Part shown: positions 1 to 64,000 of the stretch, one piece after another | How positions within the stretch are numbered: position 1 is the stretch's first letter | Layout: each line of letters starts with the position of its first letter | NCBI RefSeq assembly: GCF_018310535.1 | Contig: NZ_CP074102.1 | Location: forward strand, 434,001 to 498,000 | Length of the DNA: 64,000 nucleotides | Reading direction: 5' to 3' | From: Streptomyces mirabilis | Lineage (GTDB): Bacteria > Actinomycetota > Actinomycetes > Streptomycetales > Streptomycetaceae | The notes under the pieces: generated by a model | The model's database searches: none | Told to the model about the DNA's origin: nothing | What the model saw: only the letters and a program-made list of their open reading frames with translations | Position numbers and translations under genes: made by a program

Positions 1-19
1 GCACGAGTTCGACCTGTAG
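1..19 (+). other. Possible 3' end of an upstream gene
   Basis: Read from base 2, the first bases give His-Glu-Phe-Asp-Leu and a TAG stop at 17-19, which could be the tail of a plus-strand gene converging on the next one. The fragment is too short to identify. The rest of this edge, up to base 72, shows nothing. Confidence 0.25.
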
Positions 20-72
20 TTCCCCACCGGCTCCGGCCGCGCCACCTCGACGGCCGGGACACGTGAGGTGGC

Positions 73-1143
73 TCAGGCGCCGCGCGTGGCGCGCCTGCGC
101 CACTTCACGTACTCCGCCTCCGGGTCGCCGGTGCGGGACCAGGGCATCCGGCTGGCGCGCACCCCAAGCGTCCGGAAGAGCGGGGCCGCGAGATCCCACT
201 GGCCGGCGTAACTCGCGGCGTGCGCCAGGTAGTTGAGGTCGCGCACCTCCTCCGGCGCGGGCTGGCCGTCCGGGCGCGCGGATATCCAGCGCTGCCAGGT
301 GCGCCGTACGTCGTCGACGGCTCCTTCGTGGTTCCAGTGCCCGTCGAGGTCGACGGGCGCGTCCGGCCGCCCCTTCGCCTCCTCCTGGAGAAAGCGGTAC
401 TCCTCCACACGGGCGAACTGCACCAGGACCGGCAGCGCGCAGCCCGGCGGGGCGACGCTCGCCGCGTCGCGGGCGAAGTCGTACATCAGGGCGTGGGTGC
501 CGTGCCAGCGCGCCGAGTAGTAGCGCAGCACATGGAGGTGGCCCTCGATCGTGTAGGGGTCACGGGCGTGCAACTCGTCCCACCAGCGGCCGAGTTCCTG
601 GCGGCGCACCCCGGCGGCATAGAGCCGGGCGACGGAGATGAGGCAGATCCAGGGCGTGGGGTCCTCGGGGTAGGCTTCGGCGCCCTGGAGACAAGCCAGC
701 ACCGCCCGGTCGACGCGTCGCTGTTCGACGGGTACGCGCCCACCCGCGGCGGTGGCGAGGGTGAAGGCCCTGGCCACCTCGGTCGCGGCCCGCAGGACCA
801 GGGCGTCGGCGCTGCGCGGCTCCGCGGCGAGCCAGGACTCGACCGCCGAGTTGCCCGCGCACGCCGGCGCGAGCAGCCGGATCCGGTGGGCGCGCACGGA
901 CCACGCGGGGCCGGTCACCCGCAGCAGATCCCGCAGGCCCTGCCAGCGCCCGTTGGCGATGTCCTTGCGTGCGGTGGAGAGGGGCGCGTCCCCGTAGTCG
1001 GGGTCGAAGTCGGGGGTGAAGCGGTCTCCCGGCATGGGCTCCCTCTCAGAACATGAGGCACTGAAACCGGCCTCGGAGCCGGAGGCCGATTGCTCCACGT
1101 CCTGGGCAGCGGACTGGGGGCGATACCGTGCTGCCGCTGTCAT
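73..1143 (-). CDS. Conserved hypothetical protein, possibly TPR-like helical
   Basis: This is a 356-residue soluble protein with no signal peptide or membrane segment. It is rich in Trp and Arg. Its central part (about residues 90-330) reads as repeated helix pairs built around phrases such as 'YPEDPTPWICLISVARLY' and 'NYLAHAASYAGQWDLAAPLF', which resemble TPR-type helical hairpins. I do not recognise a catalytic motif, and the function is unknown. Two starts are possible. The ATG at 1143 has only a distant GGAG upstream. An internal ATG at 1034 follows a purine-rich AGAGGGAG and begins 'MPGDRFTPDFDPDYGDAP', so the first 36 residues may not be translated. It is transcribed alone and converges on whatever lies left of the window. 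Confidence 0.7.
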   Translation of the reverse strand: MTAAARYRPQSAAQDVEQSASGSEAGFSASCSEREPMPGDRFTPDFDPDYGDAPLSTARKDIANGRWQGLRDLLRVTGPAWSVRAHRIRLLAPACAGNSAVESWLAAEPRSADALVLRAATEVARAFTLATAAGGRVPVEQRRVDRAVLACLQGAEAYPEDPTPWICLISVARLYAAGVRRQELGRWWDELHARDPYTIEGHLHVLRYYSARWHGTHALMYDFARDAASVAPPGCALPVLVQFARVEEYRFLQEEAKGRPDAPVDLDGHWNHEGAVDDVRRTWQRWISARPDGQPAPEEVRDLNYLAHAASYAGQWDLAAPLFRTLGVRASRMPWSRTGDPEAEYVKWRRRATRGA

Positions 1144-1201
1144 CGGCCGACGGTCGCTCCGCAGAGGTGTTCCGCGGGTGGTGTGATGATAGCGGTGGCC
1201 A

Positions 1202-1219
1202 TTGACGTTTCAATGTCAA
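1202..1219. promoter_or_regulatory. Imperfect inverted repeat in intergenic region
   Basis: The sequence TTGACGTT-TC-AATGTCAA has arms matching at 7 of 8 positions. It lies upstream of the hypothetical gene and downstream of the dehydratase fusion. On the minus strand it supplies a TTGACA-like box, and TATCAT lies at 1186-1191, but the 22-base spacing is longer than normal. It may be an operator or a weak promoter. Confidence 0.35.
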
Positions 1220-1280
1220 CTGACGGGTAATATGCGCCGCCCGGGACTCGGACGAGCGGCGGCGGCACACGGCTGAAGCG

Positions 1281-3098
1281 TCACCGCCCCGGCCGGCGCG
1301 GCAGGTGCTGCGCGGCCAGCCGCACGGGGGCGTTCTGCGCTCCGTAGCCCCGGTAGCCGCCGTCACGCTGGACGAGTTCGAAGAAGACACGGCCGACCGT
1401 CTCGGTGTAGCAGTGGCGGAACTCGCCCTCCGCGTCACGGTCGTAGAGGATGCCGAGTTCGCGGTACGCCGCCAGCTCGCCGTCGGCGAACTCATACCGC
1501 GCGGCGAGGTCGTCGTAGTAGTTCGCGGGCATCGCCAGCAGTCGGCCGCCGGCCTCGCGGAAGCGGCGGGCCGCGGTGACCACGTCGTCCGAGGCGAGGG
1601 CGATGTGCTGGGCGCGGGCGCCCTCGTCGGTGGGGGCGGGCCCGACGCCGAGGGCGATACGGACGCTGCCGTCGGCGCTGGTGACCGCACGGCTGCGGTG
1701 CAGCCCGTACGGATCGGCGACATCGACGCTGTCCTGTGCGCTCAGCCCGAGCACACTGCGGTGGAAGAGCGCCGCCTCGTCGAACTGGTGCCAGGGCTGG
1801 GTGAGGGCCAGGTGGTCGATACGGGCCACGTGCTGCGGGAGTCGTTCGTGCGGGACCGGCACGAAGTCGCCTGTCCAGCTCGCGAGTTCGGGGTGCCCGG
1901 AGCGATCCGTGACGCAGAAGAAGAGTTCGGTGCCGTCGGGGGCGGCCACCGCGTCCAGCGGTGCGTCCTCGGGGGCACGACGGCGAGGCAGAACCGGGGC
2001 GAGGAGGGATTCGGCGCGCCGGGCCGCGGCGGCCGGGTCCGGGGACTCCAGGCCGACAGCGGCGAGGGCGGTGCCGTCGCGCCGGGCGGCCGGTCCGGTG
2101 TTGACGAGGACACGGGCCTCGCCCTGCTGCCAGAGGTCGACGGGCTTGCTGCGGTGCCTGGCGCTGCGGGTGAAGCCGAGGGCGCCGAGGAGCGCGGTGA
2201 CGGGTTCGGCGTCGGAGGTGACGAGCTCGGCGAAGGCGACACCGGTCGGCACCACGGGCGCGGGCGGGGCCGCGAGTCCAGTCGCCTCCTGGAGGACGAG
2301 GAGGGAGCGGCGTGCGTCCACGGCGGTCGGCCCGGCCTCGGCCTGCCGGAAGACGTCGTTGAAGACCTCGAGGGAGAGCGGTCCGCGGTATCCGGCCCGC
2401 AGGACGTGTCCGAGGAACCCCGCGATGTCGAAGCCGCCCTGGCCCGGGAAGCAACGGTAGTGGCGGCTCCACTGCAGGACGTCCATCGCCATCAGGGGGG
2501 CGTCGGCGAGTTGCAGGAAGAAGATCTTCTCTCCGGGGATGTCCTCGATGCCCTTGGGGTCGCCGCCGCGGGCAAGGATGTGGAAGCTGTCGAGGCAGGT
2601 GCCGAGGGCGGGGTGGTCCGCGGCTTCGACGATGCTCCAGGCGTGGTCGTACGTACTCACATGGCGGCCCCACGCGAGCGCCTCGTAGGCGACGCGCATG
2701 CCGAAGTCCTGAGCGAGGTCCGCGAGCCGGCGCAGCTGGTCGGCCGCGAGCGCGTCGTCGTCCACGGCGAGCGGGGAGACGCTGGAGCAGACCAGGACCG
2801 TGTCGGTGCCGAGGCGGCGCATGAGTTCGAACTTGTGCCGGGCGCGGCGCAGATTGCGGGCGAACTCCTCCTCGGGCACCGCTTCGATGTCCCGCATCGG
2901 CTGGTACAGGTCGATGCTCAGACCGAGGTCCGCGGTGCGGGCCCGGATCTCCTCGGGTGTGAGGGGGCTCGCGAGCAGATCGTTCTCGAAGATCTCCACC
3001 CCGTCGAACCCCGCCCGCCCCGCGGCCGTGAGCTTCTCGGTCAGGGACCCACTGAGCGAGACAGTGGCAATGGACGTACGCACGTCGATACTCCTCAT
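1281..3098 (-). CDS. quiC: 3-dehydroshikimate dehydratase / HPPD-like fusion (QuiC type)
   Basis: This 605-residue protein has two domains. Residues 1-285 form a sugar phosphate isomerase/epimerase TIM barrel ('GFDGVEIFENDLL'). Candidate metal ligands are the Glu in 'VAYEALAWG', the Asp in 'GTCLDSFH', the Gln in 'FFLQLADAP' and the Glu in 'LSLEVFND', the E-D-Q-E set of bacterial 3-dehydroshikimate dehydratases. Residues 310-605 are a double glyoxalase (VOC) module like 4-hydroxyphenylpyruvate dioxygenase, with metal ligands expected at 'RIDHLAL', 'AQHIALAS' and 'VFFELVQR'. The first half should convert 3-dehydroshikimate to protocatechuate. The VOC half in this family is of uncertain activity. 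The ATG at 3098 has GGAG upstream. The open frame continues to 3266 only through repeat DNA. The shikimate dehydrogenase, regulator and transporter next door support a catabolic role. Confidence 0.85.
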   Translation of the reverse strand: MRSIDVRTSIATVSLSGSLTEKLTAAGRAGFDGVEIFENDLLASPLTPEEIRARTADLGLSIDLYQPMRDIEAVPEEEFARNLRRARHKFELMRRLGTDTVLVCSSVSPLAVDDDALAADQLRRLADLAQDFGMRVAYEALAWGRHVSTYDHAWSIVEAADHPALGTCLDSFHILARGGDPKGIEDIPGEKIFFLQLADAPLMAMDVLQWSRHYRCFPGQGGFDIAGFLGHVLRAGYRGPLSLEVFNDVFRQAEAGPTAVDARRSLLVLQEATGLAAPPAPVVPTGVAFAELVTSDAEPVTALLGALGFTRSARHRSKPVDLWQQGEARVLVNTGPAARRDGTALAAVGLESPDPAAAARRAESLLAPVLPRRRAPEDAPLDAVAAPDGTELFFCVTDRSGHPELASWTGDFVPVPHERLPQHVARIDHLALTQPWHQFDEAALFHRSVLGLSAQDSVDVADPYGLHRSRAVTSADGSVRIALGVGPAPTDEGARAQHIALASDDVVTAARRFREAGGRLLAMPANYYDDLAARYEFADGELAAYRELGILYDRDAEGEFRHCYTETVGRVFFELVQRDGGYRGYGAQNAPVRLAAQHLPRRPGR

Positions 3099-3133
3099 CC
3101 AGCGCTCCAGACACAGGCACGGCCAGGCCCGAG

Positions 3134-3175
3134 CCCCGCAAGGGGCGCGGGGAACTGCGCGATCAACCCCCACCG
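3134..3175. repeat. Dispersed 42-bp intergenic repeat, copy 1
   Basis: This is the first of two nearly identical 42-bp units beginning CCCCGCAAGGGGCGCGGGG and continuing AACTGCGCGA. The CCCCGCAAGGGG part can form a short hairpin. From memory, this motif is very common between Streptomyces genes. Confidence 0.75.
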
Positions 3176-3208
3176 CCCCGCACCCGCCGCCCGACCTCAG
3201 CCACCCCG

Positions 3209-3250
3209 CCCCGCAAGGGGCGCGGGGAACTGCGCGACCAGCCCCCACCG
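3209..3250. repeat. Dispersed 42-bp intergenic repeat, copy 2
   Basis: This second copy lies 75 bp from the first in the same orientation and matches it at 40 of 42 positions. It lies between the dehydrogenase stop and the fusion-gene start. Each copy carries a short hairpin. Confidence 0.75.
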
Positions 3251-3298
3251 ACCGGCACCCCGCCACACAACCCGAGCCACCCCACCCACAAGGCGTCC

Positions 3299-4183
3299 TC
3301 AGCCACGAACACCCGCCGCACCCGACACACCCGCCAGCTCAGAAATGTCCGCCAGCATCCGAACAGCATCCGGCTCCCGCCCCGTGAACAGCCGAAACGC
3401 GTCCGCCGCCTGGAACACGGCCATGCCCCCGCCATCCAGCGTCGCGCACCCCACCGCCCGCGCCGTGCGCAGCAACTCGGTCTCCAGAGGCCGGTACACC
3501 ACCTCGGCGACCCACAGCCCGGGATGCAACAGCCCGGCAGGGAACGGCAGCCCGGGATGGGCCGCCATCCCGGTGGGCGTCGCGTGCACCACCCCGTCGG
3601 CCAGGCCGAGCAGCCCCCCGAGCGCATCCGGCGTCCCGGCCACCGCCCGCCCCGCACCGAAGTGCCGGTTCAGCCCGGCGGCAAGATCCGTCGCCCGGTC
3701 CGGCATCGCGTCCACGACGGTGACGTGCCCCGCGCCCAGCGTCAGCACGGCGTGGGCGACCGCCGCCCCCGCCCCGCCCGCACCCAGCTGCACGACCCGC
3801 TCCAGCGGGACGTCGGGCAGCCCGCGCGCGAAGGACGCCGCGAACCCGGTGACATCGGTGTTGTGCCCGACCGCACGGCCCCCCTCGAAGACGACGGTGT
3901 TGACCGCGCCGAGGGCCGCCGCCTGCGGAGCGAGCTCGTCGAGGTGGTCGATGACCAGCTGCTTGCAGGGATGCGTGATGTTCAGCCCGTCGAAGCCGAG
4001 GTCCCGCGCGGCACGTACGAGATCGCCCACCGCCTCCGGCCCGACGCCGAGCACGTCGATGTCGATCAGTCGGTACAGATAGCGAAGTCCCTGCCGGTCG
4101 GCCTCTCGCTCGTGCAGCGCGGGGCTGAGCGAGGGGCCGATGCCGGAACCGATGAGGCCGACGAGATACGTGTCCATGGTCAC
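3299..4183 (-). CDS. aroE: Shikimate (quinate) dehydrogenase
   Basis: This 294-residue protein is of usual AroE length. The N-terminal substrate domain has 'GSGIGPSLSPALHEREAD', the shikimate-binding Ser-x-Ser region. Next come 'GLNITHPCKQ', with the catalytic Lys, and 'GHNTDVTGF', with the catalytic Asp. The Rossmann motif is 'QLGAGGAGAAVAHAV' at about residue 130. It interconverts 3-dehydroshikimate and shikimate with NAD(P). Because it lies directly upstream of a 3-dehydroshikimate dehydratase on the same strand, I infer that it works in catabolism and is not the housekeeping biosynthetic copy. Translation may begin at GTG 4183, 6 bases after AGGAGG, or at ATG 4177. It is transcribed away from the TetR gene. 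Confidence 0.88.
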   Translation of the reverse strand: MTMDTYLVGLIGSGIGPSLSPALHEREADRQGLRYLYRLIDIDVLGVGPEAVGDLVRAARDLGFDGLNITHPCKQLVIDHLDELAPQAAALGAVNTVVFEGGRAVGHNTDVTGFAASFARGLPDVPLERVVQLGAGGAGAAVAHAVLTLGAGHVTVVDAMPDRATDLAAGLNRHFGAGRAVAGTPDALGGLLGLADGVVHATPTGMAAHPGLPFPAGLLHPGLWVAEVVYRPLETELLRTARAVGCATLDGGGMAVFQAADAFRLFTGREPDAVRMLADISELAGVSGAAGVRG

Positions 4184-4205
4184 GGCGGACCTCCTGAGCG
4201 ACTCA

Positions 4206-4229
4206 CTAATGTACGAACTAGTACGTTAG
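4206..4229. promoter_or_regulatory. Palindromic operator between aroE and tetR
   Basis: The palindrome is CTAAtGTAC-N6-GTACgTTAG, 24 bp long and symmetric at 9 of 12 half-site positions. It lies 22 bp upstream of the dehydrogenase start in the region shared with the divergent TetR gene. The size fits a TetR dimer. A related 24-bp site with the same CTAA...TTAG ends lies before the transporter at 5136-5159. Confidence 0.65.
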
Positions 4230-4340
4230 CTATATCAGCATCCCGAGCTCACGGGAAGGCCCGCCCCGGAACTCGGGACCACGGCGGCAGACCCTGCTTC
4301 TACAATCGCGGGCACTGACCCTCTCGCCCGAAGGAAGCCG

Positions 4341-5006
4341 ATGACCAGCGTCGAAGAACCTGCACGGCCCGGCGGGCGCATCCGCGACGCCGCCCGGACC
4401 AGGGCCGAGATTCTCGACGTGGCGACCCAGGAGTTCTCGCGGGCCGGCTTCGCCGGTGCCCGCGTCGACGAGATCGCCGCCCGCACCCGCACCACCAAGC
4501 GGATGATCTATTACTACTTCGGCGGCAAGGAGCAGCTGTTCACGGCCGTTCTGGAGCGTGCGTACTCCGTGATCCGGATGGCCGAACAGGAGCTGGACGT
4601 CGAGCACTTGGACCCGGTCGCGGCCATCCGCAGGCTCGCCGAGCTGACCTTCGACCACCATGAGGCGCACCCGGACTTCATCCGGCTGGTCAGCATCGAG
4701 AACATCCACGAGGCGGAGCACATAGCCGCGTCCGAGGAGCTCGGGAAGATCGGTTCGCCCGCGCTGGAGGTGATCCGCCGGATCCTGGAGACCGGCCGGA
4801 GGTCGGGGCTGTTCACGGCCGACGTCGACGCCGTGGACCTGCACGCGATGATCAGCTCGTTCTGCTTCTTCCGGGTCTCCAACCGCCATACCTTCGGCGC
4901 CCTCTTCGGCCGTGACCTGGTCGCCCCTGACCAGCGGGAGCACTACCGGACCATGCTCGGCGACATGGTCATCGCCTATCTGACGGCGGACCGCACCCAG
5001 GACTGA
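4341..5006 (+). CDS. TetR-family regulator of the shikimate catabolic unit
   Basis: This 221-residue protein has an N-terminal TetR helix-turn-helix at about residues 20-66: 'ILDVATQEFSRAGFAGARV', 'IAARTRTTKRMIYYYFGGKE'. The 150-residue helical ligand domain includes 'HEAHPDFIRLVSIENIHEAEH' and ends 'GDMVIAYLTADRTQD'. ATG 4341 is the first start in frame, preceded by GAAGGAAGCCG. It is divergent from the dehydrogenase and upstream of the transporter. I infer that it represses both flanking operons through the palindromes at 4206-4229 and 5136-5159, with a shikimate-pathway acid as ligand. A hairpin terminator follows the stop. Confidence 0.85.
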   Translation: MTSVEEPARPGGRIRDAARTRAEILDVATQEFSRAGFAGARVDEIAARTRTTKRMIYYYFGGKEQLFTAVLERAYSVIRMAEQELDVEHLDPVAAIRRLAELTFDHHEAHPDFIRLVSIENIHEAEHIAASEELGKIGSPALEVIRRILETGRRSGLFTADVDAVDLHAMISSFCFFRVSNRHTFGALFGRDLVAPDQREHYRTMLGDMVIAYLTADRTQD

Positions 5007-5023
5007 GAACCGGAGCACCGACA

Positions 5024-5059
5024 CCCCGTCCCACGCCCCGCTCCGGGGCCGGGACGGGG
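5024..5059 (+). terminator. Rho-independent-type hairpin after tetR
   Basis: The arms CCCCGTCCC...GCCCCG and CGGGGC...GGGACGGGG form a long GC stem with a three-base loop, starting 17 bases after the TetR stop. There is no T-run, as is usual in streptomycetes. Confidence 0.75.
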
Positions 5060-5135
5060 CACGGCCGGAAAGATCCTTCAGTACGACCTCTTGACACCCG
5101 GGAAACGTGGGCGCAACATCCGTAGCCATCCGCTA

Positions 5136-5159
5136 CTAACTATCCAGTGGGTTAATTAG
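5136..5159. promoter_or_regulatory. Second CTAA...TTAG palindrome, before the transporter
   Basis: This 24-bp imperfect palindrome begins CTAAcTAtCC and ends GGtTAaTTAG, symmetric at 8 of 12 half-site positions. It matches the length and terminal tetranucleotides of the site at 4206-4229 but differs inside. It lies about 150 bp upstream of the transporter start, a plausible promoter position. The rest of 5060-5308 shows no gene. Confidence 0.5.
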
Positions 5160-5308
5160 CCGGACGCACAACGTTGAGCAGGCTCCCTACCGTCAAGCAG
5201 ACTCGTCGCATCCGGCACGGCCGACCCGTACACCCCCAGGGCCCCGGCACCTCTCCCCTCCGCCACTCCGTCACTCCCGTCCCCGGAGTTCCCTCGAAGG
5301 AGCACGCC

Positions 5309-6661
5309 GTGTCTGTCCCCGCCGTCCCGCTCGACGCGCCACCCGGCCAGCCCCGGAAGGCCGCCATGGCCGCCTGGATCGGCAGCGCCCTGGAGTACTA
5401 CGACTTCTTCATCTACGGCAGCGCCGCCGCCCTGATCTTCCCGAAGGTCTTCTTCGACGAGTCGGACCCGGCCACCGCGACCCTCCTCTCGCTGGCCACG
5501 TTCGGTGTCGCGTACGCGGCCCGCCCGGTCGGCGCGCTCTTCCTCGGCCACTTCGGCGACCGGGTCGGCCGCAAGAAGATCATGGTCTTCACGCTGATCC
5601 TGATGGGCCTGTCGACGTTCCTCATCGGCTGTCTGCCCACCCGCGCCCAGGTCGGCGGCCTCGCCCCGGTCCTGCTGGTGCTCTGCCGCGTTCTCCAGGG
5701 CATCTCCGCGGCCGGTGAGCAGGCGAGCGCCAACTCCATGACGCTGGAACACGCGCCACCCAACCGCCGGGGTTTCTTCACCAGCTTCACCCTCAGCGGC
5801 ACCCAGGGCGGCCAGCTCCTGGCGACCCTGGTGTTCCTGCCGGTCGCCGCGCTGCCCGAGGACCAACTGCTCTCCTGGGGCTGGCGTGTGCCGTTCTGGG
5901 CGAGCGTCGCGGTCGCCGTGGTCGGCTATGTCATCCGCCGCACCCTCCAGGAGACTCCCGCCTTCACCCAGCAGGCCGCGAGCGAGGGCGTTCCCAAATT
6001 GCCGCTCCTCGTGCTCCTGCGCGAGCACTGGGCGGACGTCCTGCGGGTCGTCGCGGGCGCCCTGATCGCCTCGGTCAGCACGATCTTCACGGTGTGGGCG
6101 CTGGCGTACGGCACGAGCGACTCGGTCGGGCTGTCGCGCACGCAGATGCTGTGGGTGGGCGCGCTCGCCAACGTCGTCGCCCTCGGTGCGATCCCCGCCT
6201 GGGCCACGCTCTCCGACCGTATCGGCCGCCGTCCGGTCTATCTGATCGGCGCCGCGGGCAGCGCCGTGCTGATGTTCGCCTACCTGTGGGCCATATCCAC
6301 CGGCTCGTACCCCCTCGTCCTCCTCTTCGGCATCCTCGCCTTCGGTGTCGTGTACAGCGCGGCCAACGGTGTCTGGCCGTCCTTCTACGGCGAGATGTTC
6401 TCCACCCGCGTCCGGCTCTCCGGTATGGCGATCGGCACGCAGATCGGCTTCGCCGTCGCCGGGTTCGCGGTCACCTTCGCCGCGCAGATCGCGGGCCCGG
6501 GCGGCGACGACTGGTCGTCCGTGGCGCTGTTCACCGCGGCCCTGTGCGTCCCGCCGGTGATCGCCGCGCTGACCGCCCGCGAGACGCACACGGTGCCGAC
6601 GGAGGAGCTGGGTGAGCGGGTGCCCCGGGACGCCGCGAAGCGCGAGACCGTCACCGCCTGA
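5309..6661 (+). CDS. MHS-type MFS transporter (shikimate/aromatic acid importer)
   Basis: This 450-residue transporter has about 12 membrane segments. It belongs to the metabolite:H+ symporter branch: the N-terminus 'AAWIGSALEYYDFFIYGSA' and the loop 'GHFGDRVGRKKIMVFTLILM' are its hallmarks. A second copy of the loop motif is 'SDRIGRRPVYLIG'. The branch includes shikimate (ShiA), alpha-ketoglutarate and proline/betaine importers. With dehydratase and dehydrogenase neighbours, shikimate or quinate is the likely substrate. The start chosen is GTG 5309, 6 bases after GAAGGAG. The frame is open further upstream but lacks a ribosome site. A 13-bp hairpin follows the gene. Confidence 0.85.
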   Translation: MSVPAVPLDAPPGQPRKAAMAAWIGSALEYYDFFIYGSAAALIFPKVFFDESDPATATLLSLATFGVAYAARPVGALFLGHFGDRVGRKKIMVFTLILMGLSTFLIGCLPTRAQVGGLAPVLLVLCRVLQGISAAGEQASANSMTLEHAPPNRRGFFTSFTLSGTQGGQLLATLVFLPVAALPEDQLLSWGWRVPFWASVAVAVVGYVIRRTLQETPAFTQQAASEGVPKLPLLVLLREHWADVLRVVAGALIASVSTIFTVWALAYGTSDSVGLSRTQMLWVGALANVVALGAIPAWATLSDRIGRRPVYLIGAAGSAVLMFAYLWAISTGSYPLVLLFGILAFGVVYSAANGVWPSFYGEMFSTRVRLSGMAIGTQIGFAVAGFAVTFAAQIAGPGGDDWSSVALFTAALCVPPVIAALTARETHTVPTEELGERVPRDAAKRETVTA

Positions 6662-6695
6662 ACCCCTGACCGCGCGCTCCGTACCCCGGTCACTC

Positions 6696-6728
6696 ACGTC
6701 CCCGGCAGCCTCGGACTGCCGGGGACGT
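6696..6728 (+). terminator. Perfect 13-bp hairpin terminator
   Basis: The arms ACGTCCCCGGCAG and CTGCCGGGGACGT pair perfectly around a 7-base loop, 35 bases after the transporter stop. The convergent TetR gene ends at 6822, so the hairpin may serve both directions. Confidence 0.8.
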
Positions 6729-6821
6729 GGCGGTTCTCGGGCCGGTGCGGTCGGGGCGGAGTTGACATCCGACGTTTTCGGCAAGAACATCGGCCGGAAC
6801 AAGCGGAAAGAAACAGCGCGG

Positions 6822-7487
6822 TCACACAGAGCCACTCCGCGCACCCCGGCCGGGTTCAGGGGCGGCCGGTGTGCGCGGAGACCCCATCGACCCTCGGCTC
6901 ACCGTTCGAGCCCCGTCCAGCAGGGGACCGAGCTCGTGGGTCACAGCGGTCAGGGCCCGTACGTCCCGTTCGGCTCTGGCGATGAGGAGTGCCCCCTCCA
7001 GGGCACTGATCATGAGCGTGGCCAGCGGTTCGGCCCGTCCGGCCGGTACGCCCATGTCCGTCAGGGCCTCGGCCACCGCGCGGTTCCAGCGGGCGAACGC
7101 GGCGGCGGCAGCGGTCCTGGTGGACTCGGTGGACTCCGCGCAGTTCACGGTCGCCGCCGCGACGGGGCAGCCGGAGGCGAATCCGGCCTCCTGGAACTCG
7201 TCGGCCCACTGCTGCACCATCGCCGCGAACAGACCGCTCGGCGTCGGCCGGGACAGCGCGGCGAGAAAGCGCGCGACGCGCTTGCCCGCGTAACCGCCCG
7301 CCCAGTCCACGGCCTCGTTGACCAACTGCTCCTTGACGACCGGGAAGTAGTGCTGGAGAGATCCGCGCGGCGCCCGCGCATGCGCGGCGACCTCGCGCAT
7401 GCCCGTCGCGGTGACCCCGTCGCGCCGGATGAGCTGTGCCGCGCTGAACACCATCCGCTCGCGCGGCCCCCGCTCGGAAACCGTCAT
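6822..7487 (-). CDS. TetR-family regulator, YxaF/LmrA type
   Basis: This 221-residue protein has its helix-turn-helix at residues 12-56 ('AAQLIRRDGVTATGMREV', 'RAPRGSLQHYFPVVKEQLV'). The C-terminal domain carries 'EFQEAGFASGCPVAAATVN', typical of the YxaF/LmrA branch that usually controls drug efflux or flavin enzymes. A Pro/Arg-rich tail of about 20 residues follows. ATG 7487 is the only good start. The F420-type oxidoreductase lies immediately upstream on the same strand, 16 bases away, so the two are probably cotranscribed. No clear operator was seen in the short gap. Confidence 0.82.
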   Translation of the reverse strand: MTVSERGPRERMVFSAAQLIRRDGVTATGMREVAAHARAPRGSLQHYFPVVKEQLVNEAVDWAGGYAGKRVARFLAALSRPTPSGLFAAMVQQWADEFQEAGFASGCPVAAATVNCAESTESTRTAAAAAFARWNRAVAEALTDMGVPAGRAEPLATLMISALEGALLIARAERDVRALTAVTHELGPLLDGARTVSRGSMGSPRTPAAPEPGRGARSGSV

Positions 7488-7503
7488 CGACGAGGGAGCG
7501 GGC

Positions 7504-7944
7504 TCAGCGTCCGCGCGGGATGCCGTACGCGCGCTCCACGTGGAGCCGTAGGACGAGTCGGCCGTCGCTGACCATCGCGGCCCGGTAGTCGTCCCAGTCG
7601 GGGTGCTCGCCCCGGACGGCCCGGTAGAGCCGCACCAGCTCCTCGACGGTCTCGTCGTGGGGGTCCCGGGCGACGGGCGTGAGCTCGGCGGTGCCCTCGG
7701 CGACCGTGTACGCCCAACGGTCCTCGGCCGTCACGTGGTAGGAGGCCCGCGGGTCCCGGCGCAGATTGCGGGTCTTGGCGCGATCGTCCGTGATCGAGAC
7801 CCGGACGATCCGCTCGTCGGGATCGTAGGCGTGGTTCACGTTGGACAGCTGGGGCCGGCCGTCCTTCTTGAGGGTGACCAGCACCCCGCCGTCGTACTCG
7901 GAGAGCAGCTTGAGCAGTGTGTCCTGCGTCGCGTCCTGAGTCAT
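7504..7944 (-). CDS. PPOX-class F420-dependent oxidoreductase
   Basis: This 146-residue split-barrel flavin/deazaflavin enzyme has the family patterns 'GVLVTLKKDGRPQLSNVNHAY', 'RIVRVSITDDRAKTRNLRRD' and 'ASYHVTAEDRWAYTVAEGTAEL'. The Lys/Arg-rich 'AKTRNLRRDP' stretch is where F420 or FMN phosphate is bound in relatives. The length is standard. It starts at ATG 7944. The upstream side is the operator-dense region shared with a divergent TetR gene, so that repressor may control this gene as well as its own. The physiological substrate is unknown. Confidence 0.82.
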   Translation of the reverse strand: MTQDATQDTLLKLLSEYDGGVLVTLKKDGRPQLSNVNHAYDPDERIVRVSITDDRAKTRNLRRDPRASYHVTAEDRWAYTVAEGTAELTPVARDPHDETVEELVRLYRAVRGEHPDWDDYRAAMVSDGRLVLRLHVERAYGIPRGR

Positions 7945-7985
7945 GTATCGCTCAACCCCGGGGGACGCATGGCCATTCCCGTCGC

Positions 7986-8045
7986 GTAGACACTGTCTAC
8001 CGACAAGGTAGACAGTGTCTACGGGAACTGGTAGACACTGTCTAT
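7986..8045. promoter_or_regulatory. Three tandem copies of a 15-bp palindromic operator
   Basis: GTAGACACTGTCTAC lies at 7986-8000, GTAGACAGTGTCTAC at 8008-8022 and GTAGACACTGTCTAT at 8031-8045. The first two have perfect 7-bp arms around one central base. The third differs only in its last base, where it runs into the ATG of the TetR gene at 8044. Centres are 22-23 bp apart, about two helical turns, so three dimers could sit on one face of the DNA. Confidence 0.88.
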
Positions 8046-8622
8046 GAGTGAAGCGGAGACGGGGCTGCGGGCCCGGTTGATCGAGGCGGGCGTGGACCTG
8101 GTGACCACGCAGGGCGCGCAGGTTCTGACCCTGCGGGAGATCGCCCGTCGCGCGGGCGTCTCCCACGGCGCCCCGCGCCGCTACTTCCCGACCCATCTGG
8201 AGCTGCTCTCCGCCATCGCGCGCCGGGGCTTCGCCGACCTGGGAGCCCGGGCGACGGAGGCGCTGGTCGACGAAGGGGCGAGTCCCCGCGCCCAGTTGGC
8301 GACGCTGGGGAGGGTCTACCTCGACTTCGCCTTCACTCAGCCCGGAATGTACGAGCTGATGTTCCGTCATGATCTGCTGGAGAGTGGACGACTGGGACTC
8401 CGGGAGACCAGCCTCCCGCTGTTCGGCGTCCTGGTGGACCTGGTCGGTCGGGCGCGCCCCGCGGCCGACGCCACGCTCGTCGCGAGCGCCCTGTGGGCGA
8501 ACCTGCACGGGATCGCCCAGCTGTGGGGCTGGGGCAGTCTCCAACTCGCCACGGGAGCAGCCGACTTCGTACCCCTGTTGGATGCCGCGCTGGACGCGCA
8601 CCTCGGGCCGGAGGAGCGGTGA
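8044..8622 (+). CDS. TetR-family regulator with WHG-type ligand domain
   Basis: This 192-residue protein has its helix-turn-helix at about residues 8-55 ('LIEAGVDLVTTQGAQVLTL', 'ARRAGVSHGAPRRYFPTHLEL'). Its C-terminal domain ends 'LWANLHGIAQLWGWGSLQ', the motif of the WHG subfamily of TetR proteins. The ATG lies inside the third operator copy, and no clear Shine-Dalgarno sequence precedes it. With a TAGACA box at 8032-8037, a leaderless transcript is possible. The stop overlaps the start of the MFS exporter, so autoregulation would control the exporter too. Confidence 0.85.
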   Translation: MSEAETGLRARLIEAGVDLVTTQGAQVLTLREIARRAGVSHGAPRRYFPTHLELLSAIARRGFADLGARATEALVDEGASPRAQLATLGRVYLDFAFTQPGMYELMFRHDLLESGRLGLRETSLPLFGVLVDLVGRARPAADATLVASALWANLHGIAQLWGWGSLQLATGAADFVPLLDAALDAHLGPEER

Positions 8623-10031
8623 ACCCCTCGGCGCGGCGCCGTCTCACGCTGACCAACAGCGTCGTCGGGGCCGTGATCGTCGCGCTGGACGGAACCGTCC
8701 TCACCGTCGCTCAGCCCACGCTGCGGCGCGACCTGGACGCGTCGTTCGCGCAGGTGCAGTGGACCAGTACCGGCTATCTCATCGCGGTGGCGGGCCTGTT
8801 GGTGTTCGCAGGGCGTCTCGGCGACCGGTACGGCCACCAAGTGGTCTTCGCCGTGGGGATGGTGGGGTTCGGGGCGGCGTCGGCGGGGATCGGTCTGGCG
8901 CCCGGCATCGGCTGGGTGATCGGGCTGCGGGTCGCCCAGGGGGTCTTCGGCGCGCTGTCGCAGCCCGCCACGCTCGGGATGCTGCGCGCGGCCTACCCGC
9001 CCGACCGGCTCGGCATGCCCATCGCGCTGCGCACCAGTGCCATCGGTCTCGCGGCCGCCGCGGGTCCCCTCCTCGGCGGGGCGCTGGTCACCCAGCTGGG
9101 CTGGCGGGCCGTCTTCTTCCTGAACGTCGTACCCGCGCTCGTCATGGCCGCCCTGGCCCTGACCGTCCGGGACGCGCCCCGGGACAGAGACTCGGCGGCC
9201 GGACTCGACGTGCCCGGCGCGGCGCTGCTCTCGGTGACCCTGGTCGCCCTGGTGCACACGCTCGTCGTGCTGCCGGAGACGGGCCGGCCCATGGCGACCG
9301 TGCTCGGGCCGCTCGTGGCGACGGCCGCGGCAGCCGCGTTCGTACGGCACGAACGGCGCGCGGCGAGCCCGCTGGTGCCGCCCGGCCTGCTCGGCTCCCC
9401 CACGGTCGGCGCGGCGCTCGGCACCCTCGTGTGCGCCTCAGCAACGCTGTTCGGCACGCTCTTCGTCAGCACCTACTACCTCCAGGACGTGCTCGGCCTC
9501 GACCCGCTCCAGAGCAGTCTGCGCGCGCTCCCGCTGGCCGTGATGACGGTGCTGGGCGCGCCGGTCTCGGCCGTACTGCTGCGCCGCTACGGCCCGCGCC
9601 GCACGACCGGGACCGCGATGCTGCTGGTCCTCCTCGGCGTCCTGCTGCTGTCCCGGCTCGACCGCGCCTCGACGGACCTGGCGATCGGCGTCGGATTCCT
9701 GCTCCTGGGCGCGGGGTTCGTCGCGGTGATGGTGAGCGCGACGGCCGTCGTCGTGCGGTCCGCGTCCGCCGGGTCGGCCGGGGTGGCGGGCGGGCTCCAG
9801 CAGACCGCGATGAACATCGGACCGACGGTGGGGGTGGCCGTCGCGACCACGCTGGTCGGCCTGGCCGGCGTCGACATGGGCCCCGCGCTGTCCGTCCTCG
9901 CGGCCCTCACAGCGGTCGGCGCGCTGTCGGCGCTGCGGCTCCCGGGCCGCGGCGAAGCGCCGGACGCCGAGCGGCGACCCGCCGGTCACCCACCCACCGA
10001 CGCCGCTTGCGAAGTCCGTACGAGACGATGA
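8619..10031 (+). CDS. MFS drug exporter, DHA2-like
   Basis: This 470-residue exporter has about 14 membrane segments. The features are 'ALDGTVLTVAQPTLRRDL' in segment 1, 'WTSTGYLIAVAGLLVFAG' followed by 'GRLGDRYGHQ', and motif C 'GLAAAAGPLLGGALVTQLGWR' in segment 5, which marks antiporters. The start is GTG 8619, overlapping the TetR stop by four bases (GTGA) after GGAGGAG, so translation is coupled. It probably expels a toxic compound sensed by the TetR protein. The substrate cannot be told from the sequence. Confidence 0.85.
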   Translation: MNPSARRRLTLTNSVVGAVIVALDGTVLTVAQPTLRRDLDASFAQVQWTSTGYLIAVAGLLVFAGRLGDRYGHQVVFAVGMVGFGAASAGIGLAPGIGWVIGLRVAQGVFGALSQPATLGMLRAAYPPDRLGMPIALRTSAIGLAAAAGPLLGGALVTQLGWRAVFFLNVVPALVMAALALTVRDAPRDRDSAAGLDVPGAALLSVTLVALVHTLVVLPETGRPMATVLGPLVATAAAAAFVRHERRAASPLVPPGLLGSPTVGAALGTLVCASATLFGTLFVSTYYLQDVLGLDPLQSSLRALPLAVMTVLGAPVSAVLLRRYGPRRTTGTAMLLVLLGVLLLSRLDRASTDLAIGVGFLLLGAGFVAVMVSATAVVVRSASAGSAGVAGGLQQTAMNIGPTVGVAVATTLVGLAGVDMGPALSVLAALTAVGALSALRLPGRGEAPDAERRPAGHPPTDAACEVRTRR

Positions 10032-10088
10032 AGGCGAGCGAGACGATGAGGGCGAGCGAGTCCGAGAGCCGCAGTCCGGAGGAGAACC

Positions 10089-11315
10089 ATGGGACATCTG
10101 CGACAAGAGGTCGAGCCGAACGAGGCCGGCCTTGATCCGAAGGCGCTGGCCCGCCTGGACCAGCACTTCTCCCATCTGGTCGACGACCTCCGGCTGCCCG
10201 GCTATCTCGTGTCCGTGTCCCGGCACGGCCGGGTCGCGCACCTCACCACGTACGGCCACCGCGACCGCGAGGCCCGACTCCCCGTCGAGACCGACACCTT
10301 GTGGCGGATCTACTCGATGACGAAGCCGGTCACCTCGGTCGCCGCGCTGATGCTCCTGGAGGAGGGACGCTTCCGGCTCGACGACCCCGTCGCCCGTTTC
10401 CTTCCCGCCTTCGCCGAACCCCGGGTGTACGTCAGCGGGTCCGGCGCCGGCATGAAGACCCGCCCGGCCGAGCAACCCCTCCTGATCCGGCACCTGTTGA
10501 CCCACACCTCGGGACTGACCTTCGGCTTCTACCACTCCCACCCCGTCGACGCGCTCTACCGCGACGCCGGTCTGGAGTCGTCGGTGGCGCCGGGCTCGGA
10601 CCTGGCCGGCACCTGCGACGTGTACGCCGGGCTGCCCCTGCAGTTCGAGCCGGGCACCGAGTGGAACTACTCGGTCTCCACCAATGTGCTCGGCCGCCTG
10701 ATCGAAGTGGTGTCGGGGCAGGACCTCGACGAGTTCCTCGCCGAGCGGATCTTCGGGCCGCTGGGGATGGCGGACGCCGGGTTCTGCGTCACCGACGAGC
10801 AGGCCGGGCGGCTCGCCCAGCTCTACGGGCAGGACGCCGAGGGCCGCATCACCCCGATCACCGGGCTCCCACTGCACGGCCGCCCGCGTTTCCTCTCCGG
10901 GAGCGGCGGCATGGTGGCCTCCGCGCACGACTACCACCGCTTCATGGAGATGCTCCGCCGCCGCGGCGAACTGGACGGGGCCCGGCTGCTGAAGCCGGAG
11001 ACCGTGGACACGATGGCCGCCAATCACCTCCCGGGCGGGACAGACCGCCGCACCTTCGGCAGCGCGCTGCACCGGGAACCCGGCAACGCGGGGCTCGGCT
11101 TCGGGCTCGGGGTCTCCGTCGTGGTGGACCCCGAGATCACCCGGTCGCCTTCCAGCGAGGGCGCGTTCGGCTGGAGCGGGGTCGCCAGTACGACCTTCTG
11201 GGTCGACCCGCGCCACGACCTGACCGTGCAGTTCTACACCCAGGTCCGCCCGACCTCGTCCCACTCGATCTATCCCGAGCTCAAGCGGCTCGTGCACGAG
11301 GCGGTGCTCGACTGA
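10089..11315 (+). CDS. Beta-lactamase-fold serine hydrolase (esterase-like)
   Basis: This 408-residue class C beta-lactamase/EstB-type protein has no signal peptide and so is cytoplasmic. The nucleophile motif Ser-x-x-Lys is 'SMTK' at residues 76-79. The second motif is the Tyr in 'EWNYSVSTNVLGRL' near residue 195. The C-terminal part includes 'GAFGWSGVASTTFWVDP', at the usual His/Lys-x-Gly position. Members hydrolyse esters, beta-lactams or D-amino peptides. ATG 10089 follows GGAGGAG at 7 bases. It is 57 bp downstream of the MFS exporter on the same strand and may be cotranscribed. It ends 6 bp from the convergent dehydrogenase operon. Confidence 0.82.
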   Translation: MGHLRQEVEPNEAGLDPKALARLDQHFSHLVDDLRLPGYLVSVSRHGRVAHLTTYGHRDREARLPVETDTLWRIYSMTKPVTSVAALMLLEEGRFRLDDPVARFLPAFAEPRVYVSGSGAGMKTRPAEQPLLIRHLLTHTSGLTFGFYHSHPVDALYRDAGLESSVAPGSDLAGTCDVYAGLPLQFEPGTEWNYSVSTNVLGRLIEVVSGQDLDEFLAERIFGPLGMADAGFCVTDEQAGRLAQLYGQDAEGRITPITGLPLHGRPRFLSGSGGMVASAHDYHRFMEMLRRRGELDGARLLKPETVDTMAANHLPGGTDRRTFGSALHREPGNAGLGFGLGVSVVVDPEITRSPSSEGAFGWSGVASTTFWVDPRHDLTVQFYTQVRPTSSHSIYPELKRLVHEAVLD

Positions 11316-11321
11316 GCCCGG

Positions 11322-12473
11322 CTACCCCGCGTGCAGGGTGAAGGGCACTCCCTCCCGGGCCAGTTCGGCCAGCCATTGCTCGGACCGCCGCGCCGTCTCC
11401 GCGGCGCGGCCGAGGCCTGGCGGAAGCGAACCGTCCAGGATGTGGCGGACTCCGAGGGCGAGTGTGCGGGAGACACAGCGGGCCATGGCGCTCTCCTCGG
11501 CGGTGCCCACGAGATCGAGGAGGTAGCGCCCCGACCAGGCCGCGCCGGAGCCGCCGCGGACGTCGAGGGAGACGGCGAGGACGACCCGGTCACGGTCCGC
11601 GTCAGTGGTCGGATAGGTCTTCGCCAGTTCCTGGGCGAGGTCGGTGATCCGCCGGTCGTCGCCCGCCTTCAGCTCCTCGAAGACCGCGTCCCAGGCCCGC
11701 AGCCAGCCGTCGAGGCGCAGGGTGCCGCGCACGAAGGTCTCCGGCTTCCAGGTGCCGGGAAGCCCGTACTGCTCGACGAAGGGCACGCTGTCGCGGTTGG
11801 GGTAGACCTCGAAGGCCTCGCCGTCGATCAGGTGGGGGCGGGTGGCCTCCCAGGGGCGGTCGGCGGTGGTCTCGGTGCCGTCCTCGACATAACGGGCGGG
11901 CGAGCGGAGAGCGTTGAGCACGCCCGCGGGCGCCCAGCTGAAGCGGTACTTGAAGTCGTTGGGCACGGCGGGGATGCCGCCGCAGTACGAGGTGAGGCGG
12001 TACGAGGCGGCCGACTCGGCGCCGATCTCGGCCTCGGCCCGGGCGATCAGACTGTGCGCGAAGAGGTGGTCGATGCCCGGGTCGAGCCCGCACTCGGTCA
12101 GTACCACCACTCCCGCCGCCTCGGCCGCGGGCACCTGGTCGAGGACCGCGTCCGAGACGTAGCTGGAGCAGGCGAAGTGGGCGCCGCGCTCGACGCAGAC
12201 GCCGAGCAGCGGGGCGTGTTCGGGTGCGGGCAGCATGGAGACGACGACGTCTCCGGGGGTGAGCTCGGCGGCGAGCGCCTCCAGGGTGTACGCGCGGGGC
12301 TCGGCCCGCCCGGTCAGGCCCAGCGCCTCCAGGCTGCGCGCGGCGCGCTCTTCGGTGCGGTGCCACAGGCGTACGCGGTCGGCGGCGTCGCAGGTCGCGG
12401 CGAGACCGCTGCCGGTGGACAGGCCCGCGCCGATCCAGTGGACGGTGCCGCTTGCGGCCGTCACCTCAGACAT
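11322..12473 (-). CDS. Saccharopine dehydrogenase-like protein (LYS9/reductase type)
   Basis: This 383-residue protein starts with a Rossmann motif 'VHWIGAGLSTGSGLAATC' and continues with the saccharopine reductase-type pieces 'GDVVVSMLPAPEHAPLLG', 'GAHFACSSYVSDAV' and 'VVLTECGLDPGIDHLFAH'. 'SYCGGIPAVPNDFKYRFSW' begins the C-terminal substrate domain. Relatives reduce or oxidise saccharopine or other opine-like amino acids. ATG 12473 follows AAGGGGAG, and its first 8 bases overlap the end of the next upstream gene. It is the last gene of a four-gene operon. The exact substrate is not determined here. Confidence 0.8.
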   Translation of the reverse strand: MSEVTAASGTVHWIGAGLSTGSGLAATCDAADRVRLWHRTEERAARSLEALGLTGRAEPRAYTLEALAAELTPGDVVVSMLPAPEHAPLLGVCVERGAHFACSSYVSDAVLDQVPAAEAAGVVVLTECGLDPGIDHLFAHSLIARAEAEIGAESAASYRLTSYCGGIPAVPNDFKYRFSWAPAGVLNALRSPARYVEDGTETTADRPWEATRPHLIDGEAFEVYPNRDSVPFVEQYGLPGTWKPETFVRGTLRLDGWLRAWDAVFEELKAGDDRRITDLAQELAKTYPTTDADRDRVVLAVSLDVRGGSGAAWSGRYLLDLVGTAEESAMARCVSRTLALGVRHILDGSLPPGLGRAAETARRSEQWLAELAREGVPFTLHAG

Positions 12474-13566
12474 CACGCGACTCCCCTTCCTCTGTCTTCT
12501 CCTCTTCCTCAACTTCCCCGGCTTCCTCGGCTTCCTCGGCTTCGAGGGCGCGGCACGCCTCGTGGAAGCGGTCCAGGCAGCGCCCCCACGGACCGCCGAC
12601 CCCGAACTCCAGCAGCTGGGGCAGCAGCGCCGCCGAGAAGTCGACGCTCGCCTCCAGCGGCAGCAGCGACGGCAGATTGTCGATGGCGATCAGGTCGAGC
12701 GCGGGCCGCTCGCGGATGCGGCGGGCGGGGTGCGTCCAGTCCGTCGTGGTGTCGTAGATCGGCAGCACGTTCAGGGGGGAGCCGACGTCGCACGTGACGT
12801 CGCACAGCGTGCGCAGCCGGCGGCCGGGCTCGTCGAGGTCCCTGTCCGTGAGGAAGGGCGGGATCGGCCGGGTGGTGAGCACGGTGTTGACCATCAACTC
12901 GTGTGCCAGCAGCGCCGGTCGGTCCAGCTCACGGGTCTCGTCGAGGTCCCAGCAGGTGGGCTCGACCCCGGCCACACCCAGCGCCACGCGGGCGCCCCGG
13001 CCGCTGCGGCCGAGCGCGCCGATGACGAGGGCTCGCAACTCCCCCTTCTCTGACGCCAGTTCGGCATCGAGCTCCTCCTTCGACATGGGCCGCAAAGGGG
13101 CCTTGAGGCTGCCCCGGTGGTGCAACACCGCCAGGGCGGCGCCCAGGTATCCGGCCCAGTAGCCGAACGCGGCGAGCCTGCGCCCGTCGTCGTGCACCAG
13201 GTACTCGATGTCCAGCAGGGCTCCGCCCCCGGCGATGAACCTGTGGAGCAGAGCGGCTGCCCCGGGCTGCCGCTTGTAGGCATGCCCGAAGAAGACATGG
13301 CGGTGTGTCAGTTCGGCTGGCCCGTCCGGGAGTTCCTTCAGTCCCACGACTACGGCGTCCGGCGGCGCCGACACCCAGGAGCCCGCCTTCGCGACCCGGC
13401 ACCCGGCGTTCTCGTACGCCTCGATGGGGAAGACCCGCTGGGGCGACTCCTCGACCGTGAGCGTCACGCCGCTCTCGACGAGCCGTCGGGCGTCCGAGGG
13501 CACGATCGGGGTACGCCGTTCGGTCGTACGGATCTCGTGGCGCAGCCACAAGTGGAGCTCGGTCAT
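12466..13566 (-). CDS. Saccharopine dehydrogenase, L-lysine-forming type (LYS1-like)
   Basis: This 366-residue protein is close to the length of fungal LYS1. The N-terminus 'LHLWLRHEIRTTERRTPIVP' is the alanine dehydrogenase/PNT-type domain with the Arg and Lys-region residues that bind substrate. 'HVFFGHAYKRQPGA' and 'GALLDIEYLVHDDGRRLAAFGYWAG' follow, and the nucleotide fold is at 'LRALVIGALGRSGRGARV'. A LYS1-like and a LYS9-like protein side by side suggest reversible lysine/2-oxoglutarate/saccharopine chemistry or an analogous opine step. The C-terminus is an odd acidic run of about 25 residues, mostly Glu, encoded by repeated CTTCCTCGG units, and may be slippage-generated. The start at 13566 overlaps the oxidase stop by 4 bases. 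Confidence 0.8.
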   Translation of the reverse strand: MTELHLWLRHEIRTTERRTPIVPSDARRLVESGVTLTVEESPQRVFPIEAYENAGCRVAKAGSWVSAPPDAVVVGLKELPDGPAELTHRHVFFGHAYKRQPGAAALLHRFIAGGGALLDIEYLVHDDGRRLAAFGYWAGYLGAALAVLHHRGSLKAPLRPMSKEELDAELASEKGELRALVIGALGRSGRGARVALGVAGVEPTCWDLDETRELDRPALLAHELMVNTVLTTRPIPPFLTDRDLDEPGRRLRTLCDVTCDVGSPLNVLPIYDTTTDWTHPARRIRERPALDLIAIDNLPSLLPLEASVDFSAALLPQLLEFGVGGPWGRCLDRFHEACRALEAEEAEEAGEVEEEEKTEEGESRDV

Positions 13567-14708
13567 ACGAGGTTGACCTCCGGGCGCGGGGCGTCGGCGG
13601 TGAAACGCTCGACGCTCAGGGGGCTGATGTCGACGAAGGGTACGCGGCCCAGGTACAGATCACGGATCACCTCGCCGACCGCCGGCCCCTGGAGGAAGCC
13701 GTGGCCCGAGAACCCGGTCGCGTACAGGAAACGTGAGCACGAAGGCGCCTCGCCGATCAGGGCGTTGTGGTCCGGGGTGATCTCGTACAGGCCCGCCCAG
13801 CCGCCCGTCCGGCGCAGGTCGAGCAGGGCCGGGGCGCGGCGCTCCATCGCCTCGGACAGGCGGGGGATCCAGCGGTCGTGGGTGGTGGTGGCGAAGCCGG
13901 GGACCTCGTCGGGGTCGGACATGCCGAGGAGGAGGCCGGGGCCCTCGCTGTGGAAGTAGAGGCTGGTGGTGAAGTCGATGGTCATGGGGAGGTCGGGCGG
14001 CAGGCCCGGGACGGCTTCGGTGACGGCGATCTGGCGGCGCAGCGGTTCCACCGGCAGGTCCACGCCCACCATCGCGCCGATCGCCCGCGACCAGGCACCG
14101 GCCGCGCAGACGACCGTGTCGGTGGCGATCCGCCCCTGGCTGGTGACGACCGCGGTGATCTCGTCGCCGCGGGTCTCGATGCCGGTGACCTCGCGGTGCC
14201 GCAGCAGGGTCGCGCCGTGCCGGCGGGCCCCGGCCGCGTAGCCCTGGACGACGGACTCGGGCGTGCAGTGCCCGTCGTCCGGGGAGAAGGCCGCCGCCCG
14301 CAGCCCGTCGGTGGTGATCAGCGGGGAGAGCCGCCGCGCCTCGGCCGGGTCGATCAGGCGGCTGGGCACCCCGAGCGCGTTCTGCAGCCGTACGCCGTCC
14401 TCGAAGGCGGCGACCTCCTCGGGCGTGGAGAGCAGGAACAGATAGCCGACCTGGTGCAGCCCGATGTCCTGGCCCAGCTCCTCACCGAAACGGACGAACG
14501 CCTCCAGACTCCGGGCACCCAGCTGGATGTTCAGCTCGTCGGAGAACTGCGCCCGGACCCCGCCCGCGGCCCGCGAGGTGGAACCGGAGGCGAGTTCGTC
14601 GCGCTCGACGAGCACCACGTCCGGCACGCCCGCCCTGGCCAGGTGGTAGGCGATGCTCGTGCCCATCACCCCGCCGCCGATCACGACGACCCGCGCGCTC
14701 CCGGTCAT
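13563..14708 (-). CDS. FAD-dependent amino acid oxidase (DadA/glycine oxidase family)
   Basis: This 381-residue protein has an N-terminal dinucleotide motif 'VVVIGGGVMGTSIAYHLA' followed by 'VVLVERDELASGSTSRAAGG', typical of D-amino acid, glycine and sarcosine oxidases. The C-terminal FAD contact is 'GLYEITPDHNALIGEAP' with 'YATGFSGHGFLQGPAVGEV'. It probably oxidises a secondary or D-amino acid to an imine. The operon places it between a cyclodeaminase-type reductase and two saccharopine-type dehydrogenases. That would fit moving a cyclic imino acid or an opine into central metabolism, which is inference. Four-base ATGA overlaps link it to both neighbours. Confidence 0.82.
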   Translation of the reverse strand: MTGSARVVVIGGGVMGTSIAYHLARAGVPDVVLVERDELASGSTSRAAGGVRAQFSDELNIQLGARSLEAFVRFGEELGQDIGLHQVGYLFLLSTPEEVAAFEDGVRLQNALGVPSRLIDPAEARRLSPLITTDGLRAAAFSPDDGHCTPESVVQGYAAGARRHGATLLRHREVTGIETRGDEITAVVTSQGRIATDTVVCAAGAWSRAIGAMVGVDLPVEPLRRQIAVTEAVPGLPPDLPMTIDFTTSLYFHSEGPGLLLGMSDPDEVPGFATTTHDRWIPRLSEAMERRAPALLDLRRTGGWAGLYEITPDHNALIGEAPSCSRFLYATGFSGHGFLQGPAVGEVIRDLYLGRVPFVDISPLSVERFTADAPRPEVNLV

Positions 14709-15682
14709 GGGCGCGTCTCCCGGGCGCGAGCGGCCTCGATCACGGCCCAGGCCGCGGCGGCGTCCTGGATGCCCAGCCCGACGCTGTTGTAGAAGACGAT
14801 GTCGTCGGGGTGGGTGCGGGCCGGGTGGCGGCCGGTGAGGACGCCGCCGAGCGGGATCAGGTCGGCACGGGTGAGTACTCCGTCCCGCAGCGCGTCCACG
14901 ATCGGTCCGGCGTGCTCCGCCGCCGTCTCCGGGTCGTCGACCACGACCGCCGCCGCCCGCCGTACGACCTCCGTGTCGACCTCGCTGCGGGTGGGCTCGA
15001 AGGAGCCGACGCTCACGACCGTGCACCCGGGCGCCAGCCACGCGCCCCGTACGACGGGTGTGCTGCTGAGCGTGCAGGCGGCGACCATGGGCAGGCCCGC
15101 GACGGCTTCCTCCGCCGTGTCGACGGCCTTGGTCGCGACCCCGAGTTCCGTCGCGAGGCGCCGCGCCGCCCGCGCCCGTCGGGCCGGGTCAGGGCTCCAC
15201 ACCCGTACGGACCTGAGGTCCCGCACCCGGGCGACGGCCCGCGCGTGGGCGAGAGCCTGGGTGCCGGAGCCGAGAAGGCCCAGCTCCGCGCTGTCGGCGG
15301 TGGCCAGCGCGTCGAGGGCGACGGCGCTCGCCGCGGCGGTGCGCAGGGTCGTGACCGCCGTACCGTCCATGACGGCGGCGAGTTGCCCGGTCACCGGATC
15401 GAGCGCGTTGATCACGGCGTGCACCGTCGGCAGCCCGGCCGCCGTGTTGGCCGGGTTGACGCTGCCGAACTTGGCGACGGCCCCGGTGTCCGCGGACAGC
15501 CGGGCGAGGTAGGCGAAGACGACACTGTCGTCGAATCGGCTGGGGTGCATGATCTTGCCGGGGAGCTCGGCGGTGCCGTCACCGAGCGCGGTGAACGCCG
15601 CGCGCTGCGAGGCGATCGCCGCATCGGTGTCCAACAGCTCCGTCACCCGGTCCCGGGAGAGGTACAGGACGTCGTCGGTCAT
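14705..15682 (-). CDS. Ornithine cyclodeaminase/mu-crystallin family protein
   Basis: This 325-residue protein is of normal family length. Diagnostic regions are 'AELPGKIMHPSRFDDSVVFAYLARL' with the substrate-binding Lys, 'LPTVHAVINALDPVTGQLAAVMDG', 'TTLRTAAASAVALDALA', and the nucleotide fold 'LGLLGSGTQALAHARAV'. Members include ornithine or lysine cyclodeaminases, ketimine reductases and delta-1-pyrroline-2-carboxylate reductases. The sequence alone does not decide between them. It is the first gene of the operon. The ATG at 15682 follows AAAGG, and the stop overlaps the oxidase start. Confidence 0.82.
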   Translation of the reverse strand: MTDDVLYLSRDRVTELLDTDAAIASQRAAFTALGDGTAELPGKIMHPSRFDDSVVFAYLARLSADTGAVAKFGSVNPANTAAGLPTVHAVINALDPVTGQLAAVMDGTAVTTLRTAAASAVALDALATADSAELGLLGSGTQALAHARAVARVRDLRSVRVWSPDPARRARAARRLATELGVATKAVDTAEEAVAGLPMVAACTLSSTPVVRGAWLAPGCTVVSVGSFEPTRSEVDTEVVRRAAAVVVDDPETAAEHAGPIVDALRDGVLTRADLIPLGGVLTGRHPARTHPDDIVFYNSVGLGIQDAAAAWAVIEAARARETRP

Positions 15683-15757
15683 TCCTTGTACCTTTCCCCG
15701 CACGCACCTCTCTCACCACAACCGACGCCTCCGGGTGACGTCCTCGGGCGCCCGCGC

Positions 15758-16447
15758 TCAGGAGGAGTGCGAGACCACCACGTCCAGGTGCGGCAGGAAG
15801 TGGTCGAGGCGCTCCCGCTTGGTGCGCAGATAGGTGATGTTCTGCGGGCACGGCGGTATGAGCAGCGGGACCTGCTCGGTGACCTTGATGCCGTTGCGCT
15901 GGAGCGACTCCCGCTTGCGCGGGTTGTTCGAGAGGAGGCGTACGGAGCGGACGCCGAGGTCGTGCAGGATGTCCGCCGCCACCCGGTAGTCACGGGCGTC
16001 GACCGGAAGGCCGAGGGCGACGTTCGCCTCGACGGTGTCGAGGCCCTCCGACTGGAGCTTCATCGCCTGCAGCTTGGCGAGCAGGCCGATGCCGCGGCCC
16101 TCGTGGCCGCGGAGGTACACGAGGACGCCACGGCCCTCCGCGACGATGGCGCGCAGCGCGGCGGCCAGCTGGTCGCCGCACTCGCAGTGGGTGGAGCCGA
16201 AGGCGTCCCCGGTGAGGCACTCCGAATGGAGCCGGGTGAGGATGCCCTCCTTCGTGGCGCCTTCCCCGCTCTTGCTGAGGTCGCCGACCTCGCCGTAAAC
16301 CAGGGCCACTTGCTCCTCTCCGCGATCGTGATCCAGGAAGCCGACCGCCTGGAAGTCCCCGTACACGGTGGGCAAAGGGGCATTGACGACTCGTTCGACA
16401 CCTGTGAGGCGTGCGGTCCCGGCGAGTACTCCAAAGTTATCTGTCAT
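15758..16447 (-). CDS. ribA: GTP cyclohydrolase II
   Basis: This 229-residue enzyme opens GTP to 2,5-diamino-6-ribosylamino-4(3H)-pyrimidinone 5'-phosphate, releasing formate and pyrophosphate. The Zn ligands are Cys77, Cys88 and Cys90 ('SECLTGDAFGSTHCECGDQ'). The catalytic 'YLRGHEGRGIGLLAKLQAMK' starts at Tyr111, and 'LLSNNPRKRE' binds guanine. From memory, the S. coelicolor paralogue that stalls at a formylated product has Met in place of that Tyr, so full activity is predicted here. The protein is not fused to RibB and no other riboflavin gene is adjacent. It is divergent from a creatininase-fold hydrolase across 49 bp, and I assign it to the pathway cluster that continues to 23335. Confidence 0.92.
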   Translation of the reverse strand: MTDNFGVLAGTARLTGVERVVNAPLPTVYGDFQAVGFLDHDRGEEQVALVYGEVGDLSKSGEGATKEGILTRLHSECLTGDAFGSTHCECGDQLAAALRAIVAEGRGVLVYLRGHEGRGIGLLAKLQAMKLQSEGLDTVEANVALGLPVDARDYRVAADILHDLGVRSVRLLSNNPRKRESLQRNGIKVTEQVPLLIPPCPQNITYLRTKRERLDHFLPHLDVVVSHSS

Positions 16448-16460
16448 GATCTGGTTCCTA

Positions 16461-16484
16461 AGCAGAGTCGAAAGCAGAGTCGAA
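16461..16484. repeat. 12-bp tandem repeat in the ribA/hydrolase divergent promoter
   Basis: AGCAGAGTCGAA occurs twice head to tail, filling about half of the 49 bp between the two divergent starts. Its position makes it a good candidate binding site for a regulator that controls both genes. Confidence 0.7.
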
Positions 16485-16496
16485 AGGCCGTGAAAC

Positions 16497-17300
16497 ATGA
16501 GTGGTTCGGGAACGCGCTCGGCGGTATCCGGTCTGTTGCCGGCGGACACCACGGAGGATGTGCGCGAGCGGGGGGCCGGTGTCGCCCGTGAGGTCGCCGT
16601 GCTTCCCGTCGGGAGTTTCGAACAGCACGGTGCCTATCTTCCGTTGGCGACGGACACCCTGGTCGCGTGCGCCGTCGCGGAACGGATCGCCGCCGCTCAT
16701 CCGGTCCATCTCCTCCCTCCGGTGACGATCTCCTGCTCGCACGAGCACGCGGCCTGGCCGGGTACCGTCAGCATTTCCGCCGTCACGCTGCACGCGGTGG
16801 TACGGGACATAGCCGCATCGCTGCGCCATTCCGGCGTCGACACCCTGGTGCTGGTCAACGGGCACGGCGGGAATTACGTGCTGGGCAATGTGGTTCAGGA
16901 ATCCGTCGGCACCGGTACGCGTATGGCGCTTTTCCCGGCCATGGAGGACTGGGAGGCGGCGCTGGAACGGGCAGGCGTGGAGACCTCGTTGCTCACCGAC
17001 ATGCACGCCGGTGAAATCGAGACCTCCATTCTTCTGCACACGCACCCCGAATTGGTCCGGCCCGGTTACGAGACCTCTGATTTCGTCGCGGACGACCGCC
17101 GTCATCTGCTCACCCTCGGAATGGCCGGCTATACCGAGTCCGGCGTCATCGGCCGTCCCTCGAAGGCGTCCGCCGACAAGGGGAAGGAGCTCCTGGCCGG
17201 GCTGACCGAGGCCTTCGGGGCGTACTTCTCCTTGGTGACGGCGAAGACGCTGCCCACCGCCTCCGACGCGGCCCCGGTCAAGGGGACTTCCGGAATGTGA
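16497..17300 (+). CDS. Creatininase-family amidohydrolase (candidate formamide hydrolase)
   Basis: This 267-residue protein carries the whole creatininase metal centre: Glu42 and His44 in 'PVGSFEQHGAYLPL', Asp53 in 'ATDT', His122 in 'VNGHGGN' and Glu172 in 'HAGEIETS'. 'SCSHEHAAWPGTVSI' forms the substrate loop. The family includes creatinine amidohydrolase, the mycofactocin peptidase and the archaeal ArfB, which removes formate from the formylated GTP cyclohydrolase product. Since it is divergent from ribA by 49 bp, an ArfB-like step on a ring-opened GTP product is the most economical idea. Its last 172 bp overlap the end of the convergent membrane-protein gene. Confidence 0.85.
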   Translation: MSGSGTRSAVSGLLPADTTEDVRERGAGVAREVAVLPVGSFEQHGAYLPLATDTLVACAVAERIAAAHPVHLLPPVTISCSHEHAAWPGTVSISAVTLHAVVRDIAASLRHSGVDTLVLVNGHGGNYVLGNVVQESVGTGTRMALFPAMEDWEAALERAGVETSLLTDMHAGEIETSILLHTHPELVRPGYETSDFVADDRRHLLTLGMAGYTESGVIGRPSKASADKGKELLAGLTEAFGAYFSLVTAKTLPTASDAAPVKGTSGM

Positions 17301-18688
17301 ACTTCGGCGGTCTCTGACGCTCGGCATTGATCGTGCCCTCCTGCGTTCTCCTGCCGGGGGCGCCGCAGCGCCGCGAACCACCGGACGACCAGGACCACGA
17401 CGCCGGGCAGCGCGGCGGCGAAGCTGAGCACTCCGTAGATCACCGCGACGCTCAGGCCCATGCCGGCGCCCAGCCCGGCGGCGCCGAAGGCCCAGGCCAT
17501 GACGCCTTCCCTGGGGCCCCAGCCACCGATGTTCAGCGGCAGGCCCATGGCGAGCAGGGCCAGCAGGGCGAGCGGCAGCAGTACCGTGGCGGAGGCGTGG
17601 GATCCGGCGACGCGGGCGGCGAGCAGGAACATCGCCAGATGTCCCGCCAGCACCACGACCGACGAGATGAGCACGCCCGGCCAGTTGCCGCGGGCGAGCA
17701 GCGCGCCGCGCGCCTCGATGAGCGCGGCGCGGACAGCTCCGTAGCGCCGGGACGAGCCGGACGAAGCTCTGCCCCTGCGAACCGCGCCCGCCGTCACGAC
17801 GACCCCGCACACCGAGACGATGGCCAGGATCAGGGCGAGGTGGCGGGCGTCCGTGAGGACCGGTGACGGCAGGGTGAGCAGGACCACCGCTCCGACGGCC
17901 ACCAGGACCGCCTGGCCCGCGGTCCGTTCGAGGACCACGGCGCGTACGCCGCGGCCGACGTCCCCGGTGCTCTGGCCGTGTCGTACAGCGCGGTGCACAT
18001 CGCCGAGGACACCGCCGGGCAGCGCCGCGTTCAGGAACAGCGCGCGGTAGTAGTCCGCGACGGCGCCGCCCAGCGGCAGCCGGATCCGCAGCCCACGCGC
18101 CACCAGGCACCAGCGCCAGGCGCTGAACACGGTGGTCAGCAGACCGAGCCCAAGCCCTGCCAGCAGGATCGGGCCGTCGACCCGCCGCAGCCCGTCCAGG
18201 AAGACACCGGTACCGAGCCGCCAGAGCAGCACACCGAGGATGAGGACACCGGCGACGGAACCGATGTGCGTGCGCAGCGCGCCCCCCTTGCGTCGGGCGG
18301 GGGTCGCTTCGGCTTCCTGCCGGGCCGGGGTCGGGGACGTCTCGGCGTCGACGTGTACCGCGGCGGCCGCGTCCCGCCCGCCGTCGCCGGGCGGCGGTAT
18401 GACGGCGAGTCTGCCGCGGTCGGCTTCCGCGGCGGGGCGGGGACGCAGGAGCTCCGTCAAGCGGCGGCCCGGCATCACGTTCGACTCGCCCTCGGTGTGC
18501 GGCTCACCCTCAGAGTGCGGCTCACCCGTCTCGCCACCGGTCGGTGCCGTGTCCGCGTGACTCACGTCGCCGCACACCGCGACCAGGTCCACGTCGGCGT
18601 GGGCCCGGACAGCGGTCGCCGCATCGCGCTCGCGGGACGTGCCGGCGTCCACGCCGACCGCCTCCGCCGTCCCCGCCCCGGCGCTCAC
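17129..18688 (-). CDS. UPF0104 / lysylphosphatidylglycerol synthase-type membrane protein
   Basis: This 519-residue protein begins with a hydrophilic, low-complexity N-terminus of about 135 residues, then has about 8 membrane segments, starting 'VAGVLILGVLLWRLG'. The family mark is 'MGLPLNIGGWGPREGVMAW' near residue 395, shared with the membrane half of MprF-type flippases. I infer transport or presentation of a lipid-linked product. The GTG at 18688 overlaps the methyltransferase stop (GTGA). No stop occurs in frame before 17129, so about 57 C-terminal residues are read antisense to the creatininase gene. That tail may be real or may reflect a frameshift. Confidence 0.75.
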   Translation of the reverse strand: MSAGAGTAEAVGVDAGTSRERDAATAVRAHADVDLVAVCGDVSHADTAPTGGETGEPHSEGEPHTEGESNVMPGRRLTELLRPRPAAEADRGRLAVIPPPGDGGRDAAAAVHVDAETSPTPARQEAEATPARRKGGALRTHIGSVAGVLILGVLLWRLGTGVFLDGLRRVDGPILLAGLGLGLLTTVFSAWRWCLVARGLRIRLPLGGAVADYYRALFLNAALPGGVLGDVHRAVRHGQSTGDVGRGVRAVVLERTAGQAVLVAVGAVVLLTLPSPVLTDARHLALILAIVSVCGVVVTAGAVRRGRASSGSSRRYGAVRAALIEARGALLARGNWPGVLISSVVVLAGHLAMFLLAARVAGSHASATVLLPLALLALLAMGLPLNIGGWGPREGVMAWAFGAAGLGAGMGLSVAVIYGVLSFAAALPGVVVLVVRWFAALRRPRQENAGGHDQCRASETAEVHIPEVPLTGAASEAVGSVFAVTKEKYAPKASVSPARSSFPLSADAFEGRPMTPDSV

Positions 18689-19629
18689 GCCGCACCGTCC
18701 GTCGGTCGCGGCAGCGCCAGTACGTCACTGTGGTGGACCCGTACGCGCAGCTCACCCGCGGCGCAGGCGGCGAGGCGGGACTGCAGATACGACTCTGCAC
18801 GGGCGGCCAGCGCGGGCCGCTCCTCGACGGCCGCGCCGACCCAGCCGCGCAGCCACTCCGCCGTGAGGTCGGCCTCGTCGGCGCCGAGCCGCCAGGGGCT
18901 CGGATGCACCCGTACCGTCGCGCCGTGCCGGTCGAAGGCCTCACAGGCCGCCGTGATCGCGTCGGGGCCGAGCAGTTCCCCGCGCCGCTGGTGGGCGTTG
19001 AACGCCTCGATGAACTCGGCGTCCAGCGGATCGGCCGGTGTGAACTCGACGCGCCCCACGACGGAGAGCGTGAGCAGGGCCGGCACCCCGGCGCCCGCGC
19101 AGGCCGCCGCGAGCCGGTCGATCTCCTCGCGGGTCAGCACGTCGAGCAGGGCGGACGCCGTCACCAGTGACGCCCCGGTCAGCGCGTCCGCGGTCAGCCG
19201 GCCGATGTCACCGCGCTGGGTGGTGACCGTGACCCGGCTGCCGTCGGCGGCCGCGTGCGGTGCGCCCACGGTCGCGAAGTGCAGCAGATACGGGTCCCGG
19301 TCGTGCAGGATCCAGTGCTGGGCGCCGTCGAGCCGGGGGGCGAGCCACCGGCCCATGGAGCCGGTGCCGCAGCCGAGGTCGTGGATCACCAGGTCGCCGC
19401 CGCGGCCCGGCCGGTTCGCCAGCCGGATGCGCAGCGGGTCGAGCAGTTCGGGCGCCCGTGCGGCGGCGTCCGCCGGCTCCCGCAGCTGGAGCCACTGGGG
19501 GGCGTAGCGGGGCACGTCGTCGTCGGGCGCGCTCGCGCGCTGCCCCGGAACCCCGGACACACCACCCTGCACGCCCACCTCCGACACGCCCTGTTCCGGA
19601 ACTCCCGACGGAGTCGCAGTCATACTCAT
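18685..19629 (-). CDS. SAM-dependent methyltransferase
   Basis: This 314-residue protein has a class I methyltransferase fold. After about 75 residues, motif I is 'DLVIHDLGCGTGSMGRWLAP'. 'HWILHDRDPYLLHFA' supplies the acidic residue that binds the ribose, and 'LVTASALLDVLTREEIDRL' follows. The first 40 residues are Gly/Val/Pro-rich and probably disordered. The start at 19629 (GGAGG six bases upstream) overlaps the glycosyltransferase stop as ATGA. An alternative ATG lies two codons on. The substrate is unknown; methylation of a glycosylated or pterin-like intermediate would fit the cluster. Confidence 0.83.
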   Translation of the reverse strand: MSMTATPSGVPEQGVSEVGVQGGVSGVPGQRASAPDDDVPRYAPQWLQLREPADAAARAPELLDPLRIRLANRPGRGGDLVIHDLGCGTGSMGRWLAPRLDGAQHWILHDRDPYLLHFATVGAPHAAADGSRVTVTTQRGDIGRLTADALTGASLVTASALLDVLTREEIDRLAAACAGAGVPALLTLSVVGRVEFTPADPLDAEFIEAFNAHQRRGELLGPDAITAACEAFDRHGATVRVHPSPWRLGADEADLTAEWLRGWVGAAVEERPALAARAESYLQSRLAACAAGELRVRVHHSDVLALPRPTDGAA

Positions 19630-20912
19630 GCCGCCCTCCGAGGCTGCTGCGGAAGACGTCCCAGCACTCCGGCCAGGCTGCGGGCGGTGGTCGCCCAGCC
19701 GTCCAGCGCGGCCCGGCGACTGCGCGCGGCGGCCTTCAGCCGGCGGCGCACATCGGCCTCGCCGAACCAGCCGCGCAGTTCCGCGGCGAGCGCCGCCGGG
19801 TTCTCCGGAGGTACGAGGATGCCGGGGACCCCGCCGTCGGGCGCGCGCCCGACCGCCTCGGGGAGACCGCCGACGTCGGTCGCCAGCACCGGGATCCCGC
19901 GCGCGAGTGCCTCGGTGACGGCCATGCCGTACGTCTCGGCGTAGGAGGTGAGGACCATGAGATCGGCCGCCGCGTAGCTCGCGTCGAGTTCCGCGCCCGC
20001 CTGCGGTCCGGCGAGGTGCAGCCGGTCGCCGAGCCCGTACTTCCCGATCAGGGTGCGCAGCTGGGCGACATACGCCGGGTCCTGGGTGAGTCCGCCGACG
20101 CAGACGCAGCTCCAGGGCAGGTCGGTGACGGTGGCGAGGGCCTCGACCAGCCGGTGCTGGCCCTTGCGCGGGGTGACCGCGGCGACGCACAGCAGCCGGG
20201 AGACACCGTCGGTGCCGGAGGCGAGGGGCGCGATGTCGGCGCCCGGGGCGGCGACATGGACCCGTTCCGGGGCGAGCCCGTGGTGGGCGACCAGCCGGCG
20301 GACGGCCCAGTCGCTGGTGGCGACGACGGCGGACACGGCCCGCAGCGTCGCCCGTTCCTTCGCGTCCAGCTCGGCGGCCGCGGCGGGCGCGAGCCCGGTC
20401 TCGTCGCCGAGCGGCAGGTGCACCAGGACGGCGAGACGCAGCCGTTCGGCCTCGGGGACGATGATCTCGGGGACGCCGCAGGCGACCAGCCCGTCGAGGA
20501 GGACGACCGCGTCGTCCGGGAACTCACTGAGCGTGCGAGCCAGCTCCGCACGGGCGGAAGCCGACGGTCGGGGCCAGCTGCCCGCGACGGCGTGCTTGTG
20601 GACCTGCCAGCCGAAGCCGGGCAGGTCGAGGCAGAGCCGCCGGTCGTAGGCGTTGCCGCCGCTGGGCGCGGACGCGTCGTCGACACCGCCCGGCATCACG
20701 AAGTGCACGGAGCGCAGGGACATGGGGATGATCTCGGCGTTCTTGAGAGCCGTGTGCTGCACGGGCACGTAGTTCAGGGAAGCCTGGTCGCCGTTCGCGG
20801 ACGCCGGGCCGGTCTTCGGAGCCGCCGGGCTGGTCTTCGGGGACACCTGACCGGTCTTGGGAGACACCTGACCGGTCTTCGGGGACGCCTGGTCCATGGT
20901 CGTGTCGGTCAC
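19626..20912 (-). CDS. Glycosyltransferase family 4 protein
   Basis: This 428-residue GT-B enzyme begins its fold at '[20 protein letters not shown]', whose Gly-Gly loop binds the donor. It continues through '[15 protein letters not shown]' and '[20 protein letters not shown]' to the donor site '[26 protein letters not shown]', with the E-x7-E pattern of retaining GT4 enzymes. The N-terminal 45 residues are repeats of 'SPKTGQV', likely unstructured, so translation could also start at the internal Met before 'SLRSVHF'. The GTG at 20912 overlaps the PTPS stop. I expect it to transfer a sugar to the cluster product. Confidence 0.85.
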
Positions 20913-21307
20913 AGTGCACGCTCGTAACTCGCCCAGGCGATGTGCGACTCGTGCAGGGTGACCGTGATGCCCGCGAGGCCTTGGGCGCCCTCGCCGAGGG
21001 CCCCCGCGTGCACGCGCTCGGCGAGGCGGTCGGCGATGACCTTGGCCAGGAACTCCGTCGAGGTGTTGGTGTTCTTGAAGTCCGGTTCGTTGTCGAGGTT
21101 GCGGTAGTTCAGCGCGCTCACGACTGCGCCGAGTTCCTGCGTGGCCAGACCGATGTCGACGACGATGTTGTCGTCGTCCAGCTCGGCCCGGCGAAACGTG
21201 GCGTCCACCAGGAACGTCGCCCCGTGCAGGCGTTGCGCGGGCCCGAAGACCTCGCCACGGAAGCTGTGGGCGATCATCAGGTGATCGCGGACGGTGATGC
21301 TGAACAA
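20909..21307 (-). CDS. 6-pyruvoyltetrahydropterin synthase homologue with altered active site
   Basis: This 132-residue T-fold protein has His in 'LMIAHSFRG' and '[15 protein letters not shown]', the first two Zn positions. The usual His-Gly-His-Asn-Tyr motif has become His-Gly-Ala-Thr-Phe, so the third ligand is gone. The insert with the catalytic Cys is absent, and the Asp-His of 'LDHxNLD' is 'LNYRNLDN'. The anchoring Glu is kept in '[13 protein letters not shown]'. Normal PTPS chemistry is therefore unlikely. It may bind a pteridine or pyrimidine and catalyse another step. TTG 21307 has GGAGG at 8 bases; an upstream GTG at 21331 is also possible. The stop overlaps the glycosyltransferase start. 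Confidence 0.82.
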
Positions 21308-21444
21308 CGGACGACCCTCCAGGTGCGGCACGTCTGATCCCCTGCCGGGACCATGCCGTGTAGTACGGCTGCCCCGTTCTCCTTGTTCAGCTGCCTGTTC
21401 CCCTTTCTTTGCAGTTTTTGGAGGTCAGGCAGGTTGTTCAGTGC

Positions 21445-22425
21445 TCAAACGCCTTCGTAGACGACGCGATGGCACAGGCCGGGTATCGATCCGGAGGCCA
21501 ACTTCGGCATCACGTCGGGCAGTTCGTCGAAGCCGCACTCACCGGTGACGAGCGCGTCAAAGGCGGGCTCGGCGAGCAGTTCCAGGGCGAGCGCCAGCCG
21601 ATCGGCGTACGTCCGGCTGGCGCGCCGCGCCGGTGAAACGGAACCCACCTGGCTGCTGCGCACGACCAGGCGCCGTGAGTGGAAGGCCTCGCCCAGGGGC
21701 AGGCTGACCCGCCGGTCGCCGTACCAGCTCATCTCCAGGACGGTGCCCTCCTGGGCGAGGAGCTCCAGCGACCGGGTGAGCCCGGCCTCGGTGGCGCTGG
21801 CGTGCACGACGAGGTCGCACTCGCCCGCGGCGTCCGCGGGGAGCGCGAAATCGACGCCCAGGGCGCGGGCGATGTCGGCGCGCGCGGGGTCGGCGTCGAC
21901 GAGCTGGACGCGTACGCCCGGGAAGCGGGCGAGGAGCGCGGCGATGGAGCAGCCGACCATGCCGCCGCCCACCACGGCGATCCGGTCGCCGACCAGCGGG
22001 GCCGCGTCCCACAGCGCGTTCACCGCGGTCTCCACGGTCCCGGCGAGCACCGCGCGCGGGGCGGGGACGGAGTCCGGTACGACGGTCACGGCGCTCAGCG
22101 GCACGACGTACCGCGTCTGGTGCGGATACAGGCAGAAGACGGTCCGGCCGCGCAGACCCGCCGGGCCTTCCTCCACCTGGCCGACGCTCAAATAGCCGTA
22201 TTTCACCGGTCCGGGGAAATCCCCCTCCTGGAACGGTGCACGCATCGAAGCATGCTGACTTTCCGGAACGCCGCCGCGGAAGACGAGGGTCTCGGTGCCC
22301 CGGCTCACCCCCGAGTAGAGCGTGCGCACCAGCACCTCCCCCTCGGCGGGGGCCGACAGGGCGACCTCGCGTATCTCGGCGTGGCCGGGCGAGTTCAGCC
22401 AGAAGGCACGAGCTGTGAGTTCCAT
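21445..22425 (-). CDS. MDR-superfamily (zinc-type) dehydrogenase without catalytic Cys
   Basis: This 326-residue protein begins with a GroES-like domain in which the usual Cys-Gly-x-Cys-x-Gly-Thr-Asp is 'TLYSGVSRGTETLVFRGG', so the catalytic-zinc Cys is missing. The structural-zinc Cys cluster is also absent. The Rossmann domain at 'GDRIAVVGGGMVGCSIAALLA' is intact, with 'VQLVDADPARADIARALG'. The 'YSGVSRGTE' signature occurs in BchC-like and related zinc-free dehydrogenases. It should oxidise or reduce an alcohol in the cluster pathway with NAD(P). It starts at ATG 22425 and is the first gene of the minus-strand operon, 137 bp from the PTPS start, divergent from the phosphatidyltransferase. 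Confidence 0.8.
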   Translation of the reverse strand: MELTARAFWLNSPGHAEIREVALSAPAEGEVLVRTLYSGVSRGTETLVFRGGVPESQHASMRAPFQEGDFPGPVKYGYLSVGQVEEGPAGLRGRTVFCLYPHQTRYVVPLSAVTVVPDSVPAPRAVLAGTVETAVNALWDAAPLVGDRIAVVGGGMVGCSIAALLARFPGVRVQLVDADPARADIARALGVDFALPADAAGECDLVVHASATEAGLTRSLELLAQEGTVLEMSWYGDRRVSLPLGEAFHSRRLVVRSSQVGSVSPARRASRTYADRLALALELLAEPAFDALVTGECGFDELPDVMPKLASGSIPGLCHRVVYEGV

Positions 22426-22531
22426 GAGCGTCCCCCTGAACGATTCAGCAGATCTTCACGTACGGAGCGGTGACAAGCCGCGCACTGTACGCGGCGTTGA
22501 TCGACTCTGTCATACGGCCGGAGGATGTGCG

Positions 22532-23335
22532 GTGGCCCTGAACAACACGTACGACGCGAGGCTCTTGGCGCAGGAGACCATGGTGGGAGCGGGTCTGCAG
22601 CTCCTGGTGCTGGCTCTGCTGGGCACGGCGATCGGGATGGGGCCCGCGGGCTGGCTGACCGGTCTGGCCTTCGCGCTCGCCACCTGGGCGGTTCTCACCC
22701 GTGCCCTGCGTCGCTCACGGCCCCGCTCCTTCGGACCGGCCAATCGGGTGACGCTCGGCCGGGCCATCCTGGTCGGCGGGGTCACCGCCCTGGTCGCGGA
22801 CTCCTTCGAGAGCTCGCCCCCGGTCAGCCTGCTCGTCGGTCTCACGGCGGTCGCCCTGATCCTCGACGGGGTGGACGGCAAGGTCGCCCGTCGCACCGGC
22901 ACCTCGACCGCGCTGGGCGCCCGCTTCGACATGGAGGTGGACGCGTTCCTGATCCTGGTGCTGAGCGTGTACGTCTCGATGTCGCTAGGCCCGTGGGTGC
23001 TGCTGATCGGCACCATGCGGTACGCGTTCGTGGCGGCGGCCCGGGTGCTGCCCTGGCTGAACGCGGCGCTGCCGCACAGCATGGCGCGCAAGACCGTGGC
23101 GGCCCTTCAGGGGATCGTGCTGCTCGTCGCGGGCGCCGGGATCATGCCCCTGGAGGGCAACGCCGCCGCGGTGCTCCTCGCGCTCGCCTCGCTCGTCTGG
23201 TCGTTCGGCCGCGACATCACCTGGCTGTACCGCCACCGCCACCCGGTCGAGGAGCGGACGCAGGAGCAGGCGCGGAACCAGCAGGAGCAGGAGCAGCAGG
23301 TGCGGGACGGCGTCCGCGAGCTCGTCGAAGCGTGA
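22532..23335 (+). CDS. CDP-alcohol phosphatidyltransferase
   Basis: This 267-residue membrane protein has about 6 hydrophobic segments. The full family signature is present: Asp112, Asp115-Gly116, Ala119-Arg120, Gly129, Asp133 and Asp137 in 'LDGVDGKVARRTGTSTALGA' plus 'RFDMEVD'. It should displace CMP from CDP-diacylglycerol or another CDP-alcohol, using an alcohol acceptor at the membrane. The C-terminal 25 residues are Glu/Gln-rich and coiled-coil-like. GTG 22532 follows GGAGG. It is divergent from the dehydrogenase across 106 bp and closes the cluster. The acceptor may be the small molecule the cluster makes, which is inference. Confidence 0.85.
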   Translation: MALNNTYDARLLAQETMVGAGLQLLVLALLGTAIGMGPAGWLTGLAFALATWAVLTRALRRSRPRSFGPANRVTLGRAILVGGVTALVADSFESSPPVSLLVGLTAVALILDGVDGKVARRTGTSTALGARFDMEVDAFLILVLSVYVSMSLGPWVLLIGTMRYAFVAAARVLPWLNAALPHSMARKTVAALQGIVLLVAGAGIMPLEGNAAAVLLALASLVWSFGRDITWLYRHRHPVEERTQEQARNQQEQEQQVRDGVRELVEA

Positions 23336-23431
23336 GGTCGCGGCGGCGACGGGCGGAGCGGCACCGAGGGCGGAATCAGTTGATAACGATTCCGCAACCG
23401 CACGCTCTGCCGCGTCGTAGGGTTCGGATGT

Positions 23432-26272
23432 GTGAAAGACCGAATCGTCATCAAGGGCGCCCGTCAGCACAACCTGCGTGACATCTCCGTGGAGTTGCCC
23501 AGGAATGCGCTCATCGCTTTCACCGGAGTATCGGGCTCGGGAAAATCCAGTCTGGCTTTCGACACGATTTTCGCCGAAGGTCGCCGGCGTTACGTCGAAT
23601 CGCTTTCCGTCTACGCCCGACAGTTTCTCGGCGAGTTGGACAAGCCCGATGTCGATGTGATCGAGGGCCTGTCGCCGGCCACCGCGATCGACCAGAAGAG
23701 GACCGGCCGCAACCCGCTCTCCACGGTCGGCACCCTCGCCGAGGTCTACGACCACCTGCGTCTGCTGTACGCCCGCGTCGGGCGCCCGCGCTGCCCCGAG
23801 TGCGGCGAGCCGGTCGAACGGCAAACTCCCCAGCAGATCGTGGACCGGCTGCTCGCGAAGGGCGACGGGGTGCGCGTCCAGGTGCCGGCTCCGGTGGTTC
23901 GGGACCGCAAGGGCGAGCATGCGGACGTGTTCGGGCAGTTGCGGGCCGACGGGTTCAGCCGGGTGCGGGTCGACGGGGAGGTCCATCCGCTCACCGGTCC
24001 GCCGCCGCTGGACAAACGCAGGAAGCACTCGATCGACGTGGTCGTGGACCGGCTCGTGGTGAAGGCGATTGCGCGACAGCGGCCGACCGAGTCCGTCGAG
24101 ACCGCGCTCGGGCTCGCCGGAGGCGTCGTCCGCGTCGACTTCGTGGATCTGGACGCCTCCGCCCCGGAACGTGAGGTGCTGTTCTCGGAGCGGATGGCCT
24201 GCCCGCGGTCGCACGACATCGGCCTTGGGGCGCTGGAGCCGCGGCTGTTCTCCTTCAACGCGCCGTGGGGTGCCTGCCCCGAGTGCACCGGCCTGGGCTC
24301 GCGGATGGAGGCCGACCCCGGACTCGTCGTACCGGACGAGGAGAAGTCGCTGTCCGAGGGCGCCGTCGCGCCGTGGACGAACACCGGCGGCGCCGGGTAC
24401 TTCACCCGGCTGCTCGAAGCGGTGGCCGCGTCGGCCGGGTTCAGCACCGTCGTCCCCTGGCATCAACGGCCCGCTGCAGCCAAGAAGGTGGTACTGCGCG
24501 GGTTCCGGGAGCAGGTACACCTCACCGATCGGAACCGGTTCGGGCGCGAGCGTTCCCACCTCACCCGGTTCGAGGGCGTCCTCCCCCATGTCACCCGCCG
24601 CCACTCACAGGAGGACGCCTCCCGGGAGCGGTTCGCGGGCTGTGTGCGCGAGGTGCCCTGCCCGGCCTGCGGCGGCGCCCGGCTGAAGCCGGGCTTGCTC
24701 GCCGTCACCATGGGCGGACGCACCATCGCCGAGCTGACGGCACTGCCGATCGATCAACTCGCACGATTTTTGCGGGACCTGGAGCTGGCGGGCTGGGAGC
24801 GGCGGGTCGCCGACGCCGTCGTCGCGGAGATCGGCGAGCGGCTGCGGTTCCTCCTCGACGTCGGCCTGGACCATCTGTCGCTGAACCGGCCGACCGCCAG
24901 TCTGTCCGGCGGCGAGGCGCAGCGGATCCGGCTGGCCAACCGGATCGACACCGGTCTGGTCGGCGTGCTGTACGTGCTGGACGAACCGAGCATCGGGCTG
25001 CACCTGCGCGACAACCGGCGGCTCGTCGAGACACTGCTGCGGCTGCGGGACCGTGGCAACACCGTCCTCGTCGTCGAGCACGACGAGGAGACCGTGAAGG
25101 TCGCCGACTGGATGGTGGACATCGGGCCGGGCGCGGGCGCGCACGGCGGACACGTGGCGCACTCGGGTACCGTGCGCGAGCTCCTCGGCCATCCGACCTC
25201 CCTCACCGGCGCCCATCTGTCCGGCCGGCGGCGGATACCGCCGCCCGAGGCACGCAGGCCCCGCACGGAGGGGCGTGCGATCACGGTGCACGACGCCGGC
25301 GAGCACAACCCGCGCGAGGTGTCGGTCTCGTCCCCGCTCGGGCAGTTCGTCGCCATCACGGATGTGTCCGGCTCGGGCAAGTCGACACTGGTCAACGACA
25401 TCCTCTACACGGCACTGGCCAAACAGCTCTACGGCGCCCACAAGGTGCCCGGCCGACACCGCACGCTCACCGGCGTCGGGGAGATCGACAAGGTGGTCCA
25501 GGTCGACCAGTCCCCGATCGGCCGCAGCCCCCGGTCGAACCCGGCGACGTACACCGGAGTCTTCGACCACCTGCGGAAGCTGTTCGCGCAGACCCCGGAG
25601 GCGAAGGTGTGCGGCTACCAGCCGGGCCGTTTCTCCTTCAACCTCAAGGGCGGCCGCTGCGAGCACTGCCACGGCGACGGCGACACCATCAAGGTCGAGA
25701 TGAACTTCCTCCCTGACGTCTACGTGCCGTATGAGGTGTGTCACGGAGCGCGGTACAACCGGGAGACCCTGGACGTACACTTCAAAGGCAGGTCCATCGC
25801 CGACGTACTGGGCATGACCATCGAGGACAGCCTGGATTTCTTCGCGGAACACGCGATCATCTCCCGGCACCTGAGGGCACTCCATGACGTGGGTCTGGGC
25901 TATGTGGAACTCGGACAGCCCGCCACGACGCTCTCCGGCGGCGAGGCACAACGCGTCAAGCTCGCCTCCGAACTGCAGAAACGCACCAAAGGCAGAACCT
26001 TCTACGTCGTCGACGAGCCGACCACCGGCCTGCACGTCGACGACGTCCGCCAACTGCTGGCCGTGCTCCACCGCGTCGACCAAGGCAACACGGTCGTCGT
26101 CATCGAGCACGACCTCGACGTGATCAAGACCGCCGACTGGATCGTCGACATGGGTCCCGAAGGCGGCCACCGCGGCGGCACCGTGATCGCCGAGGGCACC
26201 CCCGAACAGGTGGTGGCCCAGCCTCGGTCCTACACCGGGCAGTTCCTCCGACCGCTTCTGGAGAGGAGTTGA
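23432..26272 (+). CDS. UvrA-family ABC ATPase, paralogue with lost zinc ligands
   Basis: This 946-residue protein has full UvrA length and order: Walker A '[10 protein letters not shown]' (32-40), 'CPECG' at 121-125, ABC signature '[17 protein letters not shown]', second Walker A 'DVSGSGKST', and signature '[17 protein letters not shown]' with '[10 protein letters not shown]'. Two zinc positions are damaged: the insert module reads 'ACPRSHDIG' where the second Cys is expected, and the C-terminal finger reads 'VPYEVCHG' in place of Cys-x-x-Cys. This suggests a second UvrA (UvrA2 or a drug-resistance type), not the repair housekeeping copy. The start is GTG 23432. TAGGGT at 23418-23423 would permit a leaderless transcript. 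A sigma factor follows 5 bp after the stop. Confidence 0.85.
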
Positions 26273-26277
26273 GCGCC

Positions 26278-27294
26278 ATGGAAACGGACACTCAGGCATG
26301 GGAACTGGAGTCGCCCCGTCCCGACGCGTACCCGGACGAGGACGCCGACGCGCCCAGCCCCCGGCTCACCTCCGGCGGCGCCACGATCGATCAGGTGCGT
26401 GACTACCTCAAGCAGATCTCCCGGGTCTCCCTCCTCGACGCCGAGAAGGAGGTGGAGCTGGCGAAGCGGATCGAGGCGGGCCTGTTCGCCGAGCGGAGGC
26501 TGGCGGAGGAGTCGGCCCTCGGCCTGGAATTCCGACGCGAACTGGAGATTCTCGCCGCGGACGGGCACGTGGCGAAATCCCATCTCGTCGAGGCGAACCT
26601 GCGCCTGGTCGTCTCCATCGCCAAGCGGTACAGCAGGCGCGGAATGCTTTTCCTGGATCTGATCCAGGAGGGGAACACAGGACTGATCCGCGCGGTGGAG
26701 AAATTCGACTACACCAAAGGGTTCAAGTTCTCGACCTATGCGACCTGGTGGATCCGGCAGGCGATTTCACGCGCCCTCGCCGACCAGAGCCGGACCATCC
26801 GCATTCCCGTCCACATGGTCGAGGTCATCAACCGCATGGCCAAGGTCCGCCGGGAAATACTCCAGGACACCGGGGCCGAACCCACACCGGAACAACTCGC
26901 GGACAAGCTGGACGTCCCCGTCGAGAAGATCACCGAGATAGAGGGCTACAGCAAGCAACCGGTCTCACTCCACACCCCGCTCGGCGAGGACGGCGGCACG
27001 GAACTCGGTGACATCCTGGAGGACAGCGAGACCATCTCCCCCGCGGACATGGTCACCTTCCTCCTCCTCAAGGACGCCATCCAGGCCGTCCTCGCGAACA
27101 TGACCGCACGCGAGGCCGGAATCATCTCCCTGCGCTACGGCCTCATCGACGGGCAGGCCCGGACTCTGGAGGAGATTGGGCAGGTGTACGGGGTGACACG
27201 CGAGCGGATCCGCCAGATCGAGTCCAAGACGATGTCCAAACTGCGCCACCCCTCCCGCTCCCAGGCCCTACGGGACTACCTCGACGTCAGCTGA
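26278..27294 (+). CDS. RNA polymerase sigma factor, group 2 (Hrd-like)
   Basis: This 338-residue sigma-70 protein lacks region 1.1. Region 1.2 is '[20 protein letters not shown]'. Regions 2.1-2.4 run from '[18 protein letters not shown]' through '[20 protein letters not shown]' to '[20 protein letters not shown]'. Region 3 follows '[12 protein letters not shown]', and region 4.2 is '[20 protein letters not shown]'. This matches the non-essential HrdA/C/D type. ATG 26278 lies 9 bases after GAGAGGAG and 5 bases after the UvrA-like stop, so the two are one operon. The gene ends 4 bases before a tRNA fragment, suggesting that the operon lies at the edge of inserted DNA. Confidence 0.9.
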
Positions 27295-27298
27295 TCCC

Positions 27299-27345
27299 CT
27301 GCTCCCGAAGCGGGTGTCGCAGGTTCGAATCCTGCCGGGGGCGCA
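27299..27345 (+). pseudogene. tRNA-Arg-like 3' fragment (probable att remnant)
   Basis: The fragment holds an anticodon-loop-like CTCCCGAAGC, a variable region, a perfect T-arm (GCAGG-TTCGAAT-CCTGC) and the 3' acceptor strand CGGGGGC. The 5' half (acceptor GCCCCCG and D-arm) is absent; the sequence there is the end of the sigma gene. The T-arm and acceptor resemble Streptomyces tRNA-Arg, from memory. Integrases that target tRNA genes leave exactly such 3' fragments at one element end. Confidence 0.7.
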
Positions 27346-27350
27346 GAGAG

Positions 27351-27392
27351 AAGGGCCGGCTGCGGGAGGGGTTACTTTCCGGGCCGGCCCTT
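27351..27392 (+). terminator. Hairpin terminator after the tRNA fragment
   Basis: AAGGGCCGGC at 27351-27360 pairs perfectly with GCCGGCCCTT at 27383-27392 around a 22-base loop. It sits 5 bases after the tRNA 3' end, where a native tRNA terminator would be, so the right side looks like the original chromosomal flank. From 27393 to 27578 I see nothing. Confidence 0.75.
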
Positions 27393-27578
27393 CGGCGTTT
27401 CAGGCGCACCATCGGCCAGAGCCGCCGCGTCCGTCGCCCCCTGTCTCGGAGCCAGTCGCCGCCGCATACGCAGGCCAGTCGTCGAAGTGACTGCCGGCGA
27501 GTGCGCACGACGGCGTTCGGGAACGTCCGGCCGGGCCGAGGGGCAGGGGCCTCGGCCCAGGAGCCTCCGGAGGGTATG

Positions 27579-27944
27579 TCAGGCGGCCGGGCATCCGAAC
27601 CAGTTCACCCTGCCGTTGCCGGAGGTATAGCCCATGCATCTGACGGTTCTGTTGTGCAGGGTCTCGGTCCGGACGACCCCTCCATCCAGAGTGTCCCTCT
27701 TGTAGTGGGTCTGTACGAGGGTGTCGATCTCGATGGTGTACCAGCGCCGCTTGTTGTTCGGGATGCTGCAGCGGTGGCCGGTCAGGTTACGACTGGGCCC
27801 GCTGCTCCACATGTCCTGTTCGGCGCGGTCACAATGCGCGCGGCTCGCGGCGCCGGCGGTGCCGGCGCCGGGGCCCAGCAGGGCCGCCGCGCCCATGGTC
27901 ATCGCTGCGGTAACGCCGAGCAGGCGCGTCAGAGTGAGGTTCAT
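27579..27944 (-). CDS. Small secreted protein of unknown function
   Basis: This 121-residue protein has a clear Sec signal peptide (Leu/Ala/Gly-rich, ending near 'GAGTAGAAS' at residue 34). The mature part of about 87 residues contains four Cys (in 'RAHCDRAEQ', 'GHRCSIPNN', 'TVRCMGYTS' and 'WFGCPAA'), likely two disulphides, with several Trp and Tyr. I recognise no family. ATG 27944 has AGGAGG 8 bases upstream. It is monocistronic, just right of the tRNA fragment. Confidence 0.7.
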   Translation of the reverse strand: MNLTLTRLLGVTAAMTMGAAALLGPGAGTAGAASRAHCDRAEQDMWSSGPSRNLTGHRCSIPNNKRRWYTIEIDTLVQTHYKRDTLDGGVVRTETLHNRTVRCMGYTSGNGRVNWFGCPAA

Positions 27945-28346
27945 CGATGGGTCCTCCTGCCAGATGTGGTGACGGCTCGGAGTCGCCATGTCACCTTGGT
28001 GCGATAGTCGCACTTGTCCGGGATATCCGGCCTGGCGGGCGGCGGCGCAATCCCCCGACCCGGTGACGTCCGTGATGCCAATGCAGCAGGCCGCGGTCAC
28101 ATCCCCCACCGGCCCAGGAGCGGGACTCGGTCGGCCGCTTTCGGCGCTTTCCGGAAGCTCGTCGACGAGGGTGACCTCGAAGAGGCGGCCGAGCAGGTGC
28201 GGGCGGAGGGTCAGCTCCGGCCCCGGTCGTCCGTCCCTCATCTGCTCCGCGCGCCGCAACCCTTTGCCCACTGCCTCGCGGAAGCCGCGGTCGGGTCCGC
28301 GCCACCGGGACGTGATGTCGTACGTGTACCTAAGTTGTCCACCGCG
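27945..28346. other. Intergenic region without a supported gene
   Basis: About 400 bp separate the secreted protein from the small gene at 28347. A minus-strand frame over roughly 28140-28340 reads somewhat protein-like ('RRAEQMRDGRPGPEL') but has no start with a ribosome site and dissolves into low-complexity sequence. It could be a remnant. Nothing else is visible. Confidence 0.5.
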
Positions 28347-28679
28347 TCATGAGCGGACCACGTCCACGATGACGCGCCCTGTTCGACGGTCCGCGCGGAG
28401 CACTGCGCGGGCCGCCTCGAGGATCTCCTCGTCCATCTCCAGCCCGGAGGCCAGGATCTGGAGCAACCGCGTCCGCCACACATCGGGGTCCGTCTCGTAC
28501 GCGTGCAGCACCCGTAGGCCGTATCCGCCCCGCACGCCGTCGCCGCCGTCGGACAACCGTCGGCGCACCGCCTCACTCAGCATGGCGTGGAGGTCGTGGA
28601 CGATTCCTCGTGAGGTGTCGGTGAGTCCGGCCGCCGCCCCCATGGCCAACGCGGTGGCCACCAAATCCGCTTCGGTCAC
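28347..28679 (-). CDS. Small conserved protein divergent from the SARP-STAND regulator
   Basis: This 110-residue, mostly helical, charged protein begins 'VTEADLVATALAMGAAAGLTD', a pattern I associate with small proteins encoded beside actinobacterial STAND ATPases. The rest is amphipathic helices ('DLHAMLSEAVRRRLSDGG', 'LLQILASGLEMDEEILEAAR') and a beta end 'RTGRVIVDVVRS'. GTG 28679 follows AAGGGGG at 6 bases; the frame is open further upstream without a ribosome site. The start faces the regulator start across about 110 bp. The function is unknown; an adaptor or effector partner of the regulator is a guess. Confidence 0.6.
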   Translation of the reverse strand: MTEADLVATALAMGAAAGLTDTSRGIVHDLHAMLSEAVRRRLSDGGDGVRGGYGLRVLHAYETDPDVWRTRLLQILASGLEMDEEILEAARAVLRADRRTGRVIVDVVRS

Positions 28680-28789
28680 GCGGACCCCCTTCGGTTGTGC
28701 GGGTTGTGCGATGTCGTGTCCGTCACCATGGCTGGGGGTGCTGCAATTCTGATGAAATTTCGATGACGTGGGGAAGCGGAGGCTTCGGG

Positions 28790-31700
28790 GTGGACGACGG
28801 ATCTCCTCAGCTGCTGCGGTTCGAAGTGCTCGGACCGTTACGGGCATGGCGGGGCGGAACGCCGCTGGAGCTGGGGCCGGTCAAGCGGCAGGCCGTGCTG
28901 GCCGCTCTGCTGCTGCGCCGAGGAGCCGTGGTGAGTCATGAGCGGCTGCTCGACGCGGTGTGGGGCGAGGAGCCTCCCGCAGGCGGCCACAAAGTGCTGC
29001 CCACTCACGTCAACTCGCTGCGCAGAGTGCTCGATCCGGAAGGCACCCCGCCCGCGGCGTCGGTGATCCGCAGCGGCAAAGGCTGGTACCGCTTCGTCGT
29101 CGAGGAGGTCCGACTCGATACGGCGGATCTGGACGAACGGGGAGCCCAGGCTCTGCGCACCGTCGCGTCGGGCGACCTGGCCACCGCCGCGGACCAACTC
29201 TCCGCGGCCATCGGACTGTTCCGGGGCGAACCCCTGGCCGGGCTGCTGGGACCGTTCGCGCAGAACGAGCGACAGCGGTTGGAGGAACACCGACGGACGT
29301 TCCGACTGGAGCGGCTCAAGTGCCTCGTCCTGCTGGGCCGGTTCGGCGATGCCCTCGACGACCTGAGCGGACTGTCGGCGTCTTCGGCAGCCGACCGCTA
29401 CGACGAGTCGCTGACGGCCTTGCGCATGCGGGCCCTGTACGGCCGCGGACGTCAGGCAGAAGCACTCAAAACCTACGAGGACTTGCGCGTACAACTGCGG
29501 GACGAGCTCGGAACCGATCCCGGCGAGGAACTGCGCCGCGTGCACGAAGCGGTACTGCACCAGGACGACGCCTTCCTCCTGCGTCCGCCCCCGTCGGTGC
29601 TCTCCACACCGCGCGAGAGCGCCGTACCCGCCGAACTCCCCCACGACACTCCGGGTTTCGCCGGCCGCACCGGCGAACTCGAACGACTCCACTCGCTCCT
29701 TGCACCCGCTCGGGCGCAGGGGACGGGAACGGGGACGGGGACTGGGACGGGGACTGGGACGGGGAACACGGTGGTCATCTCCGCCATCGGCGGCGCCGCC
29801 GGCATCGGCAAGACCGCGCTGGCCGTGCACTGGGCACACCAGGTCCGCGACCGCTTCCCGGACGGCCAGCTCTACGTCAACCTGCACGGCTTCGACCACG
29901 ACCGGCAGCCCCTCGAACCCGGCGAGGCCCTTGAACTGCTGCTGCGCAGCCTGGGGCTCGCGGCGTCGGAGATCCCCCCGCACCACGAGGCCCAGGGCCG
30001 CGTGTTCCGGACCCTGCTGGCCGACCGGCGCATGCTCGTCCTGCTGGACAACGCGGCCTCCGCCGATCAGGTACGTCCACTGCTGCCGTCCGGCCCGACC
30101 TGCTGCGTCCTCGTCACCAGCCGCAACCGCCTCGGCGACCTCGTCGCCCACGACGGCGCCCACGCCCTGCCCCTGGATCTCCTCCAGCCGGACGAGGCCC
30201 GCGCACTGCTGAGCCGGGCCCTCGGCACGAACCGGGTCGACGACGACAAGCACGCGGTCGACGAACTGATCAGGCTCTGCGGCAGCCTCCCCCTGGCCCT
30301 GCGCGTGGCCGCCGCCAGGCTCGCGGGCGACCCGGCCCTGCGGACGGCCGACCTCGTCACCGAGATGACCGAGGGCAACAAGCTGGAGGCACTGGAGCCG
30401 GACGGTGACGCCAACTCTCCTTTGCGCACGGCCCTCTCGGTGTCGTACCGGGTCCTGACACCGGGCGCACGCCGGCTGTTCCGCCTGCTCGGACTGTTCC
30501 CGGGAGCGGAATTCACCGCCGAGGTCGCGGCGGCGCTCCTGGATGCGCCGCTGTCGCAGGCCCGGCGTCTGATCGGTGCCCTGACCTCGGCCCACCTGAT
30601 CGAACCCGCGACGGCGGGGCGTTATCGGTTCCACGATCTCCTTCGTGAGTACGCACAGGAATGTGCGCTGGTGGAGGAGACAGCGCCGGACCGTGAAGCC
30701 GCCCTCGAACGGCTGCTGATCTGGTACCTGAACGCCACCCGAACCACCGCGGGGGCCGGGCTCTTTCCGGAGCTGCCCGGCAGCCTCCGCGCCGGCAGGC
30801 ACCCGGGCATGCCGTCGGCCACCGCGCCTCGACCATGGCTGGATGCCGAACGGACGAATCTGCTCGCCGTCATCAACCATGCCGCCCACCACGGCCCCCG
30901 CCCCGTCGCCTGGCACCTGACCTCAGCACTGTTCAGCGACTTCTGGATCCATCTGGCACGGAAGACCTGGCAGACCACCGCGCAGACGGCACTGGACGCG
31001 GCCGAGACCGAAGGGGACCTGTTCGGTCAGGCAGCGATGCACTCCAGCCTTGCAGCAGCACGGTGGGACCGGGGGCATGTCCGACAGGCGATGGAACACG
31101 CCACACGCGCACTGGACATCAGCCGGGAGCTCGGTTGGGCGACGGGCGAGGCGTCGGGTGTCGGCCTCAGAGGCATGGCGTATTGGAGCATGGCGCGCCT
31201 CGACAGTGCGCACGACGATTTCACCGTCGGCCTGCGCATCTTCCGTGAGACCGGGAACCGTTACTTCGAAGGATTCGGGGTGGTCGGCCTCGGTATGGCC
31301 TGTCGGGATCTGGGCCGACTGCACGAGGCCGCCGATCACCTCGAACGTGCCGTCGCCCTCGAAGAAGAGGTCAGCTGGTGGGACGCCGGCTCGGCCCTGC
31401 AGATCCTGGGTGGGGTGTACTGGGAACTCGGCCGTCTCACCGACGGACTCGACCTCCTGGGCCCGGAGGTGGCCTCCGACAAGCGGGCCGGATACCGCGA
31501 CGGCCACGCGATGATGCTCGACGCCATCGCGAAGATCAATATCGAACTCGGCCGCCACAACGAAGGACTGGAGCACGCCGAGCGAGCGTTCGCGCTGGTC
31601 GAGGACACGAAACGACACTGGGTTCAGTCCGGCATCCTCAACACGGTCGCGGCAGCCCGCCGACGACTGGGACAGCTGGACCGGGCTCTTCAGTCCGGCG

Positions 31701-32125
31701 AGCAGGCTCTCGCCCTGGCCCGCGAGTCGCGATTCGGACGGGCCGAGGCGGACAGCCTCATATGCCTCTCCCTCACCCACAAGGAAGCGGGCCGGTACGA
31801 CGAGGCCCGCACCCACGCCGAACAGGCGCTGGCCCTGGCCCGCGACCACTCGTTCCGCGTGGTGGAGGGCCAGGCCCTGACAGCCCTGTGCGAGACGGCA
31901 GCGGCCGAGGAAGCACACGGCACAGCCGTCGAGCTCGGCCAGGAGGCCCTCGCCATACACCGCGAGACCAGCCACCGACTCGGCGAGGCCCGCACCCTCA
32001 TGGCACTCGCCCGCGCCCACCGGAAGACCGACGGCGCCGCCGCCGAACTGATGAGGCGAGAGGCATGGGCCATTTTCTCGGACATCGGCGTGCCCGAGAC
32101 GGAGTACGCGGATCTCGACCGGTGA
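28790..32125 (+). CDS. AfsR/SARP-family regulator (SARP-BTAD-NB-ARC-TPR)
   Basis: This 1111-residue protein begins with an OmpR-like winged helix of the SARP type at about residues 10-85 ('LRFEVLGPLRAWRGGTPL', 'SHERLLDAVWGEEPP'). The BTAD helical domain runs to about residue 265. A linker of seven Thr-Gly pairs is followed by NB-ARC/STAND ATPase motifs: P-loop 'GAAGIGKTALAVHWA', Walker B 'RRMLVLLDNAAS' and 'LVTSRNRL'. TPR arrays fill the last 400 residues. Such proteins activate secondary-metabolite or developmental genes in response to a nucleotide-gated signal. GTG 28790 has GGAGG at 9 bases; ATG 28763 lacks one. No biosynthetic cluster is adjacent, so the target is unclear. Confidence 0.88.
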   Translation: MDDGSPQLLRFEVLGPLRAWRGGTPLELGPVKRQAVLAALLLRRGAVVSHERLLDAVWGEEPPAGGHKVLPTHVNSLRRVLDPEGTPPAASVIRSGKGWYRFVVEEVRLDTADLDERGAQALRTVASGDLATAADQLSAAIGLFRGEPLAGLLGPFAQNERQRLEEHRRTFRLERLKCLVLLGRFGDALDDLSGLSASSAADRYDESLTALRMRALYGRGRQAEALKTYEDLRVQLRDELGTDPGEELRRVHEAVLHQDDAFLLRPPPSVLSTPRESAVPAELPHDTPGFAGRTGELERLHSLLAPARAQGTGTGTGTGTGTGTGNTVVISAIGGAAGIGKTALAVHWAHQVRDRFPDGQLYVNLHGFDHDRQPLEPGEALELLLRSLGLAASEIPPHHEAQGRVFRTLLADRRMLVLLDNAASADQVRPLLPSGPTCCVLVTSRNRLGDLVAHDGAHALPLDLLQPDEARALLSRALGTNRVDDDKHAVDELIRLCGSLPLALRVAAARLAGDPALRTADLVTEMTEGNKLEALEPDGDANSPLRTALSVSYRVLTPGARRLFRLLGLFPGAEFTAEVAAALLDAPLSQARRLIGALTSAHLIEPATAGRYRFHDLLREYAQECALVEETAPDREAALERLLIWYLNATRTTAGAGLFPELPGSLRAGRHPGMPSATAPRPWLDAERTNLLAVINHAAHHGPRPVAWHLTSALFSDFWIHLARKTWQTTAQTALDAAETEGDLFGQAAMHSSLAAARWDRGHVRQAMEHATRALDISRELGWATGEASGVGLRGMAYWSMARLDSAHDDFTVGLRIFRETGNRYFEGFGVVGLGMACRDLGRLHEAADHLERAVALEEEVSWWDAGSALQILGGVYWELGRLTDGLDLLGPEVASDKRAGYRDGHAMMLDAIAKINIELGRHNEGLEHAERAFALVEDTKRHWVQSGILNTVAAARRRLGQLDRALQSGEQALALARESRFGRAEADSLICLSLTHKEAGRYDEARTHAEQALALARDHSFRVVEGQALTALCETAAAEEAHGTAVELGQEALAIHRETSHRLGEARTLMALARAHRKTDGAAAELMRREAWAIFSDIGVPETEYADLDR
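29719..29766 (+). repeat. Coding microsatellite: Thr-Gly repeat in the regulator linker
   Basis: Variants of GGGACG/GGGACT hexamers repeat about seven times in frame, encoding (Thr-Gly)7 between the BTAD and NB-ARC domains. Units are six bases, so slippage would change linker length without breaking the frame. Confidence 0.8.
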
Positions 32126-32215
32126 CGTCTCCTCAGCCGAGCCCGTCGGCCCCGTTCCCGGACTGCGCGCCAACCGGCAGCGGGGACCTCGAGCCAGCTC
32201 CTGCGCAAAGCCCGC

Positions 32216-32243
32216 TCGGTCCCTGGGGCGCCCCAGGGACCGA
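32216..32243 (+). terminator. 28-bp perfect palindrome after the SARP regulator
   Basis: TCGGTCCCTGGGGC and its exact reverse complement abut without a loop, about 90 bases after the regulator stop. This can act as a terminator hairpin, or as a recombination or binding site. The flanking DNA to 32384 shows no gene. Confidence 0.6.
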
Positions 32244-32384
32244 AGGGGCCGCCGGCGCGTCTTCCACGTCTCGTCCGGGACGTGAGCGGACGCACGCTCG
32301 CTACTTCAAGACGACCCCCAAGGCGATGAGCGGAGGCACTACGGGTCACCGGAGCCTGCCGAGTGCTGCTTGGGAAGACCGCGT

Positions 32385-33005
32385 TTCGGACCTTGCGGTT
32401 GGCCAGCCACTTCGTCAGCCGCGTGACGCCGACGCGGCGGATGGCGGCCGACGTCTGGTAGCCCGTCAGCAGCCTGAGCGGGCCGGTGTTGGTCACCTCC
32501 AGCGCTCGTTCCAGGGCGGGGAACATGCTCAGCAGGGTGCTGCGCAGACGGTTGACGACGCGGGTGCTCGGTCCTCCACCAGGTCAGACCGGCGGCCGGT
32601 CAGCAGCTTGAGTTCGACGGCGGCTTCGTCACCGGGGCGGATGGCTCGCAGGTCGCGGCGCATCCTGGCCTGATCGGCGATCACGTAGGCGTCGCGGGCG
32701 TCGGTCTTGCCCTCGCCGCGGTAGCCGTCGAATGCCCGGTTCACCAGACGGCCGGACATGTAGAGGATCTCCTGGCCGTGGCTGACGAGCCGGGCCAGCA
32801 GCAGTGCGGGTTCCCCGCCGGTCATGTCGATGGCCCAGATGACCTGACGGCCGTCGGCCAGGTCCAGGACATCACCGATCACCTTCAGCAGCTCAGGCTC
32901 GTCGTTGGCGACCCGCCGCGACAGCAGCGTCGTGCCGTCCGAGTCCAGAGCAAGGCCGTGATGATGGCCCTTGCCGCTGTCGATCCCCGCCCATATCCGG
33001 CTCAT
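32385..33005 (-). pseudogene. IS110-family transposase remnant
   Basis: The N-terminal RuvC-like DEDD domain is recognisable: 'IWAGIDSGKGHHHGLALDSD', 'QVIWAIDMTGGEPALLLARL' and 'GKTDARDAYVIADQARM'. A frameshift near 32565 moves the reading to another frame, which continues 'MFPALERALEVTNTGPLRLL' and 'RVGVTRLTKWLANRKVRNAV'. After about 32385 homology ends, so the catalytic Ser half is lost. IS110 elements lack terminal repeats and none were sought. The element is inactive. Confidence 0.82.
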
Positions 33006-33299
33006 CGTGCCCCTGACGTACGTGTTTGTTCTGTTCGTGCCACGGACGACTTCGCCGGCATTGCTCTACACAGGACTTGTTCGCACTTCCTGATCGGCGG
33101 CCGAGTCGTCGTGGGGTGCCCGGCGGCGAAGCGAAGGAAGCCACGAGACGGCAGCCCGCTGATAGCCACACCCAGTAGCGCCAACTTCGCCCGAGCACGG
33201 TTCACCTCAAATGCGTCCACCCCCCACGCCCCTCTCAGACAGGACCGAGAGAAGGACCTAACGGAGTCCTACCAGTACTCCAGCTGTAGATCGCGATCT
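33006..33299. other. IS-flanking intergenic stretch
   Basis: About 290 bp lie between the IS110 transposase start and the IS701 fragment. No coding region or structured repeat could be supported. It is probably IS end sequence plus scar DNA. Confidence 0.4.
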
Positions 33300-33410
33300 T
33301 CATGTCTGGGCGGCTTGTCGCTGATAGGGGATGGTCTGGGATCGAGCCTGGTGGCGGCGTCGCCAGTGGGACCAGTCGAGCCGGTGGGCCGTGCCGTGGA
33401 CGGGCCGGCC
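33300..33410 (-). pseudogene. 3' scrap of an IS701-family transposase (copy 1)
   Basis: Reading the minus strand gives 'RLDWSHWRRRHQARSQTIPY' and a TGA at 33300-33302. This is the same C-terminal end as the larger IS701 remnant ending at 34198 ('RLGWSHWRRLPQQRSLTSHY'). Only about 36 codons remain. The orientation is the same as in the second copy. Confidence 0.7.
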
Positions 33411-33436
33411 CTCTCACCGGGCGGGGGCAGAGTCAG

Positions 33437-33946
33437 TCAGCGGTCGAGGTCGATCGTGAAGCGCCTCGTGCCCGGAGCGATCGTGTCGGCGTGGACCGAG
33501 CCACGAGCCCGGTCGAATTCCCCGGTGCCGCCGGTGATCCCGTTGTCGAACGAAGAGGGAGGGCCCGGGTTGAGAATGCCGAAGACCATCCCCTGCACGG
33601 AGAGCTGGCCGCCCGGGAGGTTGTAGGTCACGACGCACTCCTCCGCTCCGCCGTTGTCTACCCGGGTGGTGGTGCAGGTACCGTCGGTGTCGCCGACCTG
33701 GTTGCCGTACTGGTCGAAGAGGGTCGAGCGGAAGACGGTCCGATCGCCCTGGGCGGGGGCGCCGCCGGGGTTGACGGGGAAGCGCGTCTGCTGCACGAGC
33801 CGGCCGATGAGTGTGATGACCCGGTCGCCGCCCGTGGTGTGGGCGGAATCGGTGTCCGTCGCGGCGGCGGCCGCGACAGGGGCACAGGCGAGAAGGGTAA
33901 CCAGCGCAGTGGCCGTGCCGAGACAGGCTGCTCTCACGGGACGCAT
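33437..33946 (-). CDS. Secreted allene oxide cyclase-barrel/dirigent-like protein
   Basis: This 169-residue protein has a signal peptide ending after 'LACAPVAAAAA' at about residue 28. The mature part reads as a small beta-barrel with 'VITLIGRLVQQTRFPV', 'FRSTLFDQYGNQVGDTDGTC', 'CVVTYNLPGGQLSVQGMVFG' and 'GITGGTGEFDRARGSV'. The Gly-Gly-Thr-Gly-x-Phe turn is typical of the allene oxide cyclase barrel-like family. Two Cys could form a disulphide. Bacterial members have no firm role. ATG 33946 has CAGGAG at 8 bases. It is trapped between two IS701 remnants in the same orientation, so it may be cargo or a survivor. Confidence 0.75.
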   Translation of the reverse strand: MRPVRAACLGTATALVTLLACAPVAAAAATDTDSAHTTGGDRVITLIGRLVQQTRFPVNPGGAPAQGDRTVFRSTLFDQYGNQVGDTDGTCTTTRVDNGGAEECVVTYNLPGGQLSVQGMVFGILNPGPPSSFDNGITGGTGEFDRARGSVHADTIAPGTRRFTIDLDR

Positions 33947-34105
33947 CGTGTGACTCCTGAGGTTGATGCACATGGATGGTCAGGTGACGCATTCATAACC
34001 TCGGCTCTGCCGCCGCCCGGAACGTCCCGGCGCGACCCACCGGCAGATCCGACCAATCGGACCAACTTGGGACGAGAGACGGCCCGCCCGACCGGACGCG
34101 TCGCG

Positions 34106-34129
34106 CGGGCGGGCGGGCGGGCGGGCGGG
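34106..34129. repeat. (GGGC)n microsatellite
   Basis: Six tandem copies of a four-base GGGC/CGGG unit lie between the secreted-protein gene and the IS701 remnant. The repeat is non-coding and prone to length change. Confidence 0.8.
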
Positions 34130-34197
34130 TTGACGCTGGTGCAGCACATTGGCCCCCGACTCGGACCAGTGCCGCCCCTGGGACCGGAAGCAGGCAC

Positions 34198-35440
34198 TCA
34201 TGTCTGGGATGCGGCTTGTCGCCGGTAATGGCTGGTGAGGGATCGCTGCTGAGGGAGCCGCCGCCAGTGCGACCAGCCGAGCCGGTGGGCCATGTCGTGG
34301 CGAGGCTGCACGGCGACCGTGATGAACAGGCGCTGGATCGCGTTGCAGGACAGCAGGACCGGGCTGTCCGGGGTGGAGCTGCGGGCGTGTTCGTCGGCAC
34401 GGACTACCGCGCGGAAGGCGTGGGCGAGCAGCGCGAGGGTGACCCAGCGGGTGCAAGAACGGTAGTGGCGGACCTGGTGCTCGTCGAGTCCCGCCAGCCC
34501 TTTCTAGGCCTGGAAGGTCTCTTCCACACGCCACCTCGAACCAGCGGTCTTGACCAGCGCAGTCAGCGGGACCAGCTCGGTGGAGTGACTGCGGTAATAG
34601 GCGAGTTCACCGGTGGTGCGGCTGCGGCGGATCAGGAGCTGGTGGCTGCCCGGCGTCGGGTCGACGAGGTCGACGACGGCCCAGTCGTAGAACCGTTGTC
34701 CCTTCGCACCGCGTCCGGCCGAGAGCTTCTGCCAGGCCCGCTTCGGCACTTTCTTCACCAGGGCATCGGCGGGGAACCTTCCTGCACCTGTGGCCATTTC
34801 GGCCGAGCAGACCACGGCAAGGACATAGCCGATGCCGCGCTCCTTCAGCGCCGCGCGCAGTCTCGGGTTGCCGCCACAGACCTCGTCACCCGTGACCCAG
34901 CCGACGCGGTGTCCGGTATCCCAGAACCGTTCGATCATCCTGAGGGCCAGGTCCGGCTTGGTCGCGAAAACGGTGTCCTCGCCGAGCCCCGCCGCCCGGC
35001 AGCGATCCGGATCGCCCGTCCAGGAACAAACGGTGCACGGACCAGTCCGAGTAGGCGAACCAGTTGGCTGTGGGCCGACGACTGTGGGCCGTTGTCCGAT
35101 GCCGCCGATACCCCGTGGTCGACCTGATAGGGATGAGGCCAGACCTCAAAGCCCGCTCCAGCGCGAGCGCCGCGCCCTCACCGGGGTCGGACAGTGAGCC
35201 GATGCAGGCAGTAGAGGCCTTGGTGAGTTGCGGTGCAGCAGCGAAGTACCGCAACCGTCGAGACGAAAGGTGAGCGCCAACGGCCGCGTATAGCCGAACG
35301 ATCAAGGTCCTACGCTGCAATGACCTTGCCGCCGACAGTTCGGGACGAAGAGGTCGTGCCAGAACCGTGCGAGATCGTGTGGGGAACCACGGGGAATGGC
35401 AGGCACCATGTCGACGGCCAGGCAAGCCTTGCCGTCGCTC
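34198..35440 (-). pseudogene. IS701-family transposase remnant (copy 2)
   Basis: The core is readable: 'CRAAGLGEDTVFATKPDLAL', 'VGWVTGDEVCGGNPRLRAAL', 'GERGIGYVLAV'-like text (here 'KERGIGYVLAV'), 'LAYYRSHSTELVPLTALVKT' and 'SRWRVEETFQA'. An in-frame TAG at 34504-34506 then interrupts it, after which 'KGLAGLDEHQVRHYRS' to 'RLGWSHWRRLPQQRSLTSHY' continue to the TGA at 34198. The N-terminal third is in other frames (up to about 35440), so at least one frameshift accompanies the nonsense change. The DDE residues cannot all be placed. The element is inactive. Confidence 0.82.
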
Positions 35441-35518
35441 CGCCGCAGGTCAGCGCAGCAACCGCCCGTAGGTAACCGGAGCTTCCCAAGCCAAACGCCC
35501 CGTCGGTACGTGCACCTG

Positions 35519-36019
35519 TCAGTCGAGCCAGACGAGCAATGCGTCATCCGCTGCGGCGGCGGCCCCGAAGAACTCCGTCAGGCCGTCGTACCAGTGGCGC
35601 CCCCACTCAAGCGCTCCAGGCTCATCCCACCCCAGCGGATACACCTCAGCCCTGGTCAGGTCGGCAGGATCCACGCCGGCGATGAGTTGGGCGTACGTGG
35701 TGGAGCGAAGAGCTCGCGCCGCAAGATGGGCCCGCTCAGGCCGCAGGTACCTGGGAGGCCCGTACCCCCAGTCCTCATCATCGGCAAACGGCTCCTCCCC
35801 GTGGATCACGTTGACCGGGAACTCGGCGCGCGCCAGCAGAAAGCGGAGCATGTCCCAGGCCTTGTACGTACTGAAGTGGCGTGCATCGGCCGGCACAGGC
35901 TCTGACTCCTCCTCGGCGTCCTGGACCTCTTCGACGAAGTCCAGAGCCCAGTCCGGGTCTTGGATCGCTCGATCGAGCTCAGCAGGCGTGACACGCAGGT
36001 ACTCACCGATCATGCTCAT
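35519..36019 (-). CDS. YfbM-like DUF1877 protein
   Basis: This 166-residue acidic cytoplasmic protein has 'MIGEYLRVTPAELDRAIQDP' at the N-terminus, the YfbM/DUF1877 signature. 'FSTYKAWDMLRFLLA' and 'PPRYLRPERAHLAARAL' follow, and 'YVYPLGWDEP'-like text occurs here as 'EVYPLGWDEPGALEWGRHWY'. The family's function is unknown. ATG 36019 or ATG 36013 could be the start, and neither has a strong ribosome site. It sits between IS701 and IS630 remnants and appears intact. Confidence 0.75.
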   Translation of the reverse strand: MSMIGEYLRVTPAELDRAIQDPDWALDFVEEVQDAEEESEPVPADARHFSTYKAWDMLRFLLARAEFPVNVIHGEEPFADDEDWGYGPPRYLRPERAHLAARALRSTTYAQLIAGVDPADLTRAEVYPLGWDEPGALEWGRHWYDGLTEFFGAAAAADDALLVWLD

Positions 36020-36271
36020 GGGCGGAGACTAGACGCGGCCACTGACACCGGCCGCCGCGCCCGTCTCGCTTTCCTTCTCGTTCAGCCCGGTTCACCGACG
36101 GTCAGCCGAGACCGGGATCGGATCCCACCCCGGGGGTGAGTCGCTCATGAACCCGGGCGAACGCCCCCACACACAGCCCACCACCCCACCAACAGACTTG
36201 GAAAGCGTGTTGGTGGCGCTCAAGTCGCCATGCGTCTCACCCGGATACACGACACGTGATCAGCTTGGGCC

Positions 36272-36736
36272 GTGGAGACCATCATCGCGAGTGCCATAGC
36301 CGTCCTCGGAACCCTGCTCGGCTCGGGAATCACACTGGCGTTTCAGCAACGCACCACCGACAGAAGCCACCGGTTCGCCCGCCGTGAGAAACTCCGGCAA
36401 GAACGACTCGACGCCTACTCCGCCTACGCCGGCACGCTGATCAACTACCGCCGCTGCCTGGTGCACCTGTGGTTCTGCGAGCACGAACAACCGCCACCCG
36501 AAGATCCGGACGCCGTCCGGATCCGCGCGTACGACCTGCGCTCCAGCGCGCAAGAGGCCCTGTTCCGGGTCCAGATGCTTACGGACGACGAGACCTTGAG
36601 TCAGGCCGCAGAGGCCGTACTCGCCGACGTCACGGCACTGGCCAAGACGGAGACCAGAAACCGGCTCGACCAGCGCCGAGTACAGACCCGTGACGACATC
36701 AGCCGACTCGTCAGAGCGGCGAAGCGACATCTTTGA
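36272..36736 (+). CDS. Hypothetical membrane-anchored helical protein
   Basis: This 154-residue protein has one N-terminal membrane segment ('IIASAIAVLGTLLGSGITLAF'), then a long charged helical, coiled-coil-like domain ('FARREKLRQERLDAYSAYAG', 'QAAEAVLADVTALAKTETRN'). I do not recognise it, but short proteins of this plan are common in actinobacterial mobile DNA. The GTG at 36272 has only a weak purine-rich leader. The gene ends inside the flank of an IS630 remnant. The preceding 36020-36271 holds no other gene. Confidence 0.6.
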   Translation: METIIASAIAVLGTLLGSGITLAFQQRTTDRSHRFARREKLRQERLDAYSAYAGTLINYRRCLVHLWFCEHEQPPPEDPDAVRIRAYDLRSSAQEALFRVQMLTDDETLSQAAEAVLADVTALAKTETRNRLDQRRVQTRDDISRLVRAAKRHL

Positions 36737-36792
36737 GGCACCTGCGGACGCACCCTTCCGTACGGCCTCTCCAGAGACAGGCGCACACCGGC

Positions 36793-37035
36793 AGGAAATC
36801 GTCTTCTTCGAGGACGAGGCGGGGTTCTTGATGACACCGCCGCGTGCCCGCGCCCGGGACCGGCGTGGGCACGCGCCTGTCCCGGGCGCGGGTACGCGGA
36901 AGATCCTGGCGTCGCCGGTCGATCGCCGCCATGTGCTGCCGCGAGCAGGGAGAAGCGTCTCGGCTCATCTGCCGGCCGCGCCGCCACCGCAAGCACGACC
37001 GGCTCACCATCGCACAACTGCGCTCTTGCGTAACT
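36793..37035 (+). pseudogene. IS630-family transposase remnant
   Basis: 'IVFFEDEAGFLMTPPRARA' is the DDE-region block of IS630 transposases. After a shift to another frame the next block reads 'VRGRSWRRRSIAAMCCREQG' and 'ASRLICRPRRHRK'. Only about 80 codons remain, with neither the N-terminal helix-turn-helix nor the C-terminal end. From 37036 to 37203 nothing is visible. Confidence 0.75.
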
Positions 37036-37203
37036 GACTTGAATGCGTCAGAGGGCATCTGTTCGGCCGGTCGTTGTTACGGCGCGGCCCGCCGGTCAAC
37101 ACCGCCTTCGCCGACGACGACCAACTCGCACCCGCCCCGATCGACGGCTGCCATGCTGGCACCGAACTCACCCCCACCCCGCCGCGGCGGGTGCGGTGGG
37201 CGT

Positions 37204-37857
37204 CTACCGCAGCCGGGGCGAACGGGGCAGGAGCGTGGCGGTGAGCGTGGCGGCCAGCCATTCCTCGTACGTGTCGGTCGACCAGCCCCGTCCTGCTGTG
37301 AGTTGGGTGTACAGCTGTGGGCCGGCCAGGGCCCAGAGGGCGTCCGCCAGGTGGGCCGGATCCGCTTCCGGGCCCAGCGCACCGGCCTCGGCGAGGTGGG
37401 TGACGAACGCGGTGACGCCGGTGAGCCGCTCCCGCTCACTGGTCTCCAGGATCTCCCCGACGTCCGGCCCGGCCTGAGTCAGCAGTGTGAACAGCGCGGC
37501 GATCCGTTCATGGATTCCGCGCACGTACGCGGCGTAGAGCCGGAGCTTGGCGTCCGGGTCCCTCGTCCGCAGGATCTCTCGTGTCTGGGGGCGATCCGCC
37601 ATCGGCACCGGTTCGTCGTCTCCGGCCAACGTGATGTCCCACAGGTCCTTGACCATGCCCGGTTTGCCGCCGAACGTCTTGTACACCGTTTCGGCGGAGA
37701 CACCCGCCCGCTCGGCCACGGCACGCACGGTCGTGGCGTGGTAGCCGTCCTGGAAGAGCAGCTCACGGCATGCCGCCAGCACCGCGACGCGGTTGCGGTG
37801 CGCGGCCTCACGCCGGCGCTCGGAATTGTAGGGCCGGCGTGGTGTCTCGCTTGCCAT
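37204..37857 (-). CDS. TetR-family regulator beside an MBL hydrolase
   Basis: This 217-residue protein has its helix-turn-helix at about residues 25-70 ('VLAACRELLFQDGYHATTV', 'AERAGVSAETVYKTFGGKPG'). The ligand domain contains 'RLYAAYVRGIHERIAALFTL' and 'HLADALWALAGPQLYTQLTA'. ATG 37857 has GGAGG 8 bases before it. It is divergent from the metallo-hydrolase gene with a perfect palindrome between them, so the pair is very likely a repressor-target unit. Confidence 0.87.
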   Translation of the reverse strand: MASETPRRPYNSERRREAAHRNRVAVLAACRELLFQDGYHATTVRAVAERAGVSAETVYKTFGGKPGMVKDLWDITLAGDDEPVPMADRPQTREILRTRDPDAKLRLYAAYVRGIHERIAALFTLLTQAGPDVGEILETSERERLTGVTAFVTHLAEAGALGPEADPAHLADALWALAGPQLYTQLTAGRGWSTDTYEEWLAATLTATLLPRSPRLR

Positions 37858-37878
37858 CGGTACACCCTCCAAATTTGC

Positions 37879-37892
37879 TACAGTCGACTGTA
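37879..37892. promoter_or_regulatory. Perfect palindromic TetR operator
   Basis: TACAGTCGACTGTA is a 14-bp exact palindrome in the 65-bp divergent gap, 22 bp from the TetR start and 31 bp from the hydrolase start. Flanking CTACAG...CTGTATC extends partial symmetry. Confidence 0.8.
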
Positions 37893-37922
37893 TCGAATTC
37901 TGCTCGGTTGCAGGAGGTCCGT

Positions 37923-38690
37923 ATGTCCCGTCCCGCGCCCACGCAGGTGGCACCCGGCGTCCACCGCCTCGGCGATCACGGCATCAACTTCTACCTGATC
38001 GAGGGCCCCGACGGTCTCATCCTGATCGACTCGGGGGTGCCCGCCCATCTGGAGCAGTTGCGCGGGCTGCTGGCCGGCCTCGGCCACTCCGTGGCCGATG
38101 TCCGTGCCGTACTCCTGACCCATGGCCACCTCGACCACACCGGCCTGGCCCACACCCTCCAGGAGGCCGGAGCCGTCATCTGGATCCACGAGCGGGACGC
38201 CGCCATCCTGTACGACGGCCCGCGGAGCGCGACCCGCCACGCCAAGCCCGAGCGTTCGATGCTCCCCTACCTGCTGCGCAGACCCTCCTCGCTCGCCCTC
38301 CCCTTCCAGCTGGTCCGCGCGGGAGCCTTCACCGCTCCCGCCGTCCAGAATGCGCGGGTCTTCGACGCCGACAAGGTGCTGGAAGATGTCCCCGGCGCCC
38401 CGCAGGCCGTCGTACTGCCCGGCCACACACCCGGCAGCGCCGCGTACCTCTTCGCCGACCGCGGGCTGCTCTTCACCGGCGACGCCCTGGTCACCGAGGA
38501 CGGACTGTCAGGCCACACCGGACCCACGATCGTGAGCCGCTGCTTCACCCACGACAGCCGGGCCGCGCTCACCGCCCTCGACCGCCTCGACGAACTGACC
38601 GCAGACCTGTTGCTGCCCGGTCACGGCGCACCCTTCACCGACGGCATCCGCACCGCCACCCGGCAGGCACGGCAACTCGGCGTGCGCTGA
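37923..38690 (+). CDS. Metallo-beta-lactamase-fold hydrolase
   Basis: This 255-residue cytoplasmic protein has the zinc motif 'LLTHGHLDHTGLAHTL' (HxHxDH) near residue 65. The remaining ligands are His in 'VLPGHTPGSAAYLF', Asp in 'LLFTGDALVTEDG' and His in 'LLLPGHGAPFTDG'. It is the general MBL hydrolase type (lactonase, thioesterase or glyoxalase-like). The substrate is unknown, but divergent TetR control suggests a small lipophilic inducer. ATG 37923 has AGGAGG at 6 bases. Confidence 0.85.
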   Translation: MSRPAPTQVAPGVHRLGDHGINFYLIEGPDGLILIDSGVPAHLEQLRGLLAGLGHSVADVRAVLLTHGHLDHTGLAHTLQEAGAVIWIHERDAAILYDGPRSATRHAKPERSMLPYLLRRPSSLALPFQLVRAGAFTAPAVQNARVFDADKVLEDVPGAPQAVVLPGHTPGSAAYLFADRGLLFTGDALVTEDGLSGHTGPTIVSRCFTHDSRAALTALDRLDELTADLLLPGHGAPFTDGIRTATRQARQLGVR

Positions 38691-38989
38691 CCTCCCACGC
38701 AGAGGCGACGTCGAAGGGCGCGAACGTGACCTCGAGCGTGCGGCGCCTCCGGGGCCGTCCCTGCCCGTCGCAGGCGCGAGGGAGCTTCGTGGTCGGTCCG
38801 CCGCGGGGCCGACCGAGCGCCTCTCACCGAAGAGCGGGCCACACCTTGAGGCCGATCTTCGGTGGCACGAGCCTCCGGCAGCCGCTTGCGCGCAGCTCGA
38901 CAGCGAGATGTGCCGCGGCGCCGTACACCAGATCTCCAGGCGGCGGCCCGCCTGGCGCAACGATATCCATCACCTTCTAAGGAAACGAC
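38691..38989. other. Intergenic stretch with no supported feature
   Basis: About 300 bp lie between the hydrolase and the cupin gene. No frame has both a start with a ribosome site and protein-like content, and I see no clear hairpin or palindrome. Confidence 0.4.
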
Positions 38990-39544
38990 ATGAGTTCTGC
39001 ACCGCCGAACAGCGACGTGGAGACGCCGGACTACTACCGTCCGTGCGTCTTGCACGTCCCCGCTGGGAAGGGCGTGGTCAAGTGGATGTCCGGCGACGTC
39101 TACGAAGTCAAGGCGACGACCGAGTCCACCAACGGCGCATTGGGGTTCATAGATTGCCGAGTGCCCCCGGGCAACGGCCCGGTAGCGCATGTGCACAAGA
39201 GTGCTGACGAGGCCTTCTACCTCATCTCGGGTGCGCTGGAATTCCTGAACGGCGATCAGACCTTCGTGGCGAACGCCGGTGACTTCGTCTTCGTGCCCAA
39301 GGGCACACGGCACCGGTTCCGGAACATCACCGACGAAGAGACCCACATGGTGGCCTTCTACACTCCCGGCGGAGGCGAGGCGCTGTTCCTGGAGGCCGGG
39401 GACGACCCCGTCCCCGGCGGGAAGCCCGAGTTCTGGCCGCCGGAGCGCGGCCTGGCGCTGGCGGCGCTCCTCGGACGGAAAGACATCGACATGGAGGTGC
39501 TGCCCGAGGAAGCGGACTTCAACATGCCCGCCGACGAGGCCTGA
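38990..39544 (+). CDS. Cupin-domain protein
   Basis: This 184-residue protein has a single cupin barrel. Motif 1 is 'GNGPVAHVHKSADEAFYLISG' (His, His and Glu ligands; the third His position is less clear). Motif 2 is 'AGDFVFVPKGTRHRFRNIT', with the last His. It resembles quercetin-dioxygenase-like cupins of unknown substrate. ATG 38990 follows AAGGAA. It is monocistronic, with a strong terminator 20 bases after the stop. Confidence 0.8.
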   Translation: MSSAPPNSDVETPDYYRPCVLHVPAGKGVVKWMSGDVYEVKATTESTNGALGFIDCRVPPGNGPVAHVHKSADEAFYLISGALEFLNGDQTFVANAGDFVFVPKGTRHRFRNITDEETHMVAFYTPGGGEALFLEAGDDPVPGGKPEFWPPERGLALAALLGRKDIDMEVLPEEADFNMPADEA

Positions 39545-39563
39545 GCGAGGACAGCACAGCAAC

Positions 39564-39598
39564 GGTGCTCGGGCCGAGAGACCGTCGGCCCGAGCACC
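39564..39598 (+). terminator. Perfect 14-bp hairpin terminator after the cupin gene
   Basis: GGTGCTCGGGCCGA and TCGGCCCGAGCACC pair around a 7-base loop. A short TT follows. Confidence 0.85.
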
Positions 39599-39816
39599 TT
39601 CTGAGGATGCGGCATCGCGCAGCGGCGCCGACCGGGGCTTCGTCACGTGCCCCTCAGCCCCAGCAGCATGCGGCCGATGTCCTCGACCGGGTCATGGATT
39701 CCCCCCCAGAGCCGCCTGCGGAGCGCCGGTGGTCAGACCGCCTTGGGGAGGGCGAACCAGGAGTTGGCTATCTGTCGTCCGAAATTTGATATCTGATATC
39801 TGTCATCTGTCATTCG
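39599..39816. other. Intergenic stretch ending in low-GC ATCTGTC repeats
   Basis: No gene is supported. The last 35 bases before the monooxygenase stop contain GATATCTGATATCTGTC followed by ATCTGTCATTCGTC, imperfect repeats that are markedly AT-rich for this DNA. They could be a transcription end region or a slippage product. Confidence 0.45.
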
Positions 39817-40944
39817 TCACCTGCGTCGCCACTCCTCGGCCAGCAGTTCGTACGAGCGCACCCTGTCCATATGGCCGTGGGTGATGGTCGTGATCAGCAA
39901 CTCGTCGGCCCCGGTGGCCTCCTGAAGCTGTTCCAACTGGTCGGCGACGTGTCCCGGGGAGCCCACGAACTGGGTCTCGACGCGATCGGCGACCAGAGCC
40001 CGGTCCGTGTCGCTCCACACGTGAGCGCGGGCCTCCTTCGGGGTCGGGAACTCGATGGCGCCCTCGGCGGTACGGATGCTGCGGACCCAGAGGCCGTATC
40101 CGGTGGCGAGTTCGCGCGCGGTCCCGTCGTCCTCGGCGACGACCACGTCCGCGGACACGCTGACGTACGGCTTGTCGAGGGCGTCGGACGGCTGGAAGGC
40201 GGCGCGGTAGCCCTCCGCCGCCTCCAGTACCGTGGCCGGACTGACGTGGTAGTTCGCCGCGAACCGCAGCCCGTTGCGGCCGGCGACCGTGGCGCTCTCC
40301 CCGCCGCTGCTGCCCAGGATCCACACCTGTACGTCCGCGCCCTCGCCCGGGACGACGTGCGCCTCGATGCCGTCCGCCGACCGGTACGTCCCCGCGAGCA
40401 GGGCGAGGATGTCGTCGATCCGCTCGCCGTAGTCCTGCGACCGGGCGTGCGGCTGTTGGAGCAGCGTGCGCTGGAGGGCGACGCGGGGTGAGCCGAGCAG
40501 GTGCTCGAAGGAGAACCGGGGCGGGATGCGGAGACCGTTCGGGGCGCGGCCGTCGACCACGGGGGTCGCGGTCGGCAGCGAGGCGGTGGGCCCTCCCGGC
40601 GGGCGCCCGCCGGAGCGGCCGAGGCCCAGGTCGAGACGGCCGGGGTGCAGGGCGTCGATCAGACCGAACTCCTCGACCGTGGAGAGCGCGGTGCGGTGCC
40701 CGAGTTGTACGGCGCCCGAGCCGAGCCGGATCGTGGAGGTGGCGGAGGCGGTCAGGGCGAGGACCAGCGCGGGTGAGGTGCCGGCGACTCCCGGGTTGAG
40801 GTGGTGCTCGGCGAACCAGTAGCGGGCGTACCCGAATCGCTCCGCCTGCCGGGCCAGGTCGATGGAGTTGCGCAGGGCCTCGGTCGCGGTGGAGCCGGAG
40901 GAGATGGGGACGAGGTCGAGGACGCCGAGGGGGATGTCGGACAT
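39817..40944 (-). CDS. LLM-class flavin-dependent oxidoreductase (MsnO8-like)
   Basis: This 375-residue luciferase-like TIM-barrel enzyme begins 'IPLGVLDLVPISSGSTATEA', the start typical of the MsnO8 subgroup. 'RYWFAEHHLNPGVAGTSP' and 'IRLGSGAVQLGHRTALSTVE' follow, and 'VQVWILGSSGGESATVAGR' binds flavin phosphate. It uses FMNH2 and O2 to attack a sulfur, C-H or aldehyde substrate. It is the last of four flavin monooxygenase genes in one operon, 13 bp after the previous stop. The ATG at 40944 has GAGGAG about 10 bases upstream. Confidence 0.83.
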   Translation of the reverse strand: MSDIPLGVLDLVPISSGSTATEALRNSIDLARQAERFGYARYWFAEHHLNPGVAGTSPALVLALTASATSTIRLGSGAVQLGHRTALSTVEEFGLIDALHPGRLDLGLGRSGGRPPGGPTASLPTATPVVDGRAPNGLRIPPRFSFEHLLGSPRVALQRTLLQQPHARSQDYGERIDDILALLAGTYRSADGIEAHVVPGEGADVQVWILGSSGGESATVAGRNGLRFAANYHVSPATVLEAAEGYRAAFQPSDALDKPYVSVSADVVVAEDDGTARELATGYGLWVRSIRTAEGAIEFPTPKEARAHVWSDTDRALVADRVETQFVGSPGHVADQLEQLQEATGADELLITTITHGHMDRVRSYELLAEEWRRR

Positions 40945-40957
40945 GGGGCGGTGCTCC

Positions 40958-42091
40958 TCAGCGGTCGGCGGGGATGGACGCGGGCGCGGGGGCGGGCACC
41001 GGCTCGGACGACGGCTCTGCCTCGGCCTCGGGCGTCGCGAGCACCGGCCCCCACGGGAACGGCGGATCGGGGATCTCGCGGCGCAGCACCGGAGCGACCT
41101 CCGACTGGAAGCGCGCAAGGGAGTCGCGGTGCTGGGCGTCGCCGAGACCGCTCGCGTCCGCGTGCAGATGCAGCACCGTGTGCCCGAACCGCTCGTGGTA
41201 GCGGTGCACCTTGTCGATGATCTGCTGGGGGCTGCCGATGAGGGCCGAGCTGCGCTCGACGAAGTCCTCCAGTGTCGGGAAGACGGGCTCCAGGCCCAGG
41301 CTCTTCTGGAAGGCCAGGTTCCCCTCGAACACCGGGCGGTACGCGGCCAGCGCCTCCTGCGACGTACGGCCCACGTAGAGGCCCGCCGTGCCCGCGCCCA
41401 CCGCGATGTCGGCCGGGTCGTGGCCGTAGTGCTCCCAACGCTCGCGGTAGTAGCGGATCAACTCGGCATAAGGCTCTATGGGGTTGGTGACGTTGGCGGA
41501 GAAGAGCGGGTCGCCGTAGCGGGCGGCCAGGTCGACCGACTCCTTGCTGGTCGCACTGCCGTGCCAGACCCGGATCGGCTGCTGGTACGGCCGGGGCCAC
41601 ACCTCCGCGTCCTTGAGTTCCGGGCGGAAGCGGGTCTCGGCGGTCACCTGGTCCTGGCGCCAGATCTTGCGGAACACCTCGTAGCTCTCGGCGTTGCGGT
41701 CCCACTGGTCCTCGGGGGTGACGTCGAAGAGGTCGCGCTGGGCGGCCCCGTTGCCCTTGCCGATGATCAGGTCCAGGCGACCGTCGGAGAGGTGGTCGAG
41801 GGTCGCGTAGTCCTCGTACGCGCGTACCGGGTCGAGAAGGCTGAGCGTCGTCACGGCCGTGAAGAGGCGGATGCGCTGGGTGAGCGCGGCGATGTGGCTG
41901 AGCACGACGGGCGGCGAGGACGAGATGAACGGCCGCTCGTGCCGCTCCCCCACGCCAAAGCCGTCGAAGCCCAGCTCCTCGGCGAGCAGGGCGTTGCCGA
42001 GGACCTCGCGGAACCGGTCGTGAGTGGGCTTCTGCACGCCGGTGATCGGGTCCGGCCGGTGCACGATCAGGGTGATGGCCAGGAATTTCAT
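40958..42091 (-). CDS. LLM-class flavin-dependent oxidoreductase
   Basis: This 377-residue luciferase-like monooxygenase has 'MKFLAITLIVHRPDPITG', 'ELGFDGFGVGERHERPFISS', 'DHLSDGRLDLIIGKGNG' and 'PIRVWHGSATSKESVDLAAR'. The last 30 residues are a Pro/Ala/Glu tail. It should require reduced FMN from a separate reductase, and no reductase gene is present in the operon. The start overlaps the upstream monooxygenase stop (ATGA), so translation is coupled. A sulfonate- or sulfone-cleaving role is inferred from the neighbouring importer and leader peptide. Confidence 0.83.
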   Translation of the reverse strand: MKFLAITLIVHRPDPITGVQKPTHDRFREVLGNALLAEELGFDGFGVGERHERPFISSSPPVVLSHIAALTQRIRLFTAVTTLSLLDPVRAYEDYATLDHLSDGRLDLIIGKGNGAAQRDLFDVTPEDQWDRNAESYEVFRKIWRQDQVTAETRFRPELKDAEVWPRPYQQPIRVWHGSATSKESVDLAARYGDPLFSANVTNPIEPYAELIRYYRERWEHYGHDPADIAVGAGTAGLYVGRTSQEALAAYRPVFEGNLAFQKSLGLEPVFPTLEDFVERSSALIGSPQQIIDKVHRYHERFGHTVLHLHADASGLGDAQHRDSLARFQSEVAPVLRREIPDPPFPWGPVLATPEAEAEPSSEPVPAPAPASIPADR

Positions 42092-43476
42092 GACGCCGCA
42101 CGCTCGTCGCGCACGTCGTCCGGGTGGGCGAGGCCGAGGTGGTCGCGCAGGGTCGTGCCCTCGTACTCGGTGCGGTACACGCCGCGCTCCTGGAGCAGCG
42201 GGACCACGGTGTCGGCGAAGGTGTCGAGGCCGCCGGGGGTGATGTGCGGGACGAGGATGAAGCCGTCACTGGCGTCGGCCTGCACGAAGGAGTCGATGGT
42301 CTCGGCGACGGTGGCCGGGGAGCCGACGAAGGCCTGCCGGTTGCCGGTCTCGATGACCAGATCGCGAATGGACCACTTGTTGGCGGCAGCGAGCTCGCGC
42401 CATTCGCGGGCGGTGGCGAGCGGGTCGCGGTACATCCGGACCTGGGCGCGGCCCCGGGCGATGGTGTGCTCGCCGAGGTCCGGGTCGATGTCGGGCAGGG
42501 GGCCGTCCGGGTCGTACGCGGACAGGTCGCGGTTCCAGACGAACTCCAGGTGCTTGATCGCGGTGGCGCCGCTGACCTGCTGGCGGCGCACCTCGCGGGA
42601 GATCTCCTCCGCCTCGGCGTCCGTGTCGCCGAGGACGAAGGTCGCGGCGGGCAGGATCAGCAGCTGGTCGCGTGTACGGCCGTAGCGGGCGAGGCGTCCC
42701 TTGACGTCCGTGTAGAACGCCTGGCCCTCCTTGAGGGTGGCGTACCGGCTGAAGATCGCGTCGGCGCTGGAGGCGGCGAACTCGCGCCCCTCGTCGGAGT
42801 CCCCCGCCTGGAAGATCACCGGGCGTCCCTGCGGGCTGCGTGGGACGTTGAACTGCCCCTGGATGTCGAAGTGCTGGCCCTGGTGTACGAAGGCTCCGGC
42901 CTTCGCGTCGCGCAGGAAGGTGCCGGTCCGCCGGTCGGCGACGATCTCGTCCCCGTGCCAGGAGTCGAAGAGCTCGTTCGCCGTGTGCAGGAATTCCTCG
43001 GCCCGGGAGTAGCGCTCCTCCTGCGGGAGGAAGCCGCCACGGCGGAAGTTCTCGCCGGTGAAGGCGTCCCAGGAGGTGACCACGTTCCAGGCGGCGCGGC
43101 CGTCGGAGAGGTGGTCGAGGCTGGCGAACTGGCGGGCCACCTCGTAGGGCTCGTTGAAGGTGGAGTTGATGGTGCCGGTCAGGCCGAGGTGTTCGGTGAC
43201 GGCGGCGAGCGCGGTGAGGATCGTGAAGGTGTCGGGGCGGCCGACGACGTCCAAGTCGTAGATCTGGCCGCCCTGTTCGCGCAGTCGCAGCCCTTCGGCG
43301 AGGAACAGGAAGTCGAACTTGGCGCGCTCGGCGGTGCGCGCGAAGTGGGCGAAGGAGCTGAACTCGATGTGACTGCCGGCCTCGGGGTCGCTCCACACGG
43401 TGGTGTTGTTGACGCCGGGGAAGTGCGCCGCGAGGTGGACCTGCTTGCGGGGCTTGTCCTGTGACGTGCTGCTCAT
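42088..43476 (-). CDS. NtaA/SnaA/DszA-type FMN monooxygenase
   Basis: This 462-residue protein belongs to the long branch of luciferase-like enzymes (nitrilotriacetate monooxygenase, dibenzothiophene-sulfone monooxygenase, dimethyl-sulfide monooxygenase). Signatures are 'FARTAERAKFDFLFLAEGLR', 'INSTFNEPYEVARQFASLDH', 'GRAAWNVVTSWDAFTGENF' and 'GRPVIFQAGDSDEGREFAAS'. It probably opens a C-S or C-N bond using FMNH2 from a partner. ATG 43476 has GGAGGG at 8 bases. The gap from the upstream gene is 17 bp. Confidence 0.87.
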   Translation of the reverse strand: MSSTSQDKPRKQVHLAAHFPGVNNTTVWSDPEAGSHIEFSSFAHFARTAERAKFDFLFLAEGLRLREQGGQIYDLDVVGRPDTFTILTALAAVTEHLGLTGTINSTFNEPYEVARQFASLDHLSDGRAAWNVVTSWDAFTGENFRRGGFLPQEERYSRAEEFLHTANELFDSWHGDEIVADRRTGTFLRDAKAGAFVHQGQHFDIQGQFNVPRSPQGRPVIFQAGDSDEGREFAASSADAIFSRYATLKEGQAFYTDVKGRLARYGRTRDQLLILPAATFVLGDTDAEAEEISREVRRQQVSGATAIKHLEFVWNRDLSAYDPDGPLPDIDPDLGEHTIARGRAQVRMYRDPLATAREWRELAAANKWSIRDLVIETGNRQAFVGSPATVAETIDSFVQADASDGFILVPHITPGGLDTFADTVVPLLQERGVYRTEYEGTTLRDHLGLAHPDDVRDERAAS

Positions 43477-43493
43477 GAGTGGGTCCCTCCGGC

Positions 43494-44729
43494 TCAGGCG
43501 GTGGCGGCGTAGCGGTTGACGGGGCGGGAGAGGCCGAGCAGCCCGCGCAGGGTGTCGGACTCGTACGACTGCCGGAAGACGCCCCGGCGCTGGAGTTCGG
43601 GCACGAGGCCCCGGGTGACGGCGGGCAGGTCGTGGCCGAGGACGGCGGGCCGCAGCCGGAAGCCGGAAAGGCCTGCCTCCGCCAACTCCTGGAGCAGGTC
43701 GGCCAGTTGGGCGGGTGAGCCGGTGAAGATGCGGGCGTCGCCGGTGTACGGGTAGCCGGCCAGCGTGTCGAGATGTTCGCGGCGCGCCGCGGCCTCGGCC
43801 GGGTCGTCGTCCAGGAACACCACGAGGTCACCGAAGAGGTGCAGGGGTTCGTCGGCGCGGCCGGCCGCCGTCTGCTCGGCGCGGATCTCCTCGACGATGG
43901 CACGGGCCTGGCCGGCGTCGTGCGGGGTGACGTAACCGATGTCGGCGGCCCGCGCCACCAGCCGGTAGGGGATGGTCGCGTGGGCCAGGGCGCTGACGAT
44001 CGGCTGGCCCTGCGGCGGGCGGGGGGTGATCGAGGGGCCCTTGACGCTGAAGTGCTTGCCCTCGAAGTCGATGTAGTGCAGTTTGTCGCGGTCGACGAAG
44101 CGTCCGGTGGCGACGTCCCGGATCTCCGCGTCGTCCTCCCAGCTGTCCCAGAGCCGGCGCACCGCTTCCACGTAGTCCGCGGCCTCGTCGAAGAGGTCGG
44201 TCGTCAGCTCTCGTACGGCCGGGGTGTCCAGGTCCTCGATGCGCAGCGGCGGGAACGTACGGCGGCCGAAGTGCGCGGCCTCGTGGGCGCGGGGCGACAC
44301 CTGCACCCGTACGCCCGCACGGCCCGTGCTCACGTAGTCGAGGGTGGCGATCGCCTTGGAGATGTGGAAGGGCTCGGTATGGGTGACGACGGCGGTCGGG
44401 ACCAGTCCTATGTGGCTGGTCAGCGGGGCGACGCGGGCGGCGATCAGGACGGCGTCGAGGCGCCCGCGGACCTGGTCGGTGCGGCCGTCGGGCTCGGTGA
44501 GGTGCGAGGACTGGAGTCCAAGGGCGTCCTCGATGGTCACGAAGTCGAGGAGACCGCGCTCGGCCTCGGTGACCAGGTCCGTCCAGTACCCGGCGGTGAG
44601 CAGCTCACGGGGGCGGGCCACCGGCTCGCGCCAGGCCGCCGGGTGCCAGCCGGCGCCGTCGAGTGCGACGGCGAGGTGCAGAGGGGAGGACGAGGGGGAG
44701 GAATCGGGCAGCGAAGATGAAGCGGACAC
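43494..44729 (-). CDS. LLM-class flavin-dependent oxidoreductase
   Basis: This 411-residue enzyme has a Ser/Pro-rich N-terminus of about 15 residues, then 'LHLAVALDGAGWHPAAWRE', 'LLDFVTIEDALGLQ', 'ISKAIATLDYVSTGRAGVRV' and 'QGQPIVSALAHATIPYRLVA'. It is related to the long NtaA-like enzymes but shorter. It is the first of the four flavin monooxygenase genes, 75 bp downstream of a leader-peptide ORF, so attenuation at that leader would control all four. The start is GTG 44729. Confidence 0.83.
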   Translation of the reverse strand: MSASSSLPDSSPSSSPLHLAVALDGAGWHPAAWREPVARPRELLTAGYWTDLVTEAERGLLDFVTIEDALGLQSSHLTEPDGRTDQVRGRLDAVLIAARVAPLTSHIGLVPTAVVTHTEPFHISKAIATLDYVSTGRAGVRVQVSPRAHEAAHFGRRTFPPLRIEDLDTPAVRELTTDLFDEAADYVEAVRRLWDSWEDDAEIRDVATGRFVDRDKLHYIDFEGKHFSVKGPSITPRPPQGQPIVSALAHATIPYRLVARAADIGYVTPHDAGQARAIVEEIRAEQTAAGRADEPLHLFGDLVVFLDDDPAEAAARREHLDTLAGYPYTGDARIFTGSPAQLADLLQELAEAGLSGFRLRPAVLGHDLPAVTRGLVPELQRRGVFRQSYESDTLRGLLGLSRPVNRYAATA

Positions 44730-44804
44730 GGAGGGGGTGCCTTCCTGGTCGACCGTACGAGAGCGCGGCCCTCTACGCGAAGGGCGCGGCGGCGGGGTGA
44801 CAGG

Positions 44805-44894
44805 TCAGGGACGACAGAGCGCGCCGGCTACGCGCTGCAGATCGATGTGCGGCCGGGAGTAAAGACGTACACGGCGGCGCGGGGTGAGCACCAT
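44805..44894 (-). CDS. Putative sulfur-responsive leader peptide (HIDLQRV type)
   Basis: This 29-codon ORF ends 'YSRPHIDLQRVAGALCRP', a form I recall as the Streptomyces leader peptide found upstream of sulfur-assimilation and sulfur-transport genes. A Cys codon lies three from the stop. It is in the sense direction 75 bp before the monooxygenase operon and 106 bp after the acetyltransferase stop. Ribosome stalling at the Cys codon under cysteine shortage would be the expected control mechanism. No strong Shine-Dalgarno is visible. Confidence 0.72.
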   Translation of the reverse strand: MVLTPRRRVRLYSRPHIDLQRVAGALCRP

Positions 44895-45000
44895 GACGCG
44901 AAGATCGGACCCGACTCGCACGTCACTCACCTCCGCCCTTGCGTCCCGGCGGGCCTGTGGCCGCGCCGACATCGTGAACCTCTTCAACACAACGGCCCGC

Positions 45001-45777
45001 CTACGCCGTCTGTTCCTGCTGGGCGCCCGGAGTTCGGACGAGGAGGAACTGCGAGCGGCGGCGCAGGGTGAAGCCGATCGACTCGTAGAGCCGGATCGCG
45101 CCGGTGTTGGTGGCGGAGGCATGCAGGAAGGGGGTGTCTCCGCGCTGCCTGATACCGGCCGCGATCGCGCGGACGAGTCGCGTGGCCAGGCCTTTGCCTC
45201 GGTGGTCCGGGGCGGTGCAGACCGCGCTGATCTCCGTCCAGCCGGGCGGGCGCAACCTCCCCCAGCCTCCGGCCGGGGGGACCCCCATCTCGCTTCGCTC
45301 GCCGGCCAGGGCGACGAGCCGGCCACGGTGCCGGATGCCGAGGTAGGTGCCGAGTTCGACCGTGCGGGGCAGGAAGGGCCCCGGCTCGGTCAGGGCGATC
45401 AGGCCCAGGATCTCCGGGACGTCGTCCAGACCGAGCCGTACCGCTTCGGGGGCGGGCTCGGCGCGCAGCGCGGTGTCGACCAGTTGTACGCCCTGGCCGT
45501 GCTGTACCGTCTGCCAGCCCTCGGGCACCGACTTCGCCCCGGTCACGGGGGTGACGGTGCCGGGTCCGCCGAGCGCGGCGAGGTCGTCCCAGGCGCGCGG
45601 GTCGGCCGGGTCGGCGAGGGCGGTGAACGGGGAGACGTCCAGGGGGTAGCGGGCGGCGCGGCCGACGCGCTCGGCGAGGTGGGCGTGCGGGCCGGTCAGC
45701 GCGGCCCAGGCGGCGTTGTCCAGGATGTGGGGTGCCGCCGGGCTCTGCGGCGGGGTAGGTCGGGCAACGGTGGACAT
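45001..45777 (-). CDS. GNAT-family acetyltransferase with a repeat-derived insert
   Basis: This 258-residue protein has its acetyl-CoA site at 'GWTEISAVCTAPDHRGKGLATRLV' (motif A, R/K-G-x-G-L/K-A). The C-terminal 'FLHASATNTGAIRLYESIGF' is standard. Between 'ALAGER' and 'LRPPGW', adjacent in the family consensus as I remember it, lies an extra 13-residue 'SEMGVPPAGGWGR' encoded by a palindromic repeat that also occurs in the ATPase gene. The N-terminal 100 residues are not assigned. It starts at ATG 45777, 26 bp after the binding-protein stop, in the ABC operon. The substrate may be a thiol-containing amino acid, which is inference. Confidence 0.82.
   Translation of the reverse strand: MSTVARPTPPQSPAAPHILDNAAWAALTGPHAHLAERVGRAARYPLDVSPFTALADPADPRAWDDLAALGGPGTVTPVTGAKSVPEGWQTVQHGQGVQLVDTALRAEPAPEAVRLGLDDVPEILGLIALTEPGPFLPRTVELGTYLGIRHRGRLVALAGERSEMGVPPAGGWGRLRPPGWTEISAVCTAPDHRGKGLATRLVRAIAAGIRQRGDTPFLHASATNTGAIRLYESIGFTLRRRSQFLLVRTPGAQQEQTA
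45256..45304. repeat. 49-bp palindromic repeat inserted in frame, copy A
   Basis: The unit begins CCTCCCCCAGCCTCCGGCC and continues GGGGGGACCCCCATCTC and GCTTCGCTCGCCG. It contains a hairpin. It matches copy B at 47474-47522 in 46 of 49 positions and lies inside the acetyltransferase gene, encoding the minus-strand residues 'GERSEMGVPPAGGWGR'. Confidence 0.9.
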
Positions 45778-45803
45778 GGTGGTGTCGGACCTCCGGGAAG
45801 CGG

Positions 45804-46829
45804 TCAGGAGTTGTCGAGCGGCAGGCCGGGCGGGTTGATCCGCGAGGTGCTGACGGCCTCGTTGGAGAGGTTCCAGGCGGCGAGCCACTTGGCGTACTGC
45901 CCGTCCTTGATCAGGTGGTCGATCGCGTCGGCGACCGGCTTGGCCAGCCCGCTGTCCTTCTTCGCGGTGGCCGCGATCAGCCCCTGGAGGGTCGCGCCCG
46001 CGCCGGAGAACTTGCCTGCGTTGCGGGTCGGGTTGGGCGTCTTCGCCGTCTGGGTGATGTGGTACGAGATACCGGGGTTGGGCCCGAAGGAGGCGTCGAT
46101 CTTCCCGCTGGACAGTGCCAGATAGGTGCTGTTGCTGTCCTGGAAGTACTTGATGTTGAGCTTCTTGCCCTCCTTCGCCAGCTTTGCCTTCCACTCGAGC
46201 AGGATCTTCTCCTGGTTGGTTCCCGCGCTCACGGAGACGGTCTTGCCGGCCAGGTTCTCGTAGTCGCCGGCGAAGTTCCAGGTGCTCTTCTTCAGCACCT
46301 CGAAGGCGAGGTTGTCCTGCCGGTAGGAGGCGAACTCGTACTTCTTCTTGCGCTCCTCGGTGTCCGTGACGTTGGAGAAGGCGACGTCGACCTTGCCGCT
46401 GTCGATGCCCACGAACAGATTCTCCCAGGTCGAGTTCCTCACCTCCGCCTTCAGTCCGAGGACCGCGGCGACCAGTCGGCCGAGGTCGGGTTCGGCACCC
46501 GTGAGGGTCTTCTGGTCCTGGCCGACGTACGCCAGCGGCGGGAACCCGGCGGGCAGCGCGCCGACGCCGACGACCAGCTTGCCGCTCTTGGCGACCGACT
46601 TGGGCAGCTCGGCGCTGATGGACTTGACCTCGGACACCTTGAGGTCGGTCTGCCGCGCGGCGCCGTTGGAGAGCGCGCCCACGGTGACGGTGCCGGAGGC
46701 AGCGCTGTCGGAGGTGGTCGCCGCGTCGCTCTCGCCCCCGCAGGCGGCGAGCCCGGCGGCGAGGGCGGCGACGGCGGTGGAGGCGGTGAGGCCACGGAGG
46801 AGTCTGCTGCGGAGGGTGAGGGTGTGCAT
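45804..46829 (-). CDS. ABC transporter substrate-binding lipoprotein (amino-acid type)
   Basis: This 341-residue protein has a lipoprotein signal with lipobox 'LAAGLAAC' (Cys30). The mature type 3 solute-binding fold shows 'GKLVVGVGALPAGFPPLAYV', 'GAEPDLGRLVAAVLGLKAEV', 'GIDSGKVDVAFSNVTDTEER' and 'YLALSSGKIDASFGPNPG'. It should bind a polar amino acid or related compound outside the membrane. The adjacent ATPase and permease complete the importer. In a locus with sulfur-type monooxygenases and leader peptides, cystine or an organosulfur amino acid is the best guess. Confidence 0.88.
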   Translation of the reverse strand: MHTLTLRSRLLRGLTASTAVAALAAGLAACGGESDAATTSDSAASGTVTVGALSNGAARQTDLKVSEVKSISAELPKSVAKSGKLVVGVGALPAGFPPLAYVGQDQKTLTGAEPDLGRLVAAVLGLKAEVRNSTWENLFVGIDSGKVDVAFSNVTDTEERKKKYEFASYRQDNLAFEVLKKSTWNFAGDYENLAGKTVSVSAGTNQEKILLEWKAKLAKEGKKLNIKYFQDSNSTYLALSSGKIDASFGPNPGISYHITQTAKTPNPTRNAGKFSGAGATLQGLIAATAKKDSGLAKPVADAIDHLIKDGQYAKWLAAWNLSNEAVSTSRINPPGLPLDNS

Positions 46830-46939
46830 GGCTGTCCTTGTCCGATGTTCGTGAGTGACGTGTGGTGAGGGAAGGCGTGGTGGATGAAGGTGAGGTGGGT
46901 GCAGGGGCGGTGGGTGAAGGTGAGGTGAGGGAGGGAAGT

Positions 46940-47764
46940 TCAGAGGACCTTGCTCAGGAAGTCCCTGGTCCGCTCGTGTGCTGGGTGGTCCAACACCTCG
47001 GTGGGCGAGCCCTGTTCGACGACGCGGCCCTCGTCGAGGAAGACGATCCGGTCGGCCACCTCGCGGGCGAAGCCGATCTCGTGGGTCACGATGACGAGCG
47101 TGGTGCCGCTGGTGGCCAGGTCCTTGATGACGGCGAGCACCTCACCGACCAGCTCCGGGTCGAGGGCTGAGGTGGGTTCGTCGAAGAGGATGACTCCGGG
47201 TCGCAGCGCGAGGGCGCGGGCGATGGCGACCCGCTGCTGCTGGCCGCCCGACAACTGCCGTGGGTAGGCGTCGGCCTTGTCGGCGAGACCCACGCGGTCG
47301 AGGAGGGTGCGCGCGAGTTCCCGGGCCTCGGGCCGCTTCAGCCGTCGGGTCGCCACCGGCGCGGCCGCCACGTTGTCCAGCACCGTCAGATGCGGGAACA
47401 GGTTGAAGTTCTGGAAGACGAACCCGATCCGGCCGCGCTGGGCCAGGATCGCCCGCTCGGTCAGCTCCTTGAGCCTCCCCCGGCCTTCGGCCGGGGGGAC
47501 CCCCATCTTGCTTCGCTCGCCGTGCCGGCGTACGCCGATCAGCTCGCCGTTCAGGCTGACATGGCCGATCTCGGGCTTCTCCAGGTGGTTGATCACCCTG
47601 AGGAGGGTGGACTTGCCGGAGCCGGACGGACCGAGGATCACGGTGACCTCTCCGGGCCGTACCGTCAACTCCACTCCGTTCAGTACGCGTTGGGTGCCGT
47701 ACCACTTGTGCACATCGCGCACCTCGACGGCGGCCGGTCGGATCGCGAGCGTCTCGCCGGTCAT
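46940..47764 (-). CDS. Polar amino acid ABC transporter ATPase with a repeat-derived insert
   Basis: This 274-residue ATPase has Walker A '[19 protein letters not shown]', Q-loop 'IGFVFQNFNLFPHLTVLDNV', signature 'QLSGGQQQRVAIARALALRP' and Walker B 'VILFDEPTSALDPELVGE' with H-loop 'VIVTHEIGF'. Between 'GVRRHGER' and 'LKELTE', upstream of the Q-loop, 13 extra residues 'SKMGVPPAEGRGR' are encoded by copy B of the palindromic repeat. The ATPase motifs are intact, so the insert is probably a tolerated surface loop. The start overlaps the permease stop (ATGA). A 110-bp gap with low-complexity GGTGA repeats precedes the binding-protein gene. Confidence 0.9.
   Translation of the reverse strand: MTGETLAIRPAAVEVRDVHKWYGTQRVLNGVELTVRPGEVTVILGPSGSGKSTLLRVINHLEKPEIGHVSLNGELIGVRRHGERSKMGVPPAEGRGRLKELTERAILAQRGRIGFVFQNFNLFPHLTVLDNVAAAPVATRRLKRPEARELARTLLDRVGLADKADAYPRQLSGGQQQRVAIARALALRPGVILFDEPTSALDPELVGEVLAVIKDLATSGTTLVIVTHEIGFAREVADRIVFLDEGRVVEQGSPTEVLDHPAHERTRDFLSKVL
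47474..47522. repeat. 49-bp palindromic repeat inserted in frame, copy B
   Basis: The unit begins CCTCCCCCGGCCTTCGGCC and continues GGGGGGACCCCCATCTT and GCTTCGCTCGCCG. CCCCCGGCC and GGCCGGGGG form a 9-bp hairpin with a TTC loop. It differs from copy A at three bases and lies inside the ATPase gene in the same orientation. Confidence 0.9.
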
Positions 47765-48726
47765 ATCGCCGCCTCCTTGCGGACCCGGGCCCGCAGGTCA
47801 CGCAGAGCGGTACGGACCTTCCGCAACGGGGTCGGCGGGAGGGAGCGCAGCGCGCCCCGCGAGTAGTACCGCTCGACGTAGAACTGGACGACGGACACGA
47901 CGCTCGTGAGGATCAGGTACCAGGCGGTGGCGACCAGCAGCAGCGGCACGATGTCGCCGGGGTAGGTGGATCCCATGCTCTGCACCGAGCCGAAGAGGTC
48001 GAGCAGCGAGACGTAGAAGACCAGCGAGGTGCCCTTGATCAGGCCGATCAGCTGGTTGACGTAGTTCGGGGTGATGGAGCGCAGCGCCTGCGGGAACACG
48101 ATCTTCCTGAACTGGTAGCCCTTGGGCAGACCGAGTGCGGAGGCCGCCTCGTGCTGGCCCTGGTCGACGGAGAGGATGCCGCCGCGGACCACTTCCGCCG
48201 CGTACGCCGCCTCGTTGAGGCTCAATCCGACGACCGCGACGACCATGTCGGTGGCGAGCCGGGACTCGTCGAAGGTGAGGAAGGCGGGGCCGAAGGGGAC
48301 ACCGAGGCTCAGCGTCTTGTAGAGCGCGCTGAAGTTGTAGAGGAAGAGCAGGACGACGATGAGCGGCACCGAGCGGAACAGCCAGATGTAGATCCAGCTC
48401 ACCGCGCGCAGCACGGGGCTCCTGGAGAGCCGGGCCAGGGCGAGCAGGATGCCGCCGAGCAGGCCCAACACGGCGCTGTAGAGGGTCACTTCGAGGGTGA
48501 TGAGCAGGCCGTCGAGGATCGCGGGACGCAGGAACCAGTACTGGAACCTGTCCCACTGGAAGAAGGGGTTGGTCGCCAGCCCGTGGACGATCTGGGCGAC
48601 CACGACGAGCACGATCGCCGAGGCGATCCAGCGGCCGGGGTGGCGCAGGGGCAGCACGCGCTGTGCCGCGGCCGGGCGGGGCTCCGTCGTGCTCAACGGC
48701 ACGGCGGAGCCCAGGGATTCACTCAT
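47761..48726 (-). CDS. Amino-acid ABC transporter permease
   Basis: This 321-residue protein has about 5-6 membrane segments. 'GLLITLEVTLYSAVLGLLGG' starts the transmembrane domain. 'WIYIWLFRSVPLIVVLLF' and the coupling loop 'GGILSVDQGQHEAASALGLPKG' with 'FRKIVFPQALRSITPNYVNQ' mark the His/Glu/polar amino acid permease family. It works with the ATPase and lipoprotein downstream. ATG 48726 has GGAG at 7 bases; the frame is open 27 bases further. It is the first gene of the long minus-strand operon, about 180 bp after a Cys-rich small ORF. Confidence 0.88.
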   Translation of the reverse strand: MSESLGSAVPLSTTEPRPAAAQRVLPLRHPGRWIASAIVLVVVAQIVHGLATNPFFQWDRFQYWFLRPAILDGLLITLEVTLYSAVLGLLGGILLALARLSRSPVLRAVSWIYIWLFRSVPLIVVLLFLYNFSALYKTLSLGVPFGPAFLTFDESRLATDMVVAVVGLSLNEAAYAAEVVRGGILSVDQGQHEAASALGLPKGYQFRKIVFPQALRSITPNYVNQLIGLIKGTSLVFYVSLLDLFGSVQSMGSTYPGDIVPLLLVATAWYLILTSVVSVVQFYVERYYSRGALRSLPPTPLRKVRTALRDLRARVRKEAAI

Positions 48727-48902
48727 GGAGGGCTCCAACGAATGCGGACACACCGCCGCGGCCCGTACGACGGCGGTGCGCGCGGGGACAGACGGATGTC
48801 AGGGAGTACGGAGGGGGAGGCTCACCGGCAGCGCACCGACAGGGTGGCGGGCAAGGGATGTTGAGCCGTGCGGACGTTCAACGTCGCGGAAGGCGGAAGC
48901 GG

Positions 48903-49004
48903 TCAGCCCTGACAGAGACAGCGGGCGCCGCGGGAGGTACAACACAGTGCGGTGGCGGCGCAGCCGTGGCGCCGCGAAGCGGTCGTCCCGTCAGCTGCGT
49001 ACAT
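48903..49004 (-). CDS. Candidate Cys-rich leader ORF upstream of the importer
   Basis: This 33-codon ORF starts 'MYAADGTTAS' and ends 'GCAATALCCTSRGARCLCQG', with five Cys codons among its last 19. It is in the sense direction and ends 176 bp before the permease start. Runs of Cys codons in short upstream ORFs are known in actinobacteria as cysteine-responsive attenuators. The ribosome site is weak, so this may also be chance. Confidence 0.4.
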   Translation of the reverse strand: MYAADGTTASRRHGCAATALCCTSRGARCLCQG

Positions 49005-49374
49005 CGCGTTCACCGTCACCGTTCCGCCCCGCTGGGCCTCGAACGCACCGGAATCGATCCGGTCCGATGCGGCGTAAGTTAGGCATGGCCCCAAACGAAT
49101 GTCAACGCGCACCGGCCGGAATGACCACGTGGTGAGACCGCGCATATGCCTTCTTGACGGCTCCGCGGACCGGACCGAGACTGACGGGGACGGTCACGAT
49201 TGTCAGCGCCCGTCGTGCGGGTTTCTCCCGTTCGACGCGGTTATCGGCCCCGGCCCACTGACAGGCAACCCTTCCACCGCGACGGGGTGCCCCGGGTGAC
49301 GACCGGGTTCCGCCGGTGCGGCGGGACAAGCGTGGTCTCGCCTCTCGCGAGCCCCGGACACGGGAGCGATAGGA

Positions 49375-49449
49375 ATGGCCAGGAGGAGCACGAACGGTCT
49401 GACCAGGCGCCTGCACATCGATCTGCAGCGGGTCTCCAGCGCGTACTAG
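49375..49449 (+). CDS. Second HIDLQRV-type leader peptide
   Basis: This 24-codon ORF reads 'MARRSTNGLTRR' then 'LHIDLQRVSSAY'. It shares 'HIDLQRV' and the bases CACATCGATCTGCAGCG with the leader at 44805-44894. GGGAGCGATAGGA lies upstream as a ribosome site. It ends in Tyr-stop (TAC TAG); TGC, one base different, would give the Cys seen in the other leader. It precedes the thioredoxin-fold gene at 49602 by 152 bp. Confidence 0.68.
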   Translation: MARRSTNGLTRRLHIDLQRVSSAY

Positions 49450-49491
49450 TCCAGGCGGTCCGTCCAGCGCGTACTGGTCCATGCGGTCCGT
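49436..49491. repeat. 28-bp tandem duplication at the leader-peptide stop
   Basis: CCAGCGCGTACTAGTCCAG and the following GCGGTCCGT form a 28-bp unit repeated once immediately downstream with two mismatches. The first unit contains the leader's last codons and stop. The second has TACTGG in place of TACTAG. Confidence 0.8.
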
Positions 49492-49601
49492 CCGGTCGGG
49501 CACGTCCCACGATCCGGACCGGTCCGTACGTCAGCGCAGTCACTCCGTTCCGCCACCGCCGCCCAACGGGCCGCGGGGGCTTCGACGTTCCCTGGAGAGT
49601 C

Positions 49602-50291
49602 ATGCCCAAGACAGTCTCGCTCGCCGCGCCTCGCCCCCACCGCATCCGCAGCCGCATCGGCGTCGGCCTGGCCGGCGGTTTCTACCCGGCGCCGCACCGC
49701 TATCAGCTGTACCTCACCGAGGGCTGTCCGCGTTCGCTGCGCATCTCGGTCACCCTGGAGCTGCTCGGTCTCCACGACTCGGTCGCCACCACGCTGCTGA
49801 CGCTTCCCGCCGAGACACCCGACGCGTTCGCCGCACTGCGCGGCGCGTACGAGGCCACCTGGCACCACTACGACGGTCCGCTCACCGCGCCCGCGCTGTG
49901 CGACCGTTGGAGCGGACGGATCGTGAGCAACCACACGCCCGACATCCTGCGTGACCTCGCCGGGCTGCCGGTCTGCCAGAACGACGCCCGCCTCCCCCGG
50001 CTGAACCCACCGGCCCTCACCGCGGACATCGACGCCCTGCGCGAACTTCTCGACCGGGACGTCACTCCCACCGCGCCGCCGCTTGCGCGCACGACGGCAC
50101 TCCAGTCACTGGACCGGCAACTCGCCCCGCGAGCCTACGCGTTGGGCGACGAGCTGACGGCCGCGGACGTCGACCTCTGGGTGGCCCTGACCCGATTCGA
50201 CCCGACGGAATCCCTCGCCCCGTTCGGTCGGCTCCGGGACTACGTACGTCGGCTCGACGCCCACCCTGCCTTCCACGGAAAGGTGCGCTGA
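49602..50291 (+). CDS. Glutathione S-transferase-like / thiol reductase-type protein
   Basis: This 229-residue protein has an N-terminal segment resembling the Xi-class glutathionyl-hydroquinone reductases: 'FYPAPHRYQLYLTEGCPRSL' with one Cys at about residue 42, where those enzymes have a Cys-Pro nucleophile. The C-terminal helical half includes 'LGDELTAADVDLWVALTRFD', the GST C-domain signature. Actinobacteria use mycothiol, so the true thiol partner is uncertain. ATG 49602 has GGAGAGTC before it. The leader ORF upstream suggests sulfur-linked control. Confidence 0.72.
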   Translation: MPKTVSLAAPRPHRIRSRIGVGLAGGFYPAPHRYQLYLTEGCPRSLRISVTLELLGLHDSVATTLLTLPAETPDAFAALRGAYEATWHHYDGPLTAPALCDRWSGRIVSNHTPDILRDLAGLPVCQNDARLPRLNPPALTADIDALRELLDRDVTPTAPPLARTTALQSLDRQLAPRAYALGDELTAADVDLWVALTRFDPTESLAPFGRLRDYVRRLDAHPAFHGKVR

Positions 50292-50356
50292 GCGCGTACG
50301 CCAAGGTCGCCGGGGCCGGTAGGGCCGCAGGGCCCGGGCCCCGGCGCCGCGTCGGC

Positions 50357-50872
50357 TCAGGCCTTGGCGCGGGTGAAGACGAGCGTGCCGGTGACGGTCG
50401 TCAGGCCGCGGATCATGCCCATCTGGTTCCAGCCCATGTCGAACTGATCGCGGTCCACGGTGAACTCCGCGGTGAGCGTGACGCTGTCGGCGCTCGCCCC
50501 GGTCACGCGGCCGGTGACGGGCTGCGGCCGGCTGATGCCGCGCACGGTCAGCTGCCCGTTGATCTCCACGGTGTCGTCCTGACCGAGGACGGCGTCGCGG
50601 ACGGCGAAGGTGATCGTGGGGTGGCGGTCGGCGTCGAAGAGGTCGACGGAGCGGAGGTGCTTGTCCCGCTTGGCGTTCTTCGTGTCCAGGGACGCGACGT
50701 CCAGGGTGATGGTGCCGCGGGCGGTCCCGTCGGGCTGTACCTCGCCCTCTCCGGTGACTCCCGTGAAGGTGCCCTTCACGGTGACCATGCCCCACATCGT
50801 CTTGTGCTTGATGGCGACGACGGTACGGGCGGGGTCGAGCTGCCACAGGCCGGTTTCGACGGCGACGGTCAT
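50357..50872 (-). CDS. YceI-family protein
   Basis: This 171-residue lipocalin-like protein without a signal peptide has 'GLWQLDPARTVVAIKHKTMW' at the start, 'RGTITLDVASLDTKNAKRDK' and 'HPTITFAVRD' in the middle, and 'GLTTVTGTLVFTRAKA' at the end. YceI proteins bind isoprenoid or amphipathic lipids. ATG 50872 has GGAGAA upstream. It is divergent from a MarR gene with a palindrome next to its start, so it is probably the MarR target. Confidence 0.86.
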   Translation of the reverse strand: MTVAVETGLWQLDPARTVVAIKHKTMWGMVTVKGTFTGVTGEGEVQPDGTARGTITLDVASLDTKNAKRDKHLRSVDLFDADRHPTITFAVRDAVLGQDDTVEINGQLTVRGISRPQPVTGRVTGASADSVTLTAEFTVDRDQFDMGWNQMGMIRGLTTVTGTLVFTRAKA

Positions 50873-50960
50873 GAGAGTTCTCCAGACGGTTACGGGCGGT
50901 GCACAGGGGTGCGCGACGCACGGGGGCGCGCGGCACACGGGGACTGTGGGGACAACGCGG

Positions 50961-50978
50961 TCATCCAAATTTGGATGA
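50961..50978. promoter_or_regulatory. Perfect 18-bp MarR operator
   Basis: TCATCCAAATTTGGATGA is an exact palindrome in the YceI/MarR gap, about 90 bp from the YceI start and 52 bp from the MarR start. Confidence 0.82.
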
Positions 50979-50994
50979 CTCCACGCTAGCCGGT

Positions 50995-51010
50995 TCTTCA
51001 AATTTGGACA
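50995..51010. promoter_or_regulatory. Second CAAATTTG operator copy
   Basis: TCTTCAAATTTGGACA repeats the CAAATTTG core 34 bp from the first site. It lies between the -35 and -10 positions expected for the MarR gene (TAGACT at 51016-51021), so binding would block its own promoter. Confidence 0.72.
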
Positions 51011-51029
51011 ACCGGTAGACTGGGACACT

Positions 51030-51575
51030 ATGGCCGACCCTTCCGCCCCCGCTGACCTGCCCGAACACGAGCCGTCGGGTGACAGTGAGCTGCTGCCCGC
51101 CCCGCTGCGGGCCTGGATGCGTCTCCTGGCGGCGGCCGGGGCGATCGAGCAGCAGCTGCGCGCCCGCGTCAAGGACACCCTCGACGTCTCGCACGACGAG
51201 TTCCTGGTGCTGTGCCTGCTGGCCGACCAGCCCGGGTCCAGCCTGCGGATGACCCAGATCGCGGAACTGCTGGGCCGCCCCAAGACGCGGCTGACCTATC
51301 AGGTGGCGTGTCTGCAGCACGCGGGACTGATCACACGGCGGTCTGCGTGCAGCGACCGGCGCGGTATCGAGGTGGTCCTCACGGACAAGGCGCGGCGGCT
51401 GCTGCGCGAGTCCACCGGGCCGCTGGCCGACGCCGTCTCGCAGGCCATCGCGCAGACGGCCTGCGCGCAGCGGTACGAGGCACTGCACGACTTGTTGCCA
51501 CCCTCGCCGCGTCCCGGTGCGGACTCCGGGCAGGTCGAGGGTGGCGATGCGGCCCCCGCGGGGCCGAGGAAGTAG
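51030..51575 (+). CDS. MarR-family regulator
   Basis: This 181-residue protein has a winged helix at about residues 50-115: 'VSHDEFLVLCLLADQPGSSL', 'AELLGRPKTRLTYQVACLQH' and 'ITRRSACSDRRGIEVVLTDK', the wing with Asp-Arg-Arg typical of MarR. TAGACT sits 8 bases before the ATG and there is no ribosome site, which suggests a leaderless mRNA. It probably represses itself and YceI through the two CAAATTTG sites. The C-terminal 25 residues are Pro/Gly-rich. Confidence 0.86.
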   Translation: MADPSAPADLPEHEPSGDSELLPAPLRAWMRLLAAAGAIEQQLRARVKDTLDVSHDEFLVLCLLADQPGSSLRMTQIAELLGRPKTRLTYQVACLQHAGLITRRSACSDRRGIEVVLTDKARRLLRESTGPLADAVSQAIAQTACAQRYEALHDLLPPSPRPGADSGQVEGGDAAPAGPRK

Positions 51576-51640
51576 CCCCTTCAGGGCCGGACAGGCCTAC
51601 GGGGGCCCGGAGTTGGACGCCGGGCGGCGCGGAACGCCGG

Positions 51641-51705
51641 GTATCGGGGGGCGAACCGACGGATGCCGGGGGGCGGACCGGCGGATGCCTGGGGCGAAGC
51701 GGCGG
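51641..51705. repeat. Three 22-bp tandem repeats between convergent genes
   Basis: GTATCGGGGGGCGAACCGACGG, ATGCCGGGGGGCGGACCGG(CGG) and a shortened ATGCCTGGGGCGAAGCGGCGG follow each other directly before the stop of the next gene. No coding role is seen. Confidence 0.75.
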
Positions 51706-51706
51706 A

Positions 51707-52501
51707 TCAGAACCCGGGGAAGACGCGTCGCAGGTCGTCGAGGGTGAGAGCGTCTCCCTTGAGGGTCACCTCGGCCGGGGTGTGGTCGGCGGCATGGCGG
51801 CCGGTGACGAGCCGCAGCCACCACTCCGACGGTGCGCTCAGGACGGCGTCGGGCTCGCCAGGCTCGTCGGTGAGCACGACCGCGTCGACCAGGTCGAGCC
51901 CGAACGCGCGCCGCGGAGCGGTGGTGTGGACGGCGAGGCGAACCCGCCGTCCACCGAGGGCCTCGACCTTGCCGAGGAAGCCTATGAGCAGTCCGGCCTG
52001 GTCGAGGAGGGGCTCGACCGCGGCGGGCGCCAGGACCGCCGTACGGTCGAAGGCCACCTCCACGTCCCAGGTGTGGTGGGTGAACTCGCCGAGCCGCAGA
52101 CCCGCCACCGTCGCGACGTCCACGGGCGCGGGCAGGAAGCCGAGGTCGACCCGGAGTTCGGCACGGGCCCGCGGGTCGAGAGCCTCGTACCCACGCACCA
52201 GCGCCTCGTTGGCGGTCACGAAGCTCTCGGCGCGCTCGACCGGGGACATCGCGTCCCAGCGCGCCCACACCGACTTGTTGAAGTCGCCGCCCTTGGGCCC
52301 GGTTCGGTTCAGCGCGCCCTCCAGGGAGGCCAGGCCGATCTCCGCGCCGCTGCCCAGGTGGCTGAGGACCTGGGACACGTCCCACTCAGACGCCCCGGAC
52401 GGCCGGGTGAGGTCGGCGGTGGCGAGCCCGTGCACCACGGCGGTCAGGTAGTCGTGTCCGCCGCGCAGGGCGTCGATGGTCTGGTCGGCACGGTCGTTCA
52501 T
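51707..52501 (-). CDS. Maleylpyruvate isomerase-family, mycothiol-dependent enzyme
   Basis: This 264-residue protein has a DinB-like four-helix N-domain with metal ligands expected at 'VSQVLSHLGSGAEIG' (His) and 'LGEFTHHTWDVEVA' (Glu, His). The C-terminal domain is SCP2-like ('WWLRLVTGRHAADHTPAEVT'). The family uses mycothiol as cofactor for isomerisation or conjugation, and the specific substrate is unknown. ATG 52501 follows GGAGTTGAGAC. It is 55 bp downstream of the dioxygenase gene on the same strand and could be cotranscribed with it. Confidence 0.82.
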   Translation of the reverse strand: MNDRADQTIDALRGGHDYLTAVVHGLATADLTRPSGASEWDVSQVLSHLGSGAEIGLASLEGALNRTGPKGGDFNKSVWARWDAMSPVERAESFVTANEALVRGYEALDPRARAELRVDLGFLPAPVDVATVAGLRLGEFTHHTWDVEVAFDRTAVLAPAAVEPLLDQAGLLIGFLGKVEALGGRRVRLAVHTTAPRRAFGLDLVDAVVLTDEPGEPDAVLSAPSEWWLRLVTGRHAADHTPAEVTLKGDALTLDDLRRVFPGF

Positions 52502-52556
52502 GTCTCAACTCCGTTGAGGTGAAAGCGGTCTGTGTCGGTACGGAGGGTTCAAGGGT

Positions 52557-53441
52557 TCACACCGCGGTCTGGAAGGACCGCTTGGAGAAGCCCATCATGA
52601 AACCATCGACGGTGGTGCGCACCGCCCGGTCGGCACTCGGGGCGGCGCCCAGCGTGACGAACAGCGGGATGTAGTGGTCGACCGTCGGATGGGCGTACGG
52701 CATACCGGGCGCCCTGGTCCGGAAGGCCGCGAGTTCGTCGACGTCCCCGCGGGCGAGCGCGTCGGCGACCCAGGTGTCGAAGTCCGAGGACCAGCCCGGC
52801 ACTTCGCCCCGTGTCAGCATCTCGCGGGTGATGAAGGGCAGTCCGTGCGTCATGAACCCCGAGCCGATCACGAGGACGCCCTCCTCCCGCAACGTGCCGA
52901 GCCGGGCGCCGAGTTCGAGGAGCCGACCGGGGTCGTGGGTGGGCATGCTGAGCTGGAGCACCGGGATGTCACCCAAGGGGTACATGGCCATCAGCGGCAC
53001 CCAGGCGCCGTGGTCGAGACCGCGGGAGGGGTGCTGGTACAGCGGCTCGCCGTCCGGCATGGTCCCGGCCACGCGGTGCGCGAGGGCGGTCGCGTCGGGA
53101 GTGTCGTACGTCATCGTGTAGTAGCGCGGGTGGAAGCCGCCGAAGTCGTAGACGAGCGGGGTGTGCGCCGCCGGGGCGGAGAGGCACAGCGGTGCCGCCT
53201 CCCAGTGCGCGGAGACGATCAGGACGCTCTTCGGCTTCGGCAGGGACTGGGCCCACTCGAACAGTTCCCGCAGCCACGGCCCGTCGTCGAACAGCGGGGG
53301 CGCGCCGTGGCTCAGGTACAGCGCGGGAAGGGGTCCGTCCGCGGGCGTCCACACGCGCTGGGACCGGGCTCGCGGCAGCGCGTCGACCAGGAACCGGTCG
53401 TACGCTCCGGCGGGCACCTCGGGATCGAGGAGGGAGTTCAT
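52557..53441 (-). CDS. DODA-type extradiol dioxygenase (LigB/YgiD family)
   Basis: This 294-residue protein has metal-site pieces 'PALYLSHGAPPLF' (His45), 'VLIVSAHWEAAPL', 'RGLDHGAWVPLMAMYP' and 'PYAHPTVDHYIPLFV'. These match the class III extradiol enzymes related to 4,5-DOPA dioxygenase. It would cleave an ortho-diphenol ring. ATG 53441 has no strong ribosome site nearby. An AAGTTGAA/TTCAAGTT element lies 50 bp upstream as a likely operator, but no regulator gene is adjacent to it. Confidence 0.86.
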   Translation of the reverse strand: MNSLLDPEVPAGAYDRFLVDALPRARSQRVWTPADGPLPALYLSHGAPPLFDDGPWLRELFEWAQSLPKPKSVLIVSAHWEAAPLCLSAPAAHTPLVYDFGGFHPRYYTMTYDTPDATALAHRVAGTMPDGEPLYQHPSRGLDHGAWVPLMAMYPLGDIPVLQLSMPTHDPGRLLELGARLGTLREEGVLVIGSGFMTHGLPFITREMLTRGEVPGWSSDFDTWVADALARGDVDELAAFRTRAPGMPYAHPTVDHYIPLFVTLGAAPSADRAVRTTVDGFMMGFSKRSFQTAV

Positions 53442-53490
53442 GCCGGTCCTTACGTGAGTGAGGGTGCCCCGGCTCGCGGGCTCAGGTTTT

Positions 53491-53509
53491 AAGTTGAACC
53501 TTCAAGTTT
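53491..53509. promoter_or_regulatory. Imperfect palindrome upstream of the dioxygenase
   Basis: AAGTTGAA-CC-TTCAAGTT is nearly symmetric and AT-rich for this DNA, and lies about 50 bp before the dioxygenase start. A MarR- or HxlR-type repressor site is plausible. From here to 53748 I see no gene. Confidence 0.55.
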
Positions 53510-53748
53510 GACTGTAGGTCGTCCCACTTGAGACGTCAACCAAACGGCCGCGGATGGTGGCGCTGGAGGCCCCGAGAAAGACGACGCCGTACGCAATCGG
53601 AAGTAGTCCGATCTTCGTATGCGTGATCGGACGCCCGTTGGACGCGGTGGCCGACGGGCTTCACTAGGGTCGGCAGGAGTCCACGGTCAGGCGCAGCTCA
53701 GCGGTGGACCGTCCGGAGTTCGGGCTGCCCGCCGAAGGAGTCCACCGC

Positions 53749-54222
53749 GTGTCGCACCATCCCTCCGTTCCCTCGCCGAACGACCGGATCACCGGCCCCC
53801 ACCCCGCCCGGCACACCGCGTTGCTCCTGCTGCGCGGGTACACCGACGGCGACGCGCGGGCAGTCGCCAAGGCTCTGGACACCCTGGACGAGACCGCCCT
53901 CGACGACACGTACACCCATCTCTGTGCCGTCATGGACGTCACCCTGCGCCTCACCCTGACCGCCCAACCCGCGGCCCGCGACGTGGGCCGGGCCGCCGAG
54001 CAGGCGGCCACGGCGGCTCCCCCGCACTACGAGTTCGCCTTCGGGCAGGCAGTCCGGGCCTGGGCCGCGGGCGACACGGAGTCCCTGACCCGCGCCGCCG
54101 ACGCCGACCTCCCGGGGGCCCTGCATCTGCTGGCGGTGATGACCGTGGCCCTCGGCGTCTCCGTCCTCGACCACGACGGTCTGAACGCCCTGCTCAACTG
54201 TCTCCCCGAAGACCCGCACTGA
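53749..54222 (+). CDS. Hypothetical helical protein
   Basis: This 157-residue cytoplasmic protein is made mostly of Ala/Leu-rich helices ('HTALLLLRGYTDGDARAVAK', 'ALHLLAVMTVALGVSVLDHD'). I do not recognise a family. GTG 53749 follows GAAGGAG at 8 bases, a better start than the upstream in-frame codon. It is monocistronic, convergent with the MerR gene, with an 18-bp tandem repeat between the stops. Confidence 0.65.
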   Translation: MSHHPSVPSPNDRITGPHPARHTALLLLRGYTDGDARAVAKALDTLDETALDDTYTHLCAVMDVTLRLTLTAQPAARDVGRAAEQAATAAPPHYEFAFGQAVRAWAAGDTESLTRAADADLPGALHLLAVMTVALGVSVLDHDGLNALLNCLPEDPH

Positions 54223-54286
54223 TCGCGACGGCCACCTGACCGGCGCTCCCCGGTCAGCATCATCCGGACCACACCGTCCGCCCCAT

Positions 54287-54340
54287 GGCGACCGTCCGAT
54301 CAACGGCGACCGTCGGATCAACGGCGACGGTCCGGTCAAC
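54287..54340. repeat. Three 18-bp tandem repeats between convergent genes
   Basis: GGCGACCGTCCGATCAAC occurs three times head to tail with one to three changes. The last unit reaches into the MerR stop codon, so repeat number could alter the MerR C-terminus. Confidence 0.8.
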
Positions 54341-54962
54341 GGCGACCGCCCCCGTGGCGCCGCGCCGACTCGTCCTCCTGGGCCATGCGCCGCAGCGCCA
54401 TCAGCGCGGGTTCGAGCAGGACCGTGAGCAGCAGCGCGCGCTCGGCCAGTTCCAGCGGGTCGTCGATTCCGTCCAGTTGGTCGAGGTCGAGCGCCGCGGT
54501 CCGTTCGGCCAGCCGGGCGTACGGCACGAGTGCGCTCCGGTCGAGCGGGACACCGAGGCCGCGCAGCGAGCCCAGGGTCTCGGCCAGAGTCGCCCGCGCG
54601 GGCGCCGACTCGTGGACGTCCCAGCCCAACTCCTCCACGAGCGCGTCGACTTCGGCCCGTTCAGTGGAGTCCTGCGCGGAATCCTCGGCGGGCCCGATCG
54701 AACCGAGGGTGAGCCCGAGCAGGCGATGGGTGTCGCCGGCGCGCTCCGCCAGGGCCCCCAGGACCTCCCGGGTGGTATTGACGGACAGCCCCCGGACGCC
54801 GGTCAGCGCGCGGATCAGACGGAGCCTGCGCAGATGGTTCCCGTCGTACTCGGCCTGGGTCGCCGACAGTTGCCGGCCGGCCGGGAGCAGCCCCTCTCGG
54901 AGGTAGTACTTGATCGTCGTGACGGAGACCCCACTGAGGCGGCTCAGCTCGGACATACGCAT
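54336..54962 (-). CDS. MerR-family regulator
   Basis: This 208-residue protein has an N-terminal MerR winged helix: 'MSELSRLSGVSVTTIKYYLR', 'EGLLPAGRQLSATQAEYDG' and 'LRRLRLIRALTGVRGLSV'. The C-terminal ligand region ('LTLGSIGPAEDSAQ', 'ALVEELGWDVHESAPARATL') lacks Cys clusters, so metal sensing is unlikely and a drug-type signal is more probable. It is divergent from a DUF3291 protein and an MFS exporter across a long inverted repeat that holds both starts' regulatory region. Confidence 0.86.
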   Translation of the reverse strand: MRMSELSRLSGVSVTTIKYYLREGLLPAGRQLSATQAEYDGNHLRRLRLIRALTGVRGLSVNTTREVLGALAERAGDTHRLLGLTLGSIGPAEDSAQDSTERAEVDALVEELGWDVHESAPARATLAETLGSLRGLGVPLDRSALVPYARLAERTAALDLDQLDGIDDPLELAERALLLTVLLEPALMALRRMAQEDESARRHGGGRR

Positions 54963-54982
54963 CGGATCGGCTCCGCTCTGGT

Positions 54983-55029
54983 CATTGGATACCTCTACTG
55001 TCTAACATGGATAGCGGAGGTATCCAATG
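54983..55029. promoter_or_regulatory. Long inverted repeat, MerR operator/promoter
   Basis: CATTGGATACCTC at 54983-54995 and GAGGTATCCAATG at 55017-55029 are exact reverse complements separated by 21 bases. This fits a MerR dimer site, with the spacer possibly overlapping a promoter. It starts 20 bp from the MerR ATG. Confidence 0.8.
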
Positions 55030-55084
55030 AGCGCTCCCCTGGACCTCCGTCCGTCGTCCTGCCTCCGTGGAAGAAGGCGCCACC

Positions 55085-55528
55085 GTGCCCACACTCCCCT
55101 GGACCACCGTCAACGTGCCCGCACCGGACTCGCGGGCGTTCGTCATGGCCTCGCGCTTCGAGGTCCGTTCCTTCCGTGACGTACCGCGCTTCTTCCTGCG
55201 GTCCCTGGCCGCGTGGAAGCAGGTGAAGAGCGCGCCCGGCGCGTACGGCGCCACGCTCGTCGCCCAGCCGCTCAAGCGCACCTTCTGGACGCTGTCGGCC
55301 TGGGAGGACAAGCGGGCCCTCTACACGTACGCGAAGACCGAACCGCACCGCTCGATCATGACCGGGCTGCGGTCCACGACGAGCGGCTCGGTCTTCACCT
55401 TCTGGGAGCTTCCGGCCTCGGAACTCCCCCTCGACTGGGCGGACGCCCGGCGACGGCTCGCCGAGCAGGAGCGCGCCGACGCCACCGGCGAGCGCGGACC
55501 CTCGGGCGCCGGACCCGGCACCGCCTGA
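55085..55528 (+). CDS. DUF3291-like protein
   Basis: This 147-residue protein has an alpha/beta dimeric-barrel look: 'FRDVPRFFLRSLAAWKQVKS', 'TFWTLSAWEDKRALYTYAKT' and 'EPHRSIMTGLRSTTSGSVF'. Relatives resemble heme-degrading or antibiotic biosynthesis monooxygenases, but the function is not established. GTG 55085 is chosen (GAAGAAGG upstream); an in-frame GTG lies six codons earlier. It is followed 66 bp later by an MFS exporter, and both are probably controlled by the divergent MerR protein. Confidence 0.72.
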   Translation: MPTLPWTTVNVPAPDSRAFVMASRFEVRSFRDVPRFFLRSLAAWKQVKSAPGAYGATLVAQPLKRTFWTLSAWEDKRALYTYAKTEPHRSIMTGLRSTTSGSVFTFWELPASELPLDWADARRRLAEQERADATGERGPSGAGPGTA

Positions 55529-55594
55529 CACTCCCCCGCTCCTCCCCGCCCCTCCCCTGGACCGACTCGTCATCTCCCAAGGAGACGTACCGAC

Positions 55595-57037
55595 ATGACG
55601 CTGTCCAAGGAAAGCCCGGCATTGGACGACCCCCCGGTCGCCCGGGCGCGCGAACGACGAAGGGTGCCGCTGTGGCTCGCGATCGTCGCGTGCAGCGTGC
55701 CCATGTTCATGGTCGCGCTGGACAACCTCGTCGTCTCCACGGCACTGCGCACCCTGGCCGTGGACCTGGAGGCGTCCACCCAGCAGCTCCAGTGGTTCGT
55801 CAACGCGTACGTGCTCAGCTTCGCCTGTCTGCTGATGACGGGTGCCGCCCTGGGCGACAGGTTCGGACGCCGACGGGTCTTCGTGATCGGCATCGTCGTC
55901 TTCACCCTGGCCTCCGCCGGCTGCGGACTGGCCGACAGCAGCGCGCAGTTGATCACCTACCGCGCCGTCCAGGGCTTCGGTGCCGCGGCCGTGATGCCGC
56001 TGTCGCTGACCCTGCTCTCCCAGGCCGTGCCGGAGCGGCTGCGCGGCCTCGCACTCGGTCTGTGGTCGGGCATCAGCGGGCTGGCGGTGGCGATGGGCCC
56101 GGTGGTCGGCGGCGCGGTGGTCGACGGGCTGGACTGGCGGTGGATCTTCTGGATCAACGTGCCGGTGGGGGTCGTGGCCGTACCGCTCATCCTGCTCACC
56201 CTGCGCGAGAGCTCGCTTCCGGGCATCCGCCTCGACCTGATCGGGATGGTCCTCGCGGCCGCCGGACTGTGCGCCGTGGTGTGGGGCATCGTGCACGGCG
56301 ACACGGACGGCTGGACGTCGGCGAAGGTGCTGGGGGCGTTCCTGGGGGGCGCGGCACTGCTCGCCGCCTTCGTTGCCTGGGAGGCGCGGGTTCCCGAGCC
56401 GATGCTGCCGCTCTCGTTCTACCGGGTACGGGCCTTCACCCTGACCAACGTCGTCTCCGCGGCGATGTACTTCGGCGTCTTCGGTTCACTGTTCCTGCTC
56501 GCCCAGTACCTCCAGATGGTGCCGCAGCGCACACCGTTCGAAGCCGGAGTGCGCACCCTCGCCTGGACCCTGATGCCCATGTTCGTCGCCCCCGTCGCCG
56601 GACTGCTCTCCGACCGGGTGGGCGGCGGCCGGCTGATGGCCCTCGGGCTCTTCCTCCAGGGCGTGGGTCTCGGCTGGATCGACGTGGTCGCGGACATCGA
56701 CACCCCGTACTCCTCCCTCGTCGCCCCGATGATCGTCGCCGGTGTCGGTATGGGCCTCGTGTTCGCCCCGACGGCCGCGGTCGTTCTCGGCTCGGTCAGC
56801 AAGGAGCACGCCGGCAAGGCCTCCGGCGCCAACACCACCGTCCGCGAGATCGGCGGCGCCCTCGGTATCGCGGTCCTCAGCTCGGTCTTCGTCGCCCACG
56901 GCAGCATGGGCACGCCCCAGCGGTTCATCGCCGGTCTGCACCCGGCGGTGTGGGTCGGCGTCGCGGTCGTCCTCGTGGGCGCGGTGTGCGCGCTGGGCAT
57001 CCCGCGCAGGCCGCGGTCGGAGGGGGCGGACGTGTGA
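55595..57037 (+). CDS. MFS drug exporter, DHA2 (14-segment) family
   Basis: This 480-residue exporter has 'VPMFMVALDNLVVSTALRTL' in segment 1, 'QQLQWFVNAYVLSFACLLM' in segment 2, 'GAALGDRFGRRRVFVIGIVV' as motif A, and motif C 'GLAVAMGPVVGGAVVDGLDW'. It is a proton-driven drug exporter. ATG 55595 has AAGGAG at 7 bases. It is in the MerR-controlled unit with the DUF3291 gene. A 29-30 bp tandem repeat follows the stop. Confidence 0.87.
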   Translation: MTLSKESPALDDPPVARARERRRVPLWLAIVACSVPMFMVALDNLVVSTALRTLAVDLEASTQQLQWFVNAYVLSFACLLMTGAALGDRFGRRRVFVIGIVVFTLASAGCGLADSSAQLITYRAVQGFGAAAVMPLSLTLLSQAVPERLRGLALGLWSGISGLAVAMGPVVGGAVVDGLDWRWIFWINVPVGVVAVPLILLTLRESSLPGIRLDLIGMVLAAAGLCAVVWGIVHGDTDGWTSAKVLGAFLGGAALLAAFVAWEARVPEPMLPLSFYRVRAFTLTNVVSAAMYFGVFGSLFLLAQYLQMVPQRTPFEAGVRTLAWTLMPMFVAPVAGLLSDRVGGGRLMALGLFLQGVGLGWIDVVADIDTPYSSLVAPMIVAGVGMGLVFAPTAAVVLGSVSKEHAGKASGANTTVREIGGALGIAVLSSVFVAHGSMGTPQRFIAGLHPAVWVGVAVVLVGAVCALGIPRRPRSEGADV

Positions 57038-57054
57038 ACGCCGGTCCGCTCGGC

Positions 57055-57130
57055 GCTCCGTGAGAGGCGCGGGGCCCCGTGGTGCTCCGTGAGAGGCGCG
57101 GTGCCACCGTGGCGCTCCGTGCGCGGCGCG
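57055..57130. repeat. Tandem repeat of GCTCCGTGAGAGGCGCGG units
   Basis: GCTCCGTGAGAGGCGCGG starts at 57055 and again at 57084, and a degenerate GCTCCGTGCGCGGCGCG starts at 57114, giving 29-30 bp periods between the exporter and the DUF3533 gene. Each unit can pair partly with itself. The function is unknown. Confidence 0.75.
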
Positions 57131-57227
57131 TCGCTGTCCGCCGCGCCGCCGCAGCCCCCATCCTGGCCTGGTACGGGCGCCAGTACCCGCCCACGCAGGT
57201 CCGCGCCGCACCCACCCACGGAGAGCC

Positions 57228-58529
57228 ATGGCCGCCGACAGCACGCCCACCGCCGACGACACCCCCGTCCGGGCGAGCGCCGCCGCGCTCCTGCACCGAC
57301 CGAAGCTGTGGCTGGTGCCGACCGTGCTGTGCGGGCTGCTGGCGTTTCTGCTCTCGCTGCTCTACATGGGCGGCATCGTGAACCCGAACGGGGAACTGCG
57401 CCACCTGCCCATCGGCATCGTCAACACCGACCAGGGCGGACCGCTGCCCGGGCAGACCACGAACCTCGGCACACAGATCAGCCGCTCGGTCACCGCCGGC
57501 ACCTCCGGCACCTCCGGCAAGGCCGACTGGCAACACCTCACTCTCGCCCAGGCCCAGGACAGACTGGCCTCCGGCAAGATCTACGGCGCCCTGGTCGTCC
57601 CCGCCGACTTCACGACCACCACCGCCGCCCTCACCACCGCGAACGCCACCACGCGGCCCACCCTGACGGTGCTCACCAACCCCGGCATGGGCAGCCTCGG
57701 CTCCTCCCTCGCGAGCCGGATCACCCAACAGGCCGCCCAGCAGGCCTCCCTGGCCATCGGCGAGCAGCTGATGGCTTCCCCCGCCACCGCACAGGCCGAC
57801 GCCACCACCCGACTCGTGCTTGCCGACCCCGTCGCCGTAGCCACCCAGGTCGGCCACCCGATCGGGGACCACAGCGGCCTGGGACTGAGCGCGTTCTACT
57901 ACACCCTGCTCCTCGTCCTCGCCGGGTTCCTCGGCGGCAACGTCATCAGCAACGGCGTCGACACCGCCCTCGGCTACGCCGACAACGAGATCGGCCCCTG
58001 GCACACCCGCCGTCCCACCGTGCCCATCAGCCGCACCCAGACGCTGCTGCTGAAGATGGTCATGACTGCCGGGATCACCGTCCTCACCACCACACTGGTC
58101 GTGATCGCCACCGTCGGGATCCTCGGCATGGACGCCTCGCACCTGCCGCTGCTGTGGGTCTACTCCTACTGCGCGTCGCTGGCGGTCGGCCTGGGCGTGC
58201 AGGCCATCAACGCCGCCTTCGGGGGCATCGGCCAACTCGTCTCCATGTTCGTGTTCATCGTCCTGGGCCTGCCCTCCTCCGGTTCCACCGTGCCCCTCGA
58301 AGCCGTCCCGGCCTTCTACCGTTTCCTGAGCATCTTCGAACCCATGCGCCAACTCAGCGTCGGTGTCCGCGCCATCCTCTTCTTCGACGCCCGCGCCGAC
58401 GCGGGCCTCACCCGCGCCTGGATCATGATCGCCGTCGGCGCCGCGCTCGCCCTCCTCTTCGGCCTCGCCATGACCCGCTACTACGACCGCAAGGGACTAC
58501 AGCGCCTCACCCCCCAACCCTCCGACTGA
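57228..58529 (+). CDS. DUF3533 membrane protein (SNG1/YhgE-like)
   Basis: This 433-residue protein has one membrane segment near residues 28-50 ('LWLVPTVLCGLLAFLLSLLY'), an extracytoplasmic domain to about residue 220 ('LRHLPIGIVNTDQGG', 'YGALVVPADFTTTTAALTTA', 'LTVLTNPGMGSLGSSLASRI'), then five more segments. This plan matches DUF3533/ABC-2-like proteins and phage-infection-protein relatives, with roles in export or stress resistance. No ATPase is adjacent. ATG 57228 has GGAGAGCC. It may be read through from the exporter upstream. Confidence 0.8.
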   Translation: MAADSTPTADDTPVRASAAALLHRPKLWLVPTVLCGLLAFLLSLLYMGGIVNPNGELRHLPIGIVNTDQGGPLPGQTTNLGTQISRSVTAGTSGTSGKADWQHLTLAQAQDRLASGKIYGALVVPADFTTTTAALTTANATTRPTLTVLTNPGMGSLGSSLASRITQQAAQQASLAIGEQLMASPATAQADATTRLVLADPVAVATQVGHPIGDHSGLGLSAFYYTLLLVLAGFLGGNVISNGVDTALGYADNEIGPWHTRRPTVPISRTQTLLLKMVMTAGITVLTTTLVVIATVGILGMDASHLPLLWVYSYCASLAVGLGVQAINAAFGGIGQLVSMFVFIVLGLPSSGSTVPLEAVPAFYRFLSIFEPMRQLSVGVRAILFFDARADAGLTRAWIMIAVGAALALLFGLAMTRYYDRKGLQRLTPQPSD

Positions 58530-58584
58530 TCCCGCAGAAGACGTCACGCGGAGAGGGCGGGCGCACCCTGGGGGCGGATTCCCG

Positions 58585-59070
58585 TCAAGGCCCTGTCGTG
58601 GCGTCGGAACCTCGCAGTCGCTGGACGGTTCCACCGACCTTCGCGCGCAGCGGTTCGAGGACCTTCGGCTGTGCGCTGATCGCCCAGCGCGGGCCGACGA
58701 GATAGGTGCCGCCGTAGATCGCGGCGCTGTCCAGCCAGGTCAGTTTGTAGCGCTCTTCGGGGAACGTCGTGATGAGGTAGTCGCCGGTCTCGGTGTGGCA
58801 GGCACCCTCGCGGAGTTCCTGCGCGTCGATGCGGATCGTGACCTTGCATCCGGTGAGGTTCGCGATCACCTCGACGTCCGCGGGCGCCACCACCTCGACG
58901 GCGGCGGTCTTCTTCGACGCCTTGCGCTCGTCCGCCGCCTCCTCCCCTCCGGCGTCGCAGCCCACGGCCAGGGGAAGCAGGGCGAGGCCCCCGGCGACCG
59001 CGGCCCTGCGTACGAGGCGGGTGGGGGAAGGCGTTCGGCCGAGGCGTCCTTGCCGTCGCTGCTGGGGCAC
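58585..59070 (-). CDS. Putative lipoprotein of unknown function
   Basis: This 161-residue protein has a basic N-region, a hydrophobic stretch and a lipobox-like 'LLPLAVGC' (Cys at about residue 38), so it is probably lipid-anchored outside the membrane. The mature part contains 'VEVIANLTGCKVTIRIDAQE' and 'EGACHTETGDYLITTFPEER', with two Cys. I recognise no family. GTG 59070 with AAGGA upstream is preferred over a longer frame to 59145. Confidence 0.7.
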   Translation of the reverse strand: MPQQRRQGRLGRTPSPTRLVRRAAVAGGLALLPLAVGCDAGGEEAADERKASKKTAAVEVVAPADVEVIANLTGCKVTIRIDAQELREGACHTETGDYLITTFPEERYKLTWLDSAAIYGGTYLVGPRWAISAQPKVLEPLRAKVGGTVQRLRGSDATTGP

Positions 59071-59189
59071 GTCGTCTCTTTCCTTCTGCGGTGCGGTTCG
59101 CGCGTACTCGAAGGGAGATACGAAGGGACGTCGGGCCCTGTTCACGACGGGCTGCCAGGACGACGTCCTCCGGTCCGTGTCGGGCGGGA

Positions 59190-59873
59190 TCAGTCGCGGC
59201 AGATCTCACCCCGCCGCCGACGCGGGCAGGGTGTGATCGGGGCCAGCCACAGCGCGACGACGGCATCGGTCAGGCCGAGTCCGGTGTCGTGCCAACTGGA
59301 CCGGGGCGTGGGGGTGTTGTCGGCGAGGGATCGCTCGCGCTCGGCACACATGTGCACCATCAGCTCCCGCGCCATGTCACTGCGCTCGGCGTGCACTTCG
59401 ACCGGCAGGTCGGAGAGGCACCGGTGCAGCCGTTCGAGGACCATCCGCATCGACGGGGAGCTGAGGGTCTCGTCGATCACGATCTGGCGCAGCGCCGGGT
59501 CGGTCATCACCTGCGCGGTGAAGCGGGCGTACCAGGAGGGCCGGCCGAGCTCGGCCAGATGTTCGGTGAGGGGGTGTACGAGGCAGGTCACCCAGTCGCG
59601 GATGTCGGCGCTCTCCTCGTCGATCTCGGCCAGCAGCCGCAGGCGCACCTGCTCGATCCGCACGAAGTGCTTGCGCACGATCGCCCGCACCAGGTCGGCC
59701 TTGGTGCCGAAGTGATAGCCGACGGCGGCGTTGTTGCCCTGCCCCGCGGCCTCGCTGACCTGGCGATTGGAGACCGCGTACACCCCCTGCTCGGCGTACA
59801 GCCGCTCCGCCGCGGTCAGGATCGACTCACGCGTCGCACTGACCTGTTCGGCCCGTACGGTTCTGGCCGCCAT
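59190..59873 (-). CDS. TetR-family regulator, cotranscribed with P450
   Basis: This 227-residue protein has its helix-turn-helix at about residues 15-62 ('ILTAAERLYAEQGVYAVSN', 'AAGQGNNAAVGYHFGTKADL'). The C-terminal domain includes 'LAELGRPSWYARFTAQVMTD', a pattern of TetR proteins that sense lipophilic compounds. It begins 6 bases after the P450 stop and so is in its operon. The palindrome at 61167-61186, between the P450 and the MFS exporter, is its likely site. Confidence 0.87.
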   Translation of the reverse strand: MAARTVRAEQVSATRESILTAAERLYAEQGVYAVSNRQVSEAAGQGNNAAVGYHFGTKADLVRAIVRKHFVRIEQVRLRLLAEIDEESADIRDWVTCLVHPLTEHLAELGRPSWYARFTAQVMTDPALRQIVIDETLSSPSMRMVLERLHRCLSDLPVEVHAERSDMARELMVHMCAERERSLADNTPTPRSSWHDTGLGLTDAVVALWLAPITPCPRRRRGEICRD

Positions 59874-59879
59874 GGCCGG

Positions 59880-61100
59880 TCACCACCTCACCGGGACCTC
59901 GCGCAGCCCTCCGACGACCAGTCCCTCGAGCCGTCGCAGCTCCTCGACCGGAACGGCCAGATCGAGCGAGGGAAGCCTACGCAGCAGTACGTCGAGGACG
60001 GCCCCCAGCTCGGTCCGGGCGAGCGCCTGTCCCAGGCAGGAGTGCGGGCCGACGCCGAACGCCAGATGGGTGTTCGGGGTACGGTCGAGGATCATCTCCC
60101 CGGCGTCCTCGAAGGCGGTCTCGTCCCGGTTCGCGGCGGCCATGCTGCACAGCACGGTGGTGCCCTTGGGCAGTACCGTGTCGCCGACCTCGGTTTCCTC
60201 GCCGATGTAACGCGGCATGCCGAGTCCCGGGTTGGCGTCCATGCGCAGCGCCTCCTCGACCGCTGGCCGCACCAGCGACGGGTCTCCGAGCAGCCGCTCC
60301 CAGTGCCGCCGGTCGGCCAGCAGCATGGCGACCATCTTCCCGATCATGTTCGCCGTGGTCTCGTGCCCGGCGACCAGCAGGCCCTGGCCGGTGTACACCA
60401 ACTCCTGCTCCGTGAGCCGGTATCCGGTCGGGTCGGTGGCCGTGAGGAGGTCGCTGAGCAGGTCGTCACCCGGGTGCGCCCGCTTGGCGCCGACATGGAC
60501 GGTCATGTAGGCGACGAACTCGGCCTGTGCCGCGTCGATTTCCGCCTGCGGGTACTTGGTGAGGTTGAGCAGGGTGTCCGACCAGTAGGAGAACCGGTCC
60601 CGGTCCTCGTCGGGAACGCCGAGCAGATCGCAGATCACCCACACCGGCAGCGGAAAGGCCAAGTGGGCCTTCAGGTCGGCGGGTTGGCCGTGCTCCACCA
60701 TGGTGTCGAGGAGGCGGTCGGCCATCGCCTCCATTCCCGGGCGCAGCGCGGCCATCCTCTTGGCGGTGAACCACTTGCTCACCATCCGCCGCCAGCGCCG
60801 GTGGGCCTCGCCGGTCTGCGGCATGGCGTTGGACATCTCGTTGTTGAAGGCCCCACCCGATTCGGTGGCGGAGATCCGGGCGGCGTCGTCCGCGTTCAGC
60901 AGGCGGCTGAAGCGGGGATCGGAAAGCACCTGCCTGACGTCCGCGTAGCGGGTCAGCAGGGATGCCTCGTCGCCGCTGGGCAGGGTCACGCGCGCCACCG
61001 GGCACCGCTGTCGCAGTCTCGCCCACTCCTGCGGTGGTCCCAGCGGTGTCGCGCCGGGGATCGGGTAGGTCAACGCCGGCTCGTCGTCACGTACGTCCAT
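59880..61100 (-). CDS. Cytochrome P450
   Basis: This 406-residue soluble bacterial P450 has the I-helix oxygen site 'LLVAGHETTANMIG' (244-248), ExxR at Glu283-Arg286, and heme loop 'FGVGPHSCLGQALAR' with Cys355. It needs electrons from a ferredoxin and reductase. A ferredoxin-reductase-like gene lies 1.7 kb away across the MFS gene, but no ferredoxin is in the window. ATG 61100 has GGAGGAG at 6 bases. Grouped with a TetR protein and an exporter, it may oxidise a toxic or signalling molecule. The substrate is unknown. Confidence 0.9.
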   Translation of the reverse strand: MDVRDDEPALTYPIPGATPLGPPQEWARLRQRCPVARVTLPSGDEASLLTRYADVRQVLSDPRFSRLLNADDAARISATESGGAFNNEMSNAMPQTGEAHRRWRRMVSKWFTAKRMAALRPGMEAMADRLLDTMVEHGQPADLKAHLAFPLPVWVICDLLGVPDEDRDRFSYWSDTLLNLTKYPQAEIDAAQAEFVAYMTVHVGAKRAHPGDDLLSDLLTATDPTGYRLTEQELVYTGQGLLVAGHETTANMIGKMVAMLLADRRHWERLLGDPSLVRPAVEEALRMDANPGLGMPRYIGEETEVGDTVLPKGTTVLCSMAAANRDETAFEDAGEMILDRTPNTHLAFGVGPHSCLGQALARTELGAVLDVLLRRLPSLDLAVPVEELRRLEGLVVGGLREVPVRW

Positions 61101-61166
61101 CGCGGTCTCCTCCGTCTCCTCCGATTCAGCCGTCTCCACACGATCAGGCAACCTCAGCCAGTAATC

Positions 61167-61186
61167 TAAGTCAATCAACTGACTTA
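61167..61186. promoter_or_regulatory. TetR operator between P450 and exporter
   Basis: TAAGTCA-N6-TGACTTA has perfect 7-bp arms and lies midway in the 124-bp divergent gap. Its AT-richness stands out from the flanks. Confidence 0.82.
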
Positions 61187-61224
61187 AAATCCGGCCATCG
61201 CAGCACCCAGACGGAGGCTCCGCC

Positions 61225-62742
61225 ATGCCCGAGGCCCTTGCTCACCCCTCCGACTCCGGGACGAGCGGTCCGCCACGGCCGGACACCGTCGTGGCGGTGC
61301 TGGCCTTCGCCGGGATCGTCGTCTCGCTGATGCAGACCCTGGTGATCCCCTTGGTCCCAGAGCTTCCCGGGTACCTGGGCGCCTCGGCCTCGGACACCAC
61401 GTGGGCGATCACGGCCACCCTGCTCGCGGGCGCCGTCGCGACCCCGGTGGTGGGGCGTCTCGGCGACATGTACGGCAAGCGGCGGATGCTTCTGGCGAGC
61501 CTCGCCATGCTGGTGGCCGGATCCGCCGTGTGCGCGCTCAGCGACAGCCTGGCCCCGATGGTCGTCGGACGGACCCTGCAGGGCCTGTCGGCCGGTGTGA
61601 TCGCGCTCGGGATCAGCATCATGCGCGACGAACTGCCGGCCGAGCGGCTCGGCGGGGCGACCGCGATGATGAGCGCCTCGCTGGGCATCGGTGCCGCGCT
61701 CGGTCTGCCCGCGGCCGCGTTTCTCGCCGATCACGCGGACTGGCACCTGCTGTTCTGGACCGCGGCGGGCTTCGGCGTGGTGGCGGCCGTACTCGTCGTG
61801 ACGCTCGTACCGGAGTCGTCCATGCGCACCGGCGGACGCTTCGACCTGGTGGGCGCGGCCGGGCTGTCGGCCGCGCTGCTGTGCCTGTTGCTGGCGATCT
61901 CCAAGGGCGCCGACTGGGGCTGGGCGAGCGCCACGACCCTCGCCCTGTTCACGGTGGCCGTCGCCGTGCTGCTGGTGTGGGGCCGCTGGGAACTGCGTGC
62001 GGGGCAGCCGCTGGTGGACCTTCGGACCACCGCGCGGCGTCAGGTGCTGTTCACCAATCTCGCCTCCGCCGTGTTCGGCTTCTCGATGTTCGCCATGGCC
62101 CTGGTGCTGCCGCAGCTCCTGCAACTGCCGAAGGCCACCGGCTACGGCCTCGGGCAGTCGATGATGGTCGTCGGCCTGGTCATGGCGCCCAACGGCCTGG
62201 TGATGATGGCCACGGCACCGCTGTCCGCGCGGATCTCCAAGGCCAAGGGGCCCAAGGTGACGCTGATGCTCGGCGCCCTCGTGGTCGCCGCCGGCTACGG
62301 CCTCAGCGTCACGCTGATGTCCGCCATCTGGCAGCTCGTCCTCGTCTCCAGCATCATCGGGGCCGGCGTCGGGCTCGCCTACGGCGCGATGCCCTCGCTC
62401 GTCATGGGGGCCGTGCCGGTGTCGGAAACCGCCGCAGCCAACAGCCTCAACACACTGATGCGGTCCATCGGCACCTCGGTCTCCAGCGCGGTCGCGGGTG
62501 TCACCCTGGCCCAGATGACCACCACGTTCGGCTCCGTGGCCCTGCCCTCGGAGAACGCCTTCCGGGTGGTCATGGCCATCGGCTCCGGTGCCGCCCTGGT
62601 CGCCTTCGGCTTCGCCGCCTGCCTGCCCCGCCGAAGCCCGCTCGCCGGCACCCCGTCGACTACGGTGACCGGGGAGCCGTCCACACCCGAGGACACTTCC
62701 GCGGGCACTTCGGCGGGTACGGCCGTGGAGACGAGGCCGTAG
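61225..62742 (+). CDS. MFS drug exporter, DHA2-like
   Basis: This 505-residue exporter has about 14 membrane segments. Segment 1 reads 'VVAVLAFAGIVVSLMQTLVI' with 'PLVPELPGYL', where an Asp-rich motif is replaced by Met-Gln. Motif A is 'GRLGDMYGKRRMLLASLAML'. The antiporter motif C region is 'ASLGIGAALGLPAAAFLADH'. The C-terminal 40 residues are Thr/Ser/Gly-rich. ATG 61225 has GGAGG at 7 bases. It is divergent from the P450-TetR operon and shares its operator. Confidence 0.87.
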   Translation: MPEALAHPSDSGTSGPPRPDTVVAVLAFAGIVVSLMQTLVIPLVPELPGYLGASASDTTWAITATLLAGAVATPVVGRLGDMYGKRRMLLASLAMLVAGSAVCALSDSLAPMVVGRTLQGLSAGVIALGISIMRDELPAERLGGATAMMSASLGIGAALGLPAAAFLADHADWHLLFWTAAGFGVVAAVLVVTLVPESSMRTGGRFDLVGAAGLSAALLCLLLAISKGADWGWASATTLALFTVAVAVLLVWGRWELRAGQPLVDLRTTARRQVLFTNLASAVFGFSMFAMALVLPQLLQLPKATGYGLGQSMMVVGLVMAPNGLVMMATAPLSARISKAKGPKVTLMLGALVVAAGYGLSVTLMSAIWQLVLVSSIIGAGVGLAYGAMPSLVMGAVPVSETAAANSLNTLMRSIGTSVSSAVAGVTLAQMTTTFGSVALPSENAFRVVMAIGSGAALVAFGFAACLPRRSPLAGTPSTTVTGEPSTPEDTSAGTSAGTAVETRP

Positions 62743-62797
62743 GCCACGGGCCGATGGGGCCCGCGTGGCGACACACGGGCCCGCCTGCGGGCGGTAC

Positions 62798-64000
62798 TCA
62801 GAACGAGGGTTCGCCGTGGACGACCTCCTTGGCATCGGCGTCCGTCGCCCATGCCCACGCCCTGATCGCCTCGTGCCAGCTGGTGCCGGTGGCAATGGCC
62901 TGCCGCCAGGGACGCATGGCCTTCGGCGGCATCCCGACCGCGAGGGCTCCGGCCAGCCGGTCACCGGTGCGGTAGATGGCCAGGAACCGGCGCTCGCTCA
63001 TCTCGCCCTCCACCACGACGATCTCGTCGTGCCCGCGCAGATGGCCGAACGACTGCACCTTCATGTCGTACTGGTCCGACCAGAAGTACGGCATCGGGGC
63101 GAAGGGCCTGCGGGCCCCGGGGTGGAGCAGGTTGTAGGCGGCGGTGCTGCCCTGCTCGGCGGCGTTGGTCCGGTGCTCGATCCGCATCGACGTACCGAAC
63201 AACGGGTTGTACCAACGGGCGACGTCCCCCGCCCCGTACACCCCCGGCCCGGCCGCGCAGAACCGGTCGCACACCAGGCCGTCGGCCACCTTGAGGCCAC
63301 TGCCCGCGAGCCACCCGGTGTTCGGCACACATCCGATCGTGACCAACACCTCGTCGGCGTCCACGAGTTCACCGCCCGCGAGCCGCACACCGTCCTCCGT
63401 CACCTCGGTGACGATCACACCGGTCCGCAGATCGACGCCGTGCTCCAGGTGGGCCGCCGCGAACACCCGTCCGACCTCCTCGCCCACCGCGTGCGCCAGC
63501 GGAACCGGTGCCGGTTCGAGAAGTGTGACCTCCGTGCCCATGCCGCGCGCCACGGCGGCGGCCTCCGCACCGAGGAACCCGGCACCGACGATCACGAGTC
63601 GCCGTCCGTGTCCCAGCCGTTCCCGCAGCGTGAGCGCGTCGTCCACCGTGCGCAGTACGTGAGCGCCCTCGCCGGGGAGCCTGCGCGGGCGCACCCCGGT
63701 GGCCACGATCAGACCGTCGTACGACAGTTGCGTGCCGTCGGCCAGCAGGACCGTACGGGCGGCCGGGTCGAGAGCCGTCGCGGCGACCCCCAGCCGCAGA
63801 TCGAGATCCAGCCCGTCCACCTCCGCCTGCGCGCGCAGCGCCAGTCGTTCGGGCTCCCACTGCGCGCCGAGGACCTGCTTCGACAGCGGCGGCCGGTCGT
63901 ACGGCGCGTGCGCCTCCTCACCGACCAGGGTGAGCGTGCCGTCGTACCCCTCCCCGCGCAGTGTCTCCACCGCCGCGAGCCCGGCGGCCGAGGCGCCGAC
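62798..64000 (-). CDS. FAD-dependent NAD(P)H:ferredoxin reductase-like protein (5' end cut)
   Basis: The visible 400 residues lack only the extreme N-terminus, because the frame is open to the window edge with 'VGASAAGLAAVETLRGEGYD', the first FAD fold. 'PYDRPPLSKQVL' and 'YDGLIVATGVRPRRLPG' follow. The NAD fold is 'RLVIVGAGFLGAEAAAVARG' and the second FAD motif is 'GPGVYGAGDVARW'. The C-terminal 'YFWSDQYDMKVQSFGHLRGH' is diagnostic for rhodocoxin/putidaredoxin-type reductases. It could feed electrons to the nearby P450 through a ferredoxin encoded elsewhere. It converges on the MFS gene. Confidence 0.87.
   Translation of the reverse strand, partial: VGASAAGLAAVETLRGEGYDGTLTLVGEEAHAPYDRPPLSKQVLGAQWEPERLALRAQAEVDGLDLDLRLGVAATALDPAARTVLLADGTQLSYDGLIVATGVRPRRLPGEGAHVLRTVDDALTLRERLGHGRRLVIVGAGFLGAEAAAVARGMGTEVTLLEPAPVPLAHAVGEEVGRVFAAAHLEHGVDLRTGVIVTEVTEDGVRLAGGELVDADEVLVTIGCVPNTGWLAGSGLKVADGLVCDRFCAAGPGVYGAGDVARWYNPLFGTSMRIEHRTNAAEQGSTAAYNLLHPGARRPFAPMPYFWSDQYDMKVQSFGHLRGHDEIVVVEGEMSERRFLAIYRTGDRLAGALAVGMPPKAMRPWRQAIATGTSWHEAIRAWAWATDADAKEVVHGEPSF

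Follow-up and report, generated by a model that had tools for sequence, protein, structure and literature searches.

Which compound might eight adjoining genes of Streptomyces mirabilis make from GTP, when their families range from a RibA-type GTP cyclohydrolase to a CDP-alcohol phosphotransferase? The genes were studied within a window of 64,000 nucleotides, the whole stretch of DNA that was analysed, together with related loci from other genomes.

The locus and its conservation

Pfam searches located all eight genes of the preliminary description at window positions 15758-23335, the dehydrogenase of the MDR family and the methyltransferase scoring marginally below their Pfam cut-offs. That description had placed five genes on one strand; since ribA is on the minus strand too, six genes run that way (ribA, UPF0104, methyltransferase, GT4, PTPS and MDR) and two, those for the creatininase-fold hydrolase and the CDP-alcohol transferase, are on the plus strand. 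The 4-base overlaps that had been reported from PTPS over GT4 and the methyltransferase to UPF0104 are present at all three junctions (GTGA, ATGA and GTGA). The window holds the locus that corresponds to SCO6655 and SCO6650 of Streptomyces coelicolor, for which the work of Spoonamore and co-workers and that on the SCO6650 structure reportedly dealt with single proteins. An account of the pathway was not found in our search of open-licence papers, and beside SCO6650 and SCO6655 no coverage of the creatininase, the reductase, the MDR, the lipid genes or the wide conservation was encountered there. A similar cluster named earlier for SCO6650-SCO6655 could be confirmed for both of its ends, the best PDB match of the PTPS homologue being the SCO6650 structure (3d7j, E 2.5e-77) and SCO6655 being annotated as GTP cyclohydrolase II in the available part of PMC2853524.

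Conservation was followed over 87 loci with full flanks from 86 genomes, and the neighbourhood is strongly kept. The MDR gene stands directly before the PTPS gene in 86 of the 87 loci, and in 83 the PTPS gene is immediately followed by a GT4 gene of equal orientation. Genes for UPF0104 (78 loci), the CDP-alcohol transferase (75), RibA (71) and the methyltransferase (69) lie within 9 kb, and RibA was not found within this distance in 16 of the 87 loci. Plasmids of alphaproteobacteria and of Thiodictyon carry related gene sets, Haloarcula has a distant version, and a sulfatase-like membrane protein joins the cluster in many relatives. Since the identities of the neighbours diverge widely (medians to the best query of 58-72% by cluster gene family, with a range of about 31-99% over the 87 loci) and further phyla also have the set, conservation of the neighbourhood exceeds chance.

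The probable opening of GTP

The window RibA, a cyclohydrolase of the SCO6655 type (15758..16447, minus strand; likely start ATG at 16447, our choice inside a longest ORF reaching 16552), clearly exceeds its domain cut-off (PF00925, 217 bits versus 23.3) and retains the zinc-binding cysteine triad, the equivalents of C54, C65 and C67 all being Cys in the alignment. At the position of Tyr105 of E. coli GTP cyclohydrolase II, which we take to be needed for the full deformylating reaction, it carries a Met (ATG at 16061..16063, minus strand), presumably the residue responsible for formation of the formylated pyrimidine (FAPy). Its homologue SCO6655 is said by Spoonamore and co-workers (2006) to stop at the formylated product. 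Judged from this residue and from the reported experiment, the window enzyme would open GTP and halt at FAPy, which supports GTP ring opening as the entry step that had been claimed. Spoonamore 2006 is also cited for altered activities of three Streptomyces GCHII genes in the part of PMC3509567 available.

The creatininase-fold hydrolase (16497..17300, plus strand; PF02633, 207 bits) had been described as having an intact metal site, and its metal motifs are indeed present: all 43 cluster copies contain E.HG.{7}D as well as HAG..ET, and 41 contain GHGGN, the other two reading AHGGN. Assignment as archaeal ArfB (NF033501, 34.8 versus 180 bits), as MftE of mycofactocin synthesis (TIGR03964, 128.1 versus 172 bits) or as a true creatininase (TIGR04448, 95.2 versus 235 bits) was rejected, as the protein is below each of these curated cut-offs.

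A comparison of 82 loci bearing RibA related the residue at the Tyr105 position to the presence of this hydrolase. Where a creatininase lies in the stretch, none of the 43 RibAs has Tyr (31 Met, 7 Leu, 4 His and 1 Gln). Where it does not, 37 of 39 RibAs have Tyr, one is unreadable and one has Leu, and this last locus (L188) has a 62% creatininase homologue about 13 kb from its PTPS gene. Tyr is also present in each of the seven RibAs from alphaproteobacterial clusters, and the stretches examined revealed no creatininase. On two Haloarcula plasmids with this gene arrangement, the cluster includes a GTP cyclohydrolase III (PF05165, 272.6 bits), an enzyme that produces FAPy. The pattern falls in two clades that are joined in the tree of RibA (99/91), so that it may represent a single evolutionary event and not 43.

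Because of the pattern linking Tyr105 and creatininase, and of the reported formylated product of SCO6655, the creatininase-fold enzyme is most likely the deformylase of the RibA product, and the earlier proposal of such a role gains support from this pattern. The predicted enzyme would take off formate to give 2,5-diamino-6-ribosylamino-4(3H)-pyrimidinone 5'-phosphate, and two enzymes are probably used for a GTP-opening step that most bacteria accomplish with one. If, instead, the formyl group were kept, FAPy would be the true intermediate and the creatininase-fold enzyme would cleave another amide later, a reading that agrees with scores under the ArfB and MftE cut-offs and with the existence of related creatininase copies apart from RibA. 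Homologues of 54-64% are encoded elsewhere in 8 of the 27 f8 genomes searched, all of them Tyr-type and two with the homologue only in pieces; around these orphans (L244-L251) no RibA or other cluster gene was present in the stretches examined, indicating that the subfamily is not limited to a deformylase role. However, where the cluster RibA is of the Tyr type, so that its product by the known reaction of GTP cyclohydrolase II is expected to be deformylated, the downstream genes are the same although a creatininase is lacking. Retention of the formyl group is therefore considered quite improbable.

Besides SCO6650 and SCO6655, which have been studied, a creatininase-fold deformylase was known before. 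BrbF of Sinorhizobium meliloti is a FAPy formamidase annotated as creatininase that serves riboflavin synthesis, and its partner cyclohydrolase (BrbG) was not found by its authors, according to the part of PMC9478397 available. BrbF performs the reaction proposed here for the cluster creatininase, to which it is likened by annotation and reaction. In contrast to the BrbF system, the cluster pairs the hydrolase with a RibA lacking Tyr105, and its pathway apparently turns away from riboflavin.

The reductase and the relation to riboflavin synthesis

The absence of other riboflavin genes, stated in the preliminary description, holds for the window, outside of which all RibD_C matches and the other RibA copies of the S. 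mirabilis genome are located, but not for the relatives, as 58 of the 87 loci have a RibD_C reductase in the cluster. This enzyme, invisible from the window alone, belongs to the cluster pathway and is added to the gene set. Among Streptomyces, all 18 that have ribD1 in the cluster lack a RibD2 orthologue, and all 14 with no clustered ribD1 encode one in trans. However, RibD2 may have another job, since 2 of 6 Streptomyces lacking the PTPS also encode it and it adjoins a Tyr-type RibA in 3 of the 14 RibD2 loci examined. The best model for RibD2 of L041 is the archaeal diaminopyrimidine reductase (128 bits versus a cut-off of 186), and for ribD1 of L058 the general RibD C-terminal model (121.8 bits), with the archaeal reductase model in third place (102.9 bits). 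The four cluster RibD proteins examined have no deaminase domain, those of L041 and L058 showing RibD_C only and those of L172 and L177 of RibD_C fused with RibA in one ORF. For L172, a triple fusion including the CDP-alcohol transferase was hinted at by overlapping coordinates but not confirmed, and the RibA-RibD_C fusion alone stands. The reductase, acting in trans in S. mirabilis, would turn the ribosyl into a ribityl chain. The UPF0104 gene extends with its 3' end 172 bases into the creatininase gene, and interpretation of this overlap as a scar of reductase loss was dropped because L058, which has ribD1, also shows one minus-strand frame open across it.

A simple duplication of riboflavin synthesis, discounted already in the preliminary description, does not explain the locus, as the single-copy DHBP and lumazine synthases of S. 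mirabilis lie together beside RibBA, far outside the window, and the deaminase domain is missing from the four cluster RibDs examined. The cluster shares its entry enzymes with riboflavin synthesis and might merely feed precursors to riboflavin or F420; given the location of these sole synthases, the lack of either synthase among the annotated plasmid neighbours of the relatives' clusters and the fact that 90 of 197 genomes of the order lack the PTPS, we regard such a supply function as extremely improbable. The same order of steps, namely formation of FAPy, deformylation and reduction without prior deamination, is used by archaeal ArfA (GTP cyclohydrolase III), ArfB and ArfC, whereas the window encodes RibA and a creatininase that scores under the ArfB cut-off. 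We favour, with reasonable though not high confidence, a specialised pathway whose first steps resemble those of archaeal riboflavin synthesis before it departs from the riboflavin route.

Proposed later steps and a possible product at the membrane

The PTPS-fold protein (20909..21331, minus strand; PTPS Pfam 81 bits), of the SCO6650 type, is by Pfam a member of the PTPS/QueD family (COG0720) and keeps the Glu of LHESH, but it differs from PTPS and QueD in the loss of the catalytic Cys, one zinc His and the Asp-His pair, and it is under both NCBIfam cut-offs. Subfamilies IV-VI have been named in this family, as stated in the available part of PMC5041015. In an alignment of 180 PTPS-fold sequences, some genomes being counted twice, the catalytic Cys is replaced by Ala in 179 (one gap) and the second zinc His (HGH site) by Ala in 178, and Asp and His of the pair are kept in 2 and 3, respectively. 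Function as a working pterin synthase was therefore rejected, and the PTPS chemistry on pterins that had been implied is contradicted. In the BchC-like MDR dehydrogenase (21445..22425, minus strand; ADH_zinc_N, 28 bits, just under the cut-off of 31.8), SGVSRGTE stands in the position of the zinc Cys motif, which we take to be the usual feature of MDR proteins at this site. Less securely than for the preceding steps, we propose that the MDR and the PTPS-fold protein, the latter without PTPS chemistry, might modify the side chain or assemble a pterin-like ring.

The remaining genes encode a class I SAM-dependent methyltransferase (18685..19629, minus strand; Methyltransf_25, 26.9 bits versus a cut-off of 27, kept in relatives), a GT4 glycosyltransferase (19626..20912, minus strand; PF00534, 105 bits), a flippase-like UPF0104/LPG_synthase_TM membrane protein (17129..18688, minus strand; PF03706, 99 bits) and the CDP-alcohol phosphotransferase (22532..23335, plus strand; PF01066, CDP-OH_P_transf, 52 bits; likely start GTG at 22532, our choice inside a longest ORF from 22322). 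The full motif of the latter (D..DG..AR.{8,9}G...D...D) is at 22865-22942 and is intact in 87 of 87 copies checked. Going by their families, these proteins would methylate and glycosylate the product, join it to a phospholipid and move it at the membrane. The product is probably a sugar-bearing, possibly membrane-linked small molecule with a GTP-derived piece as precursor.

Alternatively, two modules might share one locus, RibA, creatininase, reductase, PTPS and MDR yielding a soluble pyrimidine or pterin and GT4, methyltransferase, UPF0104 and CDP-alcohol transferase a separate glycolipid. In line with such a division, L045 and L046 retain only MDR, PTPS and reductase, and L281 these three plus a methyltransferase; furthermore, among the ORFs examined the CDP-alcohol transferase is joined to the sulfatase-like membrane protein in 12 loci and never to RibA or RibD. 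Lipid genes are absent around MDR and PTPS in L045, L046, L275, L281, L282 and L284, which counts against an obligatory lipid step. However, the conserved position of GT4 directly after PTPS, its occurrence in 10 of 11 proteobacterial plasmid stretches and the translational overlaps linking PTPS, GT4, methyltransferase and UPF0104 in the window argue against two modules, and we judge them unlikely. For a single pathway, a further-reaching reading is put forward tentatively, with somewhat more doubt than confidence: its product could be a new class of membrane molecules, methylated, glycosylated and phospholipid-anchored ribityl-pyrimidines or pterins derived from GTP, in actinobacteria, proteobacteria and, in a distant version, haloarchaea, with three exchangeable kinds of entry, by a complete RibA, by a RibA lacking Tyr together with a creatininase, or by GTP cyclohydrolase III. 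Its role would perhaps be that of a redox cofactor, as a cytochrome b561 is also encoded in seven proteobacterial clusters (six of Rhizobiaceae and that of Thiodictyon).

In sporulating S. coelicolor cultures, SCO6652 was up about 20-fold at 48 h compared to the first mycelium at 16 h (log2 4.3; available part of PMC3610822), and SCO6655 belongs to a list of genes showing anticorrelation with predicted flux, the majority of which increase in stationary phase (available part of PMC2853524). As both genes rise late, the product may matter in development. These results point to a conserved, uncharacterised pathway with a version in S. coelicolor, the first half of which is testable, and they suggest what a bacterial creatininase-fold enzyme might do next to a RibA that forms FAPy. 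Also, they suggest RibA paralogues without Tyr105 as a candidate type for the missing BrbG cyclohydrolase.

Gene content and conservation of the cluster

The preliminary description had listed eight contiguous genes (window 15758-23335) encoding RibA, creatininase, UPF0104, a methyltransferase (MT), GT4, PTPS, an MDR dehydrogenase and a CDP-alcohol transferase, and this list was borne out on the window sequence and by family searches, as were its four-base overlaps, three in number and running from PTPS to GT4 to MT to UPF0104. The window PTPS protein matched SCO6650 (3d7j; E = 2.5e-77) and by position the eight genes would correspond to SCO6648-SCO6655, where SCO6650 and SCO6655 were checked against sources and the other six were assigned from gene order. 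The Streptomyces chromosome containing the window (G000; 9.6 Mb) encodes one PTPS, four RibA, five RibD_C and two creatininase copies, as well as one DHBP synthase and one lumazine synthase, both adjoining RibBA and far outside the window. Next to ribA (window 11322-15703), saccharopine-dehydrogenase-like, alanine-dehydrogenase-like and ornithine-cyclodeaminase-family genes are found, the last of which also adjoins ribA in two relatives (L054 and L224). Short ORFs at 32529-33005 and 34504-34938 look like transposase fragments and the products of a gene run at 40958-44729 resemble flavin-dependent, luciferase-like monooxygenases.

The PTPS query was matched in 107 of the order's 197 genomes, each belonging to the same one of six genera, in 80 of 121 genomes of family f8, in 57 of 394 genomes of the class and in 10 of 396 genomes of the phylum. 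Judging from named Micromonospora PTPS matches at 76-78% identity, f8 would be the Micromonosporaceae. Loci were picked by hand, both divergent and close (n = 106; 36 of 37 class matches outside the genus, 35 of 80 from f8 and, among the 107 from the order, the window itself with 34 others), and after exclusion of 19 with short flanks, gene families within 9 kb of PTPS were counted in 87 loci (86 genomes). Conservation of the neighbourhood across actinobacteria, a check proposed earlier, was found: MDR was present in 86 loci, GT4 in 83, UPF0104 in 78, CDP-alcohol transferase in 75, RibA in 71, MT in 69 and creatininase in 36, while the two kinds of RibD_C reductase gene, ribD2 and ribD1, occurred in 38 and 20, either one in 58. 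The cluster gene immediately before PTPS was MDR in 86/87 loci and the one immediately after it GT4 in 83/87. The cluster is reduced to MDR, PTPS and reductase in L045 and L046, and to PTPS in L052. Seven loci encode a methyltransferase of an FkbM family (Pfam on one), and MT was absent from all six of these inspected.

Three Streptomyces stretches (L044, L052, L277) contain PTPS homologues without MDR or the remaining cluster genes, one of them on a plasmid and adjoining a MEKHLA-domain gene. HAD phosphatase genes (Pfam) adjoin the cluster in some relatives (L191 12124-12801, L177 12566-13234), the L191 kind being present in seven loci, and these candidate phosphatases could remove a 5'-phosphate.

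Cluster proteins and plasmid-borne versions

Among 180 PTPS sequences, some sharing a genome, the catalytic Cys is replaced by Ala in 179 and the second zinc His by Ala in 178; the Asp is retained in 2, the His in 3 and the Glu of LHESH or LRESH in 174. The MDR is most like BchC, at 57 bits versus a cut-off of 291, and its nearest solved structures are polyol and alcohol dehydrogenases. MDRs usually have a zinc Cys at the position of the motif SG[VI]SRGTE, which lacks it here; the pattern searched was unmatched in 33 of 175 sequences. The CDP-alcohol motif was complete in 87/87 copies. A sulfatase-like protein lies within the stretch in 43 of 105 clustered sources, and in 12 loci a single ORF spans both it and the CDP-alcohol transferase; Pfam on three such ORFs gave both parts in one (the second below cut-off) and one part each in two. 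The window has no sulfatase-like gene, and a UvrA-like gene follows in its place.

PTPS was also found on 23 plasmid records, of which stretches of 18 were examined. Fuller sets occur in six Rhizobiaceae stretches (L276, L280, L285, L288, L290, L291), all with sulfatase-like protein, UPF0104, CDP-alcohol transferase, RibA, MDR, PTPS, GT4, MT, RibD and cytochrome b561 (confirmed by Pfam on two), and four of them with FkbM; shorter sets occur in Thiodictyon, Methylosinus, Neorhizobium and two Rhodobacterales. Over 11 proteobacterial stretches, MDR was counted in 11, GT4 and RibD in 10 each, RibA and CDP-alcohol transferase in 7 each and UPF0104 in 6. Sugar-kinase family genes (ribokinase, PfkB) adjoin the core on the Rhodobacterales plasmids L281 and L282. 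Three Haloarcula plasmids carry a distant version (MDR 37%, PTPS 30-31%, CDP-alcohol transferase 27-37% over partial length). On two of the same layout, a GTP cyclohydrolase III gene, its product 98% identical between them, adjoins MDR; on the third, roughly 0.7 kb separates a creatininase gene from that for the CDP-alcohol transferase. Sequence comparison revealed no HGA motif in the haloarchaeal PTPS, which is therefore a cousin from another subfamily than the window PTPS.

RibA position 105, creatininase and the RibD_C reductase

Tyr105 (E. coli RibA numbering) is reportedly required for the complete, deformylating reaction, and SCO6655 is reported to yield FAPy, the formylated pyrimidine from GTP opening, owing to its Met. 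The window RibA also has Met at this position, with the zinc cysteines kept, when aligned to E. coli RibA. In 82 RibA-bearing loci, one per genome, position 105 was Met in 31, Leu in 7, His in 4, Gln in 1 and never Tyr where creatininase was in the stretch; where it was not, Tyr was found in 37, Leu in one (L188) and an unreadable residue in one (L217). The L188 genome encodes a creatininase of 62% about 13 kb from its PTPS, beyond the stretch. Alphaproteobacterial cluster RibAs have Tyr in 7/7. In a RibA tree (87 rows), non-Tyr RibAs of Streptomyces and the genome group f91 cluster together (support 99/91), and most Tyr cluster RibAs fall in a separate clade containing the G000 copies RibA3 and RibA4. 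Creatininase plus RibA of one lineage thus appears to substitute for RibA of another, probably through one event. A passage of PMC3509567 refers to Spoonamore 2006 for altered activities of three Streptomyces GCHII genes.

Creatininase relatives occurred elsewhere in 8 of 27 f8 genomes searched, where cluster genes were not found nearby. Three f8 stretches (L244, L250, L251) have multiple members of this creatininase subfamily, as copies or pieces, close together and away from RibA.

A RibD_C gene lies inside 18 of 24 full-flank Streptomyces clusters having creatininase, between creatininase and UPF0104 where inspected, and is missing from the cluster in the window's clade. RibD2, a G000 reductase encoded in trans, is related at 55-59% to the reductases of L041 and L045, and its gene lies divergent from that of RibA3. 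Its orthologue was found in 0/18 genomes whose cluster includes ribD1 (best match 3.9e-17), in 14/14 where ribD1 was verified to be missing (1.9e-104 or better), in 16/16 f91 genomes (6.6e-32 or better) and in 2/6 Streptomyces without the PTPS. As Streptomyces without ribD1 form a single clade in the RibA tree, this pattern represents few events. Also, a single ORF holds RibA and RibD_C in L172 and L177.

Proposed pathway

The early steps, by RibA and creatininase, are likely. MDR, PTPS and reductase occur without the other genes in a small number of loci and thus probably act together. The late steps, judged from protein families, would involve MT, GT4, CDP-alcohol transferase and UPF0104; lipid genes are absent from several versions of the cluster. 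The single proteins SCO6650, SCO6655 and BrbF, and the deformylation idea, are already known. An account of the cluster was not found in open-licence literature. In S. coelicolor, expression data point to a late role linked to development.
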